Shown: positions 1 through 64,000 of the stretch, piece by piece | How positions within the stretch are numbered: the stretch's first letter is position 1 | How the letters are laid out: every line of letters begins with the position of its first letter | Assembly (NCBI RefSeq): GCF_000447795.1 | Contig: NZ_AUNI01000009.1 | Coordinates: 372,001-436,000 of the forward strand | Length of the DNA stretch: 64,000 nucleotides | Reading direction: 5' to 3' | Source: Bacteriovorax sp. Seq25_V | GTDB taxonomy: Bacteria > Bdellovibrionota > Bacteriovoracia > Bacteriovoracales > Bacteriovoracaceae | Notes under the pieces: model-generated | What the model saw: the letters and a program-made list of their open reading frames with translations, nothing else | Told to the model about the DNA's origin: nothing | Database searches by the model: none | Made by a program: the position numbers and the translations under genes

Positions 1-967
1 CTTTATCTAATAGGTTCTCATATTGCTCACAAGCAACTTTGGTGTCACTGAGCGAAGTTGATAATAGTGCAAGTTCGTTTGTCTTCATGTTTGTATTGAT
101 CAATTTTGAATATAAAGACTGGTATTCTTTGCTTGTCTTGTTTTGACATTTAATAAGCTCAGTAGATATATCACTTACTAACTTCTTTGTGGTGTTTTGC
201 GGGAGTTGCCACGAAAGTAGAGAGCAGTTGTTATAAGAACTAATCCTCTTGGTCTCAACGCCGAATTGATAGAAATCTGAATAGAGTTTATTCTTCTTTA
301 AAATTGGTGAAATAAAGTCAGGCGAAATATTTGTTCTTGAGATTCCAGCAAAAATCCCTGAGATAAGCTCACTTGAGCTTGGAATTGTCTGTAGATTAAA
401 ATTTCTTGCCTTGTTTTTCTTTGCTTCGAGATACTCGACGTAAAGTCTACCAAAGTCGTAGACCATCGAATCAATAATCTGAGTTTTTTGTGATGTGATA
501 AAATTATAAAGAAAGGACAATGCCTCTTCTTTTCTGTCAAGGTTAACCAGAACCCAAGTTTTTTGTAGAGTCAGATAGTCATAAAGATTTCTATTGTCTG
601 GCTGATTTAAGGCCTTAGTATAGAAATCAAGGGCCGTTTCAAGATTTCCCGTCTCAAAACTTGTGTCAGCGAGAAGTCGTGTGAGACGTGCTCTATTTTT
701 GATATCGAGTGCGGAGTATTTATCAAGAGCATTTTGAATATAATAAGACATGCTCTTTGAGGTTTTATACTCGGGATCTAGGCTTAGAAGGTAAGCGATT
801 TCGCCTTGTTCATTTTCATCCTCAGTTTCATTGAAGCGCTCTTCGAGAAGACTAATTGCTTTTTTACTATTTCCTTCTTTTAGTAATAGAGTTGCCTGCT
901 TGACTGTTGTGGAGGCAAGGGCATAGCAAGAAAGAGAGAGAATAAGAATTAGTTTTAGCCCTGACAT
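1..967 (-). CDS. Secreted TPR-type protein, 3' end off the window
   Basis: The minus frame stays open from an ATG at 967 to the window edge, giving at least 322 residues. The N-terminus is a signal peptide (MSGLKLILILSLSCYALAS). The body is helical with alternating small and large residues, and a stretch such as ETGNLETALDFYTKALNQPD is a canonical tetratricopeptide unit, so a periplasmic or envelope scaffold role is likely. The start overlaps the end of the upstream gene by 13 bases, which implies one operon with the two genes up to 2085. The C-terminus is missing, so any further domain is unknown. Confidence 0.75.
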   Translation of the reverse strand, partial: MSGLKLILILSLSCYALASTTVKQATLLLKEGNSKKAISLLEERFNETEDENEQGEIAYLLSLDPEYKTSKSMSYYIQNALDKYSALDIKNRARLTRLLADTSFETGNLETALDFYTKALNQPDNRNLYDYLTLQKTWVLVNLDRKEEALSFLYNFITSQKTQIIDSMVYDFGRLYVEYLEAKKNKARNFNLQTIPSSSELISGIFAGISRTNISPDFISPILKKNKLYSDFYQFGVETKRISSYNNCSLLSWQLPQNTTKKLVSDISTELIKCQNKTSKEYQSLYSKLINTNMKTNELALLSTSLSDTKVACEQYENLLDK

Positions 968-1491
968 CTATTCTCCAGTCTTATAACTAATTCATATGGT
1001 GTTTTAAGATTGATGATTTGTTCAGATTCAATCTTCCAGAGATCGCGTTTGCTATATTTTTGAGCTGGTGCGAGATTAGTTGTAATGCTAAATTTCTTAG
1101 CAATCTGAAGACTTTTTTCAAGCTCTGTGAGATCAAGCTTTGTCTGGGCCTTTACATTTGTTAGAATATTTTGAACCGCTTCGTAGTGGCACATTTTATT
1201 AAGAGTTAAAAGCTCAAGTCCAAGTACTTTTGTATTAAAGTCTTCATGTGTTAAAAAATGTTTGCGATAAAATAGTGCAGTAGAAAGAAGCTTCTGATAA
1301 TTTTCTGTTTTATAGTAGATGACCGCTTGAACTTCCAGTGAACGTTTAAATCCAGCTGATTTTGGTGCAACCTTAATAAGAGCCTTGGTAGCTTCATTAT
1401 ATTTGTTTTGATTAAATAGACTGATGCCAGTCTGAAGATCGGATGCTACAGTCAAAAAAGAGATGAATGTGAGAAGCAATATCTTCTTCAT
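955..1491 (-). CDS. Secreted helical-repeat hypothetical protein
   Basis: This 178-residue protein starts with a signal peptide (MKKILLLTFISFLTVASDLQ). It continues with TPR-like helices: GISLFNQNKYNEATKALIKV is a clear repeat unit, followed by YYKTENYQKLL. No catalytic motif is visible. Its stop overlaps the start of the next TPR gene, and its start lies directly after the stop of the beta-barrel gene (TAG then ATG, no gap), so the three are translationally coupled. A periplasmic assembly or scaffold role alongside the barrel protein is an inference. Confidence 0.7.
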   Translation of the reverse strand: MKKILLLTFISFLTVASDLQTGISLFNQNKYNEATKALIKVAPKSAGFKRSLEVQAVIYYKTENYQKLLSTALFYRKHFLTHEDFNTKVLGLELLTLNKMCHYEAVQNILTNVKAQTKLDLTELEKSLQIAKKFSITTNLAPAQKYSKRDLWKIESEQIINLKTPYELVIRLENRCQG

Positions 1492-2085
1492 CTAAAATCG
1501 CACTCCAAAAATTACATCAAGAGTATTGAGGTTGGTATCATTCTTAGCATTCTCGCTTCGTGTGATTCGAGATAGCTTGAGCCCTAGAGTATAATCTTTC
1601 TTGATTAGTATATTTGTTGTGAAGTTGATGTCGTAGAACTTATTATCATTAATTAAAAGCTTGCTCGTATTACGATAAGTATAGGTCCCATAATTAGCGC
1701 CAAGTCCAAGTTCAATCTGTGCCGTTGAATAAGAAAGGAGATTGATCTGGCCGATCAGAGGAATAAAACTTATCCCGACGGACTTTCTGTCTTCAGGGAT
1801 GGCACTGATGACATTGACGTTATCCCCGAGGGATTTATTAAAATCATTTTTTTGATCACTATAGCGGTAATATGAAAGATTCGCTTCCAAATATGAGTTA
1901 AAGCGGTAGCCGTAGGCAATGCCAAGCCCTCTGACGTCATGAAGCTTATTATCAAGCTCTGTTTGAAAAGAGAGTTGTATGGCCTGTGACTTTATCTCAA
2001 CAGGTGTGGCGAGATAGAGTTCTCCATATTCGGAGGCCTGTGCTGTAAAAATTGAAGCGAGGGATAAAAGTAATATCTTTTCCAT
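1492..2085 (-). CDS. Small outer-membrane beta-barrel protein
   Basis: The 197-residue protein has a signal peptide (MEKILLLSLASIFTAQASEYG). It then shows alternating hydrophobic/polar strands rich in Tyr and Asn (GLGIAYGYRFNSYLEANLSYYRYSD), and it ends in an aromatic beta-signal, LDVIFGVRF. This is the pattern of an OmpA/OmpW-like eight-strand barrel inserted by BamA. It heads the three-gene minus-strand operon with two secreted helical-repeat proteins. Ligand and function cannot be inferred. Confidence 0.7.
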   Translation of the reverse strand: MEKILLLSLASIFTAQASEYGELYLATPVEIKSQAIQLSFQTELDNKLHDVRGLGIAYGYRFNSYLEANLSYYRYSDQKNDFNKSLGDNVNVISAIPEDRKSVGISFIPLIGQINLLSYSTAQIELGLGANYGTYTYRNTSKLLINDNKFYDINFTTNILIKKDYTLGLKLSRITRSENAKNDTNLNTLDVIFGVRF

Positions 2086-2168
2086 ATGTCGATTTTAGCT
2101 TTTATTTAGTCTCAAATCAGGTGAAGCTGTAAGATCTACGGGGGTGTCAAAACTTTGGACAGTTAGCC

Positions 2169-2741
2169 TTAGATAGTGATTTGAAATTCAAACTCATGCT
2201 CTCTCTTATCCATCTCGTTTGGGACAGGGAAGCGAGCATCTTTAAAGATTGTCTCAACACATTTTTCAAAGGCCTCGTCTCTTTTTTCACTAAGTCTTAC
2301 GGTGATATTTTTCGGTTCACCCTCGTCGCTGATAAGAAAACTCACTTTAAAAGGGATAAACTGCTTTTTATGACCAAATCTCGAAGTGTTATACCATTTT
2401 GGTTTCATCTTATAACAGCGACATGAATCTTGGCCGTAGAATTTAACTTTAGAAGCAACTATCGTTTCATAGTTATTATTAGTCGCATGAATATTTTCAA
2501 GATTAAAGCAGGCACTTTGTTCTTTGAGATCACAGCCTTTCTTATTAAATTCGAGAGCCTTGGGGATGTTGCCAATTTTCTTATAGTAGAAGCCTAACTT
2601 ACTACAGGCGAGGCCGTCACCGTTGTTACAGTTGCTCATTAGCTCTTGATTATCTTGAGCTGAAGATGTGTTTTTCTCTACAGTTGTAGAAGTTGCACAA
2701 GAGTAGAGAGTCATGAAAAAGAGGATATTTATTATTTTCAT
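2169..2741 (-). CDS. Lipoprotein with Sel1-like repeats and TonB-C-like domain
   Basis: A lipobox (MTLYSC near residue 15) predicts a lipid-anchored protein of 190 residues. Residues about 38-85 resemble a Sel1/TPR-like repeat with paired cysteines (GDGLACSKLGFYYKKIGNIP, then GCDLKEQSACFNLE). The last 80 residues (FKVSFLISDEGEPKNITVRL, then CVETIFKDARFPVP) match the beta-alpha-beta pattern of the TonB C-terminal / AgmX-PglI-type domain that binds envelope partners. It is a single gene, 83 bases upstream of the barrel operon. Function beyond envelope interaction is unknown. Confidence 0.65.
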   Translation of the reverse strand: MKIINILFFMTLYSCATSTTVEKNTSSAQDNQELMSNCNNGDGLACSKLGFYYKKIGNIPKALEFNKKGCDLKEQSACFNLENIHATNNNYETIVASKVKFYGQDSCRCYKMKPKWYNTSRFGHKKQFIPFKVSFLISDEGEPKNITVRLSEKRDEAFEKCVETIFKDARFPVPNEMDKREHEFEFQITI

Positions 2742-2824
2742 ATGTCTGTTTAGTAAGTGGTTTAAAACTCTTAAATTAAGTGATCATCTTTTGGTTTTGG
2801 TTCTTTGATTTTATAGTATCCAGT

Positions 2825-3147
2825 CTACGTATCTGAAAATCCTTGGTAAACTTCTTGCCAAGTGAAGTTGTACTTTGTGTCTTTGTAAATATGTTCTGAA
2901 GAATCAATTTCTGTAAGGGATATTCCTAAAGCCGTAAGTTCTTGCGTTGTATATTTTTTTGAAATATTAAGATCTTGCGTGATAAAGAATATGGTTTTAT
3001 ATCATCACTCTCTAGAAATTTTTGTACACTCATCTCGTCGTATTTTTCTGCAATCTTCCACCTTTCAAATAGGAAGTGTGCTTGATTCTCTGTCACACCA
3101 TAGAGTTCAAAAATATGCTTTGTAAATATATCAATTAAATTGTTCAT
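2825..3147 (-). pseudogene. Hypothetical protein, probably frameshifted at an A7 run
   Basis: The frame from the ATG at 3147 closes at 2926 (73 residues). The alternative frame after the homopolymer at 2954-2960 (T7 on the plus strand) stays open to a TAG at 2825. It reads sensible sequence there (YTTQELTALGISLTEIDSSE and on to YQGFSDT). Adding one A to the run joins the halves into a protein of about 107 residues. It lies just downstream of the toxin/immunity pair, so it could be a second immunity gene or a displaced one; there is no family recognition. The lesion may be real, a slippage allele or a sequencing error. Confidence 0.5.
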
Positions 3148-3200
3148 TGCTTTCCTAAATGAATTCTCTGGTAATTTTAAATTTGAGGAGTGCGCCAGGT

Positions 3201-3566
3201 CTAGAGTTCTGAGTTAATTTTTGAATCTGAGCTACAAATACCGTAACTATTATAAACAGTATCAACATAATTAAATAGAGCTTCTTCTAAGCTGGTATAA
3301 GTGTGTAGACCATATTTTTCACCTCTTTCGGATTCAAATACTTCATATTTACTTTCGTCGATTTTCAAAAGGTAAGGGGTTTGAGAATCTCGGGTGTCAC
3401 CATGAAAAATATTTTTAATTAATTTTTCATCAATTTTATTCTCAATTAGATACTTTACAGTGTCACTGATAGTAACATCTAATTTATTCCAATACTTCTT
3501 TTCCATCTCATTTGAATAAGGAGAGTTTGTAAATTCGTTCCAAAAATCTCTTACTATTTTTTTCAT
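3201..3566 (-). CDS. Putative immunity protein for the upstream toxin
   Basis: This is a cytosolic 121-residue acidic protein without signal peptide or TM segment. Its ATG overlaps the toxin stop codon (TAATG at 3564-3568), the tight toxin-then-immunity order typical of polymorphic toxin loci. The sequence (MKKIVRDFWNEFTNSPYSNE; YGLHTYTSLEEALFNYVDTV) is not one I can assign to a named immunity family. The role rests on position and size only. It would neutralise the C-terminal toxin domain of the neighbour in the producing cell. Confidence 0.55.
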   Translation of the reverse strand: MKKIVRDFWNEFTNSPYSNEMEKKYWNKLDVTISDTVKYLIENKIDEKLIKNIFHGDTRDSQTPYLLKIDESKYEVFESERGEKYGLHTYTSLEEALFNYVDTVYNSYGICSSDSKINSEL

Positions 3567-5461
3567 TAAAATTCCCCCTTACCTGAAATCCACTTAGCAG
3601 GAATTCTGTCATTATTTATAAAAACCTGACTACCTCCACCTAGTAATTTACCAACTGGAATTTGTTGAGTTCCTCGTATAAGTGCAATCTCTGAAACAAC
3701 TCCTTCATATAGCATAGTATTTTCAGGAACTGTAATTTCAATCCATTTTTGAGCTGTATTTCCCCAGGCAGGGTCTAAAGCTGAATCAAAAACAGCTTGC
3801 CCAGGGCCAGTCGGTTTTGTTCTAGACCAAAATTGTGACAACGGACTTGCACCTTCTCCATAGACTCTATAGAGTTTTACGGGTTCATCTAAGACTGTTT
3901 CAAAGTAACTACTACTTCTAAAAGTATCAGCAACAATGGTGCCATTTGGCAGCTTCGTATCATGTAGAACCCCGTGTTTCATAGGATGAAATCGAGTCAT
4001 CTTTCCTTTAATGACTTTAGATAAATCTCCAACCGCACCTATGTCATTCCCAATTATCCGCTTGCTTAGGTCGGCAAAATCTTTAATTCCTTCACTCGTC
4101 ATTAACCCTAGCTTTCGTGCGGAAACAATTACTTTTTCACCAACGTCAATAATCTTCTCGGATACACGCGCAGTCTTAGTTAAAATTTTTCCTGCTGCCT
4201 GAATATAGTGTGAACCACCGGCCGTTAGAATTCCAACTGCTGCAAGCCCTCGTTCAAATGTAGATAATTCCTCTTTTGTAACAAGATTTTTGCCAGTGAA
4301 AAGTTCATAAACATCTTTACCAATACTAACGACTGGAATGAGACCGAGTCCGATATCAACAATTGAAGTTGCAACTTCCTCAAGTTGTTTTGAAGAGTCA
4401 ATGTCTCCACTTATAAGTGCATCACTTGATAAGTTCAGGTAATCCGAAGCAGTCTCTTTATAGTGGACTTCGATATTGCTTTCTCTAACGTACTTAGTTG
4501 TTTTATAGATGCTTTCAAGTTGCTGGTACTCATTCTTGTACTCGGCATTGTTTGTTTGAAAGTTTGGAAGTAGACAGTCAGCACCGCTTTGAAGACATCT
4601 CTTGTAAGCGATTAACTCACTTGCATAGTCTTCCAGGGGAGTTTTTGCTCTTTCAAGTTCGACTGTGTCGAGAGGGATGTCCCACTCATTTGCAATATTA
4701 TTTAATTCTTTTTGTATCGCTTCTTGCTTTTCAAGTGCCTTTATTACATCGTTTAAATCTTTTCCTTCGAGATTATCGATGAGTTCTCTGAATTCATCTT
4801 GAGACTCATTGATAAATGAAGTATCTTCACCCCAGCGCTCAAGATAATCCGCATTGAGACTATTGTTAAGAGCAGTGTTGATAAGCCCATTTAGTGCATT
4901 CTGCGAAACTTGTAGGGATGTTCGTGAACAACCTTGGCCCTCACAGTTCTTTAATGCTTCTGCGATTGCTCCGGATGTTTTAAGTCTTGCATTGTTGAAA
5001 ATCTGACTTCTCTCAGGATCAAGAATGACAGGCCTTATATCTGCAAGATATGGTGTGACTGGAATAACACTTGTATCTTTAAGATTTGCTGATTTACCTA
5101 GAATGTTATCGATAAAAAGTTGTTGTTGTTCTGGAGAATAGTTTGCGCCAACTTGGGTAATGATATCTGAAAGATTATCACTGTTGATCTGCCCGTTTCC
5201 TAGGCCTTCGAAAATATCATTGAATTGTCTGTTAGTATCATTGATGGCATTGCCAATAGCTGTTGAAGAACTATCATTTGGTGCGTAGTAGTTTCCAACG
5301 CGATCTTGTTCTGAATCTCGGTATGAATTAACAGAGCTACTGCTCTGGACGCAATACTCTTTATTCTTCTCATAATCAAACTCACACTTAATCTCAAACA
5401 CATTATAGGCATATGCTTGCATTGTAAGTAGCTGAAATATTATAAGTGTCCATTTGTTCAT
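3566..5461 (-). CDS. Secreted polymorphic toxin with pre-toxin domain and ART-like C-terminus
   Basis: The protein has 631 residues. It starts with a signal peptide (MNKWTLIIFQLLTMQAYAYN), followed by a long polar helical region (about 40-350). At about 370-425 lies a segment like the pre-toxin PT-TG domain (LGLIPVVSIGKDVYELFTGK, then LSTFERGLAAVGIL). The last 140 residues are distinct: LYRVYGEGASPLSQFWSRTK, a tryptophan-rich stretch, then VGKLLGGGSQVFINND. This resembles the YRVYG-type toxins with an ADP-ribosyltransferase-like fold; that assignment is an inference. A small gene overlapping the stop is the likely immunity partner. It may act against rival bacteria, or prey if this is a predator. 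Confidence 0.65.
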   Translation of the reverse strand: MNKWTLIIFQLLTMQAYAYNVFEIKCEFDYEKNKEYCVQSSSSVNSYRDSEQDRVGNYYAPNDSSSTAIGNAINDTNRQFNDIFEGLGNGQINSDNLSDIITQVGANYSPEQQQLFIDNILGKSANLKDTSVIPVTPYLADIRPVILDPERSQIFNNARLKTSGAIAEALKNCEGQGCSRTSLQVSQNALNGLINTALNNSLNADYLERWGEDTSFINESQDEFRELIDNLEGKDLNDVIKALEKQEAIQKELNNIANEWDIPLDTVELERAKTPLEDYASELIAYKRCLQSGADCLLPNFQTNNAEYKNEYQQLESIYKTTKYVRESNIEVHYKETASDYLNLSSDALISGDIDSSKQLEEVATSIVDIGLGLIPVVSIGKDVYELFTGKNLVTKEELSTFERGLAAVGILTAGGSHYIQAAGKILTKTARVSEKIIDVGEKVIVSARKLGLMTSEGIKDFADLSKRIIGNDIGAVGDLSKVIKGKMTRFHPMKHGVLHDTKLPNGTIVADTFRSSSYFETVLDEPVKLYRVYGEGASPLSQFWSRTKPTGPGQAVFDSALDPAWGNTAQKWIEITVPENTMLYEGVVSEIALIRGTQQIPVGKLLGGGSQVFINNDRIPAKWISGKGEF

Positions 5462-5573
5462 AACCTCTTATAACAGCTCTGTAAAAAAAATAAACGGACG
5501 ATGTAAATAATTCAAGTTTTCCCAAACTAATCCCCATATTTTATAGAATCAAAAGAAAACTTAAGGGTTAGTT

Positions 5574-7700
5574 ATGTTTAAAAAATCAATGTTTTGCACA
5601 TTAATGTTCTCGACTTTATTGGCTACTTCCTGCTCAAAACAGGCTCCACTTGTCGTAAAGAATGAAGTTGCTCCTCCTCCTGAGGTCTACACTAGTGCCA
5701 TGGCCATTGATGATCTCTCCCTTTTAGATGATACAAATGCGGGGGAAATTCTTTCTCGAATCTCGACAAATCTTAAGACAGACGATGATTGGTCTCTTTT
5801 TTGGAAAGATCTATATATCAAATATAATAGCTATGCTTGGAGTGGTGCTACTCTAAGTCGTATCATTGATTTATCAGGAATCAGTTGTGGTAAGAAGGGT
5901 TCTGTCGCATTTTCTGAATTTACTCAAAAAATTCTTGATAGAATCACTGATGAAGAGAAAGAAGAGTTACTTATTAAGGCCCTGAAGCACTATGACCTAT
6001 GTGGTCTTAATGCAAATCAGACATTGGTTAGAGAATATCTTTCTCAATATAAGAAACTTCAAAATAAAAATGAAAGTGCTGAATTTGTTAAGTTGTTCTC
6101 TGTTCTTATGGGAGGGCCCCTTGATGAGGAGCTTGCAGATATCACGGATATGGTTGGTGCAATCTCGGATAAGAATAAGAAGCTAGAGCTTTACTATAGC
6201 TTTAAGGGAAATTATCAATATAAAGGAATTGTTGATAAGATCGTTGACTCATTTGATTATTCGGAAATTGTTCAACTTGCAAGTGAAGAGAAAATCGACT
6301 TTGATGATGCACTGGAAATCTTAAACATCTCAAAACATCAACAGAATAAACTATCAAAAGATGAAGTAGTAAAACTTCTAGCGACAGTAAGAAAAAATTA
6401 TCAAAGAGCAACATCTAAGCTTAGTAAGTATAATTTATCTAAATTTCATTATGAAACATTGAAAAATCTAAAGTTTTTATCACTTTCTGAAGTTGAAACT
6501 TGGGCCAAATTTGCTCTTGAAAATTACGATGATATCTCGTCGTTGTACCCGCGTGATTCTGTCGCGAAGTATTTTCTTAGTTCCATGAACGGGACAGAAG
6601 TAAGTATTGATGCGCAATATATCGATGAGAAAATTGATGATTTACTAGTGAAGAGAGCCCAACTGCAAGTAGAAAAAGACATTCAAAAAAATAATGAAAT
6701 TTATAAAGCTCTTTGTAATTTGTATAAGGACTTTGGAGTAGCTGAGGAAAAATATTCAAAGCCAAGCGACCTTAATAAGCTTGGGTGTAAGAAGTACTTA
6801 GGTGATAAAGAAATTGAAGTTGATGAAGTTGTCGCTATGCCACTTTTTAGTGGACTTGATACTAGCGGTGTTGACGTAGATTTTAGTGTCAGACCAAGCC
6901 AGTTATCAGTTATTAATACTTCTCAAAATTTTAAATATGAGAAAGTTTCAGATGTTGTAACAGAATCTAAGTATGATCATATTGTTGTTCCTCTCGTTTT
7001 TGCATTTGCCCCTTTAAAAGATATGGGACGCTTTAAGGCAGGGCAAAAACACTATGTTGCCATTCATCATGTTTATCGTGATGCCCGTGAACTTATTCCT
7101 GGTTTAGAAGGGGTACAGAGACCTCTAGATGGTAAGCGTGCAGGAAATTTAAAGTTTACAAGATCTACGTTTTCTCCTGTGAAGCATATTGCGTTTGGAG
7201 GAGAAGGCCAGGTTGCGGCAAGACCAAAGAAAGGTGCGAAGGGATATGTTAACTCATTAGACCAAATTGAAATAAGATCTTGGGTTGAATCATTTGCAGG
7301 GAATAGTAACTTTTATTTCTCTGACCAATTTAAAAATGTTCGAAATCTCAAAAATTTAATTGAAGCTTCAACAAGTGATGCTAATACACTCAGTTTATAT
7401 ATTGACCCTGATTATCTGAGCACACTTTCTTCGATGCAGAGAGAGTCATTGCTTGAAAATCTATCAGAGATAAAACGTCTCGAGGGAATGGGGGATGTTT
7501 CTGATGAAATTGCACTTGAAACATTAGTAAGAAGAAGTACTAGAGTATTAATCGATACAATTGAAGGTCTCGATTATAGTGCGTCTCTAAATGAGATCAT
7601 GCCATCTCTTTTTACTGAATTAGAACTAGGAAGTGGCCCAGAGGGTGAAAACTATACAAACGGAAAAAGAGGACAGAATGGACAGACAATTATTGAATAA
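5574..7700 (+). CDS. Large lipoprotein, first gene of surface operon
   Basis: The 708-residue protein begins with a lipoprotein signal (LLATSC, Cys at about 20) and an AAGGG ribosome site before the ATG. Most of the protein is charged helical sequence with no recognised domain. Residues about 450-640 look like a globular beta-rich part (DHIVVPLVFAFAPLKDMGRF; HYVAIHHVYRDARELIPG). The tail has short Gly-X-Y triplets (GPEGENYTNGKRGQNGQ), similar to the collagen-like region of the next protein. It overlaps that gene by 23 bases. It is likely an envelope-anchored component of a surface assembly. Confidence 0.6.
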   Translation: MFKKSMFCTLMFSTLLATSCSKQAPLVVKNEVAPPPEVYTSAMAIDDLSLLDDTNAGEILSRISTNLKTDDDWSLFWKDLYIKYNSYAWSGATLSRIIDLSGISCGKKGSVAFSEFTQKILDRITDEEKEELLIKALKHYDLCGLNANQTLVREYLSQYKKLQNKNESAEFVKLFSVLMGGPLDEELADITDMVGAISDKNKKLELYYSFKGNYQYKGIVDKIVDSFDYSEIVQLASEEKIDFDDALEILNISKHQQNKLSKDEVVKLLATVRKNYQRATSKLSKYNLSKFHYETLKNLKFLSLSEVETWAKFALENYDDISSLYPRDSVAKYFLSSMNGTEVSIDAQYIDEKIDDLLVKRAQLQVEKDIQKNNEIYKALCNLYKDFGVAEEKYSKPSDLNKLGCKKYLGDKEIEVDEVVAMPLFSGLDTSGVDVDFSVRPSQLSVINTSQNFKYEKVSDVVTESKYDHIVVPLVFAFAPLKDMGRFKAGQKHYVAIHHVYRDARELIPGLEGVQRPLDGKRAGNLKFTRSTFSPVKHIAFGGEGQVAARPKKGAKGYVNSLDQIEIRSWVESFAGNSNFYFSDQFKNVRNLKNLIEASTSDANTLSLYIDPDYLSTLSSMQRESLLENLSEIKRLEGMGDVSDEIALETLVRRSTRVLIDTIEGLDYSASLNEIMPSLFTELELGSGPEGENYTNGKRGQNGQTIIE

Positions 7701-9459
7701 TATCTTGTTAACGACATCACTGATCTTCTGCTTTAGTACAAGTGCAGATCTTATTGGTCACCATAAAGAGAGTGTGAAAAGTATCACTATTCCTGAAACA
7801 GGTCTTGTACTAAGTTCTGATACGATACTTAGAGCAAATGTGATCAATCTTAATGGGAAAATTGAAACGCTTGGGCATAAGCTATTTATCGATGCTCAAA
7901 ATTTAAATATCGGATCGAAGGGAAAGATTATAGGTTTTTCTAATCCTGCAGAAGGGCAAGTTCTTATTCCTGAATCAATTACTCATGTTCCGTCAAAGGC
8001 CGGAAGAAGTGGTGATCATGGCGCTACCGGTGCTCAGGGGCTTAAGGGACATAATGGGTATGAAGGCACTGACGCGAGACAGGACTCTCGAAGCGTGACG
8101 GTTTATGCAAAAGAAATAAAAGGACACCTCTATATTGATGGTAATGGCCAAGAAGGTGGTGCTGGCGGTCGTGGTGGAAAAGGTGGCCGCGGTGGCGATG
8201 GCGGAGATGGTCGTGCAGGTCACGTAAAGGCTAAGTGGGATCACTGTGCTGAGAGAAGAAATGGTGGAAATGCTGGGAGAGGTGGAGCTCCTGGACTTGG
8301 AGGCGACGGTGGAAAAGGTGGACGCGGTGGAAATAATATCGAAGTTATTTTAAGAAGTGATGATATCTCTAAAGAATTGGTTTCAATTACATCTCTTCCG
8401 GGCGCTGGTGGAAAAGGTGGGATGTCCGGTGAGTATGGCGAGCCTGGTCAAGCTGGAGGTCCTGGGAAAGGTGGAAATGATAGTTTCACTTTTGGATTTA
8501 AGGTCAGAGATTGTGATACAAATGGTGGCTCAAATAGTACCGCGGGAAGTATCAACGAAAGTGAAGCTCAGCGCTTGGCAAGAACTGGGAAAGCAGGAGA
8601 GAAATCTCAAGTTGGAATTAAAAAGATAAATAGTCTTTCTGCAAAAGAGTTAAGTAATTTGAAAGGAAGTCTTGAGAATAATATTATCAAGTTTCACCTA
8701 TCAAGATTATTCCACAAAAATAAACTGGAGCTATATTCATACTTAGCCGGAAGAGTGGAATTTTCGATTGATGGATTTGATAAGGATTTACTAGAATCAC
8801 TGATGCTTGCTGATAAGGAAGTTGTGGTTGAGTTTAAGAATTTTCTTGAGACGAAACTTCTTACAGAAGTTGATCAAAGATTATCAAAAGCATTAAAAGA
8901 ATTTAAAAATGATATTCACGAAATCGTCTCGATCCTAAATCTTGTTGAGAAGTCTGAAATTGAAGAGGCACATGAAAAGATTCTCTCGCAAGTTAAAAAT
9001 GATGAGAAGAAGCTTTCAAGCAAAGTTGAAGACTTAATAGTCGAGTGCTTGGATTATCGTGATGTGAGCTCTTTTTATTATGATGAAATGACTCCTGGTT
9101 TTGCCAAGGTTCCAAGTTGTGAAGTTGGAGGTCTTACAAATCTTAGGAAGGATTTTTTTGCTAAGCTTGAAATTAATCAATCATATAAGCCTACAGTTTT
9201 TCCAAATTCGCTTATAGAGCTTTTAAAGATTGAAGAAGTGGCAAGTTCGAGTCGAAATCCAGCGCAAACTATTATTGACACTATTATTATCAATAATCAG
9301 AAGCTAAAGGCCTCGAATTTTAAGGAAGCACTGAATATCAACAAAGATTCATTCACTGTGACGAGTTATGAAGTTTCAAAGAAAAATAAGCTTAACCTAA
9401 GTGAGATTATCACAAACTTCAAAATTGCTCTTGCTGCATTGGAGGTTTTGGGTGAATAG
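7678..9459 (+). CDS. Secreted collagen-like glycine-rich protein
   Basis: The ATG at 7678 is preferred over the 7633 start because AGAGGACAG precedes it and it gives a clean signal peptide (MDRQLLNNILLTTSLIFCFS). Residues about 105-285 carry blocks of Gly-X-Y/GG repeats (GATGAQGLKGHNGYEG; GGRGGKGGRGGDGGDGRAG; GEYGEPGQAGGPGKGG) broken by a Cys-containing insert. This is a filamentous, collagen-like or filament-forming segment. The C-terminal half is charged, helical and partly coiled-coil. It overlaps the flanking genes on both sides. Surface fibre or adhesin is the likely role. Confidence 0.65.
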   Translation: MDRQLLNNILLTTSLIFCFSTSADLIGHHKESVKSITIPETGLVLSSDTILRANVINLNGKIETLGHKLFIDAQNLNIGSKGKIIGFSNPAEGQVLIPESITHVPSKAGRSGDHGATGAQGLKGHNGYEGTDARQDSRSVTVYAKEIKGHLYIDGNGQEGGAGGRGGKGGRGGDGGDGRAGHVKAKWDHCAERRNGGNAGRGGAPGLGGDGGKGGRGGNNIEVILRSDDISKELVSITSLPGAGGKGGMSGEYGEPGQAGGPGKGGNDSFTFGFKVRDCDTNGGSNSTAGSINESEAQRLARTGKAGEKSQVGIKKINSLSAKELSNLKGSLENNIIKFHLSRLFHKNKLELYSYLAGRVEFSIDGFDKDLLESLMLADKEVVVEFKNFLETKLLTEVDQRLSKALKEFKNDIHEIVSILNLVEKSEIEEAHEKILSQVKNDEKKLSSKVEDLIVECLDYRDVSSFYYDEMTPGFAKVPSCEVGGLTNLRKDFFAKLEINQSYKPTVFPNSLIELLKIEEVASSSRNPAQTIIDTIIINNQKLKASNFKEALNINKDSFTVTSYEVSKKNKLNLSEIITNFKIALAALEVLGE

Positions 9460-10723
9460 GAAATTAGCGGCTGTTGTCTGCATATTTCTTTCTGTGAATT
9501 CATTTGCAGGGAAGTATGATGAGGCCTTATCAAATATTAAGAAACATTTAAGTAAAAATACTGAGATGTATGAGAAAAACTTTCGAAACTCCCACGAGAC
9601 AAGGGTGTCGGAATTTTTCTATCGTCGCTCTCTAACCAGACAGATCATTCCACAAGAGGTCATTGAGGGAAGTTTTGCAGATTATAGTGTTTTGATGGAT
9701 GTACTTGGTTCAATTGATGGAGATTCTTCTGATCTTGAACAAGCGTACTATATTACAAATAACTCACTCGAGTTGGCATCTAAGAATAAAGAAGAGATGC
9801 AGTCATCTTTAGCTCGTATTATCAGAATGAAAGAGTCGCTAGAGAATGAATGTAGCTTGGAAAATGTAACAAAAGTCGTAAATCGTTATGATCCGATGAC
9901 TAGCTATCCTATTCCAACAATTGTTCATGATGATATGGGCAAGCCACAATATAACTTCAGCTTTCGTATGAATTTTCATTATGCCTATAACGATGGAGGG
10001 GGAGACTCTTCATATAGTGTAAGCACGCCAGTTGGACAAGGTAGTGAAGTTGGGGGAGCTGTTGGAGTCATTGGTGCAGCGGTAGCTTGTGGGTTTATGG
10101 GAGGATGTGATGCGACGACATTCAGTTTTATTTCAGCCGGAATTACTGCTGTCTTTGAGGCCTTCATGAGCTTTAAAGATCAACAAGATTTTGAGAAATT
10201 TCAAAAATCCGTTGATGAAGAATATGCCAAGGCGAATGCGCGAATCAAGCAGGTGCATATTGATCTTCATGAAGAGAACCTTGATCTTGTTCAAGGGCTT
10301 TGTGATAAAGTAGACCTTGAAGTAGCAAGAAAGAATTTAGATGCGAGTATTGGTTTGGTTTCAAATCTTCTAAATGAAGTAACTAGCTCTGAATCTTCAC
10401 TTCAAAATCGCTCAAAGGCCATCTTGAATACACTCGAGAAAGATGAGCAAACTTTAAAGGCAATGCTTGTGACAAAGAGAGCTAAGTTTTTGCAGATGGT
10501 TGAAAATAACCTCAGTTCTCTACGTGAAGAGTATGCAAAAGTTGGTGTTAGGCTAATTACATTCTATAAGAATGAACTACTTCCAGTATCGAAGAAGGTT
10601 AAATCATCAACTGGACTTAATAAGCTTCATCACCAGAAGTCTTTAATGGAGTTAATAGCAAAAGGAGATATGACTTTTGGTGATTACAAGATATGGAATG
10701 CATATAAGAGGAGCTTAAAATAA
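9452..10723 (+). CDS. Secreted coiled-coil protein of the collagen-like operon
   Basis: The start is taken as GTG at 9452. TTGGAGG lies just before it, and the resulting N-terminus is a signal peptide (MNRKLAAVVCIFLSVNSFAG). The product is about 423 residues. The middle has a Gly/Ala-rich hydrophobic stretch (VGGAVGVIGAAVACGFMGGC, about 185-225) that could insert in a membrane. Long charged coiled-coil follows (QKSVDEEYAKANARIKQVHI). It overlaps the upstream gene by 8 bases and the downstream gene by one. The architecture recalls pore-forming or tubule proteins of the alpha-helical type, but this is speculative. Confidence 0.55.
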   Translation: MNRKLAAVVCIFLSVNSFAGKYDEALSNIKKHLSKNTEMYEKNFRNSHETRVSEFFYRRSLTRQIIPQEVIEGSFADYSVLMDVLGSIDGDSSDLEQAYYITNNSLELASKNKEEMQSSLARIIRMKESLENECSLENVTKVVNRYDPMTSYPIPTIVHDDMGKPQYNFSFRMNFHYAYNDGGGDSSYSVSTPVGQGSEVGGAVGVIGAAVACGFMGGCDATTFSFISAGITAVFEAFMSFKDQQDFEKFQKSVDEEYAKANARIKQVHIDLHEENLDLVQGLCDKVDLEVARKNLDASIGLVSNLLNEVTSSESSLQNRSKAILNTLEKDEQTLKAMLVTKRAKFLQMVENNLSSLREEYAKVGVRLITFYKNELLPVSKKVKSSTGLNKLHHQKSLMELIAKGDMTFGDYKIWNAYKRSLK

Positions 10724-11481
10724 TGAAAAAATTATTTGTGATTTTATCTTTGCTTGTAGGCAACTCTTATGCCAAGGAATTTTATATTCAGGCAAATGGT
10801 CTTCGTTTCGATCTCGCTCTTAATAAGAATTCGCGTGCTTTAGCTGTTTCGAACTATCTGGACTTCAAGGACATGGGAAGTATCACACGCCTTGAAGAAT
10901 CAAAGCCGGAGCGTGAGGATAATTTTCTTCGAAACTTTAGTAGCGAACCTTCGGACGATGTGACAATTCCTAGTGTTCAAGTTGTTGAGAGAAAACTTGA
11001 TTTTGAAGGATTTTTTAGTTGTATTGAGGAAGGAGTGAGTCTTTATTCATACGATCTTGTTCAAAAGAATATTTTGACGAATAAGAAAGTTGAAATAGAA
11101 CTTGGAGTATCGAAGTGTGAGTCTTTCTTATCAGCCGACTTTGTGTTTCCAGAGAAAAAAGATATTTTCTTTTACTATGGAACGATCTCAAAACTTGATA
11201 TGGCCGGGAAGGCTATAGTTAAGGATCTATTTCTTAAGTATCTTGATATTCGACGTGAGGCGAATGAGAAGTTTGCTGTTGAGTCATTGCTTACAATGAT
11301 AAGTTATGATGTTCAATTTCAGAATCTTTCAACTGTTGATCTTTCTGGATATAAGGAAAGACTTAAGAATGAGATACTTACTTCGACGATAAATCTTTCA
11401 GATGATATCAAAGAGAAGCATGACTTTGTGAATGCTTCAATTGACTCGAGTGATCTCTTAGAATTGGTAGATAATATTTGA
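10723..11481 (+). CDS. Secreted hypothetical protein
   Basis: The 252-residue product has a signal peptide (MKKLFVILSLLVGNSYAKEF) and a mixed alpha/beta body with two cysteines in one half (FFSCIEEGVSLYSYDLV; VSKCESFLSADFVF). The start overlaps the previous stop (TAATG) and the end overlaps the next ATG, so it belongs to the same operon. I do not recognise a family; a periplasmic or surface partner of the collagen-like protein is the best reading. Confidence 0.55.
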   Translation: MKKLFVILSLLVGNSYAKEFYIQANGLRFDLALNKNSRALAVSNYLDFKDMGSITRLEESKPEREDNFLRNFSSEPSDDVTIPSVQVVERKLDFEGFFSCIEEGVSLYSYDLVQKNILTNKKVEIELGVSKCESFLSADFVFPEKKDIFFYYGTISKLDMAGKAIVKDLFLKYLDIRREANEKFAVESLLTMISYDVQFQNLSTVDLSGYKERLKNEILTSTINLSDDIKEKHDFVNASIDSSDLLELVDNI

Positions 11482-11714
11482 TGAATATTTACGAAGAACT
11501 TGATTCATTAATTATAAAACTTAATCGTGCCGGACATCTTGAATTTATAGAAAAGATTCAGGAAGCGAAGGCCTCGGGGTGTGTGGCCTCGGAGATTTTG
11601 TATCTCGTGCGCGAGGAGCTTAAGCGTTACCCTTCGGTTCTAGGGGATAGTGAGAAAGAGCTTGGTTTTAAGATTGAGGAACTGATTAAGAAGATAAGTC
11701 ATCTTTTAAAATAG
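11481..11714 (+). CDS. Small hypothetical helical protein
   Basis: The 77-residue cytosolic protein starts at the ATG that overlaps the upstream TGA (TGATG). A TTG one codon earlier is less likely. The sequence is fully helical (MNIYEELDSLIIKLNRAGHL; IEELIKKISHLLK) with one Cys. No signal peptide or known domain. Translational coupling ties it to the surface operon, perhaps as a chaperone or regulator for it. Confidence 0.5.
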   Translation: MNIYEELDSLIIKLNRAGHLEFIEKIQEAKASGCVASEILYLVREELKRYPSVLGDSEKELGFKIEELIKKISHLLK

Positions 11715-11738
11715 AGAATGTCTTGAGGATCAAAAATT

Positions 11739-12005
11739 ATGAATTTTAGAGATATCAAATTTTCTAGAGAGAATCGCTTTTCTATAGGGATAGAAGAAGA
11801 ATCTGGAAAGTATTTTATCTCATTTCCTGTAACAGCTGCTGGATTTGCTGATTATGAAGAATATTATGAAATTTCGGACGAAGAATTTCTAAAATTCACT
11901 ACAGATCTTGATAGTGCACTTGAGCTTTTGAAACTTTGTCGAGAGAGAAAAGAAGATCAACGTCTTCTTGTAGATCCTCCAAAAGTCAGAGGAGTTCCGT
12001 GTTAA
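11739..12005 (+). CDS. Small acidic hypothetical protein
   Basis: The 88-residue protein (MNFRDIKFSRENRFSIGIEE) has a beta-sheet start (GKYFISFPVTAAGFADYEEY) and an acidic helix. It lies 24 bases after the previous gene, with AGGATC in the leader. No family recognised. It probably ends the operon, since the next transcription unit is tmRNA with its own promoter. Confidence 0.5.
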   Translation: MNFRDIKFSRENRFSIGIEEESGKYFISFPVTAAGFADYEEYYEISDEEFLKFTTDLDSALELLKLCRERKEDQRLLVDPPKVRGVPC

Positions 12006-12095
12006 TAATTCTGTACCAATTGTGGGCGATTAATTTTTATTTAATACGCTACTGTGCGGCGAGTAATTAATAAATAGACTAACTGGACAGTAATT

Positions 12096-12104
12096 TGCTA
12101 TAAT
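12096..12104 (+). promoter_or_regulatory. Extended -10 promoter of tmRNA
   Basis: TGCTATAAT is a perfect extended -10 element (TG-n-TATAAT). It lies about 56 bases before the mature 5' end of the tmRNA, as expected for a precursor trimmed by RNase. No good -35 box stands at 17 bases, which fits an extended -10 promoter. Confidence 0.5.
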
Positions 12105-12159
12105 CACTAGGCTTCTTCGATGGGGGAGCAGCTCTTTAAAATTCAATTTTCCCATATGT

Positions 12160-12528
12160 GGGGGTGCCCTGGTTTCGACGAGATAACTGGCGGGTATCCG
12201 GGCGTGTCCAGGTTGGTCTCCATGGTCCTGGTAAAAAGGAGACCAAACCATAATTGCAGACTCTTACGATTCTGTAGCTCTAGCTGCTTAATTAGCAATC
12301 CTAGACTTGAGGCGCTACTGCCAATAAACAGAATGTAGCAAAACTGTTGGAGCTGCAGTCTAACTAGCTCTTGAGGGTATCGGGTCTCCTCGCTAAAAAA
12401 TCACCGAGGTTCGCTAGGCGCACGTAACCTAGACAGTCTTGTCAGCTGACGATAATTGCTGACTACACACGTAGGCCGCTACTCAGACGTTGTTTCGGAC
12501 GCGAGTTCGATTCTCGCCACCTCCACCA
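12160..12528 (+). ncRNA. ssrA: Transfer-messenger RNA (tmRNA)
   Basis: The 5' GGGGGTG pairs with CACCTCC before the 3' ACCA to form the acceptor stem. GTTCGATTC gives the T-arm, and the start GGGGTGCCCTGGTTTCGACG is the hallmark tmRNA 5' end. A tag reading frame begins at GCA 12256 and ends at TAA 12291, encoding ADSYDSVALAA, with the usual hydrophobic ALAA degron. It rescues stalled ribosomes with SmpB. Length is about 369 nt in one piece (not permuted). Its 3' end is the insertion site of the adjacent island. Short ORFs called across it are not genes. Confidence 0.97.
12510..12528 (+). repeat. attL: 19-bp direct repeat at tmRNA 3' end
   Basis: ATTCTCGCCACCTCCACCA is the end of the tmRNA and is repeated exactly at 20465-20483. 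This is the core crossover site left by a tyrosine recombinase using ssrA as attB. The gene is kept intact on this side. Confidence 0.92.
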
Positions 12529-12601
12529 ATCTTTATAAGTCACTTAAATTATTCATGTTTTTTATTAGTTTCCTGCCGATTGTGGCAGGAGTGTGGCAGA
12601 A

Positions 12602-13057
12602 TTATTTTAATCTATAATCATGTGGATATGCCGCGATGAAGTCTTCGTTCAAGTAATAGTCTTTTAAAACAGCTAAGCTTTCTTTGGACGATAATTTTCG
12701 ACCGTTTATTTGCTCAGCTTGGCGCAAATAGTATTTCCAGTCATCAAGTGATAATTTGTTCTGATTATCAAATAGAAGTTTAGCTATTTCGAGTTCATCT
12801 TCTGTCGATTTTATAAGATCGTTCCACTTATTGAATCCAACTAGTTGAGCGATAAAGTGCTGAGCTTTCATTAGTGAATATTTTTCGACTTCTTCATCTG
12901 AAAGTTCATAAGATGTGTAGATCTCATCTACATCAAAAAAAATTGGAGAAAACTCATAAATGTAGTCGTCTATATCGCTTTGATAGACTTTGTGTGCAGT
13001 TTTAAAATCTTTTAAAAGATTTTTAGCCTGAAGCTTAAAGAAATTAATACGATTCAT
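12602..13057 (-). CDS. Island hypothetical protein
   Basis: The 151-residue acidic helical protein is encoded by the first gene inside the island. The N-terminus (NFFKLQAKNLLKDFKTAHK) and a later KAQHFIAQLVGFNKWNDLI stretch look like the small helical motif (…AKxLxxxLGFxxWxxL) seen in many plasmid and island proteins of unknown function. No catalytic residues are visible. It is transcribed toward attL, alone. Confidence 0.5.
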   Translation of the reverse strand: MNRINFFKLQAKNLLKDFKTAHKVYQSDIDDYIYEFSPIFFDVDEIYTSYELSDEEVEKYSLMKAQHFIAQLVGFNKWNDLIKSTEDELEIAKLLFDNQNKLSLDDWKYYLRQAEQINGRKLSSKESLAVLKDYYLNEDFIAAYPHDYRLK

Positions 13058-13228
13058 AATATAATCCTCTTATACTACTAAAATTAATATCTAAATCGCA
13101 CTCGTAATCTTTTTCGATAATAATCTTAGTAAAGGTTATATTATCAAGTATTGGATGATGAAATCTTTGCACGAGTGAGCAGGCTTTCCAATAAGCCTGC
13201 TCATACTATCAATCTTTTAAAACTATGT

Positions 13229-14233
13229 CTACTTTACTGGGACAAGAGTTTCTCTATAGTCAGAATGACTAATAATCTTGTTATATAAATAACTGTCTTT
13301 AGGAATACTGTATCCTGATCCATATGGATCAGCAGGTTGATTCTTTACAATAATATCATGACTAACTCGATTTTTAGCATTGAGCATTAGTCGCTGTCGT
13401 GTAGTATCATCCATCATTAAAGAATCAACAATGTGTACATTATTCTGATGTTTACGAATTACAAATCCATGTTGTAGAAAAATATCTTTGAAAATGTTAA
13501 CTAAGACTTCGTTGTGATTCTCAAATTTGAGTGAATCTGTTACATCATGTAAATTTTTATTTTCTCTTTGAATTTCTAGTAATCTTTTTATTTGCTCAAA
13601 GTTTTTTGATTCATCCTGCGAATAGTACTTTGCAATATCTGAATAGACTCGACCCATGTTAGCGCTGAAAAAAGGTACGCTGTCAGTTACCTTTGGTTCA
13701 ACGAGTGAAGAAGGTGCATAAATAAACTGATCGAAGTAATTTGTGATTATATCATTACTTTCAATTCTTGAAAGTATATGAACTACTGAGATAAAAAGTT
13801 GATATTCACTGGCATCAAAATTACTGATTTTTGACAAAGTAACCTTTTTATTCTTTAAGAAATTTAAAATGAAGTTTATGTCATTATTTTCAATTGGACG
13901 TCCCCCTTTAATTGAGTGAAATATCTTTGCATTACTATCTTCAAAATAGGTTTCTCTTTTAAAATAGTTTTGAATATCTTGAGATATCCTTTTCTTATAC
14001 TCACCTTCTATTAAAGCGTTAATTTTAGAATTTATGACATTATCTAAGTTTTCTTTCATTTTTACTATCTTTTCGGACTGTGAATAGTTAATGAATGAGA
14101 AGGTTGCGATTACAATTGCGATAATTGCAAGTAATACAGTAATAGTATGTTCGTGAGCAATGACTTGTTTCTCTGCAAAATAGAGCTTTTGTTCAGATAT
14201 TTCTAATTGTGTTTTTAATGTATTTAATTCCAT
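13229..14233 (-). CDS. Membrane-anchored coiled-coil protein of the island
   Basis: The 334-residue protein has an N-terminal amphipathic/coiled segment (LKTQLEISEQKLYFAEKQVI), one strong TM helix at about 30-50 (ITVLLAIIAIVIATFSFINY) and a coiled-coil. A large soluble helical C-terminal part follows with no domain I recognise. It lies 33 bases downstream of the integrase end in the same direction. It could be a defence sensor or superinfection protein, but nothing in the sequence shows this. Confidence 0.5.
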   Translation of the reverse strand: MELNTLKTQLEISEQKLYFAEKQVIAHEHTITVLLAIIAIVIATFSFINYSQSEKIVKMKENLDNVINSKINALIEGEYKKRISQDIQNYFKRETYFEDSNAKIFHSIKGGRPIENNDINFILNFLKNKKVTLSKISNFDASEYQLFISVVHILSRIESNDIITNYFDQFIYAPSSLVEPKVTDSVPFFSANMGRVYSDIAKYYSQDESKNFEQIKRLLEIQRENKNLHDVTDSLKFENHNEVLVNIFKDIFLQHGFVIRKHQNNVHIVDSLMMDDTTRQRLMLNAKNRVSHDIIVKNQPADPYGSGYSIPKDSYLYNKIISHSDYRETLVPVK

Positions 14234-14266
14234 CAGATTCTCCTAATTGAAAGAGGTGGTAGTACC

Positions 14267-15341
14267 TCAAGAAAACAAAACAACTTGCGAAGCTTGAGTT
14301 AAGAAATCTTTATCTAAGTGAGCATAGATCATAGTCGTCTTTATGTCCGTATGTCCAAGTAACTTTTGTAACGTATAAAGATTCCCTCCATTCATCATGA
14401 AGTGACTTGCGTATGTATGTCTTAAATCATGAAAGCGAATTATTTTTGTTAACTCAGCTCGATGTTGTGCATTTTTAAAATGTCTTTGGTTGATATGGCA
14501 GTAAGGTAGAGGTTCACCAGAGGGTGAAGAAAAAACGAACTCAGAAATACGGCTTTTGAGGCGTTCTAATAAGATGGCCCTAACTGAACCATTCATTGGA
14601 ACGTAACGTGTTCTATTCGTCTTTGTCGTGTTTCTAAGACCCTCTCTTGTTAATGATCTATTTATCGTAAGGTAGTTTTGATCGAAGTCAACTCTATCCC
14701 AACATAGACCACAAATCTCACCAAGTCGAAGACCAGTATTTAAAACAACGATGTAAAAATCTAAAAGCGGATTACCTTTGTTCTTACTAATGAATTGTTC
14801 AATTTCATCTTTTGTCCAGTATTCTAATTGTGGAGCATCTTCGACTAACTCGGGATAACCACGAATAGGACTTTTAATTAAATATTCAAGCTTAATAGCT
14901 TCGTTTTAAAACGGTCTTAAATACCATCATTACTTTATTAACAGTTCTAGCTTTTACACCTGACTTCATAATAAAGTTTTCAAGTTGTTTCGCATGATAA
15001 TAACTAATTTGATTGATGTTTAATTCACCAAGAATTGGAAGAATGTAATTTTTAAAATTACTACGATAACCTGCGATTGTTCTAACCGCCTTTCTTCCTT
15101 CGATATGATCTTTAAACCATATTTCAACAAAGTCTTTGAACTTAATAGTTCTATCTAAATCAACACCAGTCTCGTTAATTCTCTGCTTCGAAATTTTTAG
15201 CTTGGCCTTAAATTGTTCAGCATCAAATTTTCGACTGAATGTCTTTGTGATTCGCTTACCGTTAGGCATACGAACATCAACGCGATATTTCTTCTTAGCA
15301 CGTTGAATTTTTTGTACGTTTTTCTCATCTAAATTAGCCAT
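14267..15341 (-). pseudogene. Tyrosine recombinase (integrase) with a frameshift
   Basis: The N-terminal 149 residues (14892-15341) contain the AP2-like arm-binding part (KKYRVDVRMPNGKRITKTFS) and the SAM-like core-binding domain. The frame then closes. Dropping one base near 14899-14908 (CGAAGC to CGAGC on the coding strand) gives LKRAIKLEYLIKSPIRG and an open frame to 14267, about 357 residues in all. Catalytic residues are then present: R in GLRLGEI, K in TKTNRTRYV, HDLRH, LLGH and Y in MIYAHL. It would integrate and excise the island at ssrA. The lesion would inactivate it unless it is a sequencing error. Confidence 0.9.
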
Positions 15342-15460
15342 AAATTCTCCTTTTTTTGAAAAAAAGAATTACGGTCTACTGTTGTCCACAATATTCGAAT
15401 GTAAAAGAGCGAGTGACTTATATCAAATACTGAGAAAAAGAAAAGGCCTTTCATCATTTT

Positions 15461-16390
15461 TTACCTAGAAATTGGTACTTTTTTGGCAAAAGTTTTTGAA
15501 TTATTGCTAAAAAATAGATTTTTTACCCAAAAGTTCTCTACTTTTTCGTCTTTATTATAAAAGCCATCTGTCTTTGTTGTTTTGAAAGAAAGTTTGTATG
15601 AATTTCCTATGATTTTTCCATCAATTCTCGACTTTAGAATTTTGATAATTCGCAATTCTTGATCAAGATTTGAAAAGTTATTTAAGGCATAGATGAAAGA
15701 AGGTGAGTTCATAAAAGCGGAGTTTGCCCTGATATCCTCAATATCTAATTCTTTATTTGGTAGAACTGACTTTGACTGATGAACTGCACCGAGAAGTGGA
15801 ATTTGATAATTTTGTATTTTTTGACATAAATTCTTAACAAATTGCGCTTGAATCTCAGGAGTCGAGTCAGCGAAAGAACATGTTGAGAAGTTATCTATAT
15901 AAGCTATCTGAATATTAAAATCTTTGATGAACTTGAAGAGTGAGCCAAGCCATGATTGTGGGTCATGAACTTTTGTTACATCAAGGTCACTTTCATCAAT
16001 TAATATAAGATTTTTCATTACTTCAATTTTTGACTCAGTATCTTTGTATCTTAGAGATAAAATGGAGTTTATTCGCCTTTTTACATCTCCTTTCTCTCCC
16101 TCTGATAGAAAAAGTAGCGTCTTATAGTTGTTGATAATATTCTCAGTCGCTAAACTCTGGATGAGGGCTGATTTACCCTTGTTGGTACGACCTAGGAGCA
16201 TATGGAGATGTCCTCTTTGAAGACCTTTGTGAGAATTCAAAAAATTAAACTTTGTTTTGAATGATTGTATAATCGTTTTTTCTTCGATGTTTTCCAGAGA
16301 GTAGGGATTGTGGGGCTTGTGACTCATATTCGAGTTATTTTTTAAATCTAGTTTGAATCGTACTTGATGTATATCTTTAAACTTTTTCAT
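15461..16390 (-). CDS. DnaB/RepA-like P-loop ATPase of the island
   Basis: The 309-residue protein has a RecA-fold core. Walker A is LLGRTNKGKSALIQSL at about 66-82, Walker B is IQIAYIDNFS near 165, and a sensor-like LGAVHQSKS follows. This is the layout of DnaB-like and RepA hexameric helicases of plasmids and small integrative elements. It lacks the DnaB N-terminal domain, so a RepA-type or loader role is possible. It lies with the HTH and AlpA genes in a minus-strand replication/excision cluster. Confidence 0.7.
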   Translation of the reverse strand: MKKFKDIHQVRFKLDLKNNSNMSHKPHNPYSLENIEEKTIIQSFKTKFNFLNSHKGLQRGHLHMLLGRTNKGKSALIQSLATENIINNYKTLLFLSEGEKGDVKRRINSILSLRYKDTESKIEVMKNLILIDESDLDVTKVHDPQSWLGSLFKFIKDFNIQIAYIDNFSTCSFADSTPEIQAQFVKNLCQKIQNYQIPLLGAVHQSKSVLPNKELDIEDIRANSAFMNSPSFIYALNNFSNLDQELRIIKILKSRIDGKIIGNSYKLSFKTTKTDGFYNKDEKVENFWVKNLFFSNNSKTFAKKVPISR

Positions 16391-16468
16391 TTTAAATTCC
16401 TTTTTTAAATGTAGTTATTATTTTCTATTCTTATAGGACTATTTTCTGCGTATATATTTACGCAGTTT

Positions 16469-16777
16469 TTAACTGGTATTATCTGTCCACTTTTTAGGAG
16501 TAAGTAACTTGTAGTAGCTATTTCCTGTGAAAATACTTCCTTTCTTGAAGAGTAGAAAATCATAGACAACAAGTTCGTCGATCAATTTCTTCAATGTTGT
16601 CTGACTTCCAATGTTAAGCTCTTTCATGATTTGTAATTGGCTTGGAAATGATCTCTGAGCATTTCCAGAGTAAGAGCGATACTTTAGGTATGCGTAGAGG
16701 CCAATGGCCTTTAAACTTAAGTTACCGCTCTGAAAAAGCTCATTTGGAATTTGAGTGAAATTTCCTACCAAAGCCAT
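16469..16777 (-). CDS. HTH replication-initiation-like protein
   Basis: This 102-residue winged-helix protein begins FTQIPNELFQSGNLSLKAIG and continues LQIMKELNIGSQTTLKKLID. That is the pattern of the helix-turn-helix domain at the N-terminus of many phage and plasmid initiator proteins. It overlaps the AlpA-like gene by 13 bases and precedes the ATPase gene. It probably binds the element's origin or controls its copy or excision state. Confidence 0.6.
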   Translation of the reverse strand: MALVGNFTQIPNELFQSGNLSLKAIGLYAYLKYRSYSGNAQRSFPSQLQIMKELNIGSQTTLKKLIDELVVYDFLLFKKGSIFTGNSYYKLLTPKKWTDNTS

Positions 16778-16974
16778 GACTTTTCCTCTTCTTTTACAGT
16801 CTTTGCGTCAATCCATTTCAAAAGATCATCAGTCTTGAATCTAACAAGACGTCCAATCTTCACGAATGGGATTTCTTTTCTAAATACTGCGGTTCTAAGT
16901 CGAGAGACTTTGATTGATAAGAAGCTTGATGCTTCTTCGACTGATAAGAGTGATTTAACGTGTTCTGACATTAT
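16765..16974 (-). CDS. AlpA/excisionase-family DNA-binding protein
   Basis: The start is set at 16974, after a GGAGG site, rather than 16 codons upstream. The 69-residue product has a MerR-like winged HTH (LLSVEEASSFLSIKVSRLRT; IPFVKIGRLVRFKTDDLLKW), the standard AlpA/Xis form. Such proteins bend DNA for excision and activate the integrase. It is the first gene of the minus-strand replication cluster. Confidence 0.8.
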   Translation of the reverse strand: MMSEHVKSLLSVEEASSFLSIKVSRLRTAVFRKEIPFVKIGRLVRFKTDDLLKWIDAKTVKEEEKSWLW

Positions 16975-17079
16975 TACCTCCAATTCAAAACAAGTTGTTA
17001 TTGTTGGAACTAATGAAATCAAACTTTAGTATACTTGTGACCTAGGACTTTGGGGGACTAAAGGGGGGACTTTGGGGGA

Positions 17080-18036
17080 CTATAATTGAGGAAGATCTAT
17101 TTTATATGCATTTATATCTTCTCTATATAATAGAATTCTTTTAAATGATGGGTTTCTCGATAGAAATTTACCAAGTTTTCGATCATATATAGATAATTCT
17201 GCTTTTTCAAAGAAATCCTGAGATTGGTGATGAGTGTTTTTATTACTTCGGTGTAGTTCCAGGCAGGCCTTTAACATTTTTACAGCGTTAGAGTTTTTTG
17301 GTTTGATGTGAATATTCGGACCTCTCAATTCCGAATAATCTTCAGCTATAAGCCAATGATTCCCATTTTTATCTCTTTGAATATTTTCACCTTTCAACGA
17401 TTTTACTGATGGTAAAGTTTCAACATAAACTTGACTAAGAAGTATTTCTCTTTCATTTGTACAAGTTAGCGGAAAGTTGGACTTTTTTGACCGAAATTCA
17501 TCTTTGTGACAATAAACTAGACCGTAATTTGGTGGTATTTTAGCGAAGTTTTGTAGAACAAAAGCCTCATAAAGAATTGACTGGTCTAATTGAATGAAGC
17601 TGTTAGAAAAACAATATAGAAAATGATCACCATTATGAGTTTGAAAATAGTTTAAGAGACGTCTGAAATGCTCTTTTTTTGTTTCAGAGGGAAAAAGAGA
17701 AAGAGGATTACTATTTTTAGCATTAGTTTGCTTCGCATAGTAGATTGACTCACATCTTTCTAAGAGATCATGATAGTCATAAATATCTAGACAACCAATA
17801 TGTTTGGAAAGTGTGACTTTTTTTTCGTAACAATAATAACGTGATTTTTTACTCTTCAGGAATTCCTTGAGAAAACACCATTTTGAAACATCTTTTGGGA
17901 TTAGTTCGATTAAAGGAGTTAAGTTTCTTTCTTCTAAGACAGAAACCTTTACATTGAGCTGTTGGACTCTTAGTTTTTCCATGTAGTTCAAAATATATTT
18001 TAAATCACTAACCTCTTTCATACATCTTCTTAGCAT
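17080..18036 (-). CDS. Island hypothetical protein
   Basis: The 318-residue soluble basic protein is of unknown family. Its C-terminus (KFLSRNPSFKRILLYREDIN) could be a winged-helix end, and aromatic-rich strands are present in the middle (DHFLYCFSNSFIQLDQSILY). It lies upstream of the AlpA cluster and is divergent from the retron module. The true start may be an internal ATG (17983 or so). A replication or regulatory role is possible but not shown. Confidence 0.45.
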   Translation of the reverse strand: MLRRCMKEVSDLKYILNYMEKLRVQQLNVKVSVLEERNLTPLIELIPKDVSKWCFLKEFLKSKKSRYYCYEKKVTLSKHIGCLDIYDYHDLLERCESIYYAKQTNAKNSNPLSLFPSETKKEHFRRLLNYFQTHNGDHFLYCFSNSFIQLDQSILYEAFVLQNFAKIPPNYGLVYCHKDEFRSKKSNFPLTCTNEREILLSQVYVETLPSVKSLKGENIQRDKNGNHWLIAEDYSELRGPNIHIKPKNSNAVKMLKACLELHRSNKNTHHQSQDFFEKAELSIYDRKLGKFLSRNPSFKRILLYREDINAYKIDLPQL

Positions 18037-18154
18037 GCTATTTGCTACTAGTTAAACAATTAGATATTATTTTTCTATATTATCCTCCGTTAAATAGTTG
18101 AAATATTATTGCTGTAAAGAAATCTTGATTAAAAAAGACTCCATAATATGACGA

Positions 18155-18410
18155 TGAAATACATAGGCTTTTGGAAGGGAATTATCTACGAATCTAGAGA
18201 TGTAAATCTCGGAGACTTGCTCTCAACCAATTTTTTGGCTCAAGTGTTTCTAACCGTAGTCATAAAATAGATAGCTCTAAGACTTATGTAATCTTTTGCA
18301 TAATACCTAGGCCTATCGCGCGATTGATGTAGAAACAATCGCGCTTAAGACCGATTAGGCGAATTTTAGCTTTTTGTCCCTTTTCTTCCTTTGGTAGATA
18401 TGTAGAGGCT
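18155..18410 (+). ncRNA. Candidate retron msr-msd RNA
   Basis: The 410-base gene-free stretch before the retron genes holds ordered stem-loops. GAGAT(18197)/ATCTC and GAGA/TCTC (18212-18224) are followed by CCAA-T4-TTGG (18227-18238), like the short msr hairpins. A strong hairpin follows with GCGCGATTG (18318-18326) and CAATCGCGC (18336-18344), enclosed by GCCTA/TAGGC, like an msd stem. Flanks TACATA/TATGTA (18160, 18399) and GGAAG/CTTCC (18173, 18385) can pair as the a1/a2 repeats. Position before a retron-type RT supports this. The exact ends and branching G are uncertain. Confidence 0.45.
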
Positions 18411-18447
18411 GACAATTTCGTTAGTCATTTACTCTAAGGAGAAAATT

Positions 18448-18636
18448 ATGTTCATGAAAATGAAAAAAAAGCTTAAAAAGCTAATTGGCAAAGGTTTAAC
18501 CATTAATGACTTGATTGTTTTTTTTAAGGATTGTTACCGGTTCTTAAATTTATGCATGATTGTCAAAGAAATTGTTATTCTTTTGTCTAGTTTGATCGGT
18601 TTTTATTTTTTCTGGAGTCAAAATGAACTTCTCTGA
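18448..18636 (+). CDS. Small single-TM protein of the retron module
   Basis: This 62-residue protein has a very basic start (MFMKMKKKLKKLIGKGL) and one TM helix (IVILLSSLIGFYFFW). A good AAGGAG site precedes it and its end overlaps the RT start by 14 bases, so it is co-translated with the RT. It could be a membrane effector or an accessory toxin. A cationic small TM protein is consistent with membrane damage upon retron activation, which is an inference. Confidence 0.6.
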   Translation: MFMKMKKKLKKLIGKGLTINDLIVFFKDCYRFLNLCMIVKEIVILLSSLIGFYFFWSQNELL

Positions 18637-19513
18637 AATTGCACTTTATAATTTAAAGTCGAAAAAAAAACTGATGTCATTATTGTTCTTTAAACAAAGT
18701 TTAAACCATTTGAAAAGAGTAGCTGATACAAGTAGCTATATTGTTAGAAAAAATATTAAGAACAATAAAGTAGGGCAGTCTAAGGTTAGACTTATTCAGG
18801 AGCCTAAAGAAAACTTGAAGTTTGTACACTTGAGAGTTGCAAAGCTATTGAATCGTTTAGAATTACCTAAATATTTGCACTCTGGCAGAAAGGAACATTC
18901 ATATAAATCAAATGCAGAAGTCCATGTCGGTCGAGATTATGTTTTAAATATTGATATTGAAAATTACTTTCCTTCATGTAATGTCAAAATGATATATCGT
19001 TTCTTTAGAGATAAGTTGAGTATGTCTAATGATGTATCTTATCTATTAAGTGATATTTGTACTTATAATGGCTTTGTACCTACAGGGAGTCCTGTTAGCC
19101 AGGTGATTGCTTTTTGTGCATCTTATGACATGTTTGAGGATATCTATGCCTTCTGTAAAATGAAAGAGTGGGAAATGACGGTCTATGTTGACGATATAAC
19201 GATTTCTTCACTGAAGCCAATCGAAAAATGTGACATTCGGCACATTTTGGAAATTATTTCTAGTCATGGATTTAAACACAAAAGAGGAAAGTTGAGATAT
19301 TATCCAAAGGGAAAACAAAAAGAAATTACAGGTGTAGTAATATATAAAAATCAAATTAGAGCTCCTCATAAAAGGAAAAAAATAATTTTTGAAAAATTAA
19401 ACTCTTATAGATTGATACCAGTATATAAAGAATCTTTAGTCGGCCGTATTACTGAAGTTCAGTATCTAGAAGGAAAAGAGACTCTTGCATTGTTGATGAG
19501 ACAATTACGTTAA
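18623..19513 (+). CDS. Retron reverse transcriptase
   Basis: The 296-residue RT shows the retron-specific NAxxH motif (SNAEVHVGR). Next come the catalytic NIDIENYFPS (motif A), GSPVSQVIA (motif B) and YVDDITIS (motif C), with an ITG variant of the VTG motif (KEITGVVIY) near the C-terminus. These separate retron RTs from group II intron and DGR enzymes. It would copy the upstream msd RNA to single-stranded DNA primed from a 2' OH of the msr. It has GGAG before the ATG and overlaps the small TM gene. Confidence 0.92.
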   Translation: MNFSEIALYNLKSKKKLMSLLFFKQSLNHLKRVADTSSYIVRKNIKNNKVGQSKVRLIQEPKENLKFVHLRVAKLLNRLELPKYLHSGRKEHSYKSNAEVHVGRDYVLNIDIENYFPSCNVKMIYRFFRDKLSMSNDVSYLLSDICTYNGFVPTGSPVSQVIAFCASYDMFEDIYAFCKMKEWEMTVYVDDITISSLKPIEKCDIRHILEIISSHGFKHKRGKLRYYPKGKQKEITGVVIYKNQIRAPHKRKKIIFEKLNSYRLIPVYKESLVGRITEVQYLEGKETLALLMRQLR

Positions 19514-19704
19514 TTATGCTTCTCTGGTTTTATCAAGTCGTCAGCTGTAGGGCACTATTTATGGGTATTCTTAGGTTCGACTTTATTATAGATTGAAAGA
19601 TTTAGTTTGTTTCTTTTTGTATGTTATGCGCCGATGGAAAATATTCAATGGAATAATTATTACATCTTTAAAATACAATAATATATTTATTCAGAGGAGA
19701 GAAA

Positions 19705-20295
19705 TTGGAAAAAATTAAATTAATGAAAGTTCGAACAGTTATTAAATCTTTTATTTATACTCTTTATCCGGAAAAATATTTTGAGGACTTTGAATCTGCA
19801 GGATTTATAAAGTACTTGATGCCTTTTATTGTCCTATTAAGTTATATTAGTGCCTTTATGTGGGGAGCTGAGTTTTTAAATATCCCTGTGAATAGTAACG
19901 GTGTTTTTTCTACATATTTTAAAAATTTAATACTGTTAACCTTCTGCTATCCAGTGTCTTTTCTGCTTTTATATAACTTTACTTCTATAAGAGGTTATAT
20001 AAGAATTTTCTTTGTTAGTATTTATTTTCAAGCCATGTTTTACTCATTATATTCATTTTTTGGCGGTGCTTCTTTTCTGTTAATTAGTGAAAATTACTTG
20101 TATGTCTTTCAAAGTATTTCCATGCCACTTCTTACTATGGCTTACCTTGGATATGTGATCTTTAGAATTTCGAGAAAATATGAGGTTGAAATAAATAGTA
20201 TAAAAATCCTTATTTTTGTGGTTCTTTTTTCGCTACTTTTATTTTTGATTAATAGTTTTATAATTGTTCCACTTAATAATTTTTTCTTAGTGTGA
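19705..20295 (+). CDS. Multi-TM protein, possible retron membrane effector
   Basis: The TTG start after GAGGAGA gives 196 residues. About five TM helices are visible (YLMPFIVLLSYISAFMW; LLTFCYPVSFLLLYNF; IFFVSIYFQAMFYSLYSFF; SMPLLTMAYLGYVIF; ILIFVVLFSLLLFLI), a Yip1-like layout. It lies 191 bases after the RT on the same strand and is the last gene before attR. Membrane effectors are known in retrons of the Ec48 type, though those have two TM helices. It may be an effector or unrelated cargo. Confidence 0.55.
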   Translation: MEKIKLMKVRTVIKSFIYTLYPEKYFEDFESAGFIKYLMPFIVLLSYISAFMWGAEFLNIPVNSNGVFSTYFKNLILLTFCYPVSFLLLYNFTSIRGYIRIFFVSIYFQAMFYSLYSFFGGASFLLISENYLYVFQSISMPLLTMAYLGYVIFRISRKYEVEINSIKILIFVVLFSLLLFLINSFIIVPLNNFFLV

Positions 20296-20464
20296 ATTGT
20301 GGTAAAATTGTGGCAATTTATAAAATTAGCCCCAAAAAATGGAAAAAGTAGCCAACAGTAGAAAGTAATTCGATTTTGGTTAAGTTATTGTTTTAATTGT
20401 GATCTATGCCACATTAGTGAACTCTTGAGAGGTTTGTATTAATTGGTGTTTTGGGCCTACTTTA

Positions 20465-20483
20465 ATTCTCGCCACCTCCACCA
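20465..20483 (+). repeat. attR: 19-bp copy of the tmRNA 3' end
   Basis: This is an exact second copy of 12510-12528. The bases just before it differ (TTTA instead of TTCG), so it is a boundary copy and not a second tmRNA. It marks the right end of the retron island. Confidence 0.9.
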
Positions 20484-20550
20484 TTTAATTTACATCATAA
20501 ATTAAGCTAGTTAGACTATAGACCTGATGGGAATACCGAACTGAGGTCAC

Positions 20551-21672
20551 ATGATTTATAATCCAGAAAGACATGAAGAATTAATCAATATTGATTGGGA
20601 TGAAAATAAGGTTATTGACTGTATTGAATCCATATTTGAAGACACTCAGAAAAATTTTGATAGTATTGAAAAAAAAACAATGTATTTTGGAAAGGCAGGA
20701 GCCCTGTTTGGTTTATTGGAAATATCAAAGTTCTTAGATAAACCTTTGGCCCTAGATTCTAAAAATGCTATTTCTGAAATTTATAAAAGTTATATAGAGA
20801 ATCCTGATACTGAAAGTGTTGTACCATCTCTGTATTTAGGAGAAGTAGGTATTTTACTAGTTGAATACTTGGTAAACCCATCTGAGACTTTAGAGGATAA
20901 AATTTTTCAATTAGTTAAAAGTAATATCGAAAATCCAACTTTAGAAGCCTTGTGGGCTGCTCCGGGGACAATGATTGCTGCGAGTTGGTTCTGTAACAAA
21001 ACTAAAAAGAATGAATGGAAAGAGCTGTTTGTTGAGAATACAGAATTTCTAATCAGTAAATTGAAAGAAGAAAGAGAAGAAGACTTAATTTGGCAGCAGG
21101 ACTTATATGGGAAGAAAGTTCGTTATACTGGGGCAGGGCATGGGTATTTTGGTAATATGTTTGGGATTTTAAAAAATATCGAGTTATTAAAGCCCGACGA
21201 TAAAGAATACATTCTCTCACATATTAAAATGGTACTAGACAAATTAGCAATTGAAGAAGATGGAGCGGTAAATTGGGCTCCAGTATTTCCGAAAAACCCT
21301 GAAATAAAGCCCTTGTCGCAATGGTGCCATGGGGCTCCAGGAATAGTTAATAGTTTAAAGCTATTTCCTAAGCATGATACAGTTGTAGAAGATTTATTAG
21401 TTAAAGCTGGTGAGCTTATATGGAGAGCGGGACCACTCACTAAGGGAATTGGGATCTGCCATGGTACCGATGGTAACGGGTTTTCATTTCTACAGCTGTA
21501 TAAAAGAACTGGAAATGAAATATGGTTAGACAGAGCAAGAAAGTTTGCTATGCACTGCCTTCCTCAACGTAAAAATGAATATACTCTCTTTACGGGTGAT
21601 GTTGGTTTGGCATTGTATCTGATTGCTTGCTTAGAAAAGACAGATAACTTCCCATTTCTTGACGATTTTTAG
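20551..21672 (+). CDS. LanC-like zinc protein
   Basis: The 373-residue protein has the alpha-toroid repeats of the LanC family. Its Zn-binding signature motifs are WCHGAPGIV (about 257-265) and GICHGTDGNG (about 300-309), plus AGHGYFGNMFG. LanC enzymes add Cys thiols to dehydroamino acids to form thioether rings; stand-alone LanC-like proteins bind or conjugate glutathione. No LanA or LanB gene lies nearby, so this is an orphan LanC-like protein. It sits between attR and a decayed second att-like repeat and may be cargo of an older insertion. Confidence 0.85.
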   Translation: MIYNPERHEELINIDWDENKVIDCIESIFEDTQKNFDSIEKKTMYFGKAGALFGLLEISKFLDKPLALDSKNAISEIYKSYIENPDTESVVPSLYLGEVGILLVEYLVNPSETLEDKIFQLVKSNIENPTLEALWAAPGTMIAASWFCNKTKKNEWKELFVENTEFLISKLKEEREEDLIWQQDLYGKKVRYTGAGHGYFGNMFGILKNIELLKPDDKEYILSHIKMVLDKLAIEEDGAVNWAPVFPKNPEIKPLSQWCHGAPGIVNSLKLFPKHDTVVEDLLVKAGELIWRAGPLTKGIGICHGTDGNGFSFLQLYKRTGNEIWLDRARKFAMHCLPQRKNEYTLFTGDVGLALYLIACLEKTDNFPFLDDF

Positions 21673-21713
21673 AGCTCCAGTTGCGATATAAGTCGCAGGA
21701 GGTCCACCAAAAT

Positions 21714-21743
21714 AAAAAAGACCACCATTGAGTGGTCTTTTTT
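21714..21743 (+). terminator. Rho-independent terminator
   Basis: AAAAAAGACCAC, a CATTGA loop and GTGGTCTTTTTT form an A/T-flanked stem. It ends the LanC gene now. It lies just after AGGTCCACCA and may be the original tmRNA terminator displaced by insertions. Confidence 0.85.
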
Positions 21744-21832
21744 GTTTTTATGGGTTGTGAAAATTTAAAATGAGCGTAGCGAGTTTTGGAGGCGTCAAAG
21801 AGCACGATGCGATTTGACGACGAACAACTTCA

Positions 21833-21864
21833 GCCACCTTCACTAAATTCATAACAAATTAAGC
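21833..21864 (+). repeat. Degenerate att-like copy of the island right flank
   Basis: GCCACCTTCACTAAATTCAT followed by AACAAATTAAGC resembles 20471-20506, where the att end is followed by ATTTAATTTACATC and AAATTAAGC. The similarity covers both the repeat end and the flank. It may mark the far border of an older insertion holding the LanC-like gene. The remaining 21744-22119 region has a small hairpin (CGTCAAA/TTTGACG at 21793-21819) and no other gene. Confidence 0.35.
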
Positions 21865-22119
21865 ACCACCACGGAGTTTTTTTATTTCAATAATTTAAAC
21901 CACATAGACTTGAGAGTTCTTTGAGTTCACTTCTTTAAATCACCATAAATTATCCAAAATCGCTCATGTTGTAGTTTTTTGTAGTTCATGGCCGTAGTTC
22001 ACTTTTAAATTGTAGTTACTAGAAAGATTGATTAATAAATCTTGATTCATGTAAATTTTATTTCAGTCGATAGAATCATACTAATGAAGTTTAGAACATT
22101 TAAATTGGAGATTATCTAT

Positions 22120-22399
22120 ATGAAGATTTTAGTTATACTTTTTTGCATTCTTTTACACTCTTAGTGCTTTTTCACAAGTGCATATAAAAGGGGATTACAG
22201 AAAAAATGGAACATATGTACAGCCACATATTCGTTCGAAACCTAATTCCACAAAAAGTAATGACTATGGGCCAGCTAACTCTGCTGGAAGTTTGTATAGT
22301 GGAGGCTACACTTCTCCTTATCTTAGAGATAGTGATAATGATGGTATTTCTACCCAATATGAAAATGAAGGAATAAGCGATGATTATGATTCATCTTAA
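22120..22399 (+). pseudogene. Small secreted protein with a T6 frameshift
   Basis: An ATG at 22120 after TTGGAG begins a signal peptide that stops at TAG in 15 codons. Removing one T from the run at 22139-22144 yields MKILVILFAFFYTLSAFSQ, then VHIKGDYRKNGTYVQPHIRS and an acidic Asp/Asn-rich tail, 92 residues. The HIKGYxRKNGTYVxPHxRS pattern is a widespread small secreted protein of unknown function. The lesion could be slippage or a sequencing error, since the rest is clearly maintained. Confidence 0.7.
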
Positions 22400-22437
22400 T
22401 ATGGAAACTAAAATTTATTTCCTTCAAAAGGAGAAGT

Positions 22438-23175
22438 ATGTCACTCATAAATTGTACAGGATGTGGAAATCAAATATCTGAGCAAGCAGATTCTTGTCCG
22501 AAATGCAGTCATCCTGTTTCACAATCAATAAATGATTCAAAAAATAAAAAAGAAACAAATAAATTTTTGACGATTTTTTGGATATTTATGGGTTTCATAT
22601 TTATTAGGACAGTTATAGGAGCATTAAATGCAGAGAGTGAGAAAATACCACGAAAAATTGATACTGAAAATTCTTCTAATTCAAGTGTGAGAATTGATAA
22701 AGAGTTTATTCCAAGTTGGGAAATGAGTACTAGTAAGGATGATATGACAGGAGAGAAAAGTTATTATGCTTCATCTCCGAAAGCAAAAGCGATAAGTCGA
22801 ATGAGTTTCCCTTACTCTGACGTTGAATCATGGATGGCGGTAGGATGTAAAAATAGCAAAACATGGGTATATTTTGGATTCTCAAATGCTCCGAATTTAA
22901 ATAATACAGAAACTCATGATGGATTCAACACTTTTAACTCAAGAATAAAATGGGATAATTCTTTAGAAACCACAAGTTTTTATCAGAAATGGGGTGAACA
23001 ATTTTTGAGTTTTAATAATCTTGATTATGATGCTGAATCTAAAATTAAAAATCATTCTTCGGTTATGTTAGATTTAGACTGGCACGGACAAAATAAAGCA
23101 ATTTTTAGATATAGTCTAAAAGGTTCTACTAAAGCTTTAAAAAATGTCTATTCGAAATGTGGTAAGAAAATTTAA
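22438..23175 (+). CDS. Zinc-ribbon membrane protein
   Basis: The 245-residue protein starts with a four-cysteine zinc ribbon (CTGCGNQISEQADSCPKCSH), then a linker and one TM helix (FLTIFWIFMGFIFIRTVIG). A periplasmic beta-rich domain follows (SWEMSTSKDDMTGEKSYYAS; WMAVGCKNSKTWVYFGFSN) like domains of unknown function in phage or secreted proteins. AAAGGAG precedes the ATG. A second zinc-ribbon gene follows 200 bases later. The role is unknown. Confidence 0.65.
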   Translation: MSLINCTGCGNQISEQADSCPKCSHPVSQSINDSKNKKETNKFLTIFWIFMGFIFIRTVIGALNAESEKIPRKIDTENSSNSSVRIDKEFIPSWEMSTSKDDMTGEKSYYASSPKAKAISRMSFPYSDVESWMAVGCKNSKTWVYFGFSNAPNLNNTETHDGFNTFNSRIKWDNSLETTSFYQKWGEQFLSFNNLDYDAESKIKNHSSVMLDLDWHGQNKAIFRYSLKGSTKALKNVYSKCGKKI

Positions 23176-23373
23176 TTAGAAAATTAAATGTAAAATTTTT
23201 CTATACTACTTCAATATAGCCTAAAGCCTTTTTTGGGGTATGTACTTGGCCGTAGGTCAAAAAAGTTTTGTAGTCGCAGAAAAGTAAAGAAATCTTAAGT
23301 AAGAAGAATTAGAAAATGTTCGATAATTATATAATCATATTTTTAAATAAATTAAAAAATCAGGGAGTATTTG

Positions 23374-23679
23374 ATGGCTTTAATAAATTGCCCAGAGTGT
23401 AAAAAAGAAGTATCAGATAAAGCAAGTGCTTGCCCCAACTGCGGTAACCCATTATCTAGTCATATTCAAAAAAATCATGAGGCAGAAGATAAAATAACAT
23501 CTTCTACGTCAATAGAAGTTTCTGAGAATGTTAAGAAGAGTCCTTGGGGATCCAAAGTGATTGGTGCAATTCTTTGTATTTCAGCCATTCCATTAGCATT
23601 ATCGGTTAATTTGCGATTAGGTGGAGTAATGTTTTTTATTGGATTTGCTCTTTTTATAATTGGACGTTTTGGCGATTAA
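23374..23679 (+). CDS. Small zinc-ribbon protein with two TM helices
   Basis: The ATG at 23374 with GGGAG upstream is preferred to the TTG one codon earlier. The 101-residue product has a zinc ribbon (CPECKKEVSDKASACPNCGN), a polar linker and two hydrophobic helices (VIGAILCISAIPLALSV; GGVMFFIGFALFIIGRF). It is similar in design to the preceding protein and probably a paralogous insertion or duplication. Function unknown. Confidence 0.65.
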   Translation: MALINCPECKKEVSDKASACPNCGNPLSSHIQKNHEAEDKITSSTSIEVSENVKKSPWGSKVIGAILCISAIPLALSVNLRLGGVMFFIGFALFIIGRFGD

Positions 23680-23833
23680 GTCAAACGTTCCAAGAATCAG
23701 AGGAGAAAATTGACTTTTTACTTAATAGTATAGCATCTGGTTGTATTTCATTTATGCTAACTTCTCATTTTAAATAAAGGTCAATTAGTTTCGAGGTACT
23801 ATCGTTTGAAAAGTGTCTTTTTTCTAGTTATAT

Positions 23834-24067
23834 TTAAATCTTTTTTTTTATTGCTAGTACATTTAATTTGCAGTTGAAGTTAATTTTTAGTTCTTCAAGG
23901 TGTTGTTCCTTGTAAATATTCTTATATGTCGATATTTCGTCTTGAAGATTTTGACTCATAGAAATTAAGGTCGATTTTGATATTGTTAATTGCGTTGAAA
24001 TTTTATCAAAACTAAAACCTTTAGCTCTGAGTTCAATAGAATCTTTCTTTTGATCTTTTGTAATCAT
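23834..24067 (-). CDS. Small HTH protein
   Basis: The 77-residue product has a helix-turn-helix (LRAKGFSFDKISTQLTISKS) like those of phage terminase-small-subunit-type and transposon-associated proteins. The end follows a T9 run on the plus strand (23841-23849), so the C-terminus could be cut short by an indel. It stands alone, with no clear partner. Confidence 0.5.
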   Translation of the reverse strand: MITKDQKKDSIELRAKGFSFDKISTQLTISKSTLISMSQNLQDEISTYKNIYKEQHLEELKINFNCKLNVLAIKKKI

Positions 24068-24201
24068 ACCAAAATTCTATTGAGAGTAATAGTACAAGAT
24101 TTAGAGTTATGATTAAATTTAATTAATCTAGTTCAAATTATTTAACATTAGCTTCTATTTTATCTTCAATGAGTTTTTTTTGATTCAAGTAATTCAGCCG
24201 T

Positions 24202-24429
24202 TTAGGCTTTAGGAACTTTTTCAAACTTTTGCGATAAAAGACTTCTTATATGTGTTTCCTTGAGTTTTCTTATCCAGTCTTTATTTGTGGAGGGATTGAG
24301 CGGAACTGTTGGCAGTACTATATCTTGATCAATTCCATTCCTTAATTCTGGGGGACTTAGTATTTTTCTTATCTTTTTTCTGTAATCTGAGTTTTCATAA
24401 TAGATTTCAATCCCAACGAAACTAGACAT
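24202..24429 (-). CDS. Hypothetical small protein
   Basis: The 75-residue protein (MSSFVGIEIYYENSDYRKKI) is basic and without recognised domain. It runs toward the HTH gene. The T23 tract lies about 50 bases upstream of its start. It may be a remnant of an insertion. Low support. Confidence 0.3.
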   Translation of the reverse strand: MSSFVGIEIYYENSDYRKKIRKILSPPELRNGIDQDIVLPTVPLNPSTNKDWIRKLKETHIRSLLSQKFEKVPKA

Positions 24430-24478
24430 TGCTATATCTTCGGGAATTGCTTTTTTATGAGGATATTGAATTTGTCCA

Positions 24479-24501
24479 TTTTTTTTTTTTTTTTTTTTTT
24501 T
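24479..24501. repeat. Homopolymer of 23 T
   Basis: An unbroken run of 23 T on the plus strand lies in the gap 24430-24567. Such tracts are hypermutable and are known near phase-variable promoters. Here it sits upstream of the minus-strand 24202-24429 gene and downstream of the WYL regulator. Its length may be inexact in any assembly. Confidence 0.9.
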
Positions 24502-24567
24502 CTTAGCGAACTTTTAAAAAACATGTATGAAGTGAGGAGACTCATTTAAAGAGAAAATTCATATATT

Positions 24568-25302
24568 TCAGAGTTGCTCAAAATATTCCTCAAGGCCCTT
24601 TGTTAAATTACCAGGATTTCTTAATGCAAAATTTTGATTTGTTAGTTTGATTTTAAGAATACGGTCAACCCTAAATAACCTCTTGTCATTTTTTGTTCTA
24701 TCCCAACAAAGAAAATACCAAACTGGCCAATTAAGTAAAATTATTTGGGGTTCAACTTCTCTTTCTGAGATTTTGTCTTGTCCATCCTTGTACTTCATGA
24801 CTAAAACTTTTTCATGGAAAAAGGCAATATTTAAGTCGCCTAGTATCGAATCTTTTGGAGCCATATAAGAATTTAGAACTTCCGACGAAGCCAACTTTCC
24901 GACATAAATACGACCTCGAAGTTTACGAATTAAGTTTTTCTGATCAAGTGGGAATGAATCTGAAATTCTATTTCTAATGCTTTTAAGGTTTCCACCTAAA
25001 ATAGGTGTCCCAATTGCTTCCGTCACGGCCAATGAGACAAGCATACTTATCACTTCTTCATTGTTTAAGAGAAGTTTTGTTAAACCCCATCTTCCTCGTA
25101 GAGATATTCCACCTCCGCGCCCTTTATCGGAATCAATAGGATGTCCAATTTCACGGAGTTCTGCCAAATCACGCATTATGGTTCGATGACTTATTGAAAG
25201 CTTTTGGCAAAGTAACTCAGTTGTCCAATAATCCTCACTTTTAAGCAAAGATAAAATAAGTGAATGTCTTTGAGATTTGTCTCTCAGGCTACCTTTTCCC
25301 AT
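24568..25302 (-). CDS. YafY-type HTH-WYL transcriptional regulator
   Basis: The 244-residue protein has a DeoR-type winged HTH at the start (LLCQKLSISHRTIMRDLAEL) with the GRGGGISL linker. A WYL domain follows (KVLVMKYKDGQDKISEREVE; WPVWYFLCWDRTKNDKRLFR) with a variant of the WYL motif. Such regulators respond to small ligands or nucleic acids. It is divergent from a small secreted ABM-type protein, with a palindrome between them. Confidence 0.85.
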   Translation of the reverse strand: MGKGSLRDKSQRHSLILSLLKSEDYWTTELLCQKLSISHRTIMRDLAELREIGHPIDSDKGRGGGISLRGRWGLTKLLLNNEEVISMLVSLAVTEAIGTPILGGNLKSIRNRISDSFPLDQKNLIRKLRGRIYVGKLASSEVLNSYMAPKDSILGDLNIAFFHEKVLVMKYKDGQDKISEREVEPQIILLNWPVWYFLCWDRTKNDKRLFRVDRILKIKLTNQNFALRNPGNLTKGLEEYFEQL

Positions 25303-25324
25303 ACATTACTATCTTACCTTTTAA

Positions 25325-25343
25325 TATGTCATATAGTGACATA
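25325..25343. promoter_or_regulatory. Inverted repeat, likely operator of the WYL regulator
   Basis: TATGTCA and TGACATA flank a 5-base spacer (TATAG), in the divergent gap of 76 bases between the WYL regulator and the secreted gene. Such placement is typical of autoregulation and control of the neighbour. Confidence 0.6.
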
Positions 25344-25378
25344 ATTTTAAGTATTATAGTCATAAACAAGGAGAAAGT

Positions 25379-25747
25379 ATGAAATATAAAACACTACTAA
25401 TGGGAGGATTATTTATGCTAGGTTCAAACATTGTAATTGCTGGTGACATTTTTGAGATCGTGACATTTAAATTTAAAGAAAATGTTTCCATGGAAGATCA
25501 AAAAAAGGCCCTTGAAAAACTAAATACATGCGTAAAAAAATATGAGGGATTCAAATCAAGAGAGTATTATTTTAGTAAGGATAGCAATACATGGGTCGAC
25601 TCTGTGGTTTGGACATCCTCTGAGAATGCAAAAAAAGCTGCGGAACAGGTAATGAAAGATCCTGAAGCTGGGAAAATATTTTCAATGATAGATGACAAAT
25701 CAATAGTTTTTTCTCATTATGAAAGAGTTGGGGGAATAAGGAAGTAA
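25379..25747 (+). CDS. Secreted ABM/Dabb-like small protein
   Basis: The 122-residue product has a signal peptide (MKYKTLLMGGLFMLGSNIVIA) and a ferredoxin-like ABM/Dabb domain (IFEIVTFKFKENVSMEDQKK; EYYFSKDSNTWVDSVVWTSS). This is a dimeric fold of monooxygenase or stress proteins, here exported. GGAGAA precedes the ATG. It is likely the target of the divergent WYL regulator. Confidence 0.7.
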   Translation: MKYKTLLMGGLFMLGSNIVIAGDIFEIVTFKFKENVSMEDQKKALEKLNTCVKKYEGFKSREYYFSKDSNTWVDSVVWTSSENAKKAAEQVMKDPEAGKIFSMIDDKSIVFSHYERVGGIRK

Positions 25748-25752
25748 CAAAT

Positions 25753-26088
25753 TTGCAACATATTGAAAAATTTAGGTACACATTTAAAGGCAAAATTTGG
25801 AAATACCAAGGCAAGGGTGGGTGGTATTTTGTTACAATCCCCAAGGCCTTGGCCAAAAAAATTAGAGATGTCCACTATGTGTCCGAAGAAGGTTGGGGGC
25901 GTCTCAAAACGTCTGCAACCATAAACACAACGACTTGGAGCACCTCTATCTGGTATGACACAAAAATTGGATCGTACATTATTCCAGTAAAGGCAATAGT
26001 CAGAAAGTCCGAGTCTTTGACAGATGGCAGCCTTGTTAAAATTGATCTTGTTTTCAGTCTTGATAAGTGGTTTTCAAATTTAATTTAG
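25753..26088 (+). CDS. DUF1905 family protein
   Basis: The 111-residue protein (FRYTFKGKIWKYQGKGGWYF; VHYVSEEGWGRLKTSATINT; SYIIPVKAIVRKSESLTDGS) has the compact beta-barrel pattern of the DUF1905 family. A TTG start is used in this call; the exact start is uncertain. Five bases separate it from the previous gene, so they may be one operon. Function of the family is unknown. Confidence 0.7.
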   Translation: MQHIEKFRYTFKGKIWKYQGKGGWYFVTIPKALAKKIRDVHYVSEEGWGRLKTSATINTTTWSTSIWYDTKIGSYIIPVKAIVRKSESLTDGSLVKIDLVFSLDKWFSNLI

Positions 26089-26125
26089 CATCACAAAAGC
26101 TGATTTTATGTGATATCGTAGTTGC

Positions 26126-26656
26126 ATGGAAAAAGCACTCATTGTAATTGACGTTCAGACTTGTTATCTAAAACAAAAGAAAGACCAAAAAGATGTCGAT
26201 CAGTTGATTGCGACTGTTAATGACACACTAAAAAATGCCCGAGAGAAACAAATTCCCATTTTGTTTGTAGAACATGAATATGAGGGAAGGCTTATCAGAT
26301 GGATGATGAAAAAATTCATGGGAGGAGCAGGGTTAAGAGAGTCAAAGGACTTTGCAACTGATCCTCGAATCGATAAGCAAAATGAAACAACAATGATTAA
26401 GACTACCGGAGACTGTTTTCAAAATGCAGAAATTGCAAATTGGGTAATAGAACAGGGTGCTAAGGACGTTGTCATAGTTGGGCAAGATGGTATGTACTGT
26501 ATAAAGTCTTCGATTATTGGTGCCTTGAAAAATAGTTACAACGTTCTTCTTGTCGAGGGGGGAGTCATCGCCCAGAATCAAAAGGGATGGAATAGCTTTA
26601 AGCAAAAAATGGTCGCTTCTGGAGAAGTTCTTCTAACCGATTTTAAACTGCTTTAG
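26126..26656 (+). CDS. Isochorismatase-family cysteine hydrolase
   Basis: The 176-residue protein has the family core: ALIVIDVQTCYLK (catalytic Asp), a Lys region (TMIKTTGDCF) and the nucleophile Cys in VIVGQDGMYCIKSSIIGAL. Enzymes of this fold hydrolyse amides or vinyl ethers such as nicotinamide or isochorismate; the substrate is not clear. Its last codons lie inside the left terminal repeat of the MITE at 26644, so insertion occurred at the 3' end of the gene. Confidence 0.85.
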   Translation: MEKALIVIDVQTCYLKQKKDQKDVDQLIATVNDTLKNAREKQIPILFVEHEYEGRLIRWMMKKFMGGAGLRESKDFATDPRIDKQNETTMIKTTGDCFQNAEIANWVIEQGAKDVVIVGQDGMYCIKSSIIGALKNSYNVLLVEGGVIAQNQKGWNSFKQKMVASGEVLLTDFKLL

Positions 26657-26801
26657 TTAAATGGGGATAGAAAACTCCAAGACTCAATAATTACTTAGCA
26701 TTAAATCCTATTTTTTTGTGCAGTTGAAATATTTAGCAGCTAAACATCTATTATAATGAAGGAAAGTCCCAATGTTATCCCCATTTGTCTGGAGCAGTTT
26801 A
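26644..26801. mobile_element. MITE-like element, copy A (about 158 bp)
   Basis: The left end TAAACTGCTTTAGTTAAATG is mirrored by the right end (…CATTTGTCTGGAGCAGTTTA). Other copies with the same ends and length are at 55366 and 56260. Inner sequence shares CTCAATAATTACTT with copy B and TTGAAATATTTA-like bits with copy C. It encodes no protein. This is a miniature inverted-repeat element moved by a transposase elsewhere. Confidence 0.85.
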
Positions 26802-26809
26802 GGGGAAGT

Positions 26810-27694
26810 TTATGAAAAGTATTCAACTAGTTGATCAAAAACAAATCGAATTCGGCGATTGGTTTTAAGTTCCCTATGCGAAACAATCCAAGTCGAAAAA
26901 TTTATCCCCTTAAATGACTTGAGCACTTTTTCAACTGATTTATCTTTATCACCGATACAGTTGGGCATTATGCCAATGCCTAGTCCGTCCTTGACTAGAT
27001 TCCAATGAACGAAATGACTTTCTGTCATAATGGAGAAGTTATCTTTGGTGAGATTTAGTCCATAGGGTTTTAGACCTTCGATATAACCAGATAAATCACC
27101 TACACTGACAAAGTTTGCTTTTGATAAATCCTTTATGGTTTTAAATGGTCCATTGTTTTTTATAAATTCCTTCGTGGCATAGAAATTTCCTTGGGCATCG
27201 GAAACTTTCTTCATGATGAGATCTGGTTGCTTTGGGCGATAGTTTCTGACGGCAATATCAGCTTCTCTTTTTCTAAGATCAGCGGACTCATTTCTAGCAA
27301 CAATCTCGATTTTAATACCCGGGGCCAGGTTTCTTATCTTTTTTACGAACTGAGGAAGTTGGAACGCAGAGATTGCTTCACTCGCTGTAATGGTAACTAG
27401 ACCTTCTAGGTCTTCGGACTGACCCATTGCCGCTAGAGATAATTTGGATGCACCCTCCGCCATCGTTTTAACATGCTCTATTAAATCGAGACCTATTGGA
27501 GTTATTTGGATTCCCTTGCCTGTACGCTCAAATAAAACGACACCAAGTTCATGCTCGAGGGCCTGCACCTGTCTTCCTAGTGTGGATTGAGTTAAATTCA
27601 AGGCCTTCGCAGCAGCAGAGTAGCTGCCTTTTTCTGCGGTTACGAGAAAGGCTTTGGCGCGGTTCCAGTCAAAATTAAGAGTTCTATAGTCCAT
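26810..27694 (-). CDS. LysR-family transcriptional regulator
   Basis: The 294-residue protein has the LysR N-terminal HTH (FLVTAEKGSYSAAAKALNLT; TLGRQVQALEHELGVVLFER) and a periplasmic-binding-like effector domain (YATKEFIKNNGPFKTIKDLS). It is divergent from a methyltransferase gene and is likely to regulate it and the VOC gene. Confidence 0.9.
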   Translation of the reverse strand: MDYRTLNFDWNRAKAFLVTAEKGSYSAAAKALNLTQSTLGRQVQALEHELGVVLFERTGKGIQITPIGLDLIEHVKTMAEGASKLSLAAMGQSEDLEGLVTITASEAISAFQLPQFVKKIRNLAPGIKIEIVARNESADLRKREADIAVRNYRPKQPDLIMKKVSDAQGNFYATKEFIKNNGPFKTIKDLSKANFVSVGDLSGYIEGLKPYGLNLTKDNFSIMTESHFVHWNLVKDGLGIGIMPNCIGDKDKSVEKVLKSFKGINFSTWIVSHRELKTNRRIRFVFDQLVEYFS

Positions 27695-27789
27695 TGTGAT
27701 ACTTGCAAATATGCATAGGTTATGTGCTTATTTTGGCATTTGTTTTTAATTAATGCAACTGTATAGTAGGAGATAACAAGGAGCTGAAC

Positions 27790-28404
27790 ATGAGAACATC
27801 AGCAGAATTTTGGGATAATATATCACACAAGTATGCAAAGAAGGCGGTGCCTTCACAAGATATCTATGAAGAAAAGCTATCGAGGACACAGAAGCTTTTT
27901 AATAAGGATTCGATCGTAATGGAGTTTGGTTGTGGAACGGGGACAACAGCTTTAATCCATAGTCCTTTTGTGAAGGAAATTGTCGCTTATGATTACTCCG
28001 CTGGAATGATCGATATCGCTAATCAGAAAAAAAATGAGAAGCAGTTAAGCAATGTCACTTTTGAGGTTAAGGCAGTAGAGGATATACCGTTTCATACTAA
28101 TACTTATGATGTCATCATGGCCCATAGTGTTTTACATTTAACTAAAAATAACGAGCAAATTCTTAAAAAAGCTTATGACGCTTTAAAGCCTGGAGGCCAT
28201 ATGGTCTCTAGTTCAGGGTGCATCAAGGAGATGAATATTTTTATTCGTGGCCTTATTCCTTTGCTCGCTTCAGTGGGGAAGGCCCCTGAGATTACCACGT
28301 TTACAGCTAATGAGATGATCGAGTTGCATAAACAAACAGGCTTTAAAATTTATGATGCTTGGTCTTATAAAAAAGGTGAGCTATTTTTAATCGCTCAAAA
28401 ATAA
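27790..28404 (+). CDS. Class I SAM methyltransferase
   Basis: The 204-residue protein has the SAM-binding motif VMEFGCGTGTTAL (about 42-54), the acidic loop end IVAYDYSAGM and YDVIMAHSVLHL (motif IV). This is the UbiE/Methyltransf_11 layout. The substrate is unknown. It begins an operon with a VOC protein and is divergent from LysR. Confidence 0.85.
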   Translation: MRTSAEFWDNISHKYAKKAVPSQDIYEEKLSRTQKLFNKDSIVMEFGCGTGTTALIHSPFVKEIVAYDYSAGMIDIANQKKNEKQLSNVTFEVKAVEDIPFHTNTYDVIMAHSVLHLTKNNEQILKKAYDALKPGGHMVSSSGCIKEMNIFIRGLIPLLASVGKAPEITTFTANEMIELHKQTGFKIYDAWSYKKGELFLIAQK

Positions 28405-28415
28405 AAGGACAAAAT

Positions 28416-28772
28416 ATGAAAATGAATTATACCGTTCTTGGTACCAATGATATGGAAGCTGCGATAGTGTTTTACAACTCTTTATTTGAAGGGATGGGGC
28501 CTTTTAAGATTTTTAAAACAGATCGAATGAATTTTTGGCAGTTTGAAAGTTTTGCTTTTGCCGTGGCCGTTCCATTTGATAAGGGGCCTGCAACAAATGG
28601 AAATGGAACGATGATTGGGTTTGATGTTGAGACAGAAGATGAAGTTAAAAGATTATATGCTAAGGCGATAGAGCTCGGTGGGTCTTGTGAAGGGAAGCCA
28701 TCTCGAAAAGGTCCAAGATTCTCCGGATATGTGAGAGATCTCGATAATAATAAGTTATGCTTTTTTAGCTAA
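28416..28772 (+). CDS. VOC/glyoxalase-fold protein
   Basis: The 118-residue protein is of the vicinal oxygen chelate fold: NYTVLGTNDMEAAIVFYNSL at the start, a beta-strand FWQFESFAFAVAVPFD and a final GYVRDLDNNKLCFF. Metal ligands seem degenerate. It lies 11 bases after the methyltransferase. Possible roles are resistance or detoxification. Confidence 0.8.
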   Translation: MKMNYTVLGTNDMEAAIVFYNSLFEGMGPFKIFKTDRMNFWQFESFAFAVAVPFDKGPATNGNGTMIGFDVETEDEVKRLYAKAIELGGSCEGKPSRKGPRFSGYVRDLDNNKLCFFS

Positions 28773-28859
28773 GTACATTTATGTTTCCTAAGCTTTATTT
28801 GTTCTCTTCTAATATGTTATACTTCAATAGAGTTTAGAAATTAGAATAGGTGAAAAGCT

Positions 28860-29351
28860 TTGAAATTAAGAAATCAGATAGAATGGGCAATACATTGTAT
28901 GGAGTTTTTGGCGAGGGCCCCGAAAGGGGTATTCATACCGACAAAAATTCTTGCTAAGTTTCATGGGATTCCTAAGGAGTACTTGTCTAAAGCTTTACAG
29001 CAATTGGCCTCGAGTGGACTGATTGAAGGAACTCTAGGGCCGAGAGGTGGTTACCAATTATCAAAAGCACCATCCGAAATTAGTCTCTTAGAGATTGTTG
29101 AATCGATTGAGGGAAAGAAAAGAACTTTTAACTGCCAAGAAATTCGTTTTAATAATCCTTGTCTTAAAAAGAAGGACAAAGATAGAAGCGTTAAGTGTGC
29201 AATCGCAAGTGCCATGCTCGAGGCCGACGAGGCATGGAGGAGAGTTCTTGAAGACAAGAAACTTTCTGAAATCGTCACCGATATCAATTCGCAAGTTCCT
29301 GCAGAGATCTTTGAAAAGGCAGAAGAGTGGGTAAATGAAGAAATGTCTTAG
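28860..29351 (+). CDS. Rrf2-family regulator with Cys cluster
   Basis: The TTG start after AGGTGA gives 163 residues. The N-terminus is an Rrf2 winged HTH (GIPKEYLSKALQQLASSGLI; GPRGGYQLSKAPSEISLLEI). Three cysteines follow in the FNC…NPCLKK…VKC pattern, as in NsrR/IscR Fe-S sensors. It may respond to NO, redox or iron. Its end overlaps the DoxX gene by 4 bases (convergent). The palindrome at 29782 is a likely target. Confidence 0.85.
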   Translation: MKLRNQIEWAIHCMEFLARAPKGVFIPTKILAKFHGIPKEYLSKALQQLASSGLIEGTLGPRGGYQLSKAPSEISLLEIVESIEGKKRTFNCQEIRFNNPCLKKKDKDRSVKCAIASAMLEADEAWRRVLEDKKLSEIVTDINSQVPAEIFEKAEEWVNEEMS

Positions 29352-29764
29352 CCCTGTGCTTTTTTGATTCTCCAAAAGATATACCAATTTGACGTGGCCA
29401 ATAAAATTGTAAAAATAATAAAGTCATAAGCTTGCTTAAAGCCTAATGAGAAAATCATACTAATAGTGAAGGTCACTAGAAGTAGAAAACTTGCTAAGAA
29501 AGTTTCTTTTAATTTAATATTGAAGACGAAAAAAATCGCCAATACAAGCTCGACAATTGTCGCGACATAGCCCAGAACGTAAGAGAGTTGCTTTGGAAAC
29601 CATGGGGTTATGCTTGCTGTATAATTCAAAAACGTCTCAAAATTTCCCCAGACAACTCCCATATTTCCAGCAGGACCAAGTAGGCTTAATCTGTCTGCAA
29701 TTACCCATAAGTATGTCGTAGCTAGAAAAAATCTACAAACAATAACAAAAATTTTGAAAGACAT
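29348..29764 (-). CDS. DoxX-like membrane protein
   Basis: The 138-residue protein has four TM helices (VIVCRFFLATTYLWVIADRL; YVLGYVATIVELVLAIFFVF; ETFLASFLLLVTFTISMIF; FIIFTILLATSNWYIFW), the DoxX/TQO layout seen in quinone-linked or thiosulfate-linked proteins. It is transcribed toward the Rrf2 gene and away from the palindrome at 29782. Confidence 0.75.
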   Translation of the reverse strand: MSFKIFVIVCRFFLATTYLWVIADRLSLLGPAGNMGVVWGNFETFLNYTASITPWFPKQLSYVLGYVATIVELVLAIFFVFNIKLKETFLASFLLLVTFTISMIFSLGFKQAYDFIIFTILLATSNWYIFWRIKKAQG

Positions 29765-29781
29765 ATTTTCTCCTTGAATTT

Positions 29782-29806
29782 ATTAAGGATATAATATATC
29801 CTTAAT
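29782..29806. promoter_or_regulatory. Perfect 25-bp palindrome, likely Rrf2 operator
   Basis: ATTAAGGATATA and TATATCCTTAAT are perfect 12-bp arms around one A. It lies in the 77-bp divergent gap between the DoxX gene and the next membrane gene, so it can repress both. Size and symmetry fit Rrf2-type dimer binding (NsrR/IscR). Confidence 0.75.
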
Positions 29807-29841
29807 TTAGGATTAGCAATAAGTTTTGTAAAAAGGAAAAT

Positions 29842-30267
29842 ATGAGTCAGGACAAGAAGTGGAAGATTTTTTTCTTTTCTATATTTTTAGGAAATCTCTG
29901 TAGTGGGTTATGGATGTTAATAAGTCCTGTTCATTGGTATGAGAACTTTCCTGGTCGAATCCCAGATTTTGGTCCCTTAAATGAACATTTAGTTCGTGAC
30001 TTAGGATGTATATTTTTACTTCTAAGTATAATTTCATTTAAGTCCATTTACGATAGTTCATGGAGAAGAAATACACTTTTTATACTTCAGGTTTGGTTTA
30101 CTTCGCATGCCATAGTACATCTCTTTGATACTTTCCGAGGTCTCGTTGCCATAGAGCACTTATATATGGATATTCCTTTGTGTCACTTACCACCAGTCTT
30201 AATTGGGTTTATGCAGTTTTATTACTACAAAGAACACAAGTCAGAGTCAAAGGAGTTTGCTTGTTGA
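29842..30267 (+). CDS. Four-TM hypothetical membrane protein
   Basis: The 141-residue protein has four TM helices (FFFSIFLGNLCSGLWMLISP; LGCIFLLLSIISFKSIY; LFILQVWFTSHAIVHLFDTF; CHLPPVLIGFMQFYYY) with several His residues that could bind metal or heme. It is divergent from the DoxX gene across the palindrome. No family named with confidence. Probably part of the same regulon. Confidence 0.65.
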   Translation: MSQDKKWKIFFFSIFLGNLCSGLWMLISPVHWYENFPGRIPDFGPLNEHLVRDLGCIFLLLSIISFKSIYDSSWRRNTLFILQVWFTSHAIVHLFDTFRGLVAIEHLYMDIPLCHLPPVLIGFMQFYYYKEHKSESKEFAC

Positions 30268-30392
30268 AATTTTTCTTCTTCACCTTGGTTGGAATATATC
30301 TAGGGTTGTCTCCTTTTTTAACTTACTACTTTTCTCATGGGCCAGCTTGCCCATGTCATGCTTTGATAAACTTAGACGATGAAATAGACTGA
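30264..30392 (+). CDS. Small TM protein with CPCH motif
   Basis: A TTG at 30264 overlaps the previous stop and is preceded by AGGAG. The 42-residue product has one TM helix (FFFFTLVGIYLGLSPFLTYY) and a metal-binding-like GPACPCHAL tail. Longer calls in this frame from 30180 overlap the previous gene and are not preferred. It may be a subunit or metallochaperone of the neighbour. Confidence 0.45.
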   Translation: MKFFFFTLVGIYLGLSPFLTYYFSHGPACPCHALINLDDEID

Positions 30393-30529
30393 GTAAGGAA
30401 AGTTTGAAAAACCTCCTCTGTAGATTAATTCAATTTTTCCATGACGTCGGTTAAAGGCTAAATTCATAGTTTTATTTATGAATAACTAATTTTTTATGAT
30501 TGACATTGTGCAAAGTGGTTACAGTTTTA

Positions 30530-30898
30530 TTATTTTTCACACCAAATTTTAAAGTTTTGATGCTGATATAGGACCCCTACCTTCCCTACAAAAAATGTAA
30601 GAGGTTTACTTTTAGTATGTATAGAGCAATCCAAAGTTGATTGAAAGCGAATACTATCTGGTCCCCAACAATCAATAGAAGCAATTGAACCCGCAGCCCA
30701 AGGGTCGAAGGTACACTCAAATAAGGATGTTTCCCATATTTTTGTCTTTTTGTTTAGGTACATAAATGATGGTTCAGCCATTGTAGTGTTCTTAGTAAGA
30801 ATAAATTTGTATGGAGCTTTGTCTTCAGCGCAACATTTTAAAGATAAAGTTGAAAGTAGAAGAATAATGGAAATGTTTAACAATATTTTTTGTCTCAT
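30530..30898 (-). CDS. Secreted hypothetical protein
   Basis: The 122-residue protein has a signal peptide (ILLNISIILLLSTLSLKCCA) that may be a lipobox-like LKCC. Beta-strands follow with four Cys (FECTFDPWAAGSIASIDCWG; LDCSIHTKSK; FKIWCEK). No known family. Nine bases after the GIY-YIG gene in the same direction. Confidence 0.55.
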   Translation of the reverse strand: MRQKILLNISIILLLSTLSLKCCAEDKAPYKFILTKNTTMAEPSFMYLNKKTKIWETSLFECTFDPWAAGSIASIDCWGPDSIRFQSTLDCSIHTKSKPLTFFVGKVGVLYQHQNFKIWCEK

Positions 30899-30906
30899 AC
30901 TGACAT

Positions 30907-31773
30907 CTATTTAATTTTTTTATTATTTAATGTTTTTATTCTAAAGTTCTCTTTATGCTTCTTGTTGTTGAAAAAATAAGAAAAAGACTTGATTATCATT
31001 TCTTCAATTTGAACTCTGTATTTTATTAAATCTTTCGGGAGTACATCAAACCTAATTTTGTTCCAGTTCGGAATTTCTGTTCTTTTAGATTTGAAGCGTG
31101 TTTTAAGTTCCTTGGCTTCGCCAATATAGAGCTCTTTGTTTTTTTCATCGACGAGATAATATATAACGTTTCGCTGATGTTCTAAACCTTCAAAGTCGTC
31201 TTTAGTAAACCATTCACTTTTCGAAATTTTTTCATGTCCTTTAAGTTCATCCTCAATTGATGAGATAGATGGTGACTTCGAGAGTATTTTAAATAGCTCT
31301 GGGAAAATTGGTTTTTGAGTAAACTGTGGAGTGAAAAATATAGTGTTTGATTCATTGAAGTATTCAATATCTAGAAATTCCCAAAAGGGAATTTCTTCTT
31401 CAATCTCGTTTGATGGAATTGATTTGAGCTTATTTTTGTTTTTTCTTAAAAGTGCTTCTAAATATCGAAAATAAGTCATTGGGAAAAGATTTTGGAGTAT
31501 TTTTAATACTTCATCATCAAAGCAAATCAGCCATGCAGGATTATTTCTCATTTTTGAAGATTTTCTAATGTAGCCCTTGAACTCAGTTTTAATATTTTTA
31601 AACTTAATATTAACAATCGAGGTCTTAGTTTTTCCTGGATCTTTGAATCTACTTTTTAAAACCCATATGTTGACATAGGCATTAGGAATAGTTGTTGTTC
31701 TATGCTCAAATATTGAAGCGTCAACCTTCTTTCTCCACACTGGTACTTTTATATCGGATCTTTCTGTTGTCAT
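30907..31773 (-). CDS. GIY-YIG nuclease-domain protein
   Basis: The 288-residue protein has an N-terminal beta-rich domain of unknown type (about 1-190). A C-terminal GIY-YIG domain follows: NVIYYLVDEKNKELYIGEAK, then LKTRFKSK. The Y…YIG pair and the Arg are kept, so nuclease activity is possible. Such single-gene GIY-YIG proteins are common in accessory and defence regions. It may work on modified or foreign DNA, by inference. Confidence 0.75.
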   Translation of the reverse strand: MTTERSDIKVPVWRKKVDASIFEHRTTTIPNAYVNIWVLKSRFKDPGKTKTSIVNIKFKNIKTEFKGYIRKSSKMRNNPAWLICFDDEVLKILQNLFPMTYFRYLEALLRKNKNKLKSIPSNEIEEEIPFWEFLDIEYFNESNTIFFTPQFTQKPIFPELFKILSKSPSISSIEDELKGHEKISKSEWFTKDDFEGLEHQRNVIYYLVDEKNKELYIGEAKELKTRFKSKRTEIPNWNKIRFDVLPKDLIKYRVQIEEMIIKSFSYFFNNKKHKENFRIKTLNNKKIK

Positions 31774-31969
31774 GAAAATCTTATCGGTTTCTATTCTATC
31801 TCCATTAGGGCGATCAAGAGATGGGGGTTCAAAATTATCAATATGAGAAAATCTCGGTTAAGAAAAGTTTATTCAAGCGCGATTAGACTATGATGATATT
31901 ATAATGAATATAATTAGAGCTGATTTGAATAGATGGCCCATACTGAACCATCCTGTATTTCTTGTGATT

Positions 31970-32701
31970 TCAAGCTGACTTCTTTAGATAATAGGAAGGT
32001 TGGTAATTTGTCGTCTTTGATCCTTTTTTAGTATATGTTGGTTTAAGTCCAAGTTCATCGCATATATTGTTGAAAATCTTTTTTGATTTTTTATCAACAA
32101 GAAACCAAAGGCAACCACCTTTAGCCGTTTTGTCTAATGTTTTGATTTTGGTTTTGGAACATTTCGAGATTAATATTTCATACTTGTCTGTAACATCGTC
32201 GGATTTAATTGTTACTTCAGCTGGAGACGACGCGGAAATACTTTGATTATCCATGATTATAAGGCTTTTAATTCTTCTCAATGCAAAAGTTCTATCTTCG
32301 TTTCTGACTGAACAGAAACCTCTGAAGCAAAGCTTATTGGCCATCTTGAATATGCTGTGTGGTTTGATTTCTCTTTGTGAATCTTTCCCTTGAGCATTTG
32401 TATACTCTATTTCAATCGATTGATCTTTATCTATCGCATCTTGAATCATCTTTTTGAATTTTGCCGAATTATTTTTTGCACTTATAGAGCTTTGAAAATA
32501 GTTTTGGCTATTTCTGGAATAATTATCATAAAAATAATCATCATCGTTTTGTTTTATCGGATTTGAGATAGTAGTATTCTTTGTTTTCGAGCTAGCTACT
32601 TCCTGGGGAATTGATGATTTATTTGAAATTGGTTGTTTCGATTTTCCCCCAATAAATAAATAATAAAAAAAGACTATTGAAAAACATACTAAAAACTCCA
32701 T
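31970..32701 (-). CDS. Membrane-anchored WYL-domain protein
   Basis: The start at 32701 (second ATG after GGGGG) gives about 243 residues. One TM helix at the N-terminus (EFLVCFSIVFFYYLFIGG) is followed by a long polar linker, then a WYL domain (QSIEIEYTNAQGKDSQREIK; KLCFRGFCSVRNEDRTFALR) at about 115-180. A C-terminal domain follows. WYL fused to a TM segment without an HTH is uncommon; it may sense a ligand at the membrane. Confidence 0.6.
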   Translation of the reverse strand: MEFLVCFSIVFFYYLFIGGKSKQPISNKSSIPQEVASSKTKNTTISNPIKQNDDDYFYDNYSRNSQNYFQSSISAKNNSAKFKKMIQDAIDKDQSIEIEYTNAQGKDSQREIKPHSIFKMANKLCFRGFCSVRNEDRTFALRRIKSLIIMDNQSISASSPAEVTIKSDDVTDKYEILISKCSKTKIKTLDKTAKGGCLWFLVDKKSKKIFNNICDELGLKPTYTKKGSKTTNYQPSYYLKKSA

Positions 32702-32839
32702 CATTACCCCCTGACGATATATTAAATAAAGCAATATAGATGCCAAGTTAATTGAACGAAAATCTGTTATTTATAGATTGATACTTCAAAAAATGTTCAA
32801 TTTTTAGTCTCTTCTGACCAAAATATAAGCAAAATTTTC

Positions 32840-33070
32840 TTATCTGTGTACCGACAGGTAATGAATGTCAGCTTCGTCGCAGCACTTAAGAAACTTTTTT
32901 GATGTCTCTTTTTTTAGATGTTTTACGTTTTGATTAATTTTTCTTAATCCTGGAGTCGTTTGAAGTAAAGACAACATAAATCTTTTCTCTATTAACCTAT
33001 TTGCTAGGACTCTGTCTCTCTCTTTGCTAATCATTGCTGTTATTCTGTTGCAATCGTATGTTGCTATCAA
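32840..33070 (-). CDS. Doubtful small ORF
   Basis: A 76-residue basic ORF (MIATYDCNRITAMISKERDR) without a recognised domain lies in the AT-rich gap 32702-33248. No ribosome site is convincing. It could be a remnant. Otherwise this gap holds no feature apart from promoters for the flanks. Confidence 0.25.
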   Translation of the reverse strand: MIATYDCNRITAMISKERDRVLANRLIEKRFMLSLLQTTPGLRKINQNVKHLKKETSKKFLKCCDEADIHYLSVHR

Positions 33071-33248
33071 GTTCTAATACAGCTTTATAAATAATGAAAT
33101 TATAAAAATATACGATATCATTGTAATGATATTTTTAGATATATAGCCGAAATATAATAGAATCATTTATTAACTTTAAGTTTATTTATAAAACTCGACT
33201 CTTAATGATTAATATTTCTTGATTAATTAATTTGACTCATAAACCCGA

Positions 33249-36200
33249 ATGGTTATCATGCAAAAAAAAGACGACAAATTTATTCTCTCCGCTGGAGATA
33301 TTAACGGTTTTTTAAACTGTAAAAGACTGACTGAATTAGACACTCTTGTAGCTAATAAAGAACTTATTGCTCCTGAATTTAGTAATCCTCACTTGAAAAT
33401 TATGCAAGAACGTGGCTTTGAGCATGAAAAAAGCTATGTGGATTATTTAATTGAGCAAGGCCTATCGTTTGAAAGTGCGGAAGTCGGGGTCGGGGAAGAT
33501 GGATATCAAAAAACTATTTCTCTGATGAAGAAAGGTGTCGATGTTATTACTCAAGGAGTATTGAGGCTTGATGGATGGTATGGACGTAGTGATGTACTTA
33601 AAAAAGTCCTCATGAAGTCTAAACTTGGTGATTACAGCTATATTGCATTAGATACAAAGCTCTCTAGAGAAACAAAGGCCGGGTCAATTTTACAATTGTG
33701 TTTATATTCAGAAATGTTGGAAGAGATACAAGGTATTTTGCCTGAGGTGATGTTTGTTATCACACCTGAGGATGATGATACGTTTAATGAAGAGTGTTAT
33801 CGTGTTGATGATTATCAAGCCTACTATAGATTAGTTAAAAGTAAGCTTCTGGAGTCCTTGGGAAACATTCAAGCTTACCCTGAACCAGTAGGTCATTGTG
33901 ATGTGTGTAGATGGTGGGAGAGTTGTTCTAAAAGAAGGCGTGATGATGATCACTTGTCCATTGTTGCGAATATTACTAAATCACAGAGAAAAGATCTAGA
34001 AAGTATTGGCATTAATACGATGAAGGCCTTTGCCTCAGCGAATATAGATGATTTCAAGAAGCTTCCTTCTGGTACTAATTTAAGATCTTTAGAGCTTTCA
34101 AAAGAACAAGCGAGAGTTCAAGTTCAAGCAAGAGAAAGTGGCGAATTAGTTTCAGAGTTTATGCCATTTGAGGACGGAAGAGGTCTAAGTCGCTTACCAG
34201 AGCCAAGCGCAGGAGATTTATTCTTTGATATCGAAGGTGACACATTTGTTGGACGTCATGGTATCGAGTATCTGCTGGGATTAACATATTTTGATAATGG
34301 AAGTCAGAAGTATCAAGGCTTTTGGGCGATAAAACCTTCTCTCGAAAAACAAGCTTTCACTGAACTCATGGAATTCATTTTACAACGAAATAGAGAATTT
34401 CCTGATTTTCATATCTATCATTATGCAGCCTATGAACCGGGAGCTATTAAGAGATTAGCTCAAAGATATAGTATATATGAGGAAGAAGTAGACAACTTAT
34501 TGAGGGCAGATAAGTTTGTAGATCTTTATGGAGTTGTTAGGCAAGGTATTAGAGCAAGTGTTGAGAAGTACTCTATAAAGGACTTAGAAGCTTTTACTGG
34601 ATATGAAAGAAAGATCGCTCTTAATGATATGATCATTCATAAAAGAGCATTAGAACATAATTTAGAGCTGAGTCGCTATGATGATATCAATGAGGCGATG
34701 ATAAATGCTGTTCAATTGTACAATCAGGATGATACAGATTCAACTCTTGTATTAAGGAATTGGCTAGAAAAAAAGCGGTCCGAAGCAATAGATGCGGGTA
34801 ATGAAATCTTAAGACCTGAAGCTCCAGAGCTAAATGTAAGTGAGGAGATAAGAGAGAGAGATCAAAGGTTAATTGATATTAAAAATGCTCTAATCGCAGG
34901 CATTGATTTTGATAGCGATTTAAGTAGAGAGGAAGAAGTAAAAGTTTTATTAGGTGATCTTGTCTCATTCTACAGAAGAGAAGAAAAAGTTGCATTATGG
35001 GAGCTGTTTAGACTTCGTGTGATGAACGAAGCAGAACTACTTGAAGATAAGTCAGGCCTTGCAGGTCTTCAATTAAAGGAACGTGTCGCCCCAACAGGGA
35101 GGGCGAGAACATATACTGATGTATATACTTATCCTTATCAAGAAGCAGATTTTAGATCGGGGGATGAAATCTTTGAGTGCGGAGGTGTGAAAGTCGGAAC
35201 GCTTGTAGAATATAATCCTTATGAAAGAACGGTAAGAGTAAAAAAGACTGCTGCTACAAATGATCTTCATCCAACATCGATATTTCGGTTCTCCATTGTC
35301 CGAGCAAATGAATTAGAAGAAAGTAGTATTAAAGTATGCGAAGAAATAATTGAAAATGGAATGACGGATAAAAAATATAAGGCTATTAAAGATATTCTTT
35401 TGAAAAAGAATCCGGATTGTAGTGTGCAAATCCAAGTACCTGAAAATAGTTCAGTGCTTGACCATGCCTATAATATTGTTAGCTCTTTGGACAGTTCGTA
35501 CCTGCCAATTCAAGGACCACCCGGAGCTGGAAAATCATATACAGGAAGTCATCTCATTCAACATTTATTGAAACAAGGAAAGAAGGTCGGAGTAAGTGCG
35601 ATTAGCCATAAGGTTATTAACGGACTCTTAACGTCGACAAAGAAGCTAGTTGGCGATGAATTTCAGATCATTCACAAGGTAAGTGATCAAACTGTGGAAT
35701 ATGATTATCGAGTGACAAAGAAAAACCCAGATTGTGAAGCACTGGCAAATGGAGAAGAACCGGTCCTTATTGGTGGAACAAGTTGGTTATTCGCTAGAGA
35801 TGGTATGGAACAAACATTAGACTATCTATTTATCGATGAAGGTGGACAGTTGAGTTTGGCAAACCTGCTTAGTATCTCTAGATCTGCAAAGAATTTGATA
35901 ATACTTGGAGATTGCCAGCAGCTCGAACAGCCAATTCAAGCGGCCCATCCTGATGGGGCAGATCTTTCGGCCTTAGAATATATTCAAGGGGAGAGTGCAA
36001 CTATACCAGAGGATAAAGGACTGTTTCTTGCAAAAACCTTTCGTCTTCACCCAGGGATTTGCAAATTTAATAGTGAGTTATTTTACGAGAATAGACTTTA
36101 TTCAACAGAAGGGAATGAAGGCCAGAATGTTACAGGACCGATGAATTTAAAGCCATTAATGTATCTAGAAACAGTTCATACTGGAAACTCAAATTATTCA

Positions 36201-36650
36201 CTCGAAGAAGTTGAACGTATTGATCAGTTAATTAATGACTTAGTAAAAAAAGAGCATGAATTTTCTATCTTCAATAATAAAACTCAAAAGCTTGAGACTA
36301 AAGTTCTTGGTCTTGAGCATATTATGGTCGTGGCTCCTTATAATGCACAAGTGCAACGATTAAAAGATAAACTTCCTGATGGAGTTGAGATAGGAACAGT
36401 TGATAAGTTTCAAGGTCGAGAGGCTCCTATTGTTATTTACTCTGTGACAACATCAAGTCCTGAAGATGCTCCACGTGGAATGGATTTTCTTTATTCGCAA
36501 AGTCGATTGAATGTAGCATCAAGTAGGGCCCAGTGTTCTTTTATTATGGTTGCGAATAAAGAAATTTTTGAGCCTTCATGCAAGAGTCCAGCGCAGATGA
36601 AGTTAGCGAATGCTTATTGTCGGTTTCTTGAGTTTTCTTTAAATAGATAA
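33249..36650 (+). CDS. TM0106-type RecB nuclease fused to RNase H-like and SF1 helicase domains
   Basis: The 1133-residue protein starts with a PD-(D/E)XK Cas4/RecB-like nuclease (GRSDVL, ALDTKLSRETKAG, QLCLYSEM). Cysteines C near 23 and CDVCRWWESC (about 221-230) suggest an Fe-S cluster. A YprB-type RNase H-like domain follows (LFFDIEGDTFVGRHGIEYLL at about 320). The C-terminal half is an Upf1/Dna2-type helicase: GPPGAGKSYTG, LFIDEGGQLS, KTFRLHPGICKF, VDKFQGREAPIVI, SRLNVASSRAQ. It may act in DNA repair or anti-phage degradation. The second ATG at 33258 could be the start. Confidence 0.85.
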   Translation: MVIMQKKDDKFILSAGDINGFLNCKRLTELDTLVANKELIAPEFSNPHLKIMQERGFEHEKSYVDYLIEQGLSFESAEVGVGEDGYQKTISLMKKGVDVITQGVLRLDGWYGRSDVLKKVLMKSKLGDYSYIALDTKLSRETKAGSILQLCLYSEMLEEIQGILPEVMFVITPEDDDTFNEECYRVDDYQAYYRLVKSKLLESLGNIQAYPEPVGHCDVCRWWESCSKRRRDDDHLSIVANITKSQRKDLESIGINTMKAFASANIDDFKKLPSGTNLRSLELSKEQARVQVQARESGELVSEFMPFEDGRGLSRLPEPSAGDLFFDIEGDTFVGRHGIEYLLGLTYFDNGSQKYQGFWAIKPSLEKQAFTELMEFILQRNREFPDFHIYHYAAYEPGAIKRLAQRYSIYEEEVDNLLRADKFVDLYGVVRQGIRASVEKYSIKDLEAFTGYERKIALNDMIIHKRALEHNLELSRYDDINEAMINAVQLYNQDDTDSTLVLRNWLEKKRSEAIDAGNEILRPEAPELNVSEEIRERDQRLIDIKNALIAGIDFDSDLSREEEVKVLLGDLVSFYRREEKVALWELFRLRVMNEAELLEDKSGLAGLQLKERVAPTGRARTYTDVYTYPYQEADFRSGDEIFECGGVKVGTLVEYNPYERTVRVKKTAATNDLHPTSIFRFSIVRANELEESSIKVCEEIIENGMTDKKYKAIKDILLKKNPDCSVQIQVPENSSVLDHAYNIVSSLDSSYLPIQGPPGAGKSYTGSHLIQHLLKQGKKVGVSAISHKVINGLLTSTKKLVGDEFQIIHKVSDQTVEYDYRVTKKNPDCEALANGEEPVLIGGTSWLFARDGMEQTLDYLFIDEGGQLSLANLLSISRSAKNLIILGDCQQLEQPIQAAHPDGADLSALEYIQGESATIPEDKGLFLAKTFRLHPGICKFNSELFYENRLYSTEGNEGQNVTGPMNLKPLMYLETVHTGNSNYSLEEVERIDQLINDLVKKEHEFSIFNNKTQKLETKVLGLEHIMVVAPYNAQVQRLKDKLPDGVEIGTVDKFQGREAPIVIYSVTTSSPEDAPRGMDFLYSQSRLNVASSRAQCSFIMVANKEIFEPSCKSPAQMKLANAYCRFLEFSLNR

Positions 36651-36792
36651 CTCTGAAATGATTGAATTTGATCTGGTATAACTTTAATGTTTTTTGAAAG
36701 CTGAGGTTTATCAATACTCAGTGATCTGTAAAGGTATATTGATTACAGATTAAAATGGAATAAGCCGATTATAGTATAAATAAGGAAATTAT

Positions 36793-37734
36793 GTGATATT
36801 TTTAGCCGCTAATCTTTTTAGTGATATTTTACAAAAAGTAAAAAAGAGTAAGACAGATGTGACTATTTTTAGCCCATATGTAAAAATATCGGTACTTAAA
36901 GAATTATTAGGTTTTCAAAGCTCACGTCTTAAAAGATCTATAGTCATAAATCTCTCTGTGCAGAATATAGTAAATGGTTCGATCGATCTTGAAGTGTTAG
37001 AATACTGTATTAATAATAATATCAAAGTCTATGTGAACAATGATTTACATATGAAAGCATATATCTATGATATGGAATCTGCTCATATTGGTTCAGCAAA
37101 TTGTACTAATTCAGGTCTAGGGACAAACGAAACACCAAACTTGGAATTACTTATATATACAAATGAGCTTCCACTTCACTTCCTCTATTATTGTAATCAT
37201 ATTATACACAAGTCCAGGCTTCTATCTTTGGATGATCTAAAAAGAATATATCAGATCATTAATGACTTAGAAATTCCGAATACTAAGATTCAAGAAGTTG
37301 AGCTCATTTTAAAGAAGGATGAGCCTCTCAAAATCTTAGCATCTGAGTTACCACACACTAGTAATGTAGATTCTATTTTTTTCTATATAAAGAACGGTGA
37401 AATACATGAAGACGAAAGCTATATTTTACACGACATCTATATGTTTGATCTTCAGAATTTAAACGCTTCTAGTTTGAATGAATTCAAGAAGAAGCTAGAA
37501 TTTAGGCTTTTTGAACATCCATTCCTAAAAATGATATTTGATTCTTTTAATGAATCTATAAATTTTGGTATGATTCGAAGGCTTCTTGAAAAAAAATGTG
37601 AGGATGATCCTAGACCATCGAGAATTGATGTTAACGTTTTGATAAACAACCTAATTAACTGGATAGAATCTTTTGACAGTGAAAATTATGAAGTTATTCA
37701 ACCCAATCATACTAAAATATTAAGGAAGAAATAA
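36793..37734 (+). CDS. Phospholipase D-like nuclease protein
   Basis: The GTG start after AAGGA gives 313 residues. One HKD motif is clear: HMKAYIYD…AHIGSANCTNSGLG (about 96-118), so the protein is a PLD-superfamily enzyme that would dimerise for a full active site. Such single-HKD proteins act as nucleases in defence systems. The C-terminal half is unassigned. It begins the five-gene run to 44169; one base separates it from the TerB-like gene. Confidence 0.75.
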   Translation: MIFLAANLFSDILQKVKKSKTDVTIFSPYVKISVLKELLGFQSSRLKRSIVINLSVQNIVNGSIDLEVLEYCINNNIKVYVNNDLHMKAYIYDMESAHIGSANCTNSGLGTNETPNLELLIYTNELPLHFLYYCNHIIHKSRLLSLDDLKRIYQIINDLEIPNTKIQEVELILKKDEPLKILASELPHTSNVDSIFFYIKNGEIHEDESYILHDIYMFDLQNLNASSLNEFKKKLEFRLFEHPFLKMIFDSFNESINFGMIRRLLEKKCEDDPRPSRIDVNVLINNLINWIESFDSENYEVIQPNHTKILRKK

Positions 37735-37735
37735 C

Positions 37736-38542
37736 ATGGAGAAAATCGACATATATTTACGTGTTTGGTCTCTGTTACGCGTTTTTTTCTATTTGGAAAA
37801 TAAAAGAACAGCTAAATCTATAATGCGGTTCAAAGAGATATTAAAACGTTGGAATCTAGGAGAAGATGCTTACGAAATCGGATTCTTTGGAGAAGAGCCT
37901 TTTGAAAGAAGTTTAGAAGCAACCTATAAGGAAGTGAATGCTTTTTCACAGGATCTTTTGATTGGGATGGATGAAGTTGTTTTAACTGTTTTGTTCTCAG
38001 ATTTATGTGACGTTATATATTCTGATGGAGAAATTGGAGAACATGAAAAAGAACTTTTGAACATCCTGAAGAACAATTGGAAATCGGTACTAGATAAAGA
38101 GCTTGACTCTGTTTTAAAAATTCAGCCAGGAGAAAACATATTGCCTCAGAATTCTCTTGTTGCTTTGGGGTACCTTTTTCTTATAACGATGAAGTCAGAT
38201 GGGGTTATTGATAAATCAGAGATATCTAAGTTAAGGGCAAATTTAAAAGTATGGAATAATGAAAATGCAAGATTAATACTTGCTGCAATAAATATTGCGG
38301 AAAATGCTGTTGAGTCAAATGATATTCTAAAGATATTTGAGGAACAAAGCTACTTTAATGATGAGATTAAAAATCTAATAGTGCGTTGTTTAGAATATTT
38401 AAAGGAAAATGAATATGTTGGTGTTCGTAGAATCATGTACCAACAATTGATGGGCGTGATTTTGGCAGATAGCAAGATACATAATAACGAAAGATGGATA
38501 AGAGAAAAAATCAGAGAGATTTGGGATGATATCGAGGGATAG
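37736..38542 (+). CDS. TerB-like protein
   Basis: The 268-residue helical protein has three acidic SDG/ADS loops: VIYSDGEIGEHEKELLNIL, ITMKSDGVIDKSEISKLR and VILADSKIHNNERWI. This is the metal-binding loop of the TerB/TerB-like fold, possibly in tandem. TerB proteins are partners in membrane or nucleic-acid stress systems and occur with helicases in defence operons. It directly abuts the helicase gene (no gap). Confidence 0.7.
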   Translation: MEKIDIYLRVWSLLRVFFYLENKRTAKSIMRFKEILKRWNLGEDAYEIGFFGEEPFERSLEATYKEVNAFSQDLLIGMDEVVLTVLFSDLCDVIYSDGEIGEHEKELLNILKNNWKSVLDKELDSVLKIQPGENILPQNSLVALGYLFLITMKSDGVIDKSEISKLRANLKVWNNENARLILAAINIAENAVESNDILKIFEEQSYFNDEIKNLIVRCLEYLKENEYVGVRRIMYQQLMGVILADSKIHNNERWIREKIREIWDDIEG

Positions 38543-40246
38543 ATGTATAAAAAATTAGAAGATTTACTTTTAAAATGCCCTTTTGAGCATCTTCAAAAAG
38601 CGCTAGGTGAAGAGATTATAAATCTTGCAGAATATATTAACGATGACTTGACGCCACGTAAGTTAGTTGGAGTTACTATAGGAGGATTTGGAAAATCGAT
38701 TTTAGAATTAAAAGAAGTACGCTTTATTTTATTAATTAACAATTTGAAGAGTAACGAAATATTAGATTTAGGAAATAGTATTAAGTTGTCCGAGGCAGAC
38801 CCCGCGAAAATGGCTTTGCTGATTGCTAGTATTCCATTTTCAGTTAACATCAAGACTAAAAAAATATTGGAGGCTCTTGGTTTAAGTGATGATTACATGC
38901 CAAAGTTAAAATCTTCAGTAGAGAGTGGGCAAGAAAAAATTTATAAAGATAAAAATAGTTTTCTCTATGAGCAGCTAGATTATCAGTATGACATAAGACG
39001 TAGATTGATTAGGCATTATAGACAAATTTCTGGTAGTCGTGCTCTTATTCATATGCCAACAGGGGCGGGAAAGACGAAAACTGCTATGCACATAGTTCAA
39101 GAGTTATGGCGTTATGATTACAATTCGACTGGATTCGTATTGTGGGTTGCTCACTCTGAAGAGCTATTAAGGCAAGCTACTGAGACCTTTAAAGATGTTT
39201 GGAGATTTCTTGGCCAGTTCGATGTAGAAATTATCAATCTTTGGGGAAAGTTCGACTTGCCGGAAGAACTACCTGAAAATGCAATTATTTTTGGTGGTAT
39301 TCAAAAACTACAAGCAATTGCCAAGAGAAGTGGAACGGAGATTAGTAAAATTAGTGAGGGATTAAATCTTGTTATTGTAGATGAATGTCACAAAGCCCCA
39401 GCTTCTAAAACTTATGATCTATTATCAACCCTACTAAATAGTAAAAATGTATTTAATAAGTTTCCCAATCTCTTAGGTTTAACTGCTACCCCTGGAAGAG
39501 CAGGAGGTTATGATATTGAAGACGTTAAATTAAGACATTTATTCGAGAATATAAAAATAGGTATCAATATTGATTTAATGAATAATTATGATCCTGGCTT
39601 TGAACATGCTACAAATGCTATTGAGTTACTCCAAAGGAGAAATATTCTTTCTACTTTTTATCGAGATCCCATACATCTAAGTATGGATGATTTAAACTTA
39701 TCACCCAGCGAGATAAATTCTTTGAAAAAATCATTAGCATCAGATGGTGAAAAAGAGATTTCTTCAGAGGTAATGAATAAAATTGCGAATAACAAAAAAA
39801 GAAATAAGTTGATAATTGATAAGCTTTTAGATTTGGAAAAAAATGGAGTTAAAACTATATTTTTTGCTTGTAATGTCAATCATGCAAAAATGATTACTGC
39901 TGCTTTATATTTAAACAAGGTCAAGGCTGGTTTAGTTCTTGGTGAAACAAACTCTGTAGAAAGAGAAGATGTTATTTCTGCATTTAAAGACAACGAATCA
40001 GATATGAAAATTTTGATTAATGTAGGAGTACTTACTACTGGCTTTGATAGCCCTAATATTGACTGTGTTTTCATTGCTCGTCCTGTCTCTTCAGTTATTT
40101 TATACAGTCAAATGATTGGCCGGGGAATTAGAGGAAAACTGATGGGAGGAAAACCTGTATGTAAGCTAATTGATGTTATAGATAATATAAACTTTGGTGA
40201 TGAAAAATGGGCATTTAATTATTTTGATTCATATTGGAAAATTTAA
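38543..40246 (+). CDS. SF2 DEAD/DEAH-type helicase
   Basis: The 567-residue protein has an N-terminal helical domain of about 150 residues and then an SF2 core. Motif I is MPTGAGKTKTAM, motif II VDECHKAP, motif III LGLTATPGRA and motif VI YSQMIGRGIRG. The C-terminal lobe is FDSPNIDCVFIARPVSS. The layout is like the type III/I restriction helicases. Coupled to the TerB and GHKL genes, it may move along DNA during restriction of unmodified DNA. Confidence 0.88.
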   Translation: MYKKLEDLLLKCPFEHLQKALGEEIINLAEYINDDLTPRKLVGVTIGGFGKSILELKEVRFILLINNLKSNEILDLGNSIKLSEADPAKMALLIASIPFSVNIKTKKILEALGLSDDYMPKLKSSVESGQEKIYKDKNSFLYEQLDYQYDIRRRLIRHYRQISGSRALIHMPTGAGKTKTAMHIVQELWRYDYNSTGFVLWVAHSEELLRQATETFKDVWRFLGQFDVEIINLWGKFDLPEELPENAIIFGGIQKLQAIAKRSGTEISKISEGLNLVIVDECHKAPASKTYDLLSTLLNSKNVFNKFPNLLGLTATPGRAGGYDIEDVKLRHLFENIKIGINIDLMNNYDPGFEHATNAIELLQRRNILSTFYRDPIHLSMDDLNLSPSEINSLKKSLASDGEKEISSEVMNKIANNKKRNKLIIDKLLDLEKNGVKTIFFACNVNHAKMITAALYLNKVKAGLVLGETNSVEREDVISAFKDNESDMKILINVGVLTTGFDSPNIDCVFIARPVSSVILYSQMIGRGIRGKLMGGKPVCKLIDVIDNINFGDEKWAFNYFDSYWKI

Positions 40247-40257
40247 AGGAAGGATTT

Positions 40258-41988
40258 ATGTCGAATATAATAAATATTAAGAACTATACTGATGCTTTAA
40301 GAAACACCGGTTATCGAAATGTGGAGAGTGCTATCGCTGAAATTGTTGATAATAGTCTAGAGGCTGACGCATCAGATGTTCTCATTGTTTGCTCCTTAGA
40401 TTCTTCGAGTGGTAGAAGAGGGGTAGAGGAAATTGCTATTCTAGACAATGGCATAGGAATGGATATAGAGACGTTAGAGAAATGCCTTGTTATCGGAGAA
40501 AGTACTAGAAGAAGTCGAAAAGGAATGGGACGATTTGGGGTTGGATTACCACAAGCCTCGCTTCATGTTTCTCCTCGAGTAGAAGTATATTCATGGCAAA
40601 AATGTGGAGACATACGACTTGTATATTTAGATATTGAAGCTATTAAATCGGGAAAACAAGAGAATGTTGGCTATGAAGATTTAGCTGAGATTCCAGCAAA
40701 GTATAGAAAATATATGACCAACTTTAATTTTAAAGGGAAAAAAATGGACTTCTCTGAGTCTGGTACCCTCGTTATCTGGAAAAACTGTGATAGGTTAAGG
40801 CCTAGAACTGTTGCTCCATTATTCGATAGGTTTAAGTTTTTACTGGGAAGGAAATTTAGATATTTTGTTCATGAGGGTAAGCACAATATTGGCCTAACAG
40901 TCTGTGAATCATCAGAATATGATGAGTTATTAAAGCCTAATGATCCTCTGTGTATAATGAATGATAATATGATCTTAGGTGATTTAAACGATCCCAAGCA
41001 AATAAGAGGTGATGGTGAACCAATTTTTGAGTATTGGGAAAACGGTGATGTTTGCGGAGAAGTAAATTTGAAAATTCCTTATCTAGACAAAGGGGGCAAT
41101 AAAAAAAATGGCACAGTGACAGTAAAGTTTAGTTGGGCGAAGTCTGACTTTCACCAAGCAGGCGGAGAGAGTCAAATTGGTAAATTTATCAAAAAAAATG
41201 TTGGTGTTTCAATTGTAAGAGCAGGGAGAGAAATTGATTTCGGAAAATTTGATTTCTTTTCTGATGTAAATGAACCACAACATCGCTGGTGGGGGTGTGA
41301 GGTGAGTTTTGAGCCGGAGCTAGATGAAGTTTTTGGTGTTGCAAATAATAAACAGCAAGTAGAATTATTTGAACTTGATGGTGATGATTATATTGACGAA
41401 GAGATTAAACCCGTATGGTTTACTTTGAATGACTTAATTAATAAGGAAATTTCAAACATTTTTAAAGCTTTGAAAGCGAGAAAGAAAGGAACAAGGGCAG
41501 CTGTCAAAAAGACTACTGAAGAGCAAATTGTTGCAAATGTAGAAAAAGATAATAATACAACAACGGCTTCAAGTCACTTCAAAAAAGAAACTTCCACTGA
41601 GGACTTATTAAAATTAGCAAAAGAAAATTTAGTAGATAATGGGATACCTGACCCAAGTGAAGAAGAGCTAAAAGAGGCTTTGTCTGTCCCTGTAAAAATT
41701 CAGTATAAAGATCTTGGGGACAATTCTACCTTTATAGAAGTTAATAGTAAAATGGGAAACACTTGGCTTACCATAAATACGGGTTCAATTTTTTATCGTG
41801 ATCTTTATTCTAAACTAGAGAACTATGATGAATCAGTTAAAAGAGCATTAAATTTAATACTTATGGCTTATGCAAGAGCAGAGGATGAAGCTTACAATAA
41901 TAAAACATTGTATGAATCATTCCATGACGTGAGAGAGCAATGGGGAATCAAGTTGAGAAAATACTTAAAAACTGATTATCAAGCTTAA
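40258..41988 (+). CDS. GHKL (HSP90/MORC-type) ATPase
   Basis: The start is the ATG at 40258 after AAGGAAGG. The 576-residue protein has the Bergerat ATP site: IAEIVDNSLEADASDVLI (N box), ILDNGIGMD (G1) and GMGRFGVGLPQAS (G2). This is a MORC or HSP90-like ATP-gated clamp. The C-terminal half contains a linker of charged residues and a compact domain (WLTINTGSIFYRDLYSKLEN). In the operon it may clamp DNA or act as a switch between sensing and cleavage. It lies 12 bases after the helicase and 12 before the DUF262 gene. Confidence 0.85.
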   Translation: MSNIINIKNYTDALRNTGYRNVESAIAEIVDNSLEADASDVLIVCSLDSSSGRRGVEEIAILDNGIGMDIETLEKCLVIGESTRRSRKGMGRFGVGLPQASLHVSPRVEVYSWQKCGDIRLVYLDIEAIKSGKQENVGYEDLAEIPAKYRKYMTNFNFKGKKMDFSESGTLVIWKNCDRLRPRTVAPLFDRFKFLLGRKFRYFVHEGKHNIGLTVCESSEYDELLKPNDPLCIMNDNMILGDLNDPKQIRGDGEPIFEYWENGDVCGEVNLKIPYLDKGGNKKNGTVTVKFSWAKSDFHQAGGESQIGKFIKKNVGVSIVRAGREIDFGKFDFFSDVNEPQHRWWGCEVSFEPELDEVFGVANNKQQVELFELDGDDYIDEEIKPVWFTLNDLINKEISNIFKALKARKKGTRAAVKKTTEEQIVANVEKDNNTTTASSHFKKETSTEDLLKLAKENLVDNGIPDPSEEELKEALSVPVKIQYKDLGDNSTFIEVNSKMGNTWLTINTGSIFYRDLYSKLENYDESVKRALNLILMAYARAEDEAYNNKTLYESFHDVREQWGIKLRKYLKTDYQA

Positions 41989-42000
41989 AATGGAGTTTAG

Positions 42001-44169
42001 ATGACAACAAAATATGATAAATTTAAAATTAAAGACCTAATTGTTGAAACGCTAAATGAAAAAATTGTTTTACCAAATTTTCAACGTGACTTTATCTGGA
42101 AGGTAGAACCACAACAGAAGAAATTAATTGCATCAGTGATTCTCAAAATGCCAATAGGAAACTGGTTGTTTTTAATGGGAGAAAAGAAGTCATTTAGCTT
42201 TAGAACTGTTGGACAATCAGATTCTAGATTTGAAAATTCGAATACAGAAGAGGTTAAATTCCTCTTAGATGGTCAACAAAGATTGAGTACTATCTGCTCC
42301 TGTTTCTCAGATTTGTATTTGGAGGGGAAGGGATCTGAGGATGGAGAGTGGGAACTAATTCATGAAAAGACATTTTTAGGTCTTAGAAATAGATGGTTTC
42401 TAACTCTACATAATAAGAATAATGAAAATTTACAGGAATTTGGGCTACAAAGTTTTAACTTTAATGATTTAAATGGAATGGAGCCTTTTGATTTATTCGA
42501 TAATTTAGAAGTATTAAAGGTGAATAATAAAAATAAAAACAAAGCCGGTCATCCGTCATTGGGAAATGACTACCCTGGAGAAGCAGGCGAAAAACTTGTA
42601 AAATATTGTGTTGAAAATTACAAGTTCCCGCTTTATTTAGTTAACGGTCAACATGATTTTCTAAAAAATAGAATAATTGATGGCATTGCAGACAGGCGCT
42701 TCAATGAAATGAAAGATTCGGACTATGCGTGGAAAAAAAAAGAAGCATTTATTTCGATTATGAAGAATACTCGTGTTGTATCCCCAAAAGAGGTTGATAA
42801 GGTTCTCGAAGACAGGGATGTTTTTATAAAAAAGCTTAAAGGTTTAAGTGATGTATGGGCAGATAAACTTAAAAACTACTTTAAAGAAATTATGATTGAA
42901 GAGGTCCCGGTTACTCTTTTACCCATTACCGAAATCGAAAGAGCAGCTTCAATTTTTGATACAATGAATACCGCAGGAACCCCATTAAGTACTTTTGACT
43001 TATTTTCTGCAAAATGGGCAAAATCATCCGAATCAACTCTTGGTGAGAATATTCGGCAAAGTCTTGAGAAGCTCGAAGAAGAGGCAATACCAAGTTTCTT
43101 TTTGAAGGATTTGCAGAGTAAAAAGAAGCTCACTTTTGACAAAATGAACTTAACTTCATCTGATGATAGTCGCTCACTTGAAAAGGTTATTAAAGATCAG
43201 TTTCTTAATTTATTATCTTTAAATAATACGAGGGCTGAGAATTTAGAAAATAATGAATACAAGAGAAACGAACTTGAGGCAATTAAGAGAACAACAATAC
43301 TACAGCTTAATACATCTCAAATTGATAAGGTTTACAAATGCACAATTCAAGGGCTCTATCGTGCTAACTTATTTTGCTTTTATAGGTTAGGCATTGGTGG
43401 AATAATAAACTTGCCATATACATTAATGATTCTACCAATTGCTATCCTATTAGCTGAAGATAAAAATTGGAATTCAGAAAAAATTGTTGCAAGAGTTGAA
43501 TTATGGTATTGGGTTTCTATATTCAGTGGACATTACAGAGATTCTCAAAATAGGAAAGCGATTGAAGATATAGAACATTTGCAAAAATATTCTAGTGGCG
43601 ACGTTAAAAATTTTGAAAAGAGAAGAGAGGATATATTTAAAAATAATGGTTATTCAAAATTAGAGAACTTCTTACCATTTGATGAAAAAACTGGAATGCG
43701 AGAAATGGATTTAGATTCATGTCCTGGAGCAATAGTTAGCTCCTTCCTAGCGTTTCAATTGAGAAAAACACCTCGATTCATTATAAAGAATACTAAAAAA
43801 ATGAATATAATTGATACGATTGACGATAAACTAGAGAAACACCATTTAATACCTCTGGGCTCTACAGTTGACAAGTTCACAAGCAGTACCTCAAGCCTAA
43901 GAAAAGATAAAAATAATATTTTAAATTCAGTTCTAAACTTAGCATATGTTACGAGCTCAGAAAATCGATCCATTAGCGATATGAAAATTAACGAATACAT
44001 AAAAATAGATAATTTTCCTTTATCAGATTACTACTTACAGGACAAAATTTTTAAAACTGAGGACTGGAAATCTAAGCCTACAATATATCAAGCATTAAAA
44101 TCTAGATTTCATGCATTTGAAGATGCAGTGAATAAACATTTAGTCGACTTAGAGAATACCATTGATTGA
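42001..44169 (+). CDS. DUF262-HNH protein, SspE-like restriction factor
   Basis: The 722-residue protein starts with the DUF262 NTPase (LPNFQRDFIWK; FLLDGQQRLSTI, the DGQQR signature). The C-terminus is a DUF1524/HNH-type nuclease: LEKHHLIPLGS followed by NLAYVTSSENRSISDMKI. This is the SspE/GmrSD form. SspE senses phosphorothioate on host DNA and nicks phage DNA. It is the last of five coupled genes and stands just upstream of the ssp modification genes, so a PT-linked restriction role is likely. Confidence 0.85.
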   Translation: MTTKYDKFKIKDLIVETLNEKIVLPNFQRDFIWKVEPQQKKLIASVILKMPIGNWLFLMGEKKSFSFRTVGQSDSRFENSNTEEVKFLLDGQQRLSTICSCFSDLYLEGKGSEDGEWELIHEKTFLGLRNRWFLTLHNKNNENLQEFGLQSFNFNDLNGMEPFDLFDNLEVLKVNNKNKNKAGHPSLGNDYPGEAGEKLVKYCVENYKFPLYLVNGQHDFLKNRIIDGIADRRFNEMKDSDYAWKKKEAFISIMKNTRVVSPKEVDKVLEDRDVFIKKLKGLSDVWADKLKNYFKEIMIEEVPVTLLPITEIERAASIFDTMNTAGTPLSTFDLFSAKWAKSSESTLGENIRQSLEKLEEEAIPSFFLKDLQSKKKLTFDKMNLTSSDDSRSLEKVIKDQFLNLLSLNNTRAENLENNEYKRNELEAIKRTTILQLNTSQIDKVYKCTIQGLYRANLFCFYRLGIGGIINLPYTLMILPIAILLAEDKNWNSEKIVARVELWYWVSIFSGHYRDSQNRKAIEDIEHLQKYSSGDVKNFEKRREDIFKNNGYSKLENFLPFDEKTGMREMDLDSCPGAIVSSFLAFQLRKTPRFIIKNTKKMNIIDTIDDKLEKHHLIPLGSTVDKFTSSTSSLRKDKNNILNSVLNLAYVTSSENRSISDMKINEYIKIDNFPLSDYYLQDKIFKTEDWKSKPTIYQALKSRFHAFEDAVNKHLVDLENTID

Positions 44170-44203
44170 TTTTTAAAACTTTACTTTCCCCAAAATTTAC
44201 CCC

Positions 44204-44244
44204 AAAATTACCCTAGAAAACACAACACACTCTAGGGTAATTTT
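44204..44244. promoter_or_regulatory. Perfect 14-bp inverted repeat, likely operator
   Basis: AAAATTACCCTAGA (44204-44217) and TCTAGGGTAATTTT (44231-44244) are exact reverse complements with a 13-base spacer. It ends 5 bases before the ATG of the LexA-type HTH gene. It lacks a clear terminal U run other than TTTT, so it may serve as operator rather than terminator. A second half CCCCAAAATT occurs just upstream. Confidence 0.75.
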
Positions 44245-44249
44245 GCAAC

Positions 44250-44486
44250 ATGTTACATCCACTTTCTGAAAGGCAACAAGAAACGCTTAGGATAATTCAC
44301 GATCACATTTGTGAAAAAAACTATCCTCCAACGATTCCAGAGATTCAAGAATACTTAAAAATAAGTAATCCTGGAGCTGTTCACAAGTGCTTCATCGCAC
44401 TAGAAAAAAAAGGTTACATAATAAGACATAAAGGAATGCATAGAGGCCTAGACTTGACACAAGAGGCCAGGGAGTTATTGCAATGA
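44250..44486 (+). CDS. LexA-type HTH regulator (DNA-binding domain only)
   Basis: The 78-residue protein corresponds to the LexA N-terminal winged HTH (LSERQQETLRIIHDHICEKN; YPPTIPEIQEYLKISNPGAV; LEKKGYIIRHKGMHRGLDL). The protease domain is absent, so it cannot self-cleave like LexA. It overlaps the sspB gene by 4 bases. Likely autoregulator of the ssp operon through the inverted repeat before it. Confidence 0.85.
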   Translation: MLHPLSERQQETLRIIHDHICEKNYPPTIPEIQEYLKISNPGAVHKCFIALEKKGYIIRHKGMHRGLDLTQEARELLQ

Positions 44487-45361
44487 GATTTGGAGCACAC
44501 CAAACTTTCCATTTAAGAGATAGCTGGTTACTTAAAGGCTATGACGCAGTAGTAGCTGACGAAAAAATCTTTAAAAGTAATAACTCAGTTGAGACGCTTG
44601 GCGTTGGTAAAAATATGGTTGAGGCCATAGAATATTGGATGACTGCTTTAAGTCTTTTAATTAAAGATGATAGCAAGTATTATTTAACAGAAATTGCTCA
44701 AGAAATTTTTACTAATGATCAATTCTTAGAACTTGATGGATCTCTACTTACTCTTCACTACCTTTTAGCGTGTAATGTAGAAAATGCAACCTCATTTCAT
44801 TGGTTCTTTAATAAGTTTGCTGCTACTGAATTTGATACAGAGTCACTACAAGTATACTTAGAAACTTACGTACAATCATTAGAAAAGAAAATTAATCCAA
44901 ATACTCTAAAAAAAGATATCAGTTGTATTCTTAGGATGTATAAGGAGCCTATCTATAAGGATAAGGTTAATCCGGAAACTGAAAATCCATCTCCCTTCGT
45001 AAAGTTTAATCTTGTTACGGAGGAGAATAAAAAACTTAAGAAAAACAAATTGAGAAAATCGGATATTCATCCATTGATTTTCGTTTATTTGACTTATTTG
45101 TTTTGGAACGATGTTCTTATGCAAGCAGAGTCATTTAATTTGAGTGAATTAGTTAATAAAGAACTCTCTCCAGGACTTATCATGGGATTCTCTGAAGATG
45201 ATGTCGTACAAATTATTGAAGAGATAGAACGACTCTACGGAGATAAATATATGACATACTCACGTACTGGTGGATATTTTATTTTAAACTTAAAATCAAA
45301 AACAGCAGCAAAATCATTGGAAAATTATTACCAAGAATTTACTACAAGGTTAGGATACTAA
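44483..45361 (+). CDS. sspB: DUF4007 protein, SspB
   Basis: The 292-residue protein shows the DUF4007 pattern: FGAHQTFHLRDSWLLKGYDA at the start, then LGVGKNMVEAIEYWMTAL and FHWFFNKFAATEF. SspB is the DNA-nicking component of single-strand phosphorothioation. It is overlapped by the HTH gene and followed one base later by the large ATPase, the normal sspBCD order. Assignment rests on this order and motif set. Confidence 0.85.
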   Translation: MRFGAHQTFHLRDSWLLKGYDAVVADEKIFKSNNSVETLGVGKNMVEAIEYWMTALSLLIKDDSKYYLTEIAQEIFTNDQFLELDGSLLTLHYLLACNVENATSFHWFFNKFAATEFDTESLQVYLETYVQSLEKKINPNTLKKDISCILRMYKEPIYKDKVNPETENPSPFVKFNLVTEENKKLKKNKLRKSDIHPLIFVYLTYLFWNDVLMQAESFNLSELVNKELSPGLIMGFSEDDVVQIIEEIERLYGDKYMTYSRTGGYFILNLKSKTAAKSLENYYQEFTTRLGY

Positions 45362-45362
45362 G

Positions 45363-48300
45363 ATGTCTCAAACTTCATTATTCAATACAGATGTAATCAA
45401 ACTAGCATCTAGCTTTAATAGATCTACTAATCTTGAATTAGATTATAAAAGTGGAAACAAGTTAAGCGATATTTTTATAACACCAAAATTCTCATTAGGC
45501 ATGACTGAAATTCTTGGTTCAATTAGTGAGGAAAACTCGAATCAACGTGTTAGAGTTCTTTCTGGTTCTCCAGGTCTTGGTAAATCGACATTTGCTCTAT
45601 TAATGTCAGCAATCGTTTCGAAGAAAAATCCACGTGTTGTAAAAAAAATGATTGAGGCAGCCGCTGATTCAGAACTGCTAAATTTATATAACGATTTTCA
45701 AAAAAGTAAGAATACAAAATTAGTGCCTGTTTTCTTAAATGGTTACCTTGGAAATATCGAAGACGCATTTATTGAAAAGTTGAAAGATGCTTTCCAGGAT
45801 GTCGAATTAGAAAGTGAATTATCTAAAGTCCTTCAAAAGTCTTCAAAGAAATATTGGGCCATAGTAGACAAATGGAATAAAGATTATCCAGAGATCTATG
45901 AAAGTTACTTAAGTGAAGTTGCGGTTGAATGTGATTCTGTTGATGAGTTCCAAAAATCTCTGAGAAAAGGTCATGTATCAGCACGTGAAATATTTGAAAG
46001 AATTTATTCAAAAGTAACAGGTGGTGGATCTCTAGCACTTAAGGCTAATAACGATGTTGTTTCAATTTATAAAGAAGCAATTACACTATTACAAAGTAAT
46101 GGATATAATGGAATCTTTGTTGTTTATGATGAGTTTGGAAAATATCTTGAAAGAGGTATTCACAACCCATCTGCACTTAATATTCAATTCCTCCAAGATT
46201 TTGCAGAGTTTTGTGACAGATCTGGTCAGGCACAATGTCACTTAACTTTAATAACTCACTTGTCAGTGTCTCAGTATGCCAATCAACTACCAATAAATAT
46301 CCAGAAGGAGTGGGCAAAGATTGAGGGACGTTTTCACGAGACGTCTTTTTATGATAGAGGGACAACTAGTATGGATATGATTTCTCATGTTTTTGAGAAA
46401 AATATTTATGTTGGTGATAAGAATCTTGCAAAAAAAGTTGAAAAATTTAATAAATCATTTTGTGATTCAATGAAAGGGAACGGATTAACAGGTATTGTTG
46501 ATCGAAAAAATTCAGTTGAAGCACTTACTAAGTGTTATCCACTACACCCTGTTACATTAGCGTTTCTTCCTCTACTTTCCCAGAGAGTTGCTCAGAATGA
46601 AAGAACTCTTTATACATTTCTAACTCGAGATGAAGAGTTTGGCTTAAAAAGATTCTTAGATAATGGATTAAGCGAAAAAGATTTAATGTTTTTGATGCCA
46701 TTAGACCTGTATAACTATTTCTCATCTTTAATTGCTAAAGATGTCGGAGTCGGTGGTTCATATAAGGTAAGCTTAATTGTTGAAGAAGCCTTTGGAAAAA
46801 TACCTAAAGAAGACATCGTTGCTAAACAAATAGTTTCACTCATTGCACTGTCTTCTATCGTTAAAAATTACAATTTTGCGCCACTTAATGAAAGTTTTAT
46901 AGTGACTTCTTTTTCCGGAATTTATGAAGAATCGGAAGTTAAAAAGGCAATTAAAACACTGCTAGATAAGAAAGTGTTTTTATATAATAAAATATTAAAA
47001 CAGTACGAATTACAACAAGGTTCAAGTATTGATATCGATGAAGAAATCAATAAATTTAGAGAAATTAAATTAACTAGTAAGGATCTCGTTTCTAGAGTCA
47101 AAAATTATTATAAGACAGATTTTATCACACCTAAAAGATATAACTACCAAAATAGTATCACACGCTTTTGTGATACAGAGCTTATCTCTGTTGAAGAGCT
47201 GAAGGCCGGCAAATTCACTCGCAAGCCAGACTACTATAGAGAGGATGGATTACTATATTACGTAGTTCCTTTCGATCAAGATGAATTAGAGTTAGCAAGA
47301 AGAATTGTTAGAGAAAACAAAGACGAATTAGTGATCTTTGTTCTTCCAAAGACCTTCGTTGAGTGTAAGAGAGATATTGAAGAGCTTAATGCTATCAATG
47401 CACTTTTTGGAAACAAAGATGTGATGAATTCGGGTCCTTTGGTGCGTAAAGAACTTGATCGCCATAAGGTGATAACTATCCAAGCAATAAGATCAGTACT
47501 TGATCCTTTGATTGGTAAGTTTTCGCTTGATGCAGAAGTTTTCTATTCTAAAGAAAGTATGCGTGTTGGTATAAATTCATATGCGGAACTTTTAATTAAA
47601 GTAGGTGAAGTATTTAATTTAGAGTATACCTCATTTGTTCCTTTCAATAACGAAATGATTAATCGTCATAAAGTTTCAGGTAATATCTCTCTTGCTAGAA
47701 AACAAATTATAGATCGTCTTTCGAGTCACCCAGAAGAAAAAAACTTAGGAATGGAAGGAAACGGCCCCGAGGTAACAATCTATAAATCTCTTGTTAGCAA
47801 TTATGGTGTTAATTATAAATCTGACGAGAAAAAATTTACGATTAAAAAGAACAATAAGTTTGCATCACTTCTTTCTGAGTATAAAGAAATTCTTGCAAGC
47901 TATCCGAAAGGACTTGTTGTTCAAAAATTGTATGATACTTTGGTTGCCCCTCCGTACGGTCTAAGAAAATCAATAATTCCTTTATATTTATCAATTTTTG
48001 ATAAGGTTCTTGAGCATCCTGTAAATCACTATTTTGATAATGAATATATTCCTCGTCCAGATGGTGATCATTATGATCTGATGTTAAAGCACCCTAAGAA
48101 TTGCTTCGTAAAGTACACTGAAATCTCTAAGGCGAAATCTGACTATCTTGCTCAATTAGCAAAGGTCTTTGAAGACAAGACAGATTCTCCAACTGTGAGT
48201 AGTGTTATTGAAGCAATATTCAAATGGAAGAAATCTGTTCCTGATTATACTAAAAATAGTGGAAAGCTATCCGTTGAGGAAAAAAAGCTATTAATTTTTA

Positions 48301-49061
48301 TTGAATCTGCTAAAGAGCCTGATAGATTGGTATTCGAAAACTTACCAGATATTTTCAATATTGAACCTATATCAAAGAATACAAGTATCGAGGATATAGA
48401 ACTTATATCTTCTCAATTGATAAAGATAAAGAAGAAAGTATTTGGAGTTTATCCAGAGTTAATTGCTGACCTTCACAAGTTGCTAATTGAATCACTTCAG
48501 TTCTTACAAATTAATTGTTTAAACATAAAGCCTATTTCTTATAAAAAAGGAATGAGCCTAGCTAAGGAGTATCAGGATAATTTAGCACTGCTACCCGAAG
48601 AAATTCGTTCTTATCCATTTAATTCGTTAACTGCAAAATTCCTTGGACGATTAAAGTCTTTTGATTCCACAAAGCATTCTCAATATTTTGTAGAAACAAT
48701 CGCTGATGCTTTAACCGAATCTAATCCACGCTATTGGGCCGAGAAAGGGAAGTCTTTATTTGAGACTAACCTTATTAAATGTAATAATGAGATAGAGATG
48801 GTTACAGAGTTACTTGACTCTGAATTTAGTGGGCAATCTGTGGTCGCCTTTATTAACAAACAGAGTGGAGATAAAGAGTACTTACGACTTGGAGTTTATA
48901 CTGATTCTGGAGAAAATGAGATTAAAGATAGTATCGAAAAGCTACTGTCCTCTTTGAATCCAAAATCTCGTAATAACTTACTTCTATCATTGTTAAAGCC
49001 AATTGAAGAAAATAGCCAATCTGTTGAGATTAAGAATGTAAAAGGAAAATACATTGAGTAA
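45363..49061 (+). CDS. sspC: Large P-loop ATPase, SspC
   Basis: The 1232-residue protein has Walker A (VLSGSPGLGKSTFALL, about 62-77) and Walker B (GIFVVYDEFGKYLE, about 243-256), the signature of the BrxC/SspC-like ATPases. The remainder is a long helical region with winged-helix stretches. SspC is the ATPase of the phosphorothioation complex and works with SspB and SspD. Its end overlaps the sspD start by 8 bases. Confidence 0.85.
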   Translation: MSQTSLFNTDVIKLASSFNRSTNLELDYKSGNKLSDIFITPKFSLGMTEILGSISEENSNQRVRVLSGSPGLGKSTFALLMSAIVSKKNPRVVKKMIEAAADSELLNLYNDFQKSKNTKLVPVFLNGYLGNIEDAFIEKLKDAFQDVELESELSKVLQKSSKKYWAIVDKWNKDYPEIYESYLSEVAVECDSVDEFQKSLRKGHVSAREIFERIYSKVTGGGSLALKANNDVVSIYKEAITLLQSNGYNGIFVVYDEFGKYLERGIHNPSALNIQFLQDFAEFCDRSGQAQCHLTLITHLSVSQYANQLPINIQKEWAKIEGRFHETSFYDRGTTSMDMISHVFEKNIYVGDKNLAKKVEKFNKSFCDSMKGNGLTGIVDRKNSVEALTKCYPLHPVTLAFLPLLSQRVAQNERTLYTFLTRDEEFGLKRFLDNGLSEKDLMFLMPLDLYNYFSSLIAKDVGVGGSYKVSLIVEEAFGKIPKEDIVAKQIVSLIALSSIVKNYNFAPLNESFIVTSFSGIYEESEVKKAIKTLLDKKVFLYNKILKQYELQQGSSIDIDEEINKFREIKLTSKDLVSRVKNYYKTDFITPKRYNYQNSITRFCDTELISVEELKAGKFTRKPDYYREDGLLYYVVPFDQDELELARRIVRENKDELVIFVLPKTFVECKRDIEELNAINALFGNKDVMNSGPLVRKELDRHKVITIQAIRSVLDPLIGKFSLDAEVFYSKESMRVGINSYAELLIKVGEVFNLEYTSFVPFNNEMINRHKVSGNISLARKQIIDRLSSHPEEKNLGMEGNGPEVTIYKSLVSNYGVNYKSDEKKFTIKKNNKFASLLSEYKEILASYPKGLVVQKLYDTLVAPPYGLRKSIIPLYLSIFDKVLEHPVNHYFDNEYIPRPDGDHYDLMLKHPKNCFVKYTEISKAKSDYLAQLAKVFEDKTDSPTVSSVIEAIFKWKKSVPDYTKNSGKLSVEEKKLLIFIESAKEPDRLVFENLPDIFNIEPISKNTSIEDIELISSQLIKIKKKVFGVYPELIADLHKLLIESLQFLQINCLNIKPISYKKGMSLAKEYQDNLALLPEEIRSYPFNSLTAKFLGRLKSFDSTKHSQYFVETIADALTESNPRYWAEKGKSLFETNLIKCNNEIEMVTELLDSEFSGQSVVAFINKQSGDKEYLRLGVYTDSGENEIKDSIEKLLSSLNPKSRNNLLLSLLKPIEENSQSVEIKNVKGKYIE

Positions 49062-49893
49062 TATATTTGATTTGAAAAACTTTTCATATGATCCTAGTCG
49101 CAGGCAAATCTGCCCTTTATCTGGAGGGAAAGATTCTACGGCTTTAGCAATTTTACTTAAGGGAAAAATTCCAAACCTTGAGTATGTTTTTACAGACACA
49201 GGAGCAGAGCTTCCCGAAGCATATGAATATTTAGATAAGCTTGAAGCATTTCTTGGGCAGCCTATTGTTAGGCTTAACTCAGATAAGACATTTGATTTTT
49301 TATTACAGAAACATGGTAATTATTTACCTTCAGCACGAGCCCGTTGGTGTACAGCTGAGATGAAAATTAAATCGTATGAGCGTTATATAGGTGATGACTT
49401 AATTGAGTCTTACGTTGGAATTAGGGCCGATGAAAATAGAGAAGGTTATATCTCTGATAAGCCAAACATTTCACCGCGATACCCATTTAAGGAATATGGT
49501 ATTGACCTTGCTGGTGTAAATCAGATTCTTGAAGACTCTGGAATTGGGATGCCTAAGTATTATGAATGGCGTTCTCGTTCTGGCTGTTACTTTTGTTTTT
49601 TTCAAAGGCAAATTGAGTGGGTTGGTCTGAAAGAAAGACATCCTGATTTGTTTGAAAAAGCAAAAGAATATGAGAAGCGCGGATATGTTGGGGAAGGTCG
49701 AAACTTCACATGGGTTAATGGAACCTCTCTTGAAGAAATGGAAGCTCGCTCTGAAGAAATAAAGCAAAAGCATGAAGAAAAAATGGAGAAGGCTAGAATT
49801 AAGGCCTGTGGAAAAAAAGATTTATCGGATATCTTCACTGATGTCGTAAATGATGATGACGGAGAAGATGCCTGCTTAATCTGTGACTTATAA
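49054..49893 (+). CDS. sspD: PAPS-reductase-like sulfurtransferase, SspD
   Basis: TTG start after AAAGGA; 279 residues. The PP-loop is CPLSGGKDSTALAI (about 20-32), followed by FTDTGAELPEAY and ARWCTAEMK. RSGCYFCFFQ and the final CLICDL give further cysteines for a possible Fe-S cluster. SspD (DndC-like) activates the DNA backbone for sulfur transfer using ATP. It overlaps sspC and its end overlaps the convergent methyltransferase by 6 bases. Confidence 0.9.
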   Translation: MSNIFDLKNFSYDPSRRQICPLSGGKDSTALAILLKGKIPNLEYVFTDTGAELPEAYEYLDKLEAFLGQPIVRLNSDKTFDFLLQKHGNYLPSARARWCTAEMKIKSYERYIGDDLIESYVGIRADENREGYISDKPNISPRYPFKEYGIDLAGVNQILEDSGIGMPKYYEWRSRSGCYFCFFQRQIEWVGLKERHPDLFEKAKEYEKRGYVGEGRNFTWVNGTSLEEMEARSEEIKQKHEEKMEKARIKACGKKDLSDIFTDVVNDDDGEDACLICDL

Positions 49894-51381
49894 CTTTTTT
49901 AACTGATGACCTTTAATTATAAACCCTTCTTCCTGTAGGAACTTTTCCCAGTTTAGACGAGTTCCTATATGATTGTGTCCTAGAAGGCCAAACTTCTCTT
50001 CTTTCAAAGTCAATTTCTTGAATTTATCAAATAATGGGTAGTCTTCATCTATAAATGTATCTTTTCTGTGTAGTATTGGTGGATTTTCTCTCTGTCTAAA
50101 TTCCCAGAATTTTACATTGTTTTTTGGGATATCCATTACAAGAGTATAAAGAAGAGCTGGATGAGCAATACTATCAAAATCTTCGTATACAAGAAAAGAA
50201 ACTTTGTCTTTTAATTTATTTATCTTTAACAAATTACATTCATCGATATCTCCAACTAGCTTTTTTGCAATACCTACTTTAACTTGGATAGGAGCTGGAA
50301 GCTTATTGATTAGAGATGGATGTATATAAAATGCATCAGGTAGCTGTTTCCCAAGATTACAGGCTCTGAATGATTTTTGCATTACAGTTTGATTACCAAT
50401 TGAGAAAAGAAGATTTTCTGCTTCTCTTTTGCAGTTTGAGTACGTACCCAAAAATTCTTTAATATCTAAAACCATATTTTCTGGTAAGTCAGATTGTTTC
50501 GGGAAGCCTTTCCTGTCAAATTTTCTAAGTGCAAAAAATACAAGTAAGTCAGTGACTCTAGACTGTCGTATTTGTTCTAATCTATCTTGATCAATATTTT
50601 CAAGTAATAAGCTTTTGACCTTTGTCTTACTTTTGAACTCTCTGATTAATTCTTTATAAGAGGAGCTTTCTAGATCAGTAGGTAGTCTACCGTGGTTAAA
50701 TAGAAACGAAATAGTCTCTTCGAAAAATGGGGACTCTTTTATAAGTTCTTCTAATTTTGGTTTGAATACTTTGACTCTAGTTCTTTCTTTAGAAATGGGG
50801 TCAATTCTTGTGTAGTCGAGAATTACTGGACGCTTATATCTAGATTGCAAATAATTTAACTTATCTTGTTCATATCTAAAAATGAAAAAGATTCCCGGAG
50901 CGATAGCTATTGCATCTTTATCCAATAATGATTCTAAGTAATTTTTAATTTCTTCTTGTTCATAGTATTTTTGAAATGTTCCTCGAGAAGAGAGGACACC
51001 ATCCCCAAGACTAATGCCTTCGTAACCCTGTTGAATTTTAGTCATAACTGAGACACAAAGGAGTTTATTCGCTAGTGAATATGCTGTTTTGAGAGTCTCT
51101 GATCTTTCATTCGGTTTTTCTATGACATTGAGTACAAAACCAAGATTTACAATATCTGATTTTATATGCTGAGAATCTGGTCGATAATACGGATCATAGC
51201 CTTGAATTTTGGAGAAACCATTCTTTGCAAGAATTGTTAAGTCCTGTCCGTGGCCACAACCATAATCAAAAAAGCTAGATTCTTGAGTTAGTAAATTACT
51301 CTCTAGCAAGAGGGAGACTGGTCTTGAAACCTTATTTCTTTTTATTGCTGTCTTGTGTCGTTCAATATTTATATCTATCAC
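49888..51381 (-). CDS. Phosphorothioation-associated putative methyltransferase
   Basis: The start is set at GTG 51381 (MIDINIERHKTAIKRNKVSR), the family's usual N-terminus; a longer 515-residue call is possible from 51435. The SAM motif is FFDYGCGHGQDLTIL, then IQGYDPYYRPD and LGFVLNVIEKP. This is the family of putative methyltransferases repeatedly linked to Dnd/Ssp genes. Its precise role is unknown. It converges with sspD and is divergent from sspA. Confidence 0.85.
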   Translation of the reverse strand: MIDINIERHKTAIKRNKVSRPVSLLLESNLLTQESSFFDYGCGHGQDLTILAKNGFSKIQGYDPYYRPDSQHIKSDIVNLGFVLNVIEKPNERSETLKTAYSLANKLLCVSVMTKIQQGYEGISLGDGVLSSRGTFQKYYEQEEIKNYLESLLDKDAIAIAPGIFFIFRYEQDKLNYLQSRYKRPVILDYTRIDPISKERTRVKVFKPKLEELIKESPFFEETISFLFNHGRLPTDLESSSYKELIREFKSKTKVKSLLLENIDQDRLEQIRQSRVTDLLVFFALRKFDRKGFPKQSDLPENMVLDIKEFLGTYSNCKREAENLLFSIGNQTVMQKSFRACNLGKQLPDAFYIHPSLINKLPAPIQVKVGIAKKLVGDIDECNLLKINKLKDKVSFLVYEDFDSIAHPALLYTLVMDIPKNNVKFWEFRQRENPPILHRKDTFIDEDYPLFDKFKKLTLKEEKFGLLGHNHIGTRLNWEKFLQEEGFIIKGHQLKKL

Positions 51382-51437
51382 ATTACATTTTATATACGAA
51401 ATGTTACGATTTACCAAGATACTAAGGAGAATCATAC

Positions 51438-52559
51438 GTGATTTATTTAGATTATAATGCTACTGCGCCATATAGTGATTCTGTAAAAAAATATATACAG
51501 GATGGAATGATAAACGATTGGGCAAATCCTTCATCTGAACATGACTTTGGTTTTGAACTTATGAACAAAGTTAAGGACTCTCGTCGTTATATTGCAGACT
51601 TTTTTGGAGTGAGTAGTAGATCCATATTTTTTACAAGTGGAGCAACCGAAAGTATAAATTCTGTTTTATCATTTTCAAATTTAACCAAAAACAATGTAAG
51701 AACAATTATATCTTCTAAACTTGAGCATCATGCAACTTTAGATACGTTGAAACGTTTAGAGAAATCTGGTTTTAATGTTTTGAATGTGAGTAGTAACCAA
51801 TCTGGTCAGCTTGATATCAACGAATTAGAGGACTTTTTAAAAAAAGAGAAAAACGCTCTCGTTTCTTTATTGTATGTTAATAATGAAACAGGGGTGATTT
51901 CAGATATTCCACAAATATCTCGTTTATGTAAAAAATATGATGCTTTAATTCATATCGATGCGGTACAAGCTCTTGGAAAAATGAACTTCAATCTCGAAGA
52001 TTTAGAAGTTGATTTTGCTAGTTTTGCTGGTCATAAAATTGGTGCATTAAAAGGAGTTGGATTACTCTATATAAAGTCTCCAAAGACTTATGAACCCTTG
52101 ATGACTGGAGGAGGTCAGGAAGGAGGTGTGAGGCCAGGAACTTACAATTATCCGGGAATAAAAAGCTTCGAGCTCGCTCTGAGAGATATTAATCCTGAGA
52201 CAATTGAGTCGATTTGTAATTTACGTGCAGATTTTGAAAAACAAATTGTAAGTAATACTTCCTTTGCAATTAACTGTGTCGGTGTACCAAGAGTTGCAAA
52301 CACTACTAATATTTATTTGAATGGTCACGATTCTCGTGCTGTTTTATTAAACCTAAGTAGAAAGAATATTATGGTGAGCTCCGGGAGCGCATGCTCTTCT
52401 GGGAGCTTCGAGCCAAGTCATGTTATTAGAAATCTGGGTTTTGATAAAGAGTATGCTTCTTCGTGTCTTCGAGTTTCCATCGGTGGGAAGACTACTCGTG
52501 AAGAGCTTGCATCCTTCTTAAATGAACTTTTAGTTATTACTTCTTCATTATCTGATTAG
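51438..52559 (+). CDS. sspA: Cysteine desulfurase, SspA/DndA
   Basis: GTG start after AAGGAG; 373 residues. Class V PLP fold: LDYNATAPYSDSVKKY start, SGATESINSVL, the EHHATLDTL region, IHIDAVQALGK and the PLP lysine in GHKIGALKGVG. The catalytic Cys lies in VSSGSACSSGSFEPSHV. It mobilises sulfur from L-cysteine to SspD. Its promoter shares the 56-base gap with the divergent methyltransferase. Confidence 0.9.
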   Translation: MIYLDYNATAPYSDSVKKYIQDGMINDWANPSSEHDFGFELMNKVKDSRRYIADFFGVSSRSIFFTSGATESINSVLSFSNLTKNNVRTIISSKLEHHATLDTLKRLEKSGFNVLNVSSNQSGQLDINELEDFLKKEKNALVSLLYVNNETGVISDIPQISRLCKKYDALIHIDAVQALGKMNFNLEDLEVDFASFAGHKIGALKGVGLLYIKSPKTYEPLMTGGGQEGGVRPGTYNYPGIKSFELALRDINPETIESICNLRADFEKQIVSNTSFAINCVGVPRVANTTNIYLNGHDSRAVLLNLSRKNIMVSSGSACSSGSFEPSHVIRNLGFDKEYASSCLRVSIGGKTTREELASFLNELLVITSSLSD

Positions 52560-52782
52560 ATATTTTTAGTAATTCCTCAATAGTATGATTTTTATATTCA
52601 AAATAGACTTCAATAGATATTTTTGTAGGTCTATTTGTATCAATCTTTTTAAATTCATATACTTTTGAGTTTAATTGACAATCATCAATATTAAGAAATT
52701 TAAGAATTTCTTTCCTTAAACTAAGATCATTAATTCTAAACACTAAAAATGCTAGAAGAGTGTTATTTTTGTTCCAGTTCAA
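52537..52782 (-). CDS. Small hypothetical protein at the end of the ssp locus
   Basis: A TTG start after GGAGGGGG gives 81 residues (MNWNKNNTLLAFLVFRINDL; KISIEVYFEYKNHTIEELLK). Its end overlaps the end of sspA by 23 bases (convergent). No family recognised. The gap 52783-53057 is AT-rich with no gene. Confidence 0.45.
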   Translation of the reverse strand: MNWNKNNTLLAFLVFRINDLSLRKEILKFLNIDDCQLNSKVYEFKKIDTNRPTKISIEVYFEYKNHTIEELLKISNQIMKK

Positions 52783-53057
52783 GGCCCCCTCCTGTTCAAT
52801 AGAAAATATATGTTCGAAAAAGCTCTTTTCACCTATCGATATAGTACATGATTTTAACGACTAGGAATATTTCTTATGTTTAACAATGGTGCTCTCTGGA
52901 TAGAAATTTTCTCAATAATTTATGAAAGCAAATAATTACTTTGATAATGAAAATAAACTCTTCATCAGAGTTAAGATAAATTAATTTTCTGGCAATCTTT
53001 TTAATTTAATTAGTTGATTTACTTTTAAATCTATAGATCATAACTTAAATTATATTA

Positions 53058-53627
53058 ATGATAAACTATTACGACGAAAACTTTCAAAGCTTTATTGATA
53101 CAACTTTAAATATCGATATGATATCCCTTTATATACCTTTCTGTGAACATCTCAGGGCGAATGCACGCATTCTAGATATTGGCTGTGGTCCAGGTCGTGA
53201 CCTGAAGTATTTTAAGGAGCAAGGCTATGATGCTCAAGGAGTGGAACCGAGTAATAAATTAGCGGTTTTTGCCCGTGAGCATAGTAATTGTATAGTTCAT
53301 GAAGGACTTTTGCAGGAAGTTGAGATTACTGGTAAGTTCGATGGAATTTGGGCATGCGCTTCTCTTCTTCATGTACCTAGAAATGAGTTAACTTCTGTAT
53401 TTGAAAAAATCGAATGTTTAATGAATAGTGACGCAGTTTTTTATTGTTCATTCAAATATGGTGAATTTGAAGGTGAGAGAAATGGACGCTTCTTCAATGA
53501 TCAAACTCTCGAATCAATACATGAATTTCTACCCAAAAATCTTGAAATTAAAAAGTCTTGGATTACTGAAGATAAGCGACCTGATCGCGATGAACGTTGG
53601 TTGAATTTACTATTAAAGCATAAATGA
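53058..53627 (+). CDS. Class I SAM methyltransferase
   Basis: The 189-residue protein has RILDIGCGPGRDLKYFKEQG (SAM motif I), then AQGVEPSNKLAVFARE and FDGIWACASLLHVP, the Methyltransf_25-like form. It overlaps the next phosphoesterase by 4 bases (ATGA), so they are coupled. A tellurite- or tRNA-type substrate is possible but not shown. Confidence 0.85.
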   Translation: MINYYDENFQSFIDTTLNIDMISLYIPFCEHLRANARILDIGCGPGRDLKYFKEQGYDAQGVEPSNKLAVFAREHSNCIVHEGLLQEVEITGKFDGIWACASLLHVPRNELTSVFEKIECLMNSDAVFYCSFKYGEFEGERNGRFFNDQTLESIHEFLPKNLEIKKSWITEDKRPDRDERWLNLLLKHK

Positions 53628-54256
53628 AACTAACTTTCTTCTCCGACACTCACACCAAGCACAGCGAAGTTCCCATTGGTTCAGGAGACATTCTCTTTCA
53701 CTGCGGTGATATCACTCGAAGAGGTGACTTAAAAGAGCTTACAGACTTTGCAAGCTTCATGGCCACTTTGAATTTTAAGCATAAAATTGTCATTGCAGGA
53801 AACCATGACTTCTGTTTTGAAGATAATCGTAGAGATGAGGCGGAAAGAATATTAAGGGATCATGGAATCACTTACCTCAATGATAGTGGAATTGAAATCA
53901 ACGGTCTCAAAATTTGGGGCTCTCCAATTCAACCCGAATTTTTTAATTGGGCCTTTAACAGAGATAGAGGCGAAGATATCAAAAAGCATTGGGATCTCAT
54001 TCCTGCTGACACTGATATTTTAATTACGCATGGACCACCGTATGGGATCTCTGATCTGTGCGCTCATGGAGAGCGAGTGGGATGCCATGATCTTCTCATG
54101 AGACTCAGTGAACTACGCAATCTTAAGATTCACGCCTTTGGCCATATCCATGAAGGTTACGGACTGACTTCTATTGATGGCGTTAAATACATCAATGCTT
54201 GTAGCCTCGATGAGAAATACCAGTATGCTAACGGGCCAATTACTGTAGTTTTGTAG
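53624..54256 (+). CDS. Calcineurin-like metallophosphoesterase
   Basis: The 210-residue protein has the metal-binding motifs in order: FFSDTHTKH (DxH), LFHCGDITRRG (GD), VIAGNHDFC (GNHD), ILITHGPPYG and HAFGHIHEGYG (GHxH). It is a two-metal phosphatase or nucleotide phosphodiesterase of unknown substrate, coupled to the methyltransferase. Confidence 0.88.
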   Translation: MKLTFFSDTHTKHSEVPIGSGDILFHCGDITRRGDLKELTDFASFMATLNFKHKIVIAGNHDFCFEDNRRDEAERILRDHGITYLNDSGIEINGLKIWGSPIQPEFFNWAFNRDRGEDIKKHWDLIPADTDILITHGPPYGISDLCAHGERVGCHDLLMRLSELRNLKIHAFGHIHEGYGLTSIDGVKYINACSLDEKYQYANGPITVVL

Positions 54257-54352
54257 CTTCGTAGAATACGTGAAGCCAAGTTAAGAAATCTTGATTTAGA
54301 TAAGATGACACTTCCTCCGATAAAGACTTAATCGCACATTCGGAGAAATGCT

Positions 54353-55342
54353 TTGAAAAGACTTTTGTTGAAGTTGTCAGTTTGTTTAATGTTTACATGT
54401 CTGTCTCATTCTTATGAGGCGAATATGTTCTCTATGGGGGAAAATTATGAGGTCTGTACTATTGCAAATTCAGATATCTGTCAGGGAGAAAATTGCAAAT
54501 TTAAACATTATATAAATCCCAAATGTATCGAGGGGCAACGTAATATCGGTAAAGATCACTTTACCGTTTCTCAAAAATCGAAGCCTAGGCAGGTCTCATT
54601 TCGAAAATTAAAATCAATTAATGGCAATAAATATATCGAAACTAATTCAGGTGAAGAAGTTATTATAGGTTTTGATTTTTTAAATGATTATCCTGAAGAA
54701 AAACGTCCGCATTTTTCTAATGGGAATCGGGAGACTATTTCAATCCCTTATCCTAAGCTCAAATATTTTAAAAATGACAAGTATCCTGTTGCGTATTTAT
54801 CAATAGAAGGAATGATGACTGTGGAAGAAATACCTTATTTTGATAAACCCGATGGAGCGAAAATAGATATTTTAAGCTTTTCGACTAACATAGGAGATGA
54901 TTGCCATAATCAAAATATTATTAGCTTTATCGATATGGACACATTTCCTTACGGCTATAAGTGTTGGAAAACATTTATTAAAGTATATGAAGTTCAAAAT
55001 GATCTCTGGTTTAAAATCAAATTGCTTGATGGAAAGTTTGCTTGGATCAAGCGTGATCCTGCAATAGTTCACTTATCGTCGCTAATAAATATGAAAAATT
55101 ATGCTATTGTCACAGCCGATAAAAAAATATTTAGGGATAAGAAAAATCGTTTGATTTCACTCGGTAATGCTGATGTAAACCTTATTGATTACCGTTTTAG
55201 GAAAGGAAAATTAGAATATCAAGTAAAAGTAACAGTGCCGGGCTGTGGTGGTAATTATGATGAGAAGGCAATTAAAGCCTATGATACAGGATGGATAAGA
55301 TATGAGGATTTTCTCACTCTTTGGCAACCCAATAGTTGCTAG
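54353..55342 (+). CDS. Secreted hypothetical protein
   Basis: The TTG start after CGGAGA gives 329 residues with a signal peptide (MKRLLLKLSVCLMFTCLSHS). Multiple cysteines follow (CTIANSDICQGENCKFKHYI). The body is beta-rich and may contain an SH3-like part (LWFKIKLLDGKFAWIKRDPA). No known family. It is likely envelope or secreted, in line with the toxin that follows after a MITE copy. Confidence 0.6.
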   Translation: MKRLLLKLSVCLMFTCLSHSYEANMFSMGENYEVCTIANSDICQGENCKFKHYINPKCIEGQRNIGKDHFTVSQKSKPRQVSFRKLKSINGNKYIETNSGEEVIIGFDFLNDYPEEKRPHFSNGNRETISIPYPKLKYFKNDKYPVAYLSIEGMMTVEEIPYFDKPDGAKIDILSFSTNIGDDCHNQNIISFIDMDTFPYGYKCWKTFIKVYEVQNDLWFKIKLLDGKFAWIKRDPAIVHLSSLINMKNYAIVTADKKIFRDKKNRLISLGNADVNLIDYRFRKGKLEYQVKVTVPGCGGNYDEKAIKAYDTGWIRYEDFLTLWQPNSC

Positions 55343-55365
55343 AAGAGCCCTCAATAAACTGCCCC

Positions 55366-55522
55366 TAAACTGCTCCATTTAAATGGGGACAGAATTTCTG
55401 ATTACTCAATAATTACTTCGCGATAGATAAAGTTATTTCTGGCGGTTCGAATAATAAGACAGTAAATATTTAATATAGCAGGGAAATTTCTAAAGTTGTC
55501 CCCATTTAAATGGAGCAGTTTA
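55366..55522. mobile_element. MITE-like element, copy B (157 bp)
   Basis: TAAACTGCTCCATTTAAATG at the left is exactly mirrored at the right end (CATTTAAATGGAGCAGTTTA), with perfect inverted ends of about 26 bp. It shares an inner CTCAATAATTACTT with copy A. It lies between the 54353 gene and the toxin-like gene and encodes no protein. Confidence 0.9.
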
Positions 55523-55599
55523 AGGCTTGTATATCACTGAAAATAGGGGATATTCCCAAAAAGAATACATTTAATTGCAAGAACTTACGATAAGAGCAT

Positions 55600-56262
55600 A
55601 TGCAATTTATCAAACTTCGATACTTCTTCCAACTAATACTTCTTCTGGTATTAAGCTTCGATAGTATCAATTATAGCGCACACAGAAAAATCAGTTCTAC
55701 TTACTCCACGCGCCCGATAACTGATATTTCTTGTCGTGAGGCCCTCGATCAATTCTTCGCACCAAATGTCGTTGAAGATAATGTCATTCTCTGGCACGAA
55801 TTCAAATCCAATGAAGCAATAATTAATCCAAAATATTCAATGCATGAAGATTTTGAAAACCTCGCCGCTGATCCCGACCATAATTTTACGCAAACACATA
55901 CGAGTCAACTTGAGGCGGTCAGTGGTATCTACGCACGAGAGAGGGGAGTCATCACTGCCAACATCATCAGAGGTCCTGAAGGCACAGAGTTTGTGGATGC
56001 TGATGGCATTTTTTGGGATGTTAAAACACCCGTCTCTCCTCAGATAAATGACCGCTGGGAATTTGATATTGATAATGTCGGAACTAGTATTAAAACTAAG
56101 CTTGAATCAAAGGATAATATAAATATCCTTGTGGATCTCTCCTATATGCGAGTTGATAATAGAGCACATTTGAGGTCTTGGATTGAAGCTAATATCTCAG
56201 AGAATTTTCAAAATCGAATCAAATTCATCAGCGTTCCTGATGCAATTATTGGCAACCATTAA
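55600..56262 (+). CDS. Secreted nuclease-like toxin (PD-(D/E)XK type)
   Basis: The 220-residue protein has a signal peptide (FFQLILLLVLSFDSINYSA). The C-terminal 90 residues resemble CDI-type tRNA or DNA nuclease toxins: EFVDADGIFWDVKTP gives the D…DVK core, then INILVDLSYMRVDNRAHLRS. No immunity gene is visible next to it. Copies of the MITE flank it on both sides (55366 and 56260), and the right copy starts in its stop codon. It may be a secreted effector or an orphan toxin. Confidence 0.6.
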   Translation: MQFIKLRYFFQLILLLVLSFDSINYSAHRKISSTYSTRPITDISCREALDQFFAPNVVEDNVILWHEFKSNEAIINPKYSMHEDFENLAADPDHNFTQTHTSQLEAVSGIYARERGVITANIIRGPEGTEFVDADGIFWDVKTPVSPQINDRWEFDIDNVGTSIKTKLESKDNINILVDLSYMRVDNRAHLRSWIEANISENFQNRIKFISVPDAIIGNH

Positions 56263-56417
56263 ACTGCTCCAGTTAAATGGGGACAGAAATCCCGAAAACG
56301 TAATAATATCTCTGCATTAAATTATTATTTTATGAGCTGTTAAAATATTTACAGGCCAAGCACTTAATATAACAGATAATAGTCTTAATATTATCCCCAT
56401 TTAACTGGAGCAGTTTA
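56260..56417. mobile_element. MITE-like element, copy C (158 bp)
   Basis: TAAACTGCTCCAGTTAAATG is mirrored exactly by CATTTAACTGGAGCAGTTTA at the other end. The TAA of the left end is also the stop codon of the toxin-like gene. With copy B it brackets that gene. Confidence 0.9.
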
Positions 56418-56543
56418 AAGTATCTATATATTTTTTAATGTGCTATAGTGCATTAAGGATAAGGTTTTTCTTTTCGTTTCTTCATTTTTCTTTAAAAAGT
56501 CAAGTCGACAAACAATCGTAAAATTTAGTTCAAAATTTATTTT

Positions 56544-56562
56544 CCACAGGAACTTCCTGTGG
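56544..56562. promoter_or_regulatory. 19-bp near-perfect palindrome before the RRM gene
   Basis: CCACAGGAA and TTCCTGTGG flank one C. It would form a strong hairpin (CCACAGG/CCTGTGG) in the leader about 65 bases before the RRM gene, or serve as an operator. A second repeat, TCGTAC/GTACGA, follows at 56573-56595. Confidence 0.5.
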
Positions 56563-56626
56563 GGCTGCTATATCGTACATTATTAATACGTACGACATAG
56601 TACTCAAATATATCAAAGGAGATAGT

Positions 56627-56911
56627 ATGAGTAACAAAATGTATGTAGGAAATTTATCATTCAACACTGTAGAAGATTCATTAAGAGAAGTTTTCTCTCA
56701 ATATGGAGAAGTCTTATCTTGTAGACTTATTATGGATAGAGACACTGGAAGAAGCAAGGGATTTGGTTTTGTAGAGATGGAAACATCGCAAGCTGCAATG
56801 ACTGCTATTTCTAATCTTGATGGTAGCGACCTTGATGGTAGAAACTTAAAGGTTAATGAAGCTAAGCCACAGGAAAGTAGAGAGAGAAGCTTTGGTGGAA
56901 GTCGCTGGTAA
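56627..56911 (+). CDS. RRM RNA-binding protein
   Basis: The 94-residue protein is a single RRM: MYVGNLSFNTVEDSLREVF holds RNP2 and SKGFGFVEME holds RNP1, with a short Arg/Gly tail. Such one-domain RRM proteins are cold- or stress-linked RNA chaperones in several phyla. AAAGGAG precedes the ATG. It ends in a strong terminator. Confidence 0.9.
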   Translation: MSNKMYVGNLSFNTVEDSLREVFSQYGEVLSCRLIMDRDTGRSKGFGFVEMETSQAAMTAISNLDGSDLDGRNLKVNEAKPQESRERSFGGSRW

Positions 56912-56920
56912 TTAGCATGC

Positions 56921-56947
56921 AGGCAAATTAAGTTTTGCCTTTTTTTT
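56921..56947 (+). terminator. Rho-independent terminator of the RRM gene
   Basis: AGGCAAA, a short loop and TTTGCCT followed by a run of T form a classic terminator 10 bases after the stop. Confidence 0.85.
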
Positions 56948-57061
56948 CGAATAGAAACTAGCTTAATGATAACGTAGCCTCAATAGAAAGTGATAGACAG
57001 TTCGTCTCTGATTCTTCGATGCCGATGATATCGTTTTGGGTAAAGAGGATGAGGGAGTAAC

Positions 57062-57547
57062 ATGGAACAAGTTGAAAGTATTATTGGTAAAAATATAATT
57101 AGTAGCAATGTTGGAATTGGGGAGATTGTGGGTATTACTACTCTTCAAGATGATGGAGAAGAGTTTTACAAAGTTTCTTTTCCAAAAAATAAATGCATTA
57201 ATTATTTCTCAGTAAAAAACAATACTGGTTATAGAGTATTGGCCACGCCAAAAGTTATCAATAAAGCAATTATTCAATTCAAAACTAGTTTTGATCATAT
57301 TGAATATGCGACTACTCAAGAAAAAATAAATATGCAAAAACAAATGTTGAAAGAGGTTAACGTGGTTAAGTTAGCGAAGTCTCTTTCAATATTAAATAGT
57401 GAGAAGACATTACACGCGCAATTAAGTAAGCCGTTTAATGATTCTCTATCTTCATTTATAGATGAGATTGCTTTTGTTTTAGGTGTTAAGCATGCTGATG
57501 CTTACTTAATGCTTGATTTAAAAGTACCGGCGAAAAAGAAAGCCTAA
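57062..57547 (+). CDS. CarD-like transcription factor
   Basis: The 161-residue protein begins with an RNA-polymerase-interaction-like domain (SNVGIGEIVGITTLQDDGEE; FYKVSFPKNKCINYFSVKNN; YRVLATPKVINKAI). The helical remainder is like the CarD/CdnL C-domain (KALQ-type helices: MQKQMLKEVNVVKLAKSLS). CarD proteins stabilise open promoter complexes. It follows the RRM gene and precedes a cold-shock protein. Confidence 0.75.
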   Translation: MEQVESIIGKNIISSNVGIGEIVGITTLQDDGEEFYKVSFPKNKCINYFSVKNNTGYRVLATPKVINKAIIQFKTSFDHIEYATTQEKINMQKQMLKEVNVVKLAKSLSILNSEKTLHAQLSKPFNDSLSSFIDEIAFVLGVKHADAYLMLDLKVPAKKKA

Positions 57548-57601
57548 TCTTAACATTACAAAAGATGATCGTATTGATCATTTGATATATCAGGAGAATT
57601 G

Positions 57602-57796
57602 ATGAAAACAGGAACAGTAAAATTTTTTAGTGATGAGAAGGGTTTTGGATTTATTACACCAGATGGAAGTGGAGATGATATCTTTGTTCATGTTTCATCG
57701 GTAGAAAATGGAACATTAAATAAAGACGATAAGGTTACTTATGAAGTTGGCCAAGGGGCAAAAGGTCCTTGTGCAGTTCAAGTTAAGGCAAACTAA
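57602..57796 (+). CDS. Cold-shock protein
   Basis: The ATG at 57602 after AGGAG is preferred over the TTG one codon upstream. The 64-residue CSD protein has RNP1 (KGFGFITPDG) and RNP2 (DIFVHVSSV). It is a CspA-family RNA chaperone and fits the adjacent RRM and CarD genes. Confidence 0.93.
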   Translation: MKTGTVKFFSDEKGFGFITPDGSGDDIFVHVSSVENGTLNKDDKVTYEVGQGAKGPCAVQVKAN

Positions 57797-57803
57797 AAAA
57801 AAT

Positions 57804-57847
57804 GCTGTCGTATACTTAATCTTAGTTACACGACAGCTTTATACACA
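57804..57847 (+). terminator. Terminator-like hairpin after the cold-shock gene
   Basis: GCTGTCGT and ACGACAGC form the stem, with an A tract before it and TTTAT after it. It ends the csp transcript. The U-tract is short, so it may be weak. Confidence 0.65.
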
Positions 57848-57959
57848 AATCCGTCATGCTTATCGCATAAATCACTAGAAAAAGTTTGGTTTTTATTTTC
57901 TTCTCTCTTATTATGTTAGAGAACAAATTTTAATTCTCCTTAATTAATCGAGAGAAGAG

Positions 57960-58934
57960 GTGAGTGTGACTATTTTTATAACTTCCGTTATTTTTGGGTT
58001 GGTTTTACTTATTTGGAGTGCTGACAAGTTTGTCGATGGTGCATCAAATGTTGCCCGTCATTATGGAATGTCTCCACTTCTCATTGGAATGGTTATTATA
58101 GGTTTTGGAACATCAGCACCTGAGATGGTCGTTTCAGCACTTTCTTCGATGCAGGGAAATCCTGGAATTGCTCTTGGAAATGCCTATGGTTCAAATATTA
58201 CTAATATTGCTCTAATTTTGGGAGTTACAAGTTTAATTGTCCCGATTACTGTTCATTCGCAAGTACTGCGTAAAGAGCTTCCAATTTTATTTATTATCAC
58301 TTTAATTAGTATTGGTGCACTTATTGATTTTAATCTCTCAAGAGTTGATGCAGTTATTTTACTCCTGCTTTTTGTTGGAATCATGGGCTGGACAATTAGA
58401 GAGGGGATCAAAAATAGTAAAGATGCATTTGCCAAGGAGATGGACGTCGAATTAAAGGAGCATAAGGCCCCTCTTTCTCGATCATATTTCATGCTCATTG
58501 GTGGTTTGATTCTTCTTGTTGTTAGTTCCAGGCTCCTTGTTTACGGAGCAGTCGGCATTGCTCAAGCTCTGGGCGTTTCTGATATCATTGTTGGATTGAC
58601 AGTCGTTGCTGTTGGTACCTCGTTACCAGAACTGGCCTCATCGGTCATTGCTGCGAGAAAAGGAGAACCTGATATTGCTCTTGGGAATGTTCTTGGGTCA
58701 AATCTCTTTAATACACTTGCTGTTGTTGGTATCTCGGGATCAATTCATCCTTTCGCAATAGAGAAAGAAATTTTCTACCGTGATATTGGTGTGATGACAG
58801 TACTCACTTTCTCTTTATTTATTTTTGGATCTTCTTTTAAAAAACAAGGAAAGATAACGAGGTTAGAAGGGGGGATTCTTCTCTCTTCTTATGTGGCCTA
58901 CACTGTTTATTTAATTTCGACTGTGGCGAAATAA
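57960..58934 (+). CDS. Ca/Na exchanger, YrbG/CaxA family
   Basis: GTG start after GAAGAGG; 324 residues. Two inverted repeats hold the alpha motifs: GFGTSAPEMVVSALSSMQGN with GNAYGSNITNIALILG, and AVGTSLPELASSVIAARKGE with GNVLGSNLFNTLAVVG. About ten TM helices. It exchanges Ca2+ for Na+ or H+ across the inner membrane. Confidence 0.93.
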   Translation: MSVTIFITSVIFGLVLLIWSADKFVDGASNVARHYGMSPLLIGMVIIGFGTSAPEMVVSALSSMQGNPGIALGNAYGSNITNIALILGVTSLIVPITVHSQVLRKELPILFIITLISIGALIDFNLSRVDAVILLLLFVGIMGWTIREGIKNSKDAFAKEMDVELKEHKAPLSRSYFMLIGGLILLVVSSRLLVYGAVGIAQALGVSDIIVGLTVVAVGTSLPELASSVIAARKGEPDIALGNVLGSNLFNTLAVVGISGSIHPFAIEKEIFYRDIGVMTVLTFSLFIFGSSFKKQGKITRLEGGILLSSYVAYTVYLISTVAK

Positions 58935-58966
58935 TCAAAAGATGGCCGGAAATGGCAGAAGAAGGC

Positions 58967-59265
58967 TTAGTCCTTCTTCTTTAAATTTTTAATTGTCTCA
59001 CATAGTTCGTCGATTTTAATCGGCTTTTGTACAAAATCGACCATTCCGGCTTCAATACATCTTTGCTTGTCTTCACTTAGAACGTTTGCAGTCATTGCAA
59101 TTATTGTAGATGCACTCTTATTCCTTAATATTTGCTTTGTTGCTGTCACTCCATCCATGACAGGCATTTGCATATCCATAAATATAAGGGAGTACTCATT
59201 TTTAAGGGCCATCTCAACTGCAATTTTTCCGTTGTCTGCGATGTCACATGAATACCCAAGTTTTT
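58967..59265 (-). pseudogene. Receiver domain cut off from the hybrid kinase
   Basis: The frame contains the rest of the REC domain: SLIFMDMQMPVMDGVTATKQ (phosphoacceptor Asp), STIIAMTANVL and DFVQKPIKIDEL. It lacks its own start and continues the kinase C-terminus in another frame. Restoring one T in the T5A7 run on the coding strand (plus 59261-59272) joins LAKSF to LKKLGYSCDIADNGK. It is therefore the C-terminal part of the same hybrid kinase. Confidence 0.85.
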
Positions 59266-61935
59266 TTAAAAACTTTTTGCAAGAGTTTGATTAATTCTAT
59301 TATCTTCGACGACTAGGATATTATGTGGATATTCATGAGAAAAGTTTTCATAATTTATTTTACTGCTCTCTTCAATTAATTGATTTCCCTCTTCTACAGT
59401 TAGGAAAAAAGAGAATTTTGATCCCTTTTCTTTTTCGCTTTCAACTTTGATTTCTCCACCCATGAGTTGTGCAATCTTTAATGAGATCGAAAGTCCAAGG
59501 CCAGTTCCTCCATATTTTCTTGTGATTCCACTATCAACTTGTGAAAACTCTCTAAATAATTTTTCCTGCTCTGTTTTCGACATGCCAATACCATGATCTT
59601 CTATACTGAAGCATAGCTGAATATTATTTTCACTATCCATAATTCTTGAAATGATGAAATAAACATCTCCTCCTTCGTTGGAGAATTTGACAGCATTACT
59701 GAGTAAATTGATGAGTACTTGCTTTATCCTGATTGCATCTGAAAGTAAAATATTTGGAATTGTGTTATCTATCTCTGTATGTATTGTAATTCCGCGCTCT
59801 GATGCAATATTGGCAAGCAGATAAACCACGTCATCGATACTTTTCCTTAGATCAAAACTATATTTTTCAATCTCTAGTTTTCCTGATTCTATCTTTGAGT
59901 AATCAAGAATATCATTGAGAATTGTTAATAAACTATCTCCACATGATTTAATTGTTAGTAACATCTCCTTCTGTTCATTGTTTAAAGGAGTATCGCCTAG
60001 AAGGGAGACCATTCCGATAATACCATTCATCGGCGTTCGAATTTCATGGGACATGTTTGCGAGAAAAAGTGACTTTGCTTTTGCAAAATCTTCAGCACGG
60101 TCCTTTGCCTCAACAAGTAGGTTTTGATATTTTACTTCTTTAGTGTTATCCCAGTTCGTCCCAATCATCGCATACGGCTCCCCATTTTCGTATCTAAGGA
60201 CAACGGCTTTCGCTCTGATGTATTTAGTCTTGTTCGTAGCTGTTTTTATGCGAAAGGTTGTATCAAAGTCTCTAATGCCATCTATCGCATCTTGGAGCTC
60301 TTTTTCGCCTTGCCGTTTATCATCAGGATGAAGACTCTTTTCCCATGCATCATAATGACCAGTGAAGTTATCCTTGTCGATTTCGTAGAGCTTGTACATT
60401 GAATTATCCCATACAAGGCTATTGTCTATCAAATTGTATCTCCAAAGAGCAACCCCAGTTCCATCGAGAATCAGTCGTGATTGAAGTTCTGTTAGATCTT
60501 TTTCTTTCTTTAGGTTTTGATGTCCTATAATCTCGCCGATTACTTCTAGAAAAGGTTTGAGTGAATTAAAAAATTCATTAGAGTATCCACTCTTACGGTT
60601 AGCAACACCCACCATCGCTACGAATTGATTATTGAAATAAATTGGAACACCAAGAAATGCATTGAGGGGTGGGTGTCCTTTTGGAAGGCCTGAAGAACTT
60701 GGATGCTTTGAGGGAGTGTTTGTTATTACCTCTTTTCCTGTTTTTATGACTTCCCCAAATAGGGTCGCTAGGTTTTTAAACACCAGTCCATTTTCTGCAT
60801 TTTCTTGATAGAATTTTTTTGTCTCTTCATTCCAGGAGATATCAGTTATTGCAAATGTTTTTAAGAAAGGATTTGAATCTTGATCACGTAATATTTCACC
60901 GATGAAGCCATATTCACTTTGTGTGATTTTTAGAACCTCAGAGAGAAGAAAGTTATAAAATGTATTGCTATTTTTAATTTCTTTTGAAATTGCTATACTT
61001 GTATAGTCTATGTACTTTCTTCTAACTTCCGAAATTGATTTAGTGATTTCGTTACTAATAATCTCATTCGTGATATCAGTAAATGTTGCTATCGATGTTA
61101 TACCTTGATCTGTTGTCAAAGGAAGTGCATTTATTTTCAACCATCTAGAATTGCTTTTTCCTGTTGATATTCCCATTATAACGTCATAAATAGGTTTGTT
61201 TTCCTTCAGGCAACGAATCGATGGATGCTCATCAGGCGGAAATAGTGAACCGTCGAGTTTAATTGATTTCCACCTTGGATCGTAAGAGTCAACTCCTTGG
61301 AGCTGCTCTTCTGTTAGTTCTAAAATATCAAGTGCACACTTATTGAACTGTATGATCTTTCCTTTTTCATTCTGGATGACTACACCATTAATCATATTAT
61401 TCAATATTTCTTCAAAATGTTTACTTTGATTTATAACAACTTCTTGAGCTTTTCTTAATTCTAAAAGATTGATGACTTGCTTTGAAAGTGATTTTAGGGC
61501 GAGTTTTTGATGTTTCTTCAATGACTTTGCTTCACTGTCAATTACACACAAGGTTCCAATTCTAAAACCATCTGGTGTAATAAGTGGTGCTCCAGCATAA
61601 AATCTAACATGTGGTTCTTGAAGAAATAATGGGTTATCACAAAACCTTTCATCAAACTCAGCATCCTCGATAACAAAAATTTCATCAGACATAATAGCAT
61701 GTCCACAGTATGATATATCCCTTGGAGTTTCTGGAGCATCAAGGCCATACTTAGATTTAAACCATTGTCTCGATTCATCGACGAGACTGATTAAAGAGAT
61801 TTTCGTCTCACAGATAGCAGCTGCTGTATTTGTGATTTCATCAAAAACAGCCTCGGCTTCAGTATCAAGAATTTTGTATGACTCTAGTTTTTTAACTCTT
61901 TCACTGTCATTACTTGGAATTGGTGCTTTTTTCAT
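59266..61935 (-). CDS. Hybrid sensor histidine kinase (frame closes inside REC)
   Basis: The 889-residue frame reads in order: GAF (about 25-165; SRQWFKSKYGLDAPETPRDI), PAS (about 185-290), GAF (about 310-455), PAS (about 470-590), HisKA (FLANMSHEIRTPMNGIIGMV), and HATPase (NLLSNAVKFSNEG; EDHGIGMS; GGTGLGLSIS). It then enters REC (NILVVEDNRINQTLAKSF) and stops at TAA 59266. No TM segment is seen, so it is a cytosolic sensor. The stop follows a homopolymer; the rest of REC lies in another frame downstream. A -1 slip at TTT before the stop could restore it. Confidence 0.9.
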   Translation of the reverse strand: MKKAPIPSNDSERVKKLESYKILDTEAEAVFDEITNTAAAICETKISLISLVDESRQWFKSKYGLDAPETPRDISYCGHAIMSDEIFVIEDAEFDERFCDNPLFLQEPHVRFYAGAPLITPDGFRIGTLCVIDSEAKSLKKHQKLALKSLSKQVINLLELRKAQEVVINQSKHFEEILNNMINGVVIQNEKGKIIQFNKCALDILELTEEQLQGVDSYDPRWKSIKLDGSLFPPDEHPSIRCLKENKPIYDVIMGISTGKSNSRWLKINALPLTTDQGITSIATFTDITNEIISNEITKSISEVRRKYIDYTSIAISKEIKNSNTFYNFLLSEVLKITQSEYGFIGEILRDQDSNPFLKTFAITDISWNEETKKFYQENAENGLVFKNLATLFGEVIKTGKEVITNTPSKHPSSSGLPKGHPPLNAFLGVPIYFNNQFVAMVGVANRKSGYSNEFFNSLKPFLEVIGEIIGHQNLKKEKDLTELQSRLILDGTGVALWRYNLIDNSLVWDNSMYKLYEIDKDNFTGHYDAWEKSLHPDDKRQGEKELQDAIDGIRDFDTTFRIKTATNKTKYIRAKAVVLRYENGEPYAMIGTNWDNTKEVKYQNLLVEAKDRAEDFAKAKSLFLANMSHEIRTPMNGIIGMVSLLGDTPLNNEQKEMLLTIKSCGDSLLTILNDILDYSKIESGKLEIEKYSFDLRKSIDDVVYLLANIASERGITIHTEIDNTIPNILLSDAIRIKQVLINLLSNAVKFSNEGGDVYFIISRIMDSENNIQLCFSIEDHGIGMSKTEQEKLFREFSQVDSGITRKYGGTGLGLSISLKIAQLMGGEIKVESEKEKGSKFSFFLTVEEGNQLIEESSKINYENFSHEYPHNILVVEDNRINQTLAKSF

Positions 61936-62180
61936 TTTATATTATCTCTAGTTAGATCTATGAATGAGTAATAATCTTTTTGCGAATAAACTCGAGTTTT
62001 TTAATTTATTTTTAGTTAAGTATATTATCGGAACTCATGTCGATAAGATTAATTTAAGTGGTGCTAACTTTGGAGGTTTACTTTTTCCTGAAAAGCCTGA
62101 GGTGAAGAGTCGGATATTTGTAGGCATTACTTCACTGTCATTCATAATTTTTACATTTTAAATTTCATTCATTCATTTAT

Positions 62181-62843
62181 TTAAAAGATCTCATTATCAA
62201 TGTCATATTGAGTTGAAGTTAGTATTTTAACTTTATCTTTACAAACTTTTTTGAAAATATTTTCCATTTCTTCTGAAGATAATTTTTTAGGGAAAGGTAT
62301 TGAGAAGTATGGGATTCCATTCGTGTTCAAATTTATACTTCTTTTTGCCCGAGCAAAGAGACCTAGGTCTTTTACGACTTCTTTTTTGAAGATAATGACT
62401 AAGTGTTTCTTTAGCTTTTGAGTTCCATCTAAATCTCTATCGATTAGAAAGTCGCAAATGATTACTTTATCGATCTGAGGCTACTGGTAAGTTGTTGACT
62501 CAGCGACTAGTCCTGCAGAGAGTTCGATAAAAGTGTCGCTTGCAGTCAGAATATTATCACCTGTTTTTGAATGAATGAGTTTCCTCGTTCTTGGAAATAG
62601 TCCTACTATTACGATTAGACCAGCAAGCGAGAAGAAAGTACCAAAATAGACCGAAACTTGTTCATTGACCTTTTCGTGTCCTACATAGATGAATATCAAA
62701 CCCATTATAAGAAAAGCGAGACCAAGGAATAATTGGTATAGAATAACGCCCCATTTTTCTCTGAAGATAACAATTTGGTCAGAATATGTCTTAATTCTAA
62801 CTTGCATAGGATTTATTATCAGAGAAAACCAACTTCTACTCAA
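62181..62843 (-). pseudogene. Membrane protein interrupted by an in-frame amber codon
   Basis: The first part (62481-62843) gives 120 residues with two TM helices (ILYQLFLGLAFLIMGLIFIY; GTFFSLAGLIVIVGLF) and stops at TAG 62481-62483. The same frame then continues without stop to TAA 62181, reading IDKVIICDFLIDRDLDGTQK and on to STQYDIDNEIF. The downstream part has no start of its own, so this looks like one 220-residue gene with a nonsense mutation. Family unknown. It may be a recent mutation or a base-call error. Confidence 0.75.
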
Positions 62844-62917
62844 GAACCTTTTTTGTATAAGTTAAAAAATATTGCTTTGGAAAATGGCAGTACATTTCTT
62901 CCTTGCACAAAATTCGC

Positions 62918-62938
62918 AATTTTGGACAGGCCAAAATT
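62918..62938. promoter_or_regulatory. Inverted repeat operator before the AraC gene
   Basis: AATTTTGG and CCAAAATT flank ACAGG. It lies just before the extended -10 TGCTACAAT (62948-62956), which is only 6 bases from the ATG at 62963. Start of transcription would then be at or near the ATG, making a leaderless message. The repeat may be an autoregulatory site. Confidence 0.5.
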
Positions 62939-62962
62939 TTAAGCTTTTGCTACAATTTAATA

Positions 62963-63835
62963 ATGGCAAAATTAGTACAAGAACACTTCCATAAAATGCA
63001 GCTCGCGAGAGCTAAGAAATTCATTAATTCAAATCTTGAGTACAAGTTAACTCTTGATGCTATCGCAAAATCTTCGGGAGCATCTAGTTATCACTTTATT
63101 CGCATTTTTTCCGCATACACAGGAGAGACTCCATTTGGCTATATTCGCCGAGAACGAATCGTAAAGTCTTTGAGGCTCCTCGAAAATGACTTAAGTATCA
63201 CAGAAATTGCACAACAAGTTGGATTTGAAACTTCGAGCTCTTTTAATAAGGCATTCAAAAAAGAAGTTAAGATCTCTCCAAGTGATTTCCGCAATCTCGG
63301 ACAGGCCAAGAGATCAGAAATATTTAATAATCTTCTTATGGGACCTAATCTAAAGGAGATTATTATGAATGTACAAATGGAACTAAAGCCGGAAATTATT
63401 ACAAGATCAGAAACTGTAATATATGGCCACAAGGCACAGAATGACTCAATTAAAGATGCTGCTCAAATTGCATGGCAGGAGTTTTTACAAATTATTACAA
63501 CAGTCAAAGAAGATCTCTCTCAGTCTGAATTTCTTGGAGTAGGGGATATGGTTAATGAAGAGTGCTCTTATAGTGCAGCGATTTCGCTACCAAGCAATGA
63601 AAATGCCGTTATACCAGGATTAGAAAGAGAGATTATCCCAGCATCAAAGTATGCTAAATTTTTATTAAAAGGTCCTTATGAAGGCATTTGGTATGCTTTT
63701 GATCAGGCGTTCAAATTTATCAACGAAGGTGATTTTGAAATTGGTGATGCTCCATCTTTAGAAGTATATCTTAATGACCCAAGTATTACTCCTGAAGCGG
63801 AATTACTTACAGAAATTTTAATTCCAATTAAATAG
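62963..63835 (+). CDS. AraC regulator with GyrI-like effector domain
   Basis: The ATG at 62963 is preferred to the TTG at 62903. The N-terminus is an AraC double HTH (KLTLDAIAKSSGASSYHFIR; FGYIRRERIVKSLRLLENDL; ITEIAQQVGFETSSSFNKAF). The C-terminal half is a GyrI-like ligand-binding domain (RSETVIYGHKAQNDSIKDAA; YAKFLLKGPYEGIWYAFDQA). It is a Rob/SoxS-like activator that binds small hydrophobic ligands. A terminator follows the stop. Confidence 0.9.
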   Translation: MAKLVQEHFHKMQLARAKKFINSNLEYKLTLDAIAKSSGASSYHFIRIFSAYTGETPFGYIRRERIVKSLRLLENDLSITEIAQQVGFETSSSFNKAFKKEVKISPSDFRNLGQAKRSEIFNNLLMGPNLKEIIMNVQMELKPEIITRSETVIYGHKAQNDSIKDAAQIAWQEFLQIITTVKEDLSQSEFLGVGDMVNEECSYSAAISLPSNENAVIPGLEREIIPASKYAKFLLKGPYEGIWYAFDQAFKFINEGDFEIGDAPSLEVYLNDPSITPEAELLTEILIPIK

Positions 63836-63842
63836 TTATTTG

Positions 63843-63865
63843 CAGGAGAATTTGTCATTCTCCTG
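63843..63865 (+). terminator. Hairpin after the AraC gene
   Basis: CAGGAGAAT and ATTCTCCTG form a 9-bp stem with a 5-base loop 8 bases after the stop, followed by an AT-rich tail without a strong T run. Nothing is seen in the remainder to 64000. Confidence 0.65.
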
Positions 63866-64000
63866 AATACTTATTATGTAATAATTCTTGTTGACTAGAT
63901 TTAATGTTATTTCCTTGGCAGTAGCTAGTCTTTTTTGCATAATAGCCCTAGAACCAAAAGGCCTTCAATCTTTCGGTATTTCCTATGTTCCAGGCCTCTT

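Follow-up and report, generated by a model that had tools for sequence, protein, structure and literature searches.

A helicase, MORC-type GHKL ATPase and PLD nuclease triad linked to SspABCD phosphorothioation genes as a candidate restriction arm in Bacteriovorax and other bacteria

We report a conserved three-gene unit, encoding an SF2 helicase, a MORC-type GHKL ATPase and a PLD-superfamily nuclease, that is tightly linked to the ssp genes for DNA phosphorothioation (PT). The unit was identified in a 64,000-nucleotide stretch of the genome of Bacteriovorax sp. Seq25_V, hereafter the window. Its three products probably act together as a single restriction complex, powered by ATP, for which the PT mark placed by SspABCD serves as a "self" label. 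We consider it an evenly balanced proposition that the triad is an undescribed third Ssp restriction arm, at least as common in our samples as SspE and SspFGH, and that it involves a bacterial MORC ATPase in the recognition of a backbone mark. If true, such an arm would connect the silencing role of MORC proteins in eukaryotes with anti-phage defence in bacteria.

Five genes lie head to tail on the + strand of the window, separated by gaps of 1, 0, 11 and 12 bases: a PLD nuclease (36793-37734), a 268-aa TerB-domain protein (37736-38542), an SF2 helicase of the RadD, type I R or PbeA kind (38543-40246), a GHKL ATPase (40258-41988) and a GmrSD-like DUF262-HNH effector (42001-44169). The gap of 11 bases follows from placing the GHKL start at the ATG at position 40258, which is preceded by AAGGAAGG; the listed TTG at 40234 is probably wrong. 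Both the tight joining and the domain assignments put forward in an earlier, sequence-only reading are borne out, with matches to PLDc_2 (3e-8), TerB (2.7e-5; 24.9 bits, barely above the cut-off of 24.4), ResIII (2e-24) and Helicase_C (4e-14), HATPase_c_3 (2e-21) and GmrSD_N (8e-21). That reading also had the ssp genes following at once; sspB, sspC and sspD are indeed next in line, but a gap of 313 bases intervenes, occupied by a previously missed gene for a 78-aa winged helix-turn-helix (wHTH) regulator consisting only of a LexA-type DNA-binding domain (44250-44486, +; LexA_DNA_bind 1e-16). Beyond it stand SspB (DUF4007; 44483-45361, +; PADLOC 5e-62, DUF4007 8e-71), SspC, a BrxC-like P-loop ATPase (45363-49061, +; PADLOC 7e-151), and the PAPS-reductase-like SspD (49054-49893, +; PADLOC 6e-110), then a putative methyltransferase associated with DNA phosphorothioation (49888-51435, -; TIGR04096 5e-143, above cut-off) and, farther on, the SspA cysteine desulfurase (51438-52559, +; PADLOC 5e-105). 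All four SspABCD components are unambiguous, and the PADLOC matches of the scanned genes, which make up part of the window ORFs, include no PglZ or BrxL of Type 4 BREX.

The wHTH gene overlaps the start of sspB by 4 bases. In front of it lies a perfect inverted repeat with 11-bp arms and a 13-base spacer (44207-44241; ATTACCCTAGA-N13-TCTAGGGTAAT), a putative operator of a kind that appeared in 0 of 100 shuffles. A homologue in another locus (L186, 9803-10042) overlaps sspB in the same way and also follows a repeat that is built alike, although its sequence differs. The regulator probably controls the ssp operon. Promoter and terminator scans gave results no better than shuffles, and an empty-site comparison with two congeners (G045 and G141) yielded no usable synteny.

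The conserved unit comprises three genes, helicase-GHKL-PLD, and not five. Core loci were annotated for 80 of 333 relatives, in hosts that include Bacillota, Spirochaetota, Cyanobacteriota, Pseudomonadota, Bacteroidota, Actinomycetota, Armatimonadota, Chloroflexota, Gemmatimonadota, Elusimicrobiota and others. Of 60 genome loci with at least 5 kb of flank on both sides, 58 had SspB, SspC or SspD no more than 10 kb from the core, and the median distance to the nearest ssp gene was 5.5 bases, although the profile used to search for GHKL proteins came from ssp-linked seeds and could favour ssp-linked relatives. The ssp genes were likewise present in all five IMG/VR loci and, among the 18 plasmid neighbourhoods inspected, in 13. 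The condition under which the sequence-only reading would have fallen, genes usually found without ssp, therefore does not hold, and its proposal of a restriction arm that is tied to PT and differs from both SspE and SspFGH is supported. Since DUF4007 occurs in roughly 2 to 17% of the sampled genomes (7/291, 11/398, 23/299 and 25/146), chance is excluded as the source of this linkage. Conversely, of 56 DUF4007 loci from the genome samples, 10 contained the core by strict score and 3 more had a core truncated at the end of the locus, while 5 contained SspFGH and 4 SspE; the draw around a Bacteroidota genome (G292) repeated genomes drawn around G293, and these loci hold no separate Bacteroidota sample.

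Pairwise distances of helicase and GHKL ATPase correlate with r 0.96, as tightly as those of SspB and SspC, and both GHKL-PLD and GHKL-SspC reach 0.67, all with kinship ignored. Among loci with enough flank, all 47 that bear the PLD gene also have ssp, and the two helicase-GHKL pairs lacking ssp, from Microcoleus and Anaerolineae (L084 and L103), lack PLD as well; the association is weak (Fisher p 0.044, kinship ignored), but PLD genes always accompanied by ssp are what would be expected of an armed module that harms unmarked hosts.

The GHKL protein belongs with the MORC ATPases. In a profile search against the PDB, all 9 matches at E 0.01 were human or mouse MORC2, MORC3 or MORC4, placing MORC closer in sequence than MutL, Hsp90 or topoisomerase VI. 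Fold comparison of the predicted model ranks MORC3 (Z 21.9), MORC4 (21.4) and SMCHD1 (21.4) above Hsp90 (19.0) and MutL (18.8), with an alignment to MORC3 across 300 residues and both the GHKL motifs and the S5 domain present; for the C-terminal part past about residue 414 the fold search gave little information. Residues E29, D32, N33, D64, G68, G92, G95 and G97 are invariant in 30 relatives, and, set against the S5 motif GhXhhpXXRhl (Iyer 2008), GVSIVRAGREI in the window and GISVVRAGREL in the consensus depart from it by a Glu at the tenth position and otherwise fit.

The helicase matches RadD (4e-45) and PADLOC PbeA (2e-17), and retains Walker A, [ST]ATP and motif VI in 81 of 81 relatives and DExH in 79. 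In the PLD protein, H86, K88, S101 and N103 are invariant in 33 relatives, with D93 and G100 conserved in at least 90%. The closest folds to residues 1-157 of its AlphaFold model (pLDDT 89.7) are SauUSI (Z 17.8), Nuc (16.9) and BfiI (15.1); together with the HxK(x)4D(x)6GSxN motif, the Nuc/BfiI fold points to a PLD-type restriction nuclease, and as each chain has one such motif, a dimer is implied. The fold search assigned no fold to the C-terminal half (158-313), which is predicted to be mostly helical, unlike the B3 domain of BfiI and CglI. Other nucleases take this position elsewhere: a Cap4-like endonuclease in two loci (L016 and L017), an HNH_4 protein upstream in a Nostoc group, and a PD-(D/E)xK gene adjoining a divergent GHKL in L185. 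That the nuclease can be exchanged singles out PLD as the subunit that cuts. PT defence may accordingly be modular, with a swappable nuclease slot.

The remaining two genes of the window fall outside the core. No TerB relative was present in about 150 fetched loci or in 72,556 plasmids, and 280 other genomes of the phylum gave one weak match (26%, 9e-12). TerB was therefore rejected as a core subunit, being found beside no other core, and is a lineage-specific add-on; one gene between GHKL and helicase (in L023), considered as a possible TerB, proved to be PC4. The DUF262-HNH protein had been read as SspE-like, which holds only at the DUF262/GmrSD level; the GTPase motif DGQQR is present. It matches none of the SspE models at E 0.01, whereas the DUF262 protein of L014 scores 6e-53, and the PT-sensing Tyr of SspE (Y30/Y63, PxYQ motif) is Phe in 9 of 9 members of its family (PNFQR in the window) and Tyr in 11 of 11 SspE-type proteins; identity with SspE was rejected on both grounds. 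Its sole PDB match is a DUF262 domain-containing protein (7p9k, E 0.006). Three sampled genomes (L186, L205 and L207) have relatives of this gene next to ssp but no core there, and any DUF262 or SspE-type gene occurs in only 10 of 80 core loci, which indicates two separable arms in the window.

Building on the observed gene content, motifs, folds and linkage of the triad, we infer a scheme in which its proteins assemble into a complex, translocate, close as a clamp, discriminate PT and cleave. SspABCD would place PT in host DNA; the helicase would load onto DNA and travel along it; the MORC ATPase may shut round DNA as an ATP-dependent dimer, acting as clamp or checkpoint; and the PLD nuclease, as a dimer, would cut DNA that lacks PT. 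The logic would be that of DndFGH and SspFGH, which attack unmarked DNA, rather than that of SspE, which is activated by the mark, and the second, independent DUF262-HNH arm would share the same SspABCD. Delivery of cleavage by a clamp and a translocase may fairly be inferred because of two precedents, MORC2, an ATP-dependent DNA clamp (PMC12216690), and CglI R2H2, a PLD nuclease with an SF2 helicase (PMC5737866). Some observations count against this scheme: the helicase is degenerate in L016 and L017, which implies that translocation is not needed everywhere, no PT-reading component was found, and the C-terminal half of the PLD protein does not resemble the B3 domain of BfiI and CglI.

Other explanations account for parts of these data. 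The triad could be PT-linked in the manner of SspE, active only on sensing host PT and harmless without it, since SspE itself works so (PMC13251355) and the ssp-less pairs in L084 and L103 indicate that at least the helicase-GHKL pair is tolerated without PT. Those pairs, however, carry no PLD, and a make-up of helicase and nuclease resembles the DndFGH/SspFGH class and not a single-chain sensor; we hold this alternative to be unlikely, if the strongest of those weighed. It is more doubtful still that the triad stops phage replication without cutting DNA, with the MORC protein, as a clamp, causing phage DNA to compact or stall. Such a mode would agree with the relation of the helicase to PbeA, with the report that PbeABCD does not degrade viral DNA (PMC6459918) and with DNA compaction by MORC2 (PMC12216690), but the invariant PLD catalytic residues and the replacement of this nuclease by other nuclease folds argue that cutting matters.

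The sequence-only reading had treated all five genes as one machine, which would make TerB and DUF262 obligate subunits. Their close head-to-tail order speaks for this, as does the order helicase-GHKL-DUF262-SspB-C-D in Peloplasma (L050), yet the absence of TerB from every other core locus examined, the rarity of DUF262 or SspE-type genes beside the core and the ssp-linked DUF262 genes that lack it make a five-gene machine very improbable. Least probable is that the triad serves repair or defence in general and merely shares defence islands with ssp. The RadD-like helicase and the more distant GHKL relatives in other contexts (L021, L022, L024 and L025) could be cited in its favour, but this explanation fits poorly with a linkage so frequent and so close to genes as sparsely distributed as DUF4007, which is not island co-residence. 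The ATP-driven, PT-discriminating restriction complex remains our favoured reading.

It has been reported that 83.9% of sspBCD loci contain neither sspE nor sspFGH, and the missing restriction partners have been asked about (PMC8092258). For some of these partnerless loci (10 to 13 of the 56 sampled DUF4007 loci), the triad is a concrete candidate that can be put to the test. Among PADLOC models and open-licence papers, none naming it was found, so an earlier description elsewhere is possible.

Among known systems, the SspABCD-SspFGH system of Vibrio anguillarum FF-93 (PMC8092258) shares with the triad a multi-gene arm paired with SspBCD and compatible with a second arm of DUF262 type, SspFGH being compatible with SspE; it damages non-PT DNA, the logic proposed here. 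The proteins differ, however, SspFGH comprising a Walker A ATPase, an unknown protein and an FtsK-like protein, and identity was rejected: PADLOC matches of the genes examined include no SspF, SspG or SspH, and the window gave no match to HMMs from the Agrobacterium set (L017), a locus where SspFGH and the core stand side by side. SspE (PMC13251355, PMC9646914) resembles the window's DUF262 gene in its DUF262 and HNH architecture, its DGQQR motif and its position beside ssp. PbeABCD and related CxC-ABC ATPase-DndE systems (PMC6459918, PMC10853773) are likewise PT-linked, with an SF2 helicase and a PLD nuclease, but fuse the two, use a CxC ABC ATPase and a DndE-like protein, and partner with Dnd; with PLD and helicase as separate genes, a GHKL ATPase and an Ssp partner, the triad is not PbeABCD. 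CglI and NgoAVII (PMC5737866, PMC4267653) also combine a separate PLD nuclease with an SF2 helicase in joint action with NTP hydrolysis; unlike the triad, they are methylation-based, carry a B3 DNA-binding domain and form a published complex without a GHKL subunit. MzaB of the MZA system, also a GHKL ATPase, shares N-terminal similarity with that of the window (NCBIfam MzaB 3e-15), but the score of 55.6 bits against a cut-off of 850 falls far under membership. The prokaryotic MORC/paraMORC operons (Iyer 2008, PMC2292703) join a GHKL-S5 ATPase to an SF2 helicase and a nuclease, HKD nucleases being noted, and were proposed as restriction systems; the excerpted text of that study ties them to DNA methylases and mentions no PAPS reductase, DUF4007 or phosphorothioation. 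With the triad, a MORC ATPase of prokaryotes becomes associated with a single, defined epigenetic mark, which makes an old conjecture on the role of bacterial MORC proteins directly testable.

Genes for a PLD nuclease (36793-37734), a TerB protein (37736-38542), an SF2 helicase (38543-40246), a GHKL ATPase (40258-41988) and a DUF262-HNH protein (42001-44169) are arranged head to tail on the + strand of the window, as an earlier sequence-only reading had described. The GHKL open-reading frame was listed with a TTG start at 40234; the ATG at 40258, preceded by AAGGAAGG, is the better start, and its adoption yields intergenic gaps of 1, 0, 11 and 12 bases. The same reading placed the ssp genes for phosphorothioate (PT) marking immediately after DUF262. 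SspB, SspC, SspD and SspA do follow, with a TIGR04096 putative methyltransferase among them on the opposite strand, but a 78-aa winged helix-turn-helix (wHTH) gene with a LexA-type DNA-binding domain (44250-44486) had been overlooked in between. The 3' end of this gene shares four bases with the sspB start, and ahead of the gene lies a perfect 11-bp inverted repeat (repeat and gene spanning 44207-44486), which looks like a putative autoregulatory operator that would have drifted along with its regulator. The wHTH homologue of a same-family genome (L186, 9803-10180) has a repeat of similar shape and other sequence (CTATACCCAG ... CTGGGTATAG). A tmRNA gene, a common type of integration site, lies some 24 kb ahead of the PLD gene (12160-12528).

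The conserved core of this block is a triad of helicase, GHKL and PLD genes. A tblastn search of plasmids with the GHKL protein returned 19 records with at least 80% coverage, and 18 neighbourhoods were inspected, one of which (L027) has no annotation and was left out of the analysis. The triad lies near ssp genes in 11 of these 18 (L010-L015, L018-L020, L023, L026). Plasmids L016 and L017 carry a helicase-GHKL pair near ssp with a different nuclease at the PLD position, and ssp genes are absent from L021, L022, L024 and L025, whose GHKL proteins are more distant. The order in L023 (11980-16899) is GHKL, a protein with a PC4 domain (a ssDNA-binding type), helicase and PLD; SspD and SspC lie at a distance of a few kb. 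Scanning 84,980 species genomes with a GHKL profile seeded from ssp-linked proteins identified 333 relatives, the best 80 of which were fetched with flanks and annotated with HMMs built from plasmid loci, using hand-set thresholds. Among these best 80, the helicase adjoins GHKL in 79, PLD lies within 4 kb in 60, and SspB, SspC or a strong SspD match is present in 73; the median distance from core to nearest ssp gene is 5.5 bases. Where at least 5 kb of flank was available on both sides, SspB, SspC or SspD falls within 10 kb in 58 of 60 loci, bearing out the anticipated PT linkage. All five IMG/VR contigs with a GHKL relative (L249-L253, labelled viral) also contain ssp genes, and four the full triad. 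Helicase-GHKL pairs with neither PLD nor ssp were seen in Microcoleus and Chloroflexota (L084, 8334-11794; L103, 8327-11782; also L086 and L097); L084 and L086 have in common a ~200-aa downstream protein not assigned to a family.

DUF4007 (SspB) occurs in 7/291 genomes sampled from the window's phylum and in 11/398, 23/299 and 25/146 genomes sampled around other loci (the sample around genome G292 repeats that around G293 and was not counted separately), a rarity that makes the observed linkage not attributable to chance. Conversely, annotation of 56 DUF4007 loci from these samples revealed helicase and GHKL at strict scores in 10, a core interrupted by the locus edge in 3 more (2 of them already known core carriers), SspFGH genes in 5, an SspE-type gene in 4 and window-type DUF262 in 4; these partner counts are lower bounds, because locus windows span ~20 kb and several are shortened by contig ends. 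Published sspBCD loci have neither sspE nor sspFGH in 83.9% of cases (PMC8092258), and the papers found describe no other Ssp effectors.

Among solved structures, the GHKL profile matches only MORC2, MORC3 and MORC4. In fold comparison, the predicted model (pLDDT 86.4) comes closest to MORC3 (Z 21.9, 300 aligned residues, rmsd 3.8), followed by MORC4, SMCHD1 and then Hsp90 (Z 19.0) and MutL (Z 18.8), and the MORC S5 motif (Iyer et al.) agrees at all positions but one. Residues 1-157 of the PLD model (pLDDT 89.7) align with SauUSI (Z 17.8), Nuc (16.9) and BfiI (15.1); its HKD residues vary little or not at all, and helicase motifs are kept in at least 79 of 81 relatives. By analogy with CglI, which combines a PLD nuclease with an SF2 helicase and cleaves upon collision (PMC5737866), with the ATP-dependent DNA clamp and compactor MORC2 (PMC12216690) and with SspFGH, which damages non-PT DNA (PMC8092258), we infer that the triad is a restriction complex, driven by ATP, that reads the Ssp mark and in which the helicase would travel on DNA, the MORC ATPase would clamp it and a PLD dimer would cut DNA without phosphorothioate. 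Passages of a 2008 MORC paper present operons of GHKL, SF2 helicase and nuclease, HKD nucleases included, as restriction systems linked to methylases (PMC2292703). A search covering chiefly open-licence papers turned up none that names helicase-MORC-PLD as a partner of Ssp, and no PADLOC model for such a set was found.

The nuclease is the loosest member of the triad. Uncorrected for kinship, pairwise identities correlate at 0.96 for helicase and GHKL, likewise for SspB and SspC, and at 0.67 for both GHKL-PLD and GHKL-SspC. The place of PLD is taken in Aminobacter L016 and Agrobacterium L017 by a presumed Cap4-like nuclease, a match to the PADLOC endonuclease effector model PDLC00735 (7e-10); the neighbouring helicase no longer has the Walker A Thr, the DExH motif or motif VI, and may have turned scaffold. 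These regions span 10388-14838 and 5705-10107, respectively, on Hyphomicrobiales plasmids. A group of Nostoc loci lacks PLD and has an HNH_4 nuclease gene upstream of a shortened helicase (L064, 7525-8904, with an HTH too; L066, 7777-8925; L079, 7391-8770; and similar). L185, from a genome of the window organism's phylum, has a divergent GHKL gene ahead of PD-(D/E)xK and staphylococcal-nuclease-like genes (2721-6252), all beside TIGR04096 and sspABCD; this is possibly another MORC-type Ssp arm. Among loci with enough flank, ssp genes accompany PLD in 47 of 47 cases, and PLD is missing too from the sole two ssp-less loci (Fisher p 0.044), which is suggestive, not proof, of toxicity without the mark.

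The proposal that all five genes form one restriction module did not survive comparison: no other core was found with an adjoining TerB, and L186, L205 and L207 have window-type DUF262 relatives beside ssp but no triad, while in L031, L041, L050, L107 and L231 such relatives occur with helicase-GHKL. L186, from the window organism's family, shares with it SspC (52% identity), the wHTH and DUF262 (32%); neither triad nor TerB was found there. Immediately before the PLD gene, 33249-36650 encodes a 1133-aa protein with RNase_H_2 and an AAA_12 SF1-type helicase; its homologue in L186 (13581-17000, 48% identity) also adjoins DUF262 and ssp, so the protein may belong to the island. Identity of DUF262 with SspE was ruled out, since the protein matches no SspE model and has Phe for the PT-sensing Tyr: PxFQR occurs in 9/9 window-type members versus PxYQR in 11/11 SspE-type proteins, where that Tyr is the PT sensor (Y30/Y63; PMC13251355). 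Given these differences and the occurrence of DUF262 with ssp where the triad is absent, the window most likely comprises two separable effectors with one common SspABCD, an arrangement akin to the published pairing of SspFGH with SspE (PMC8092258).
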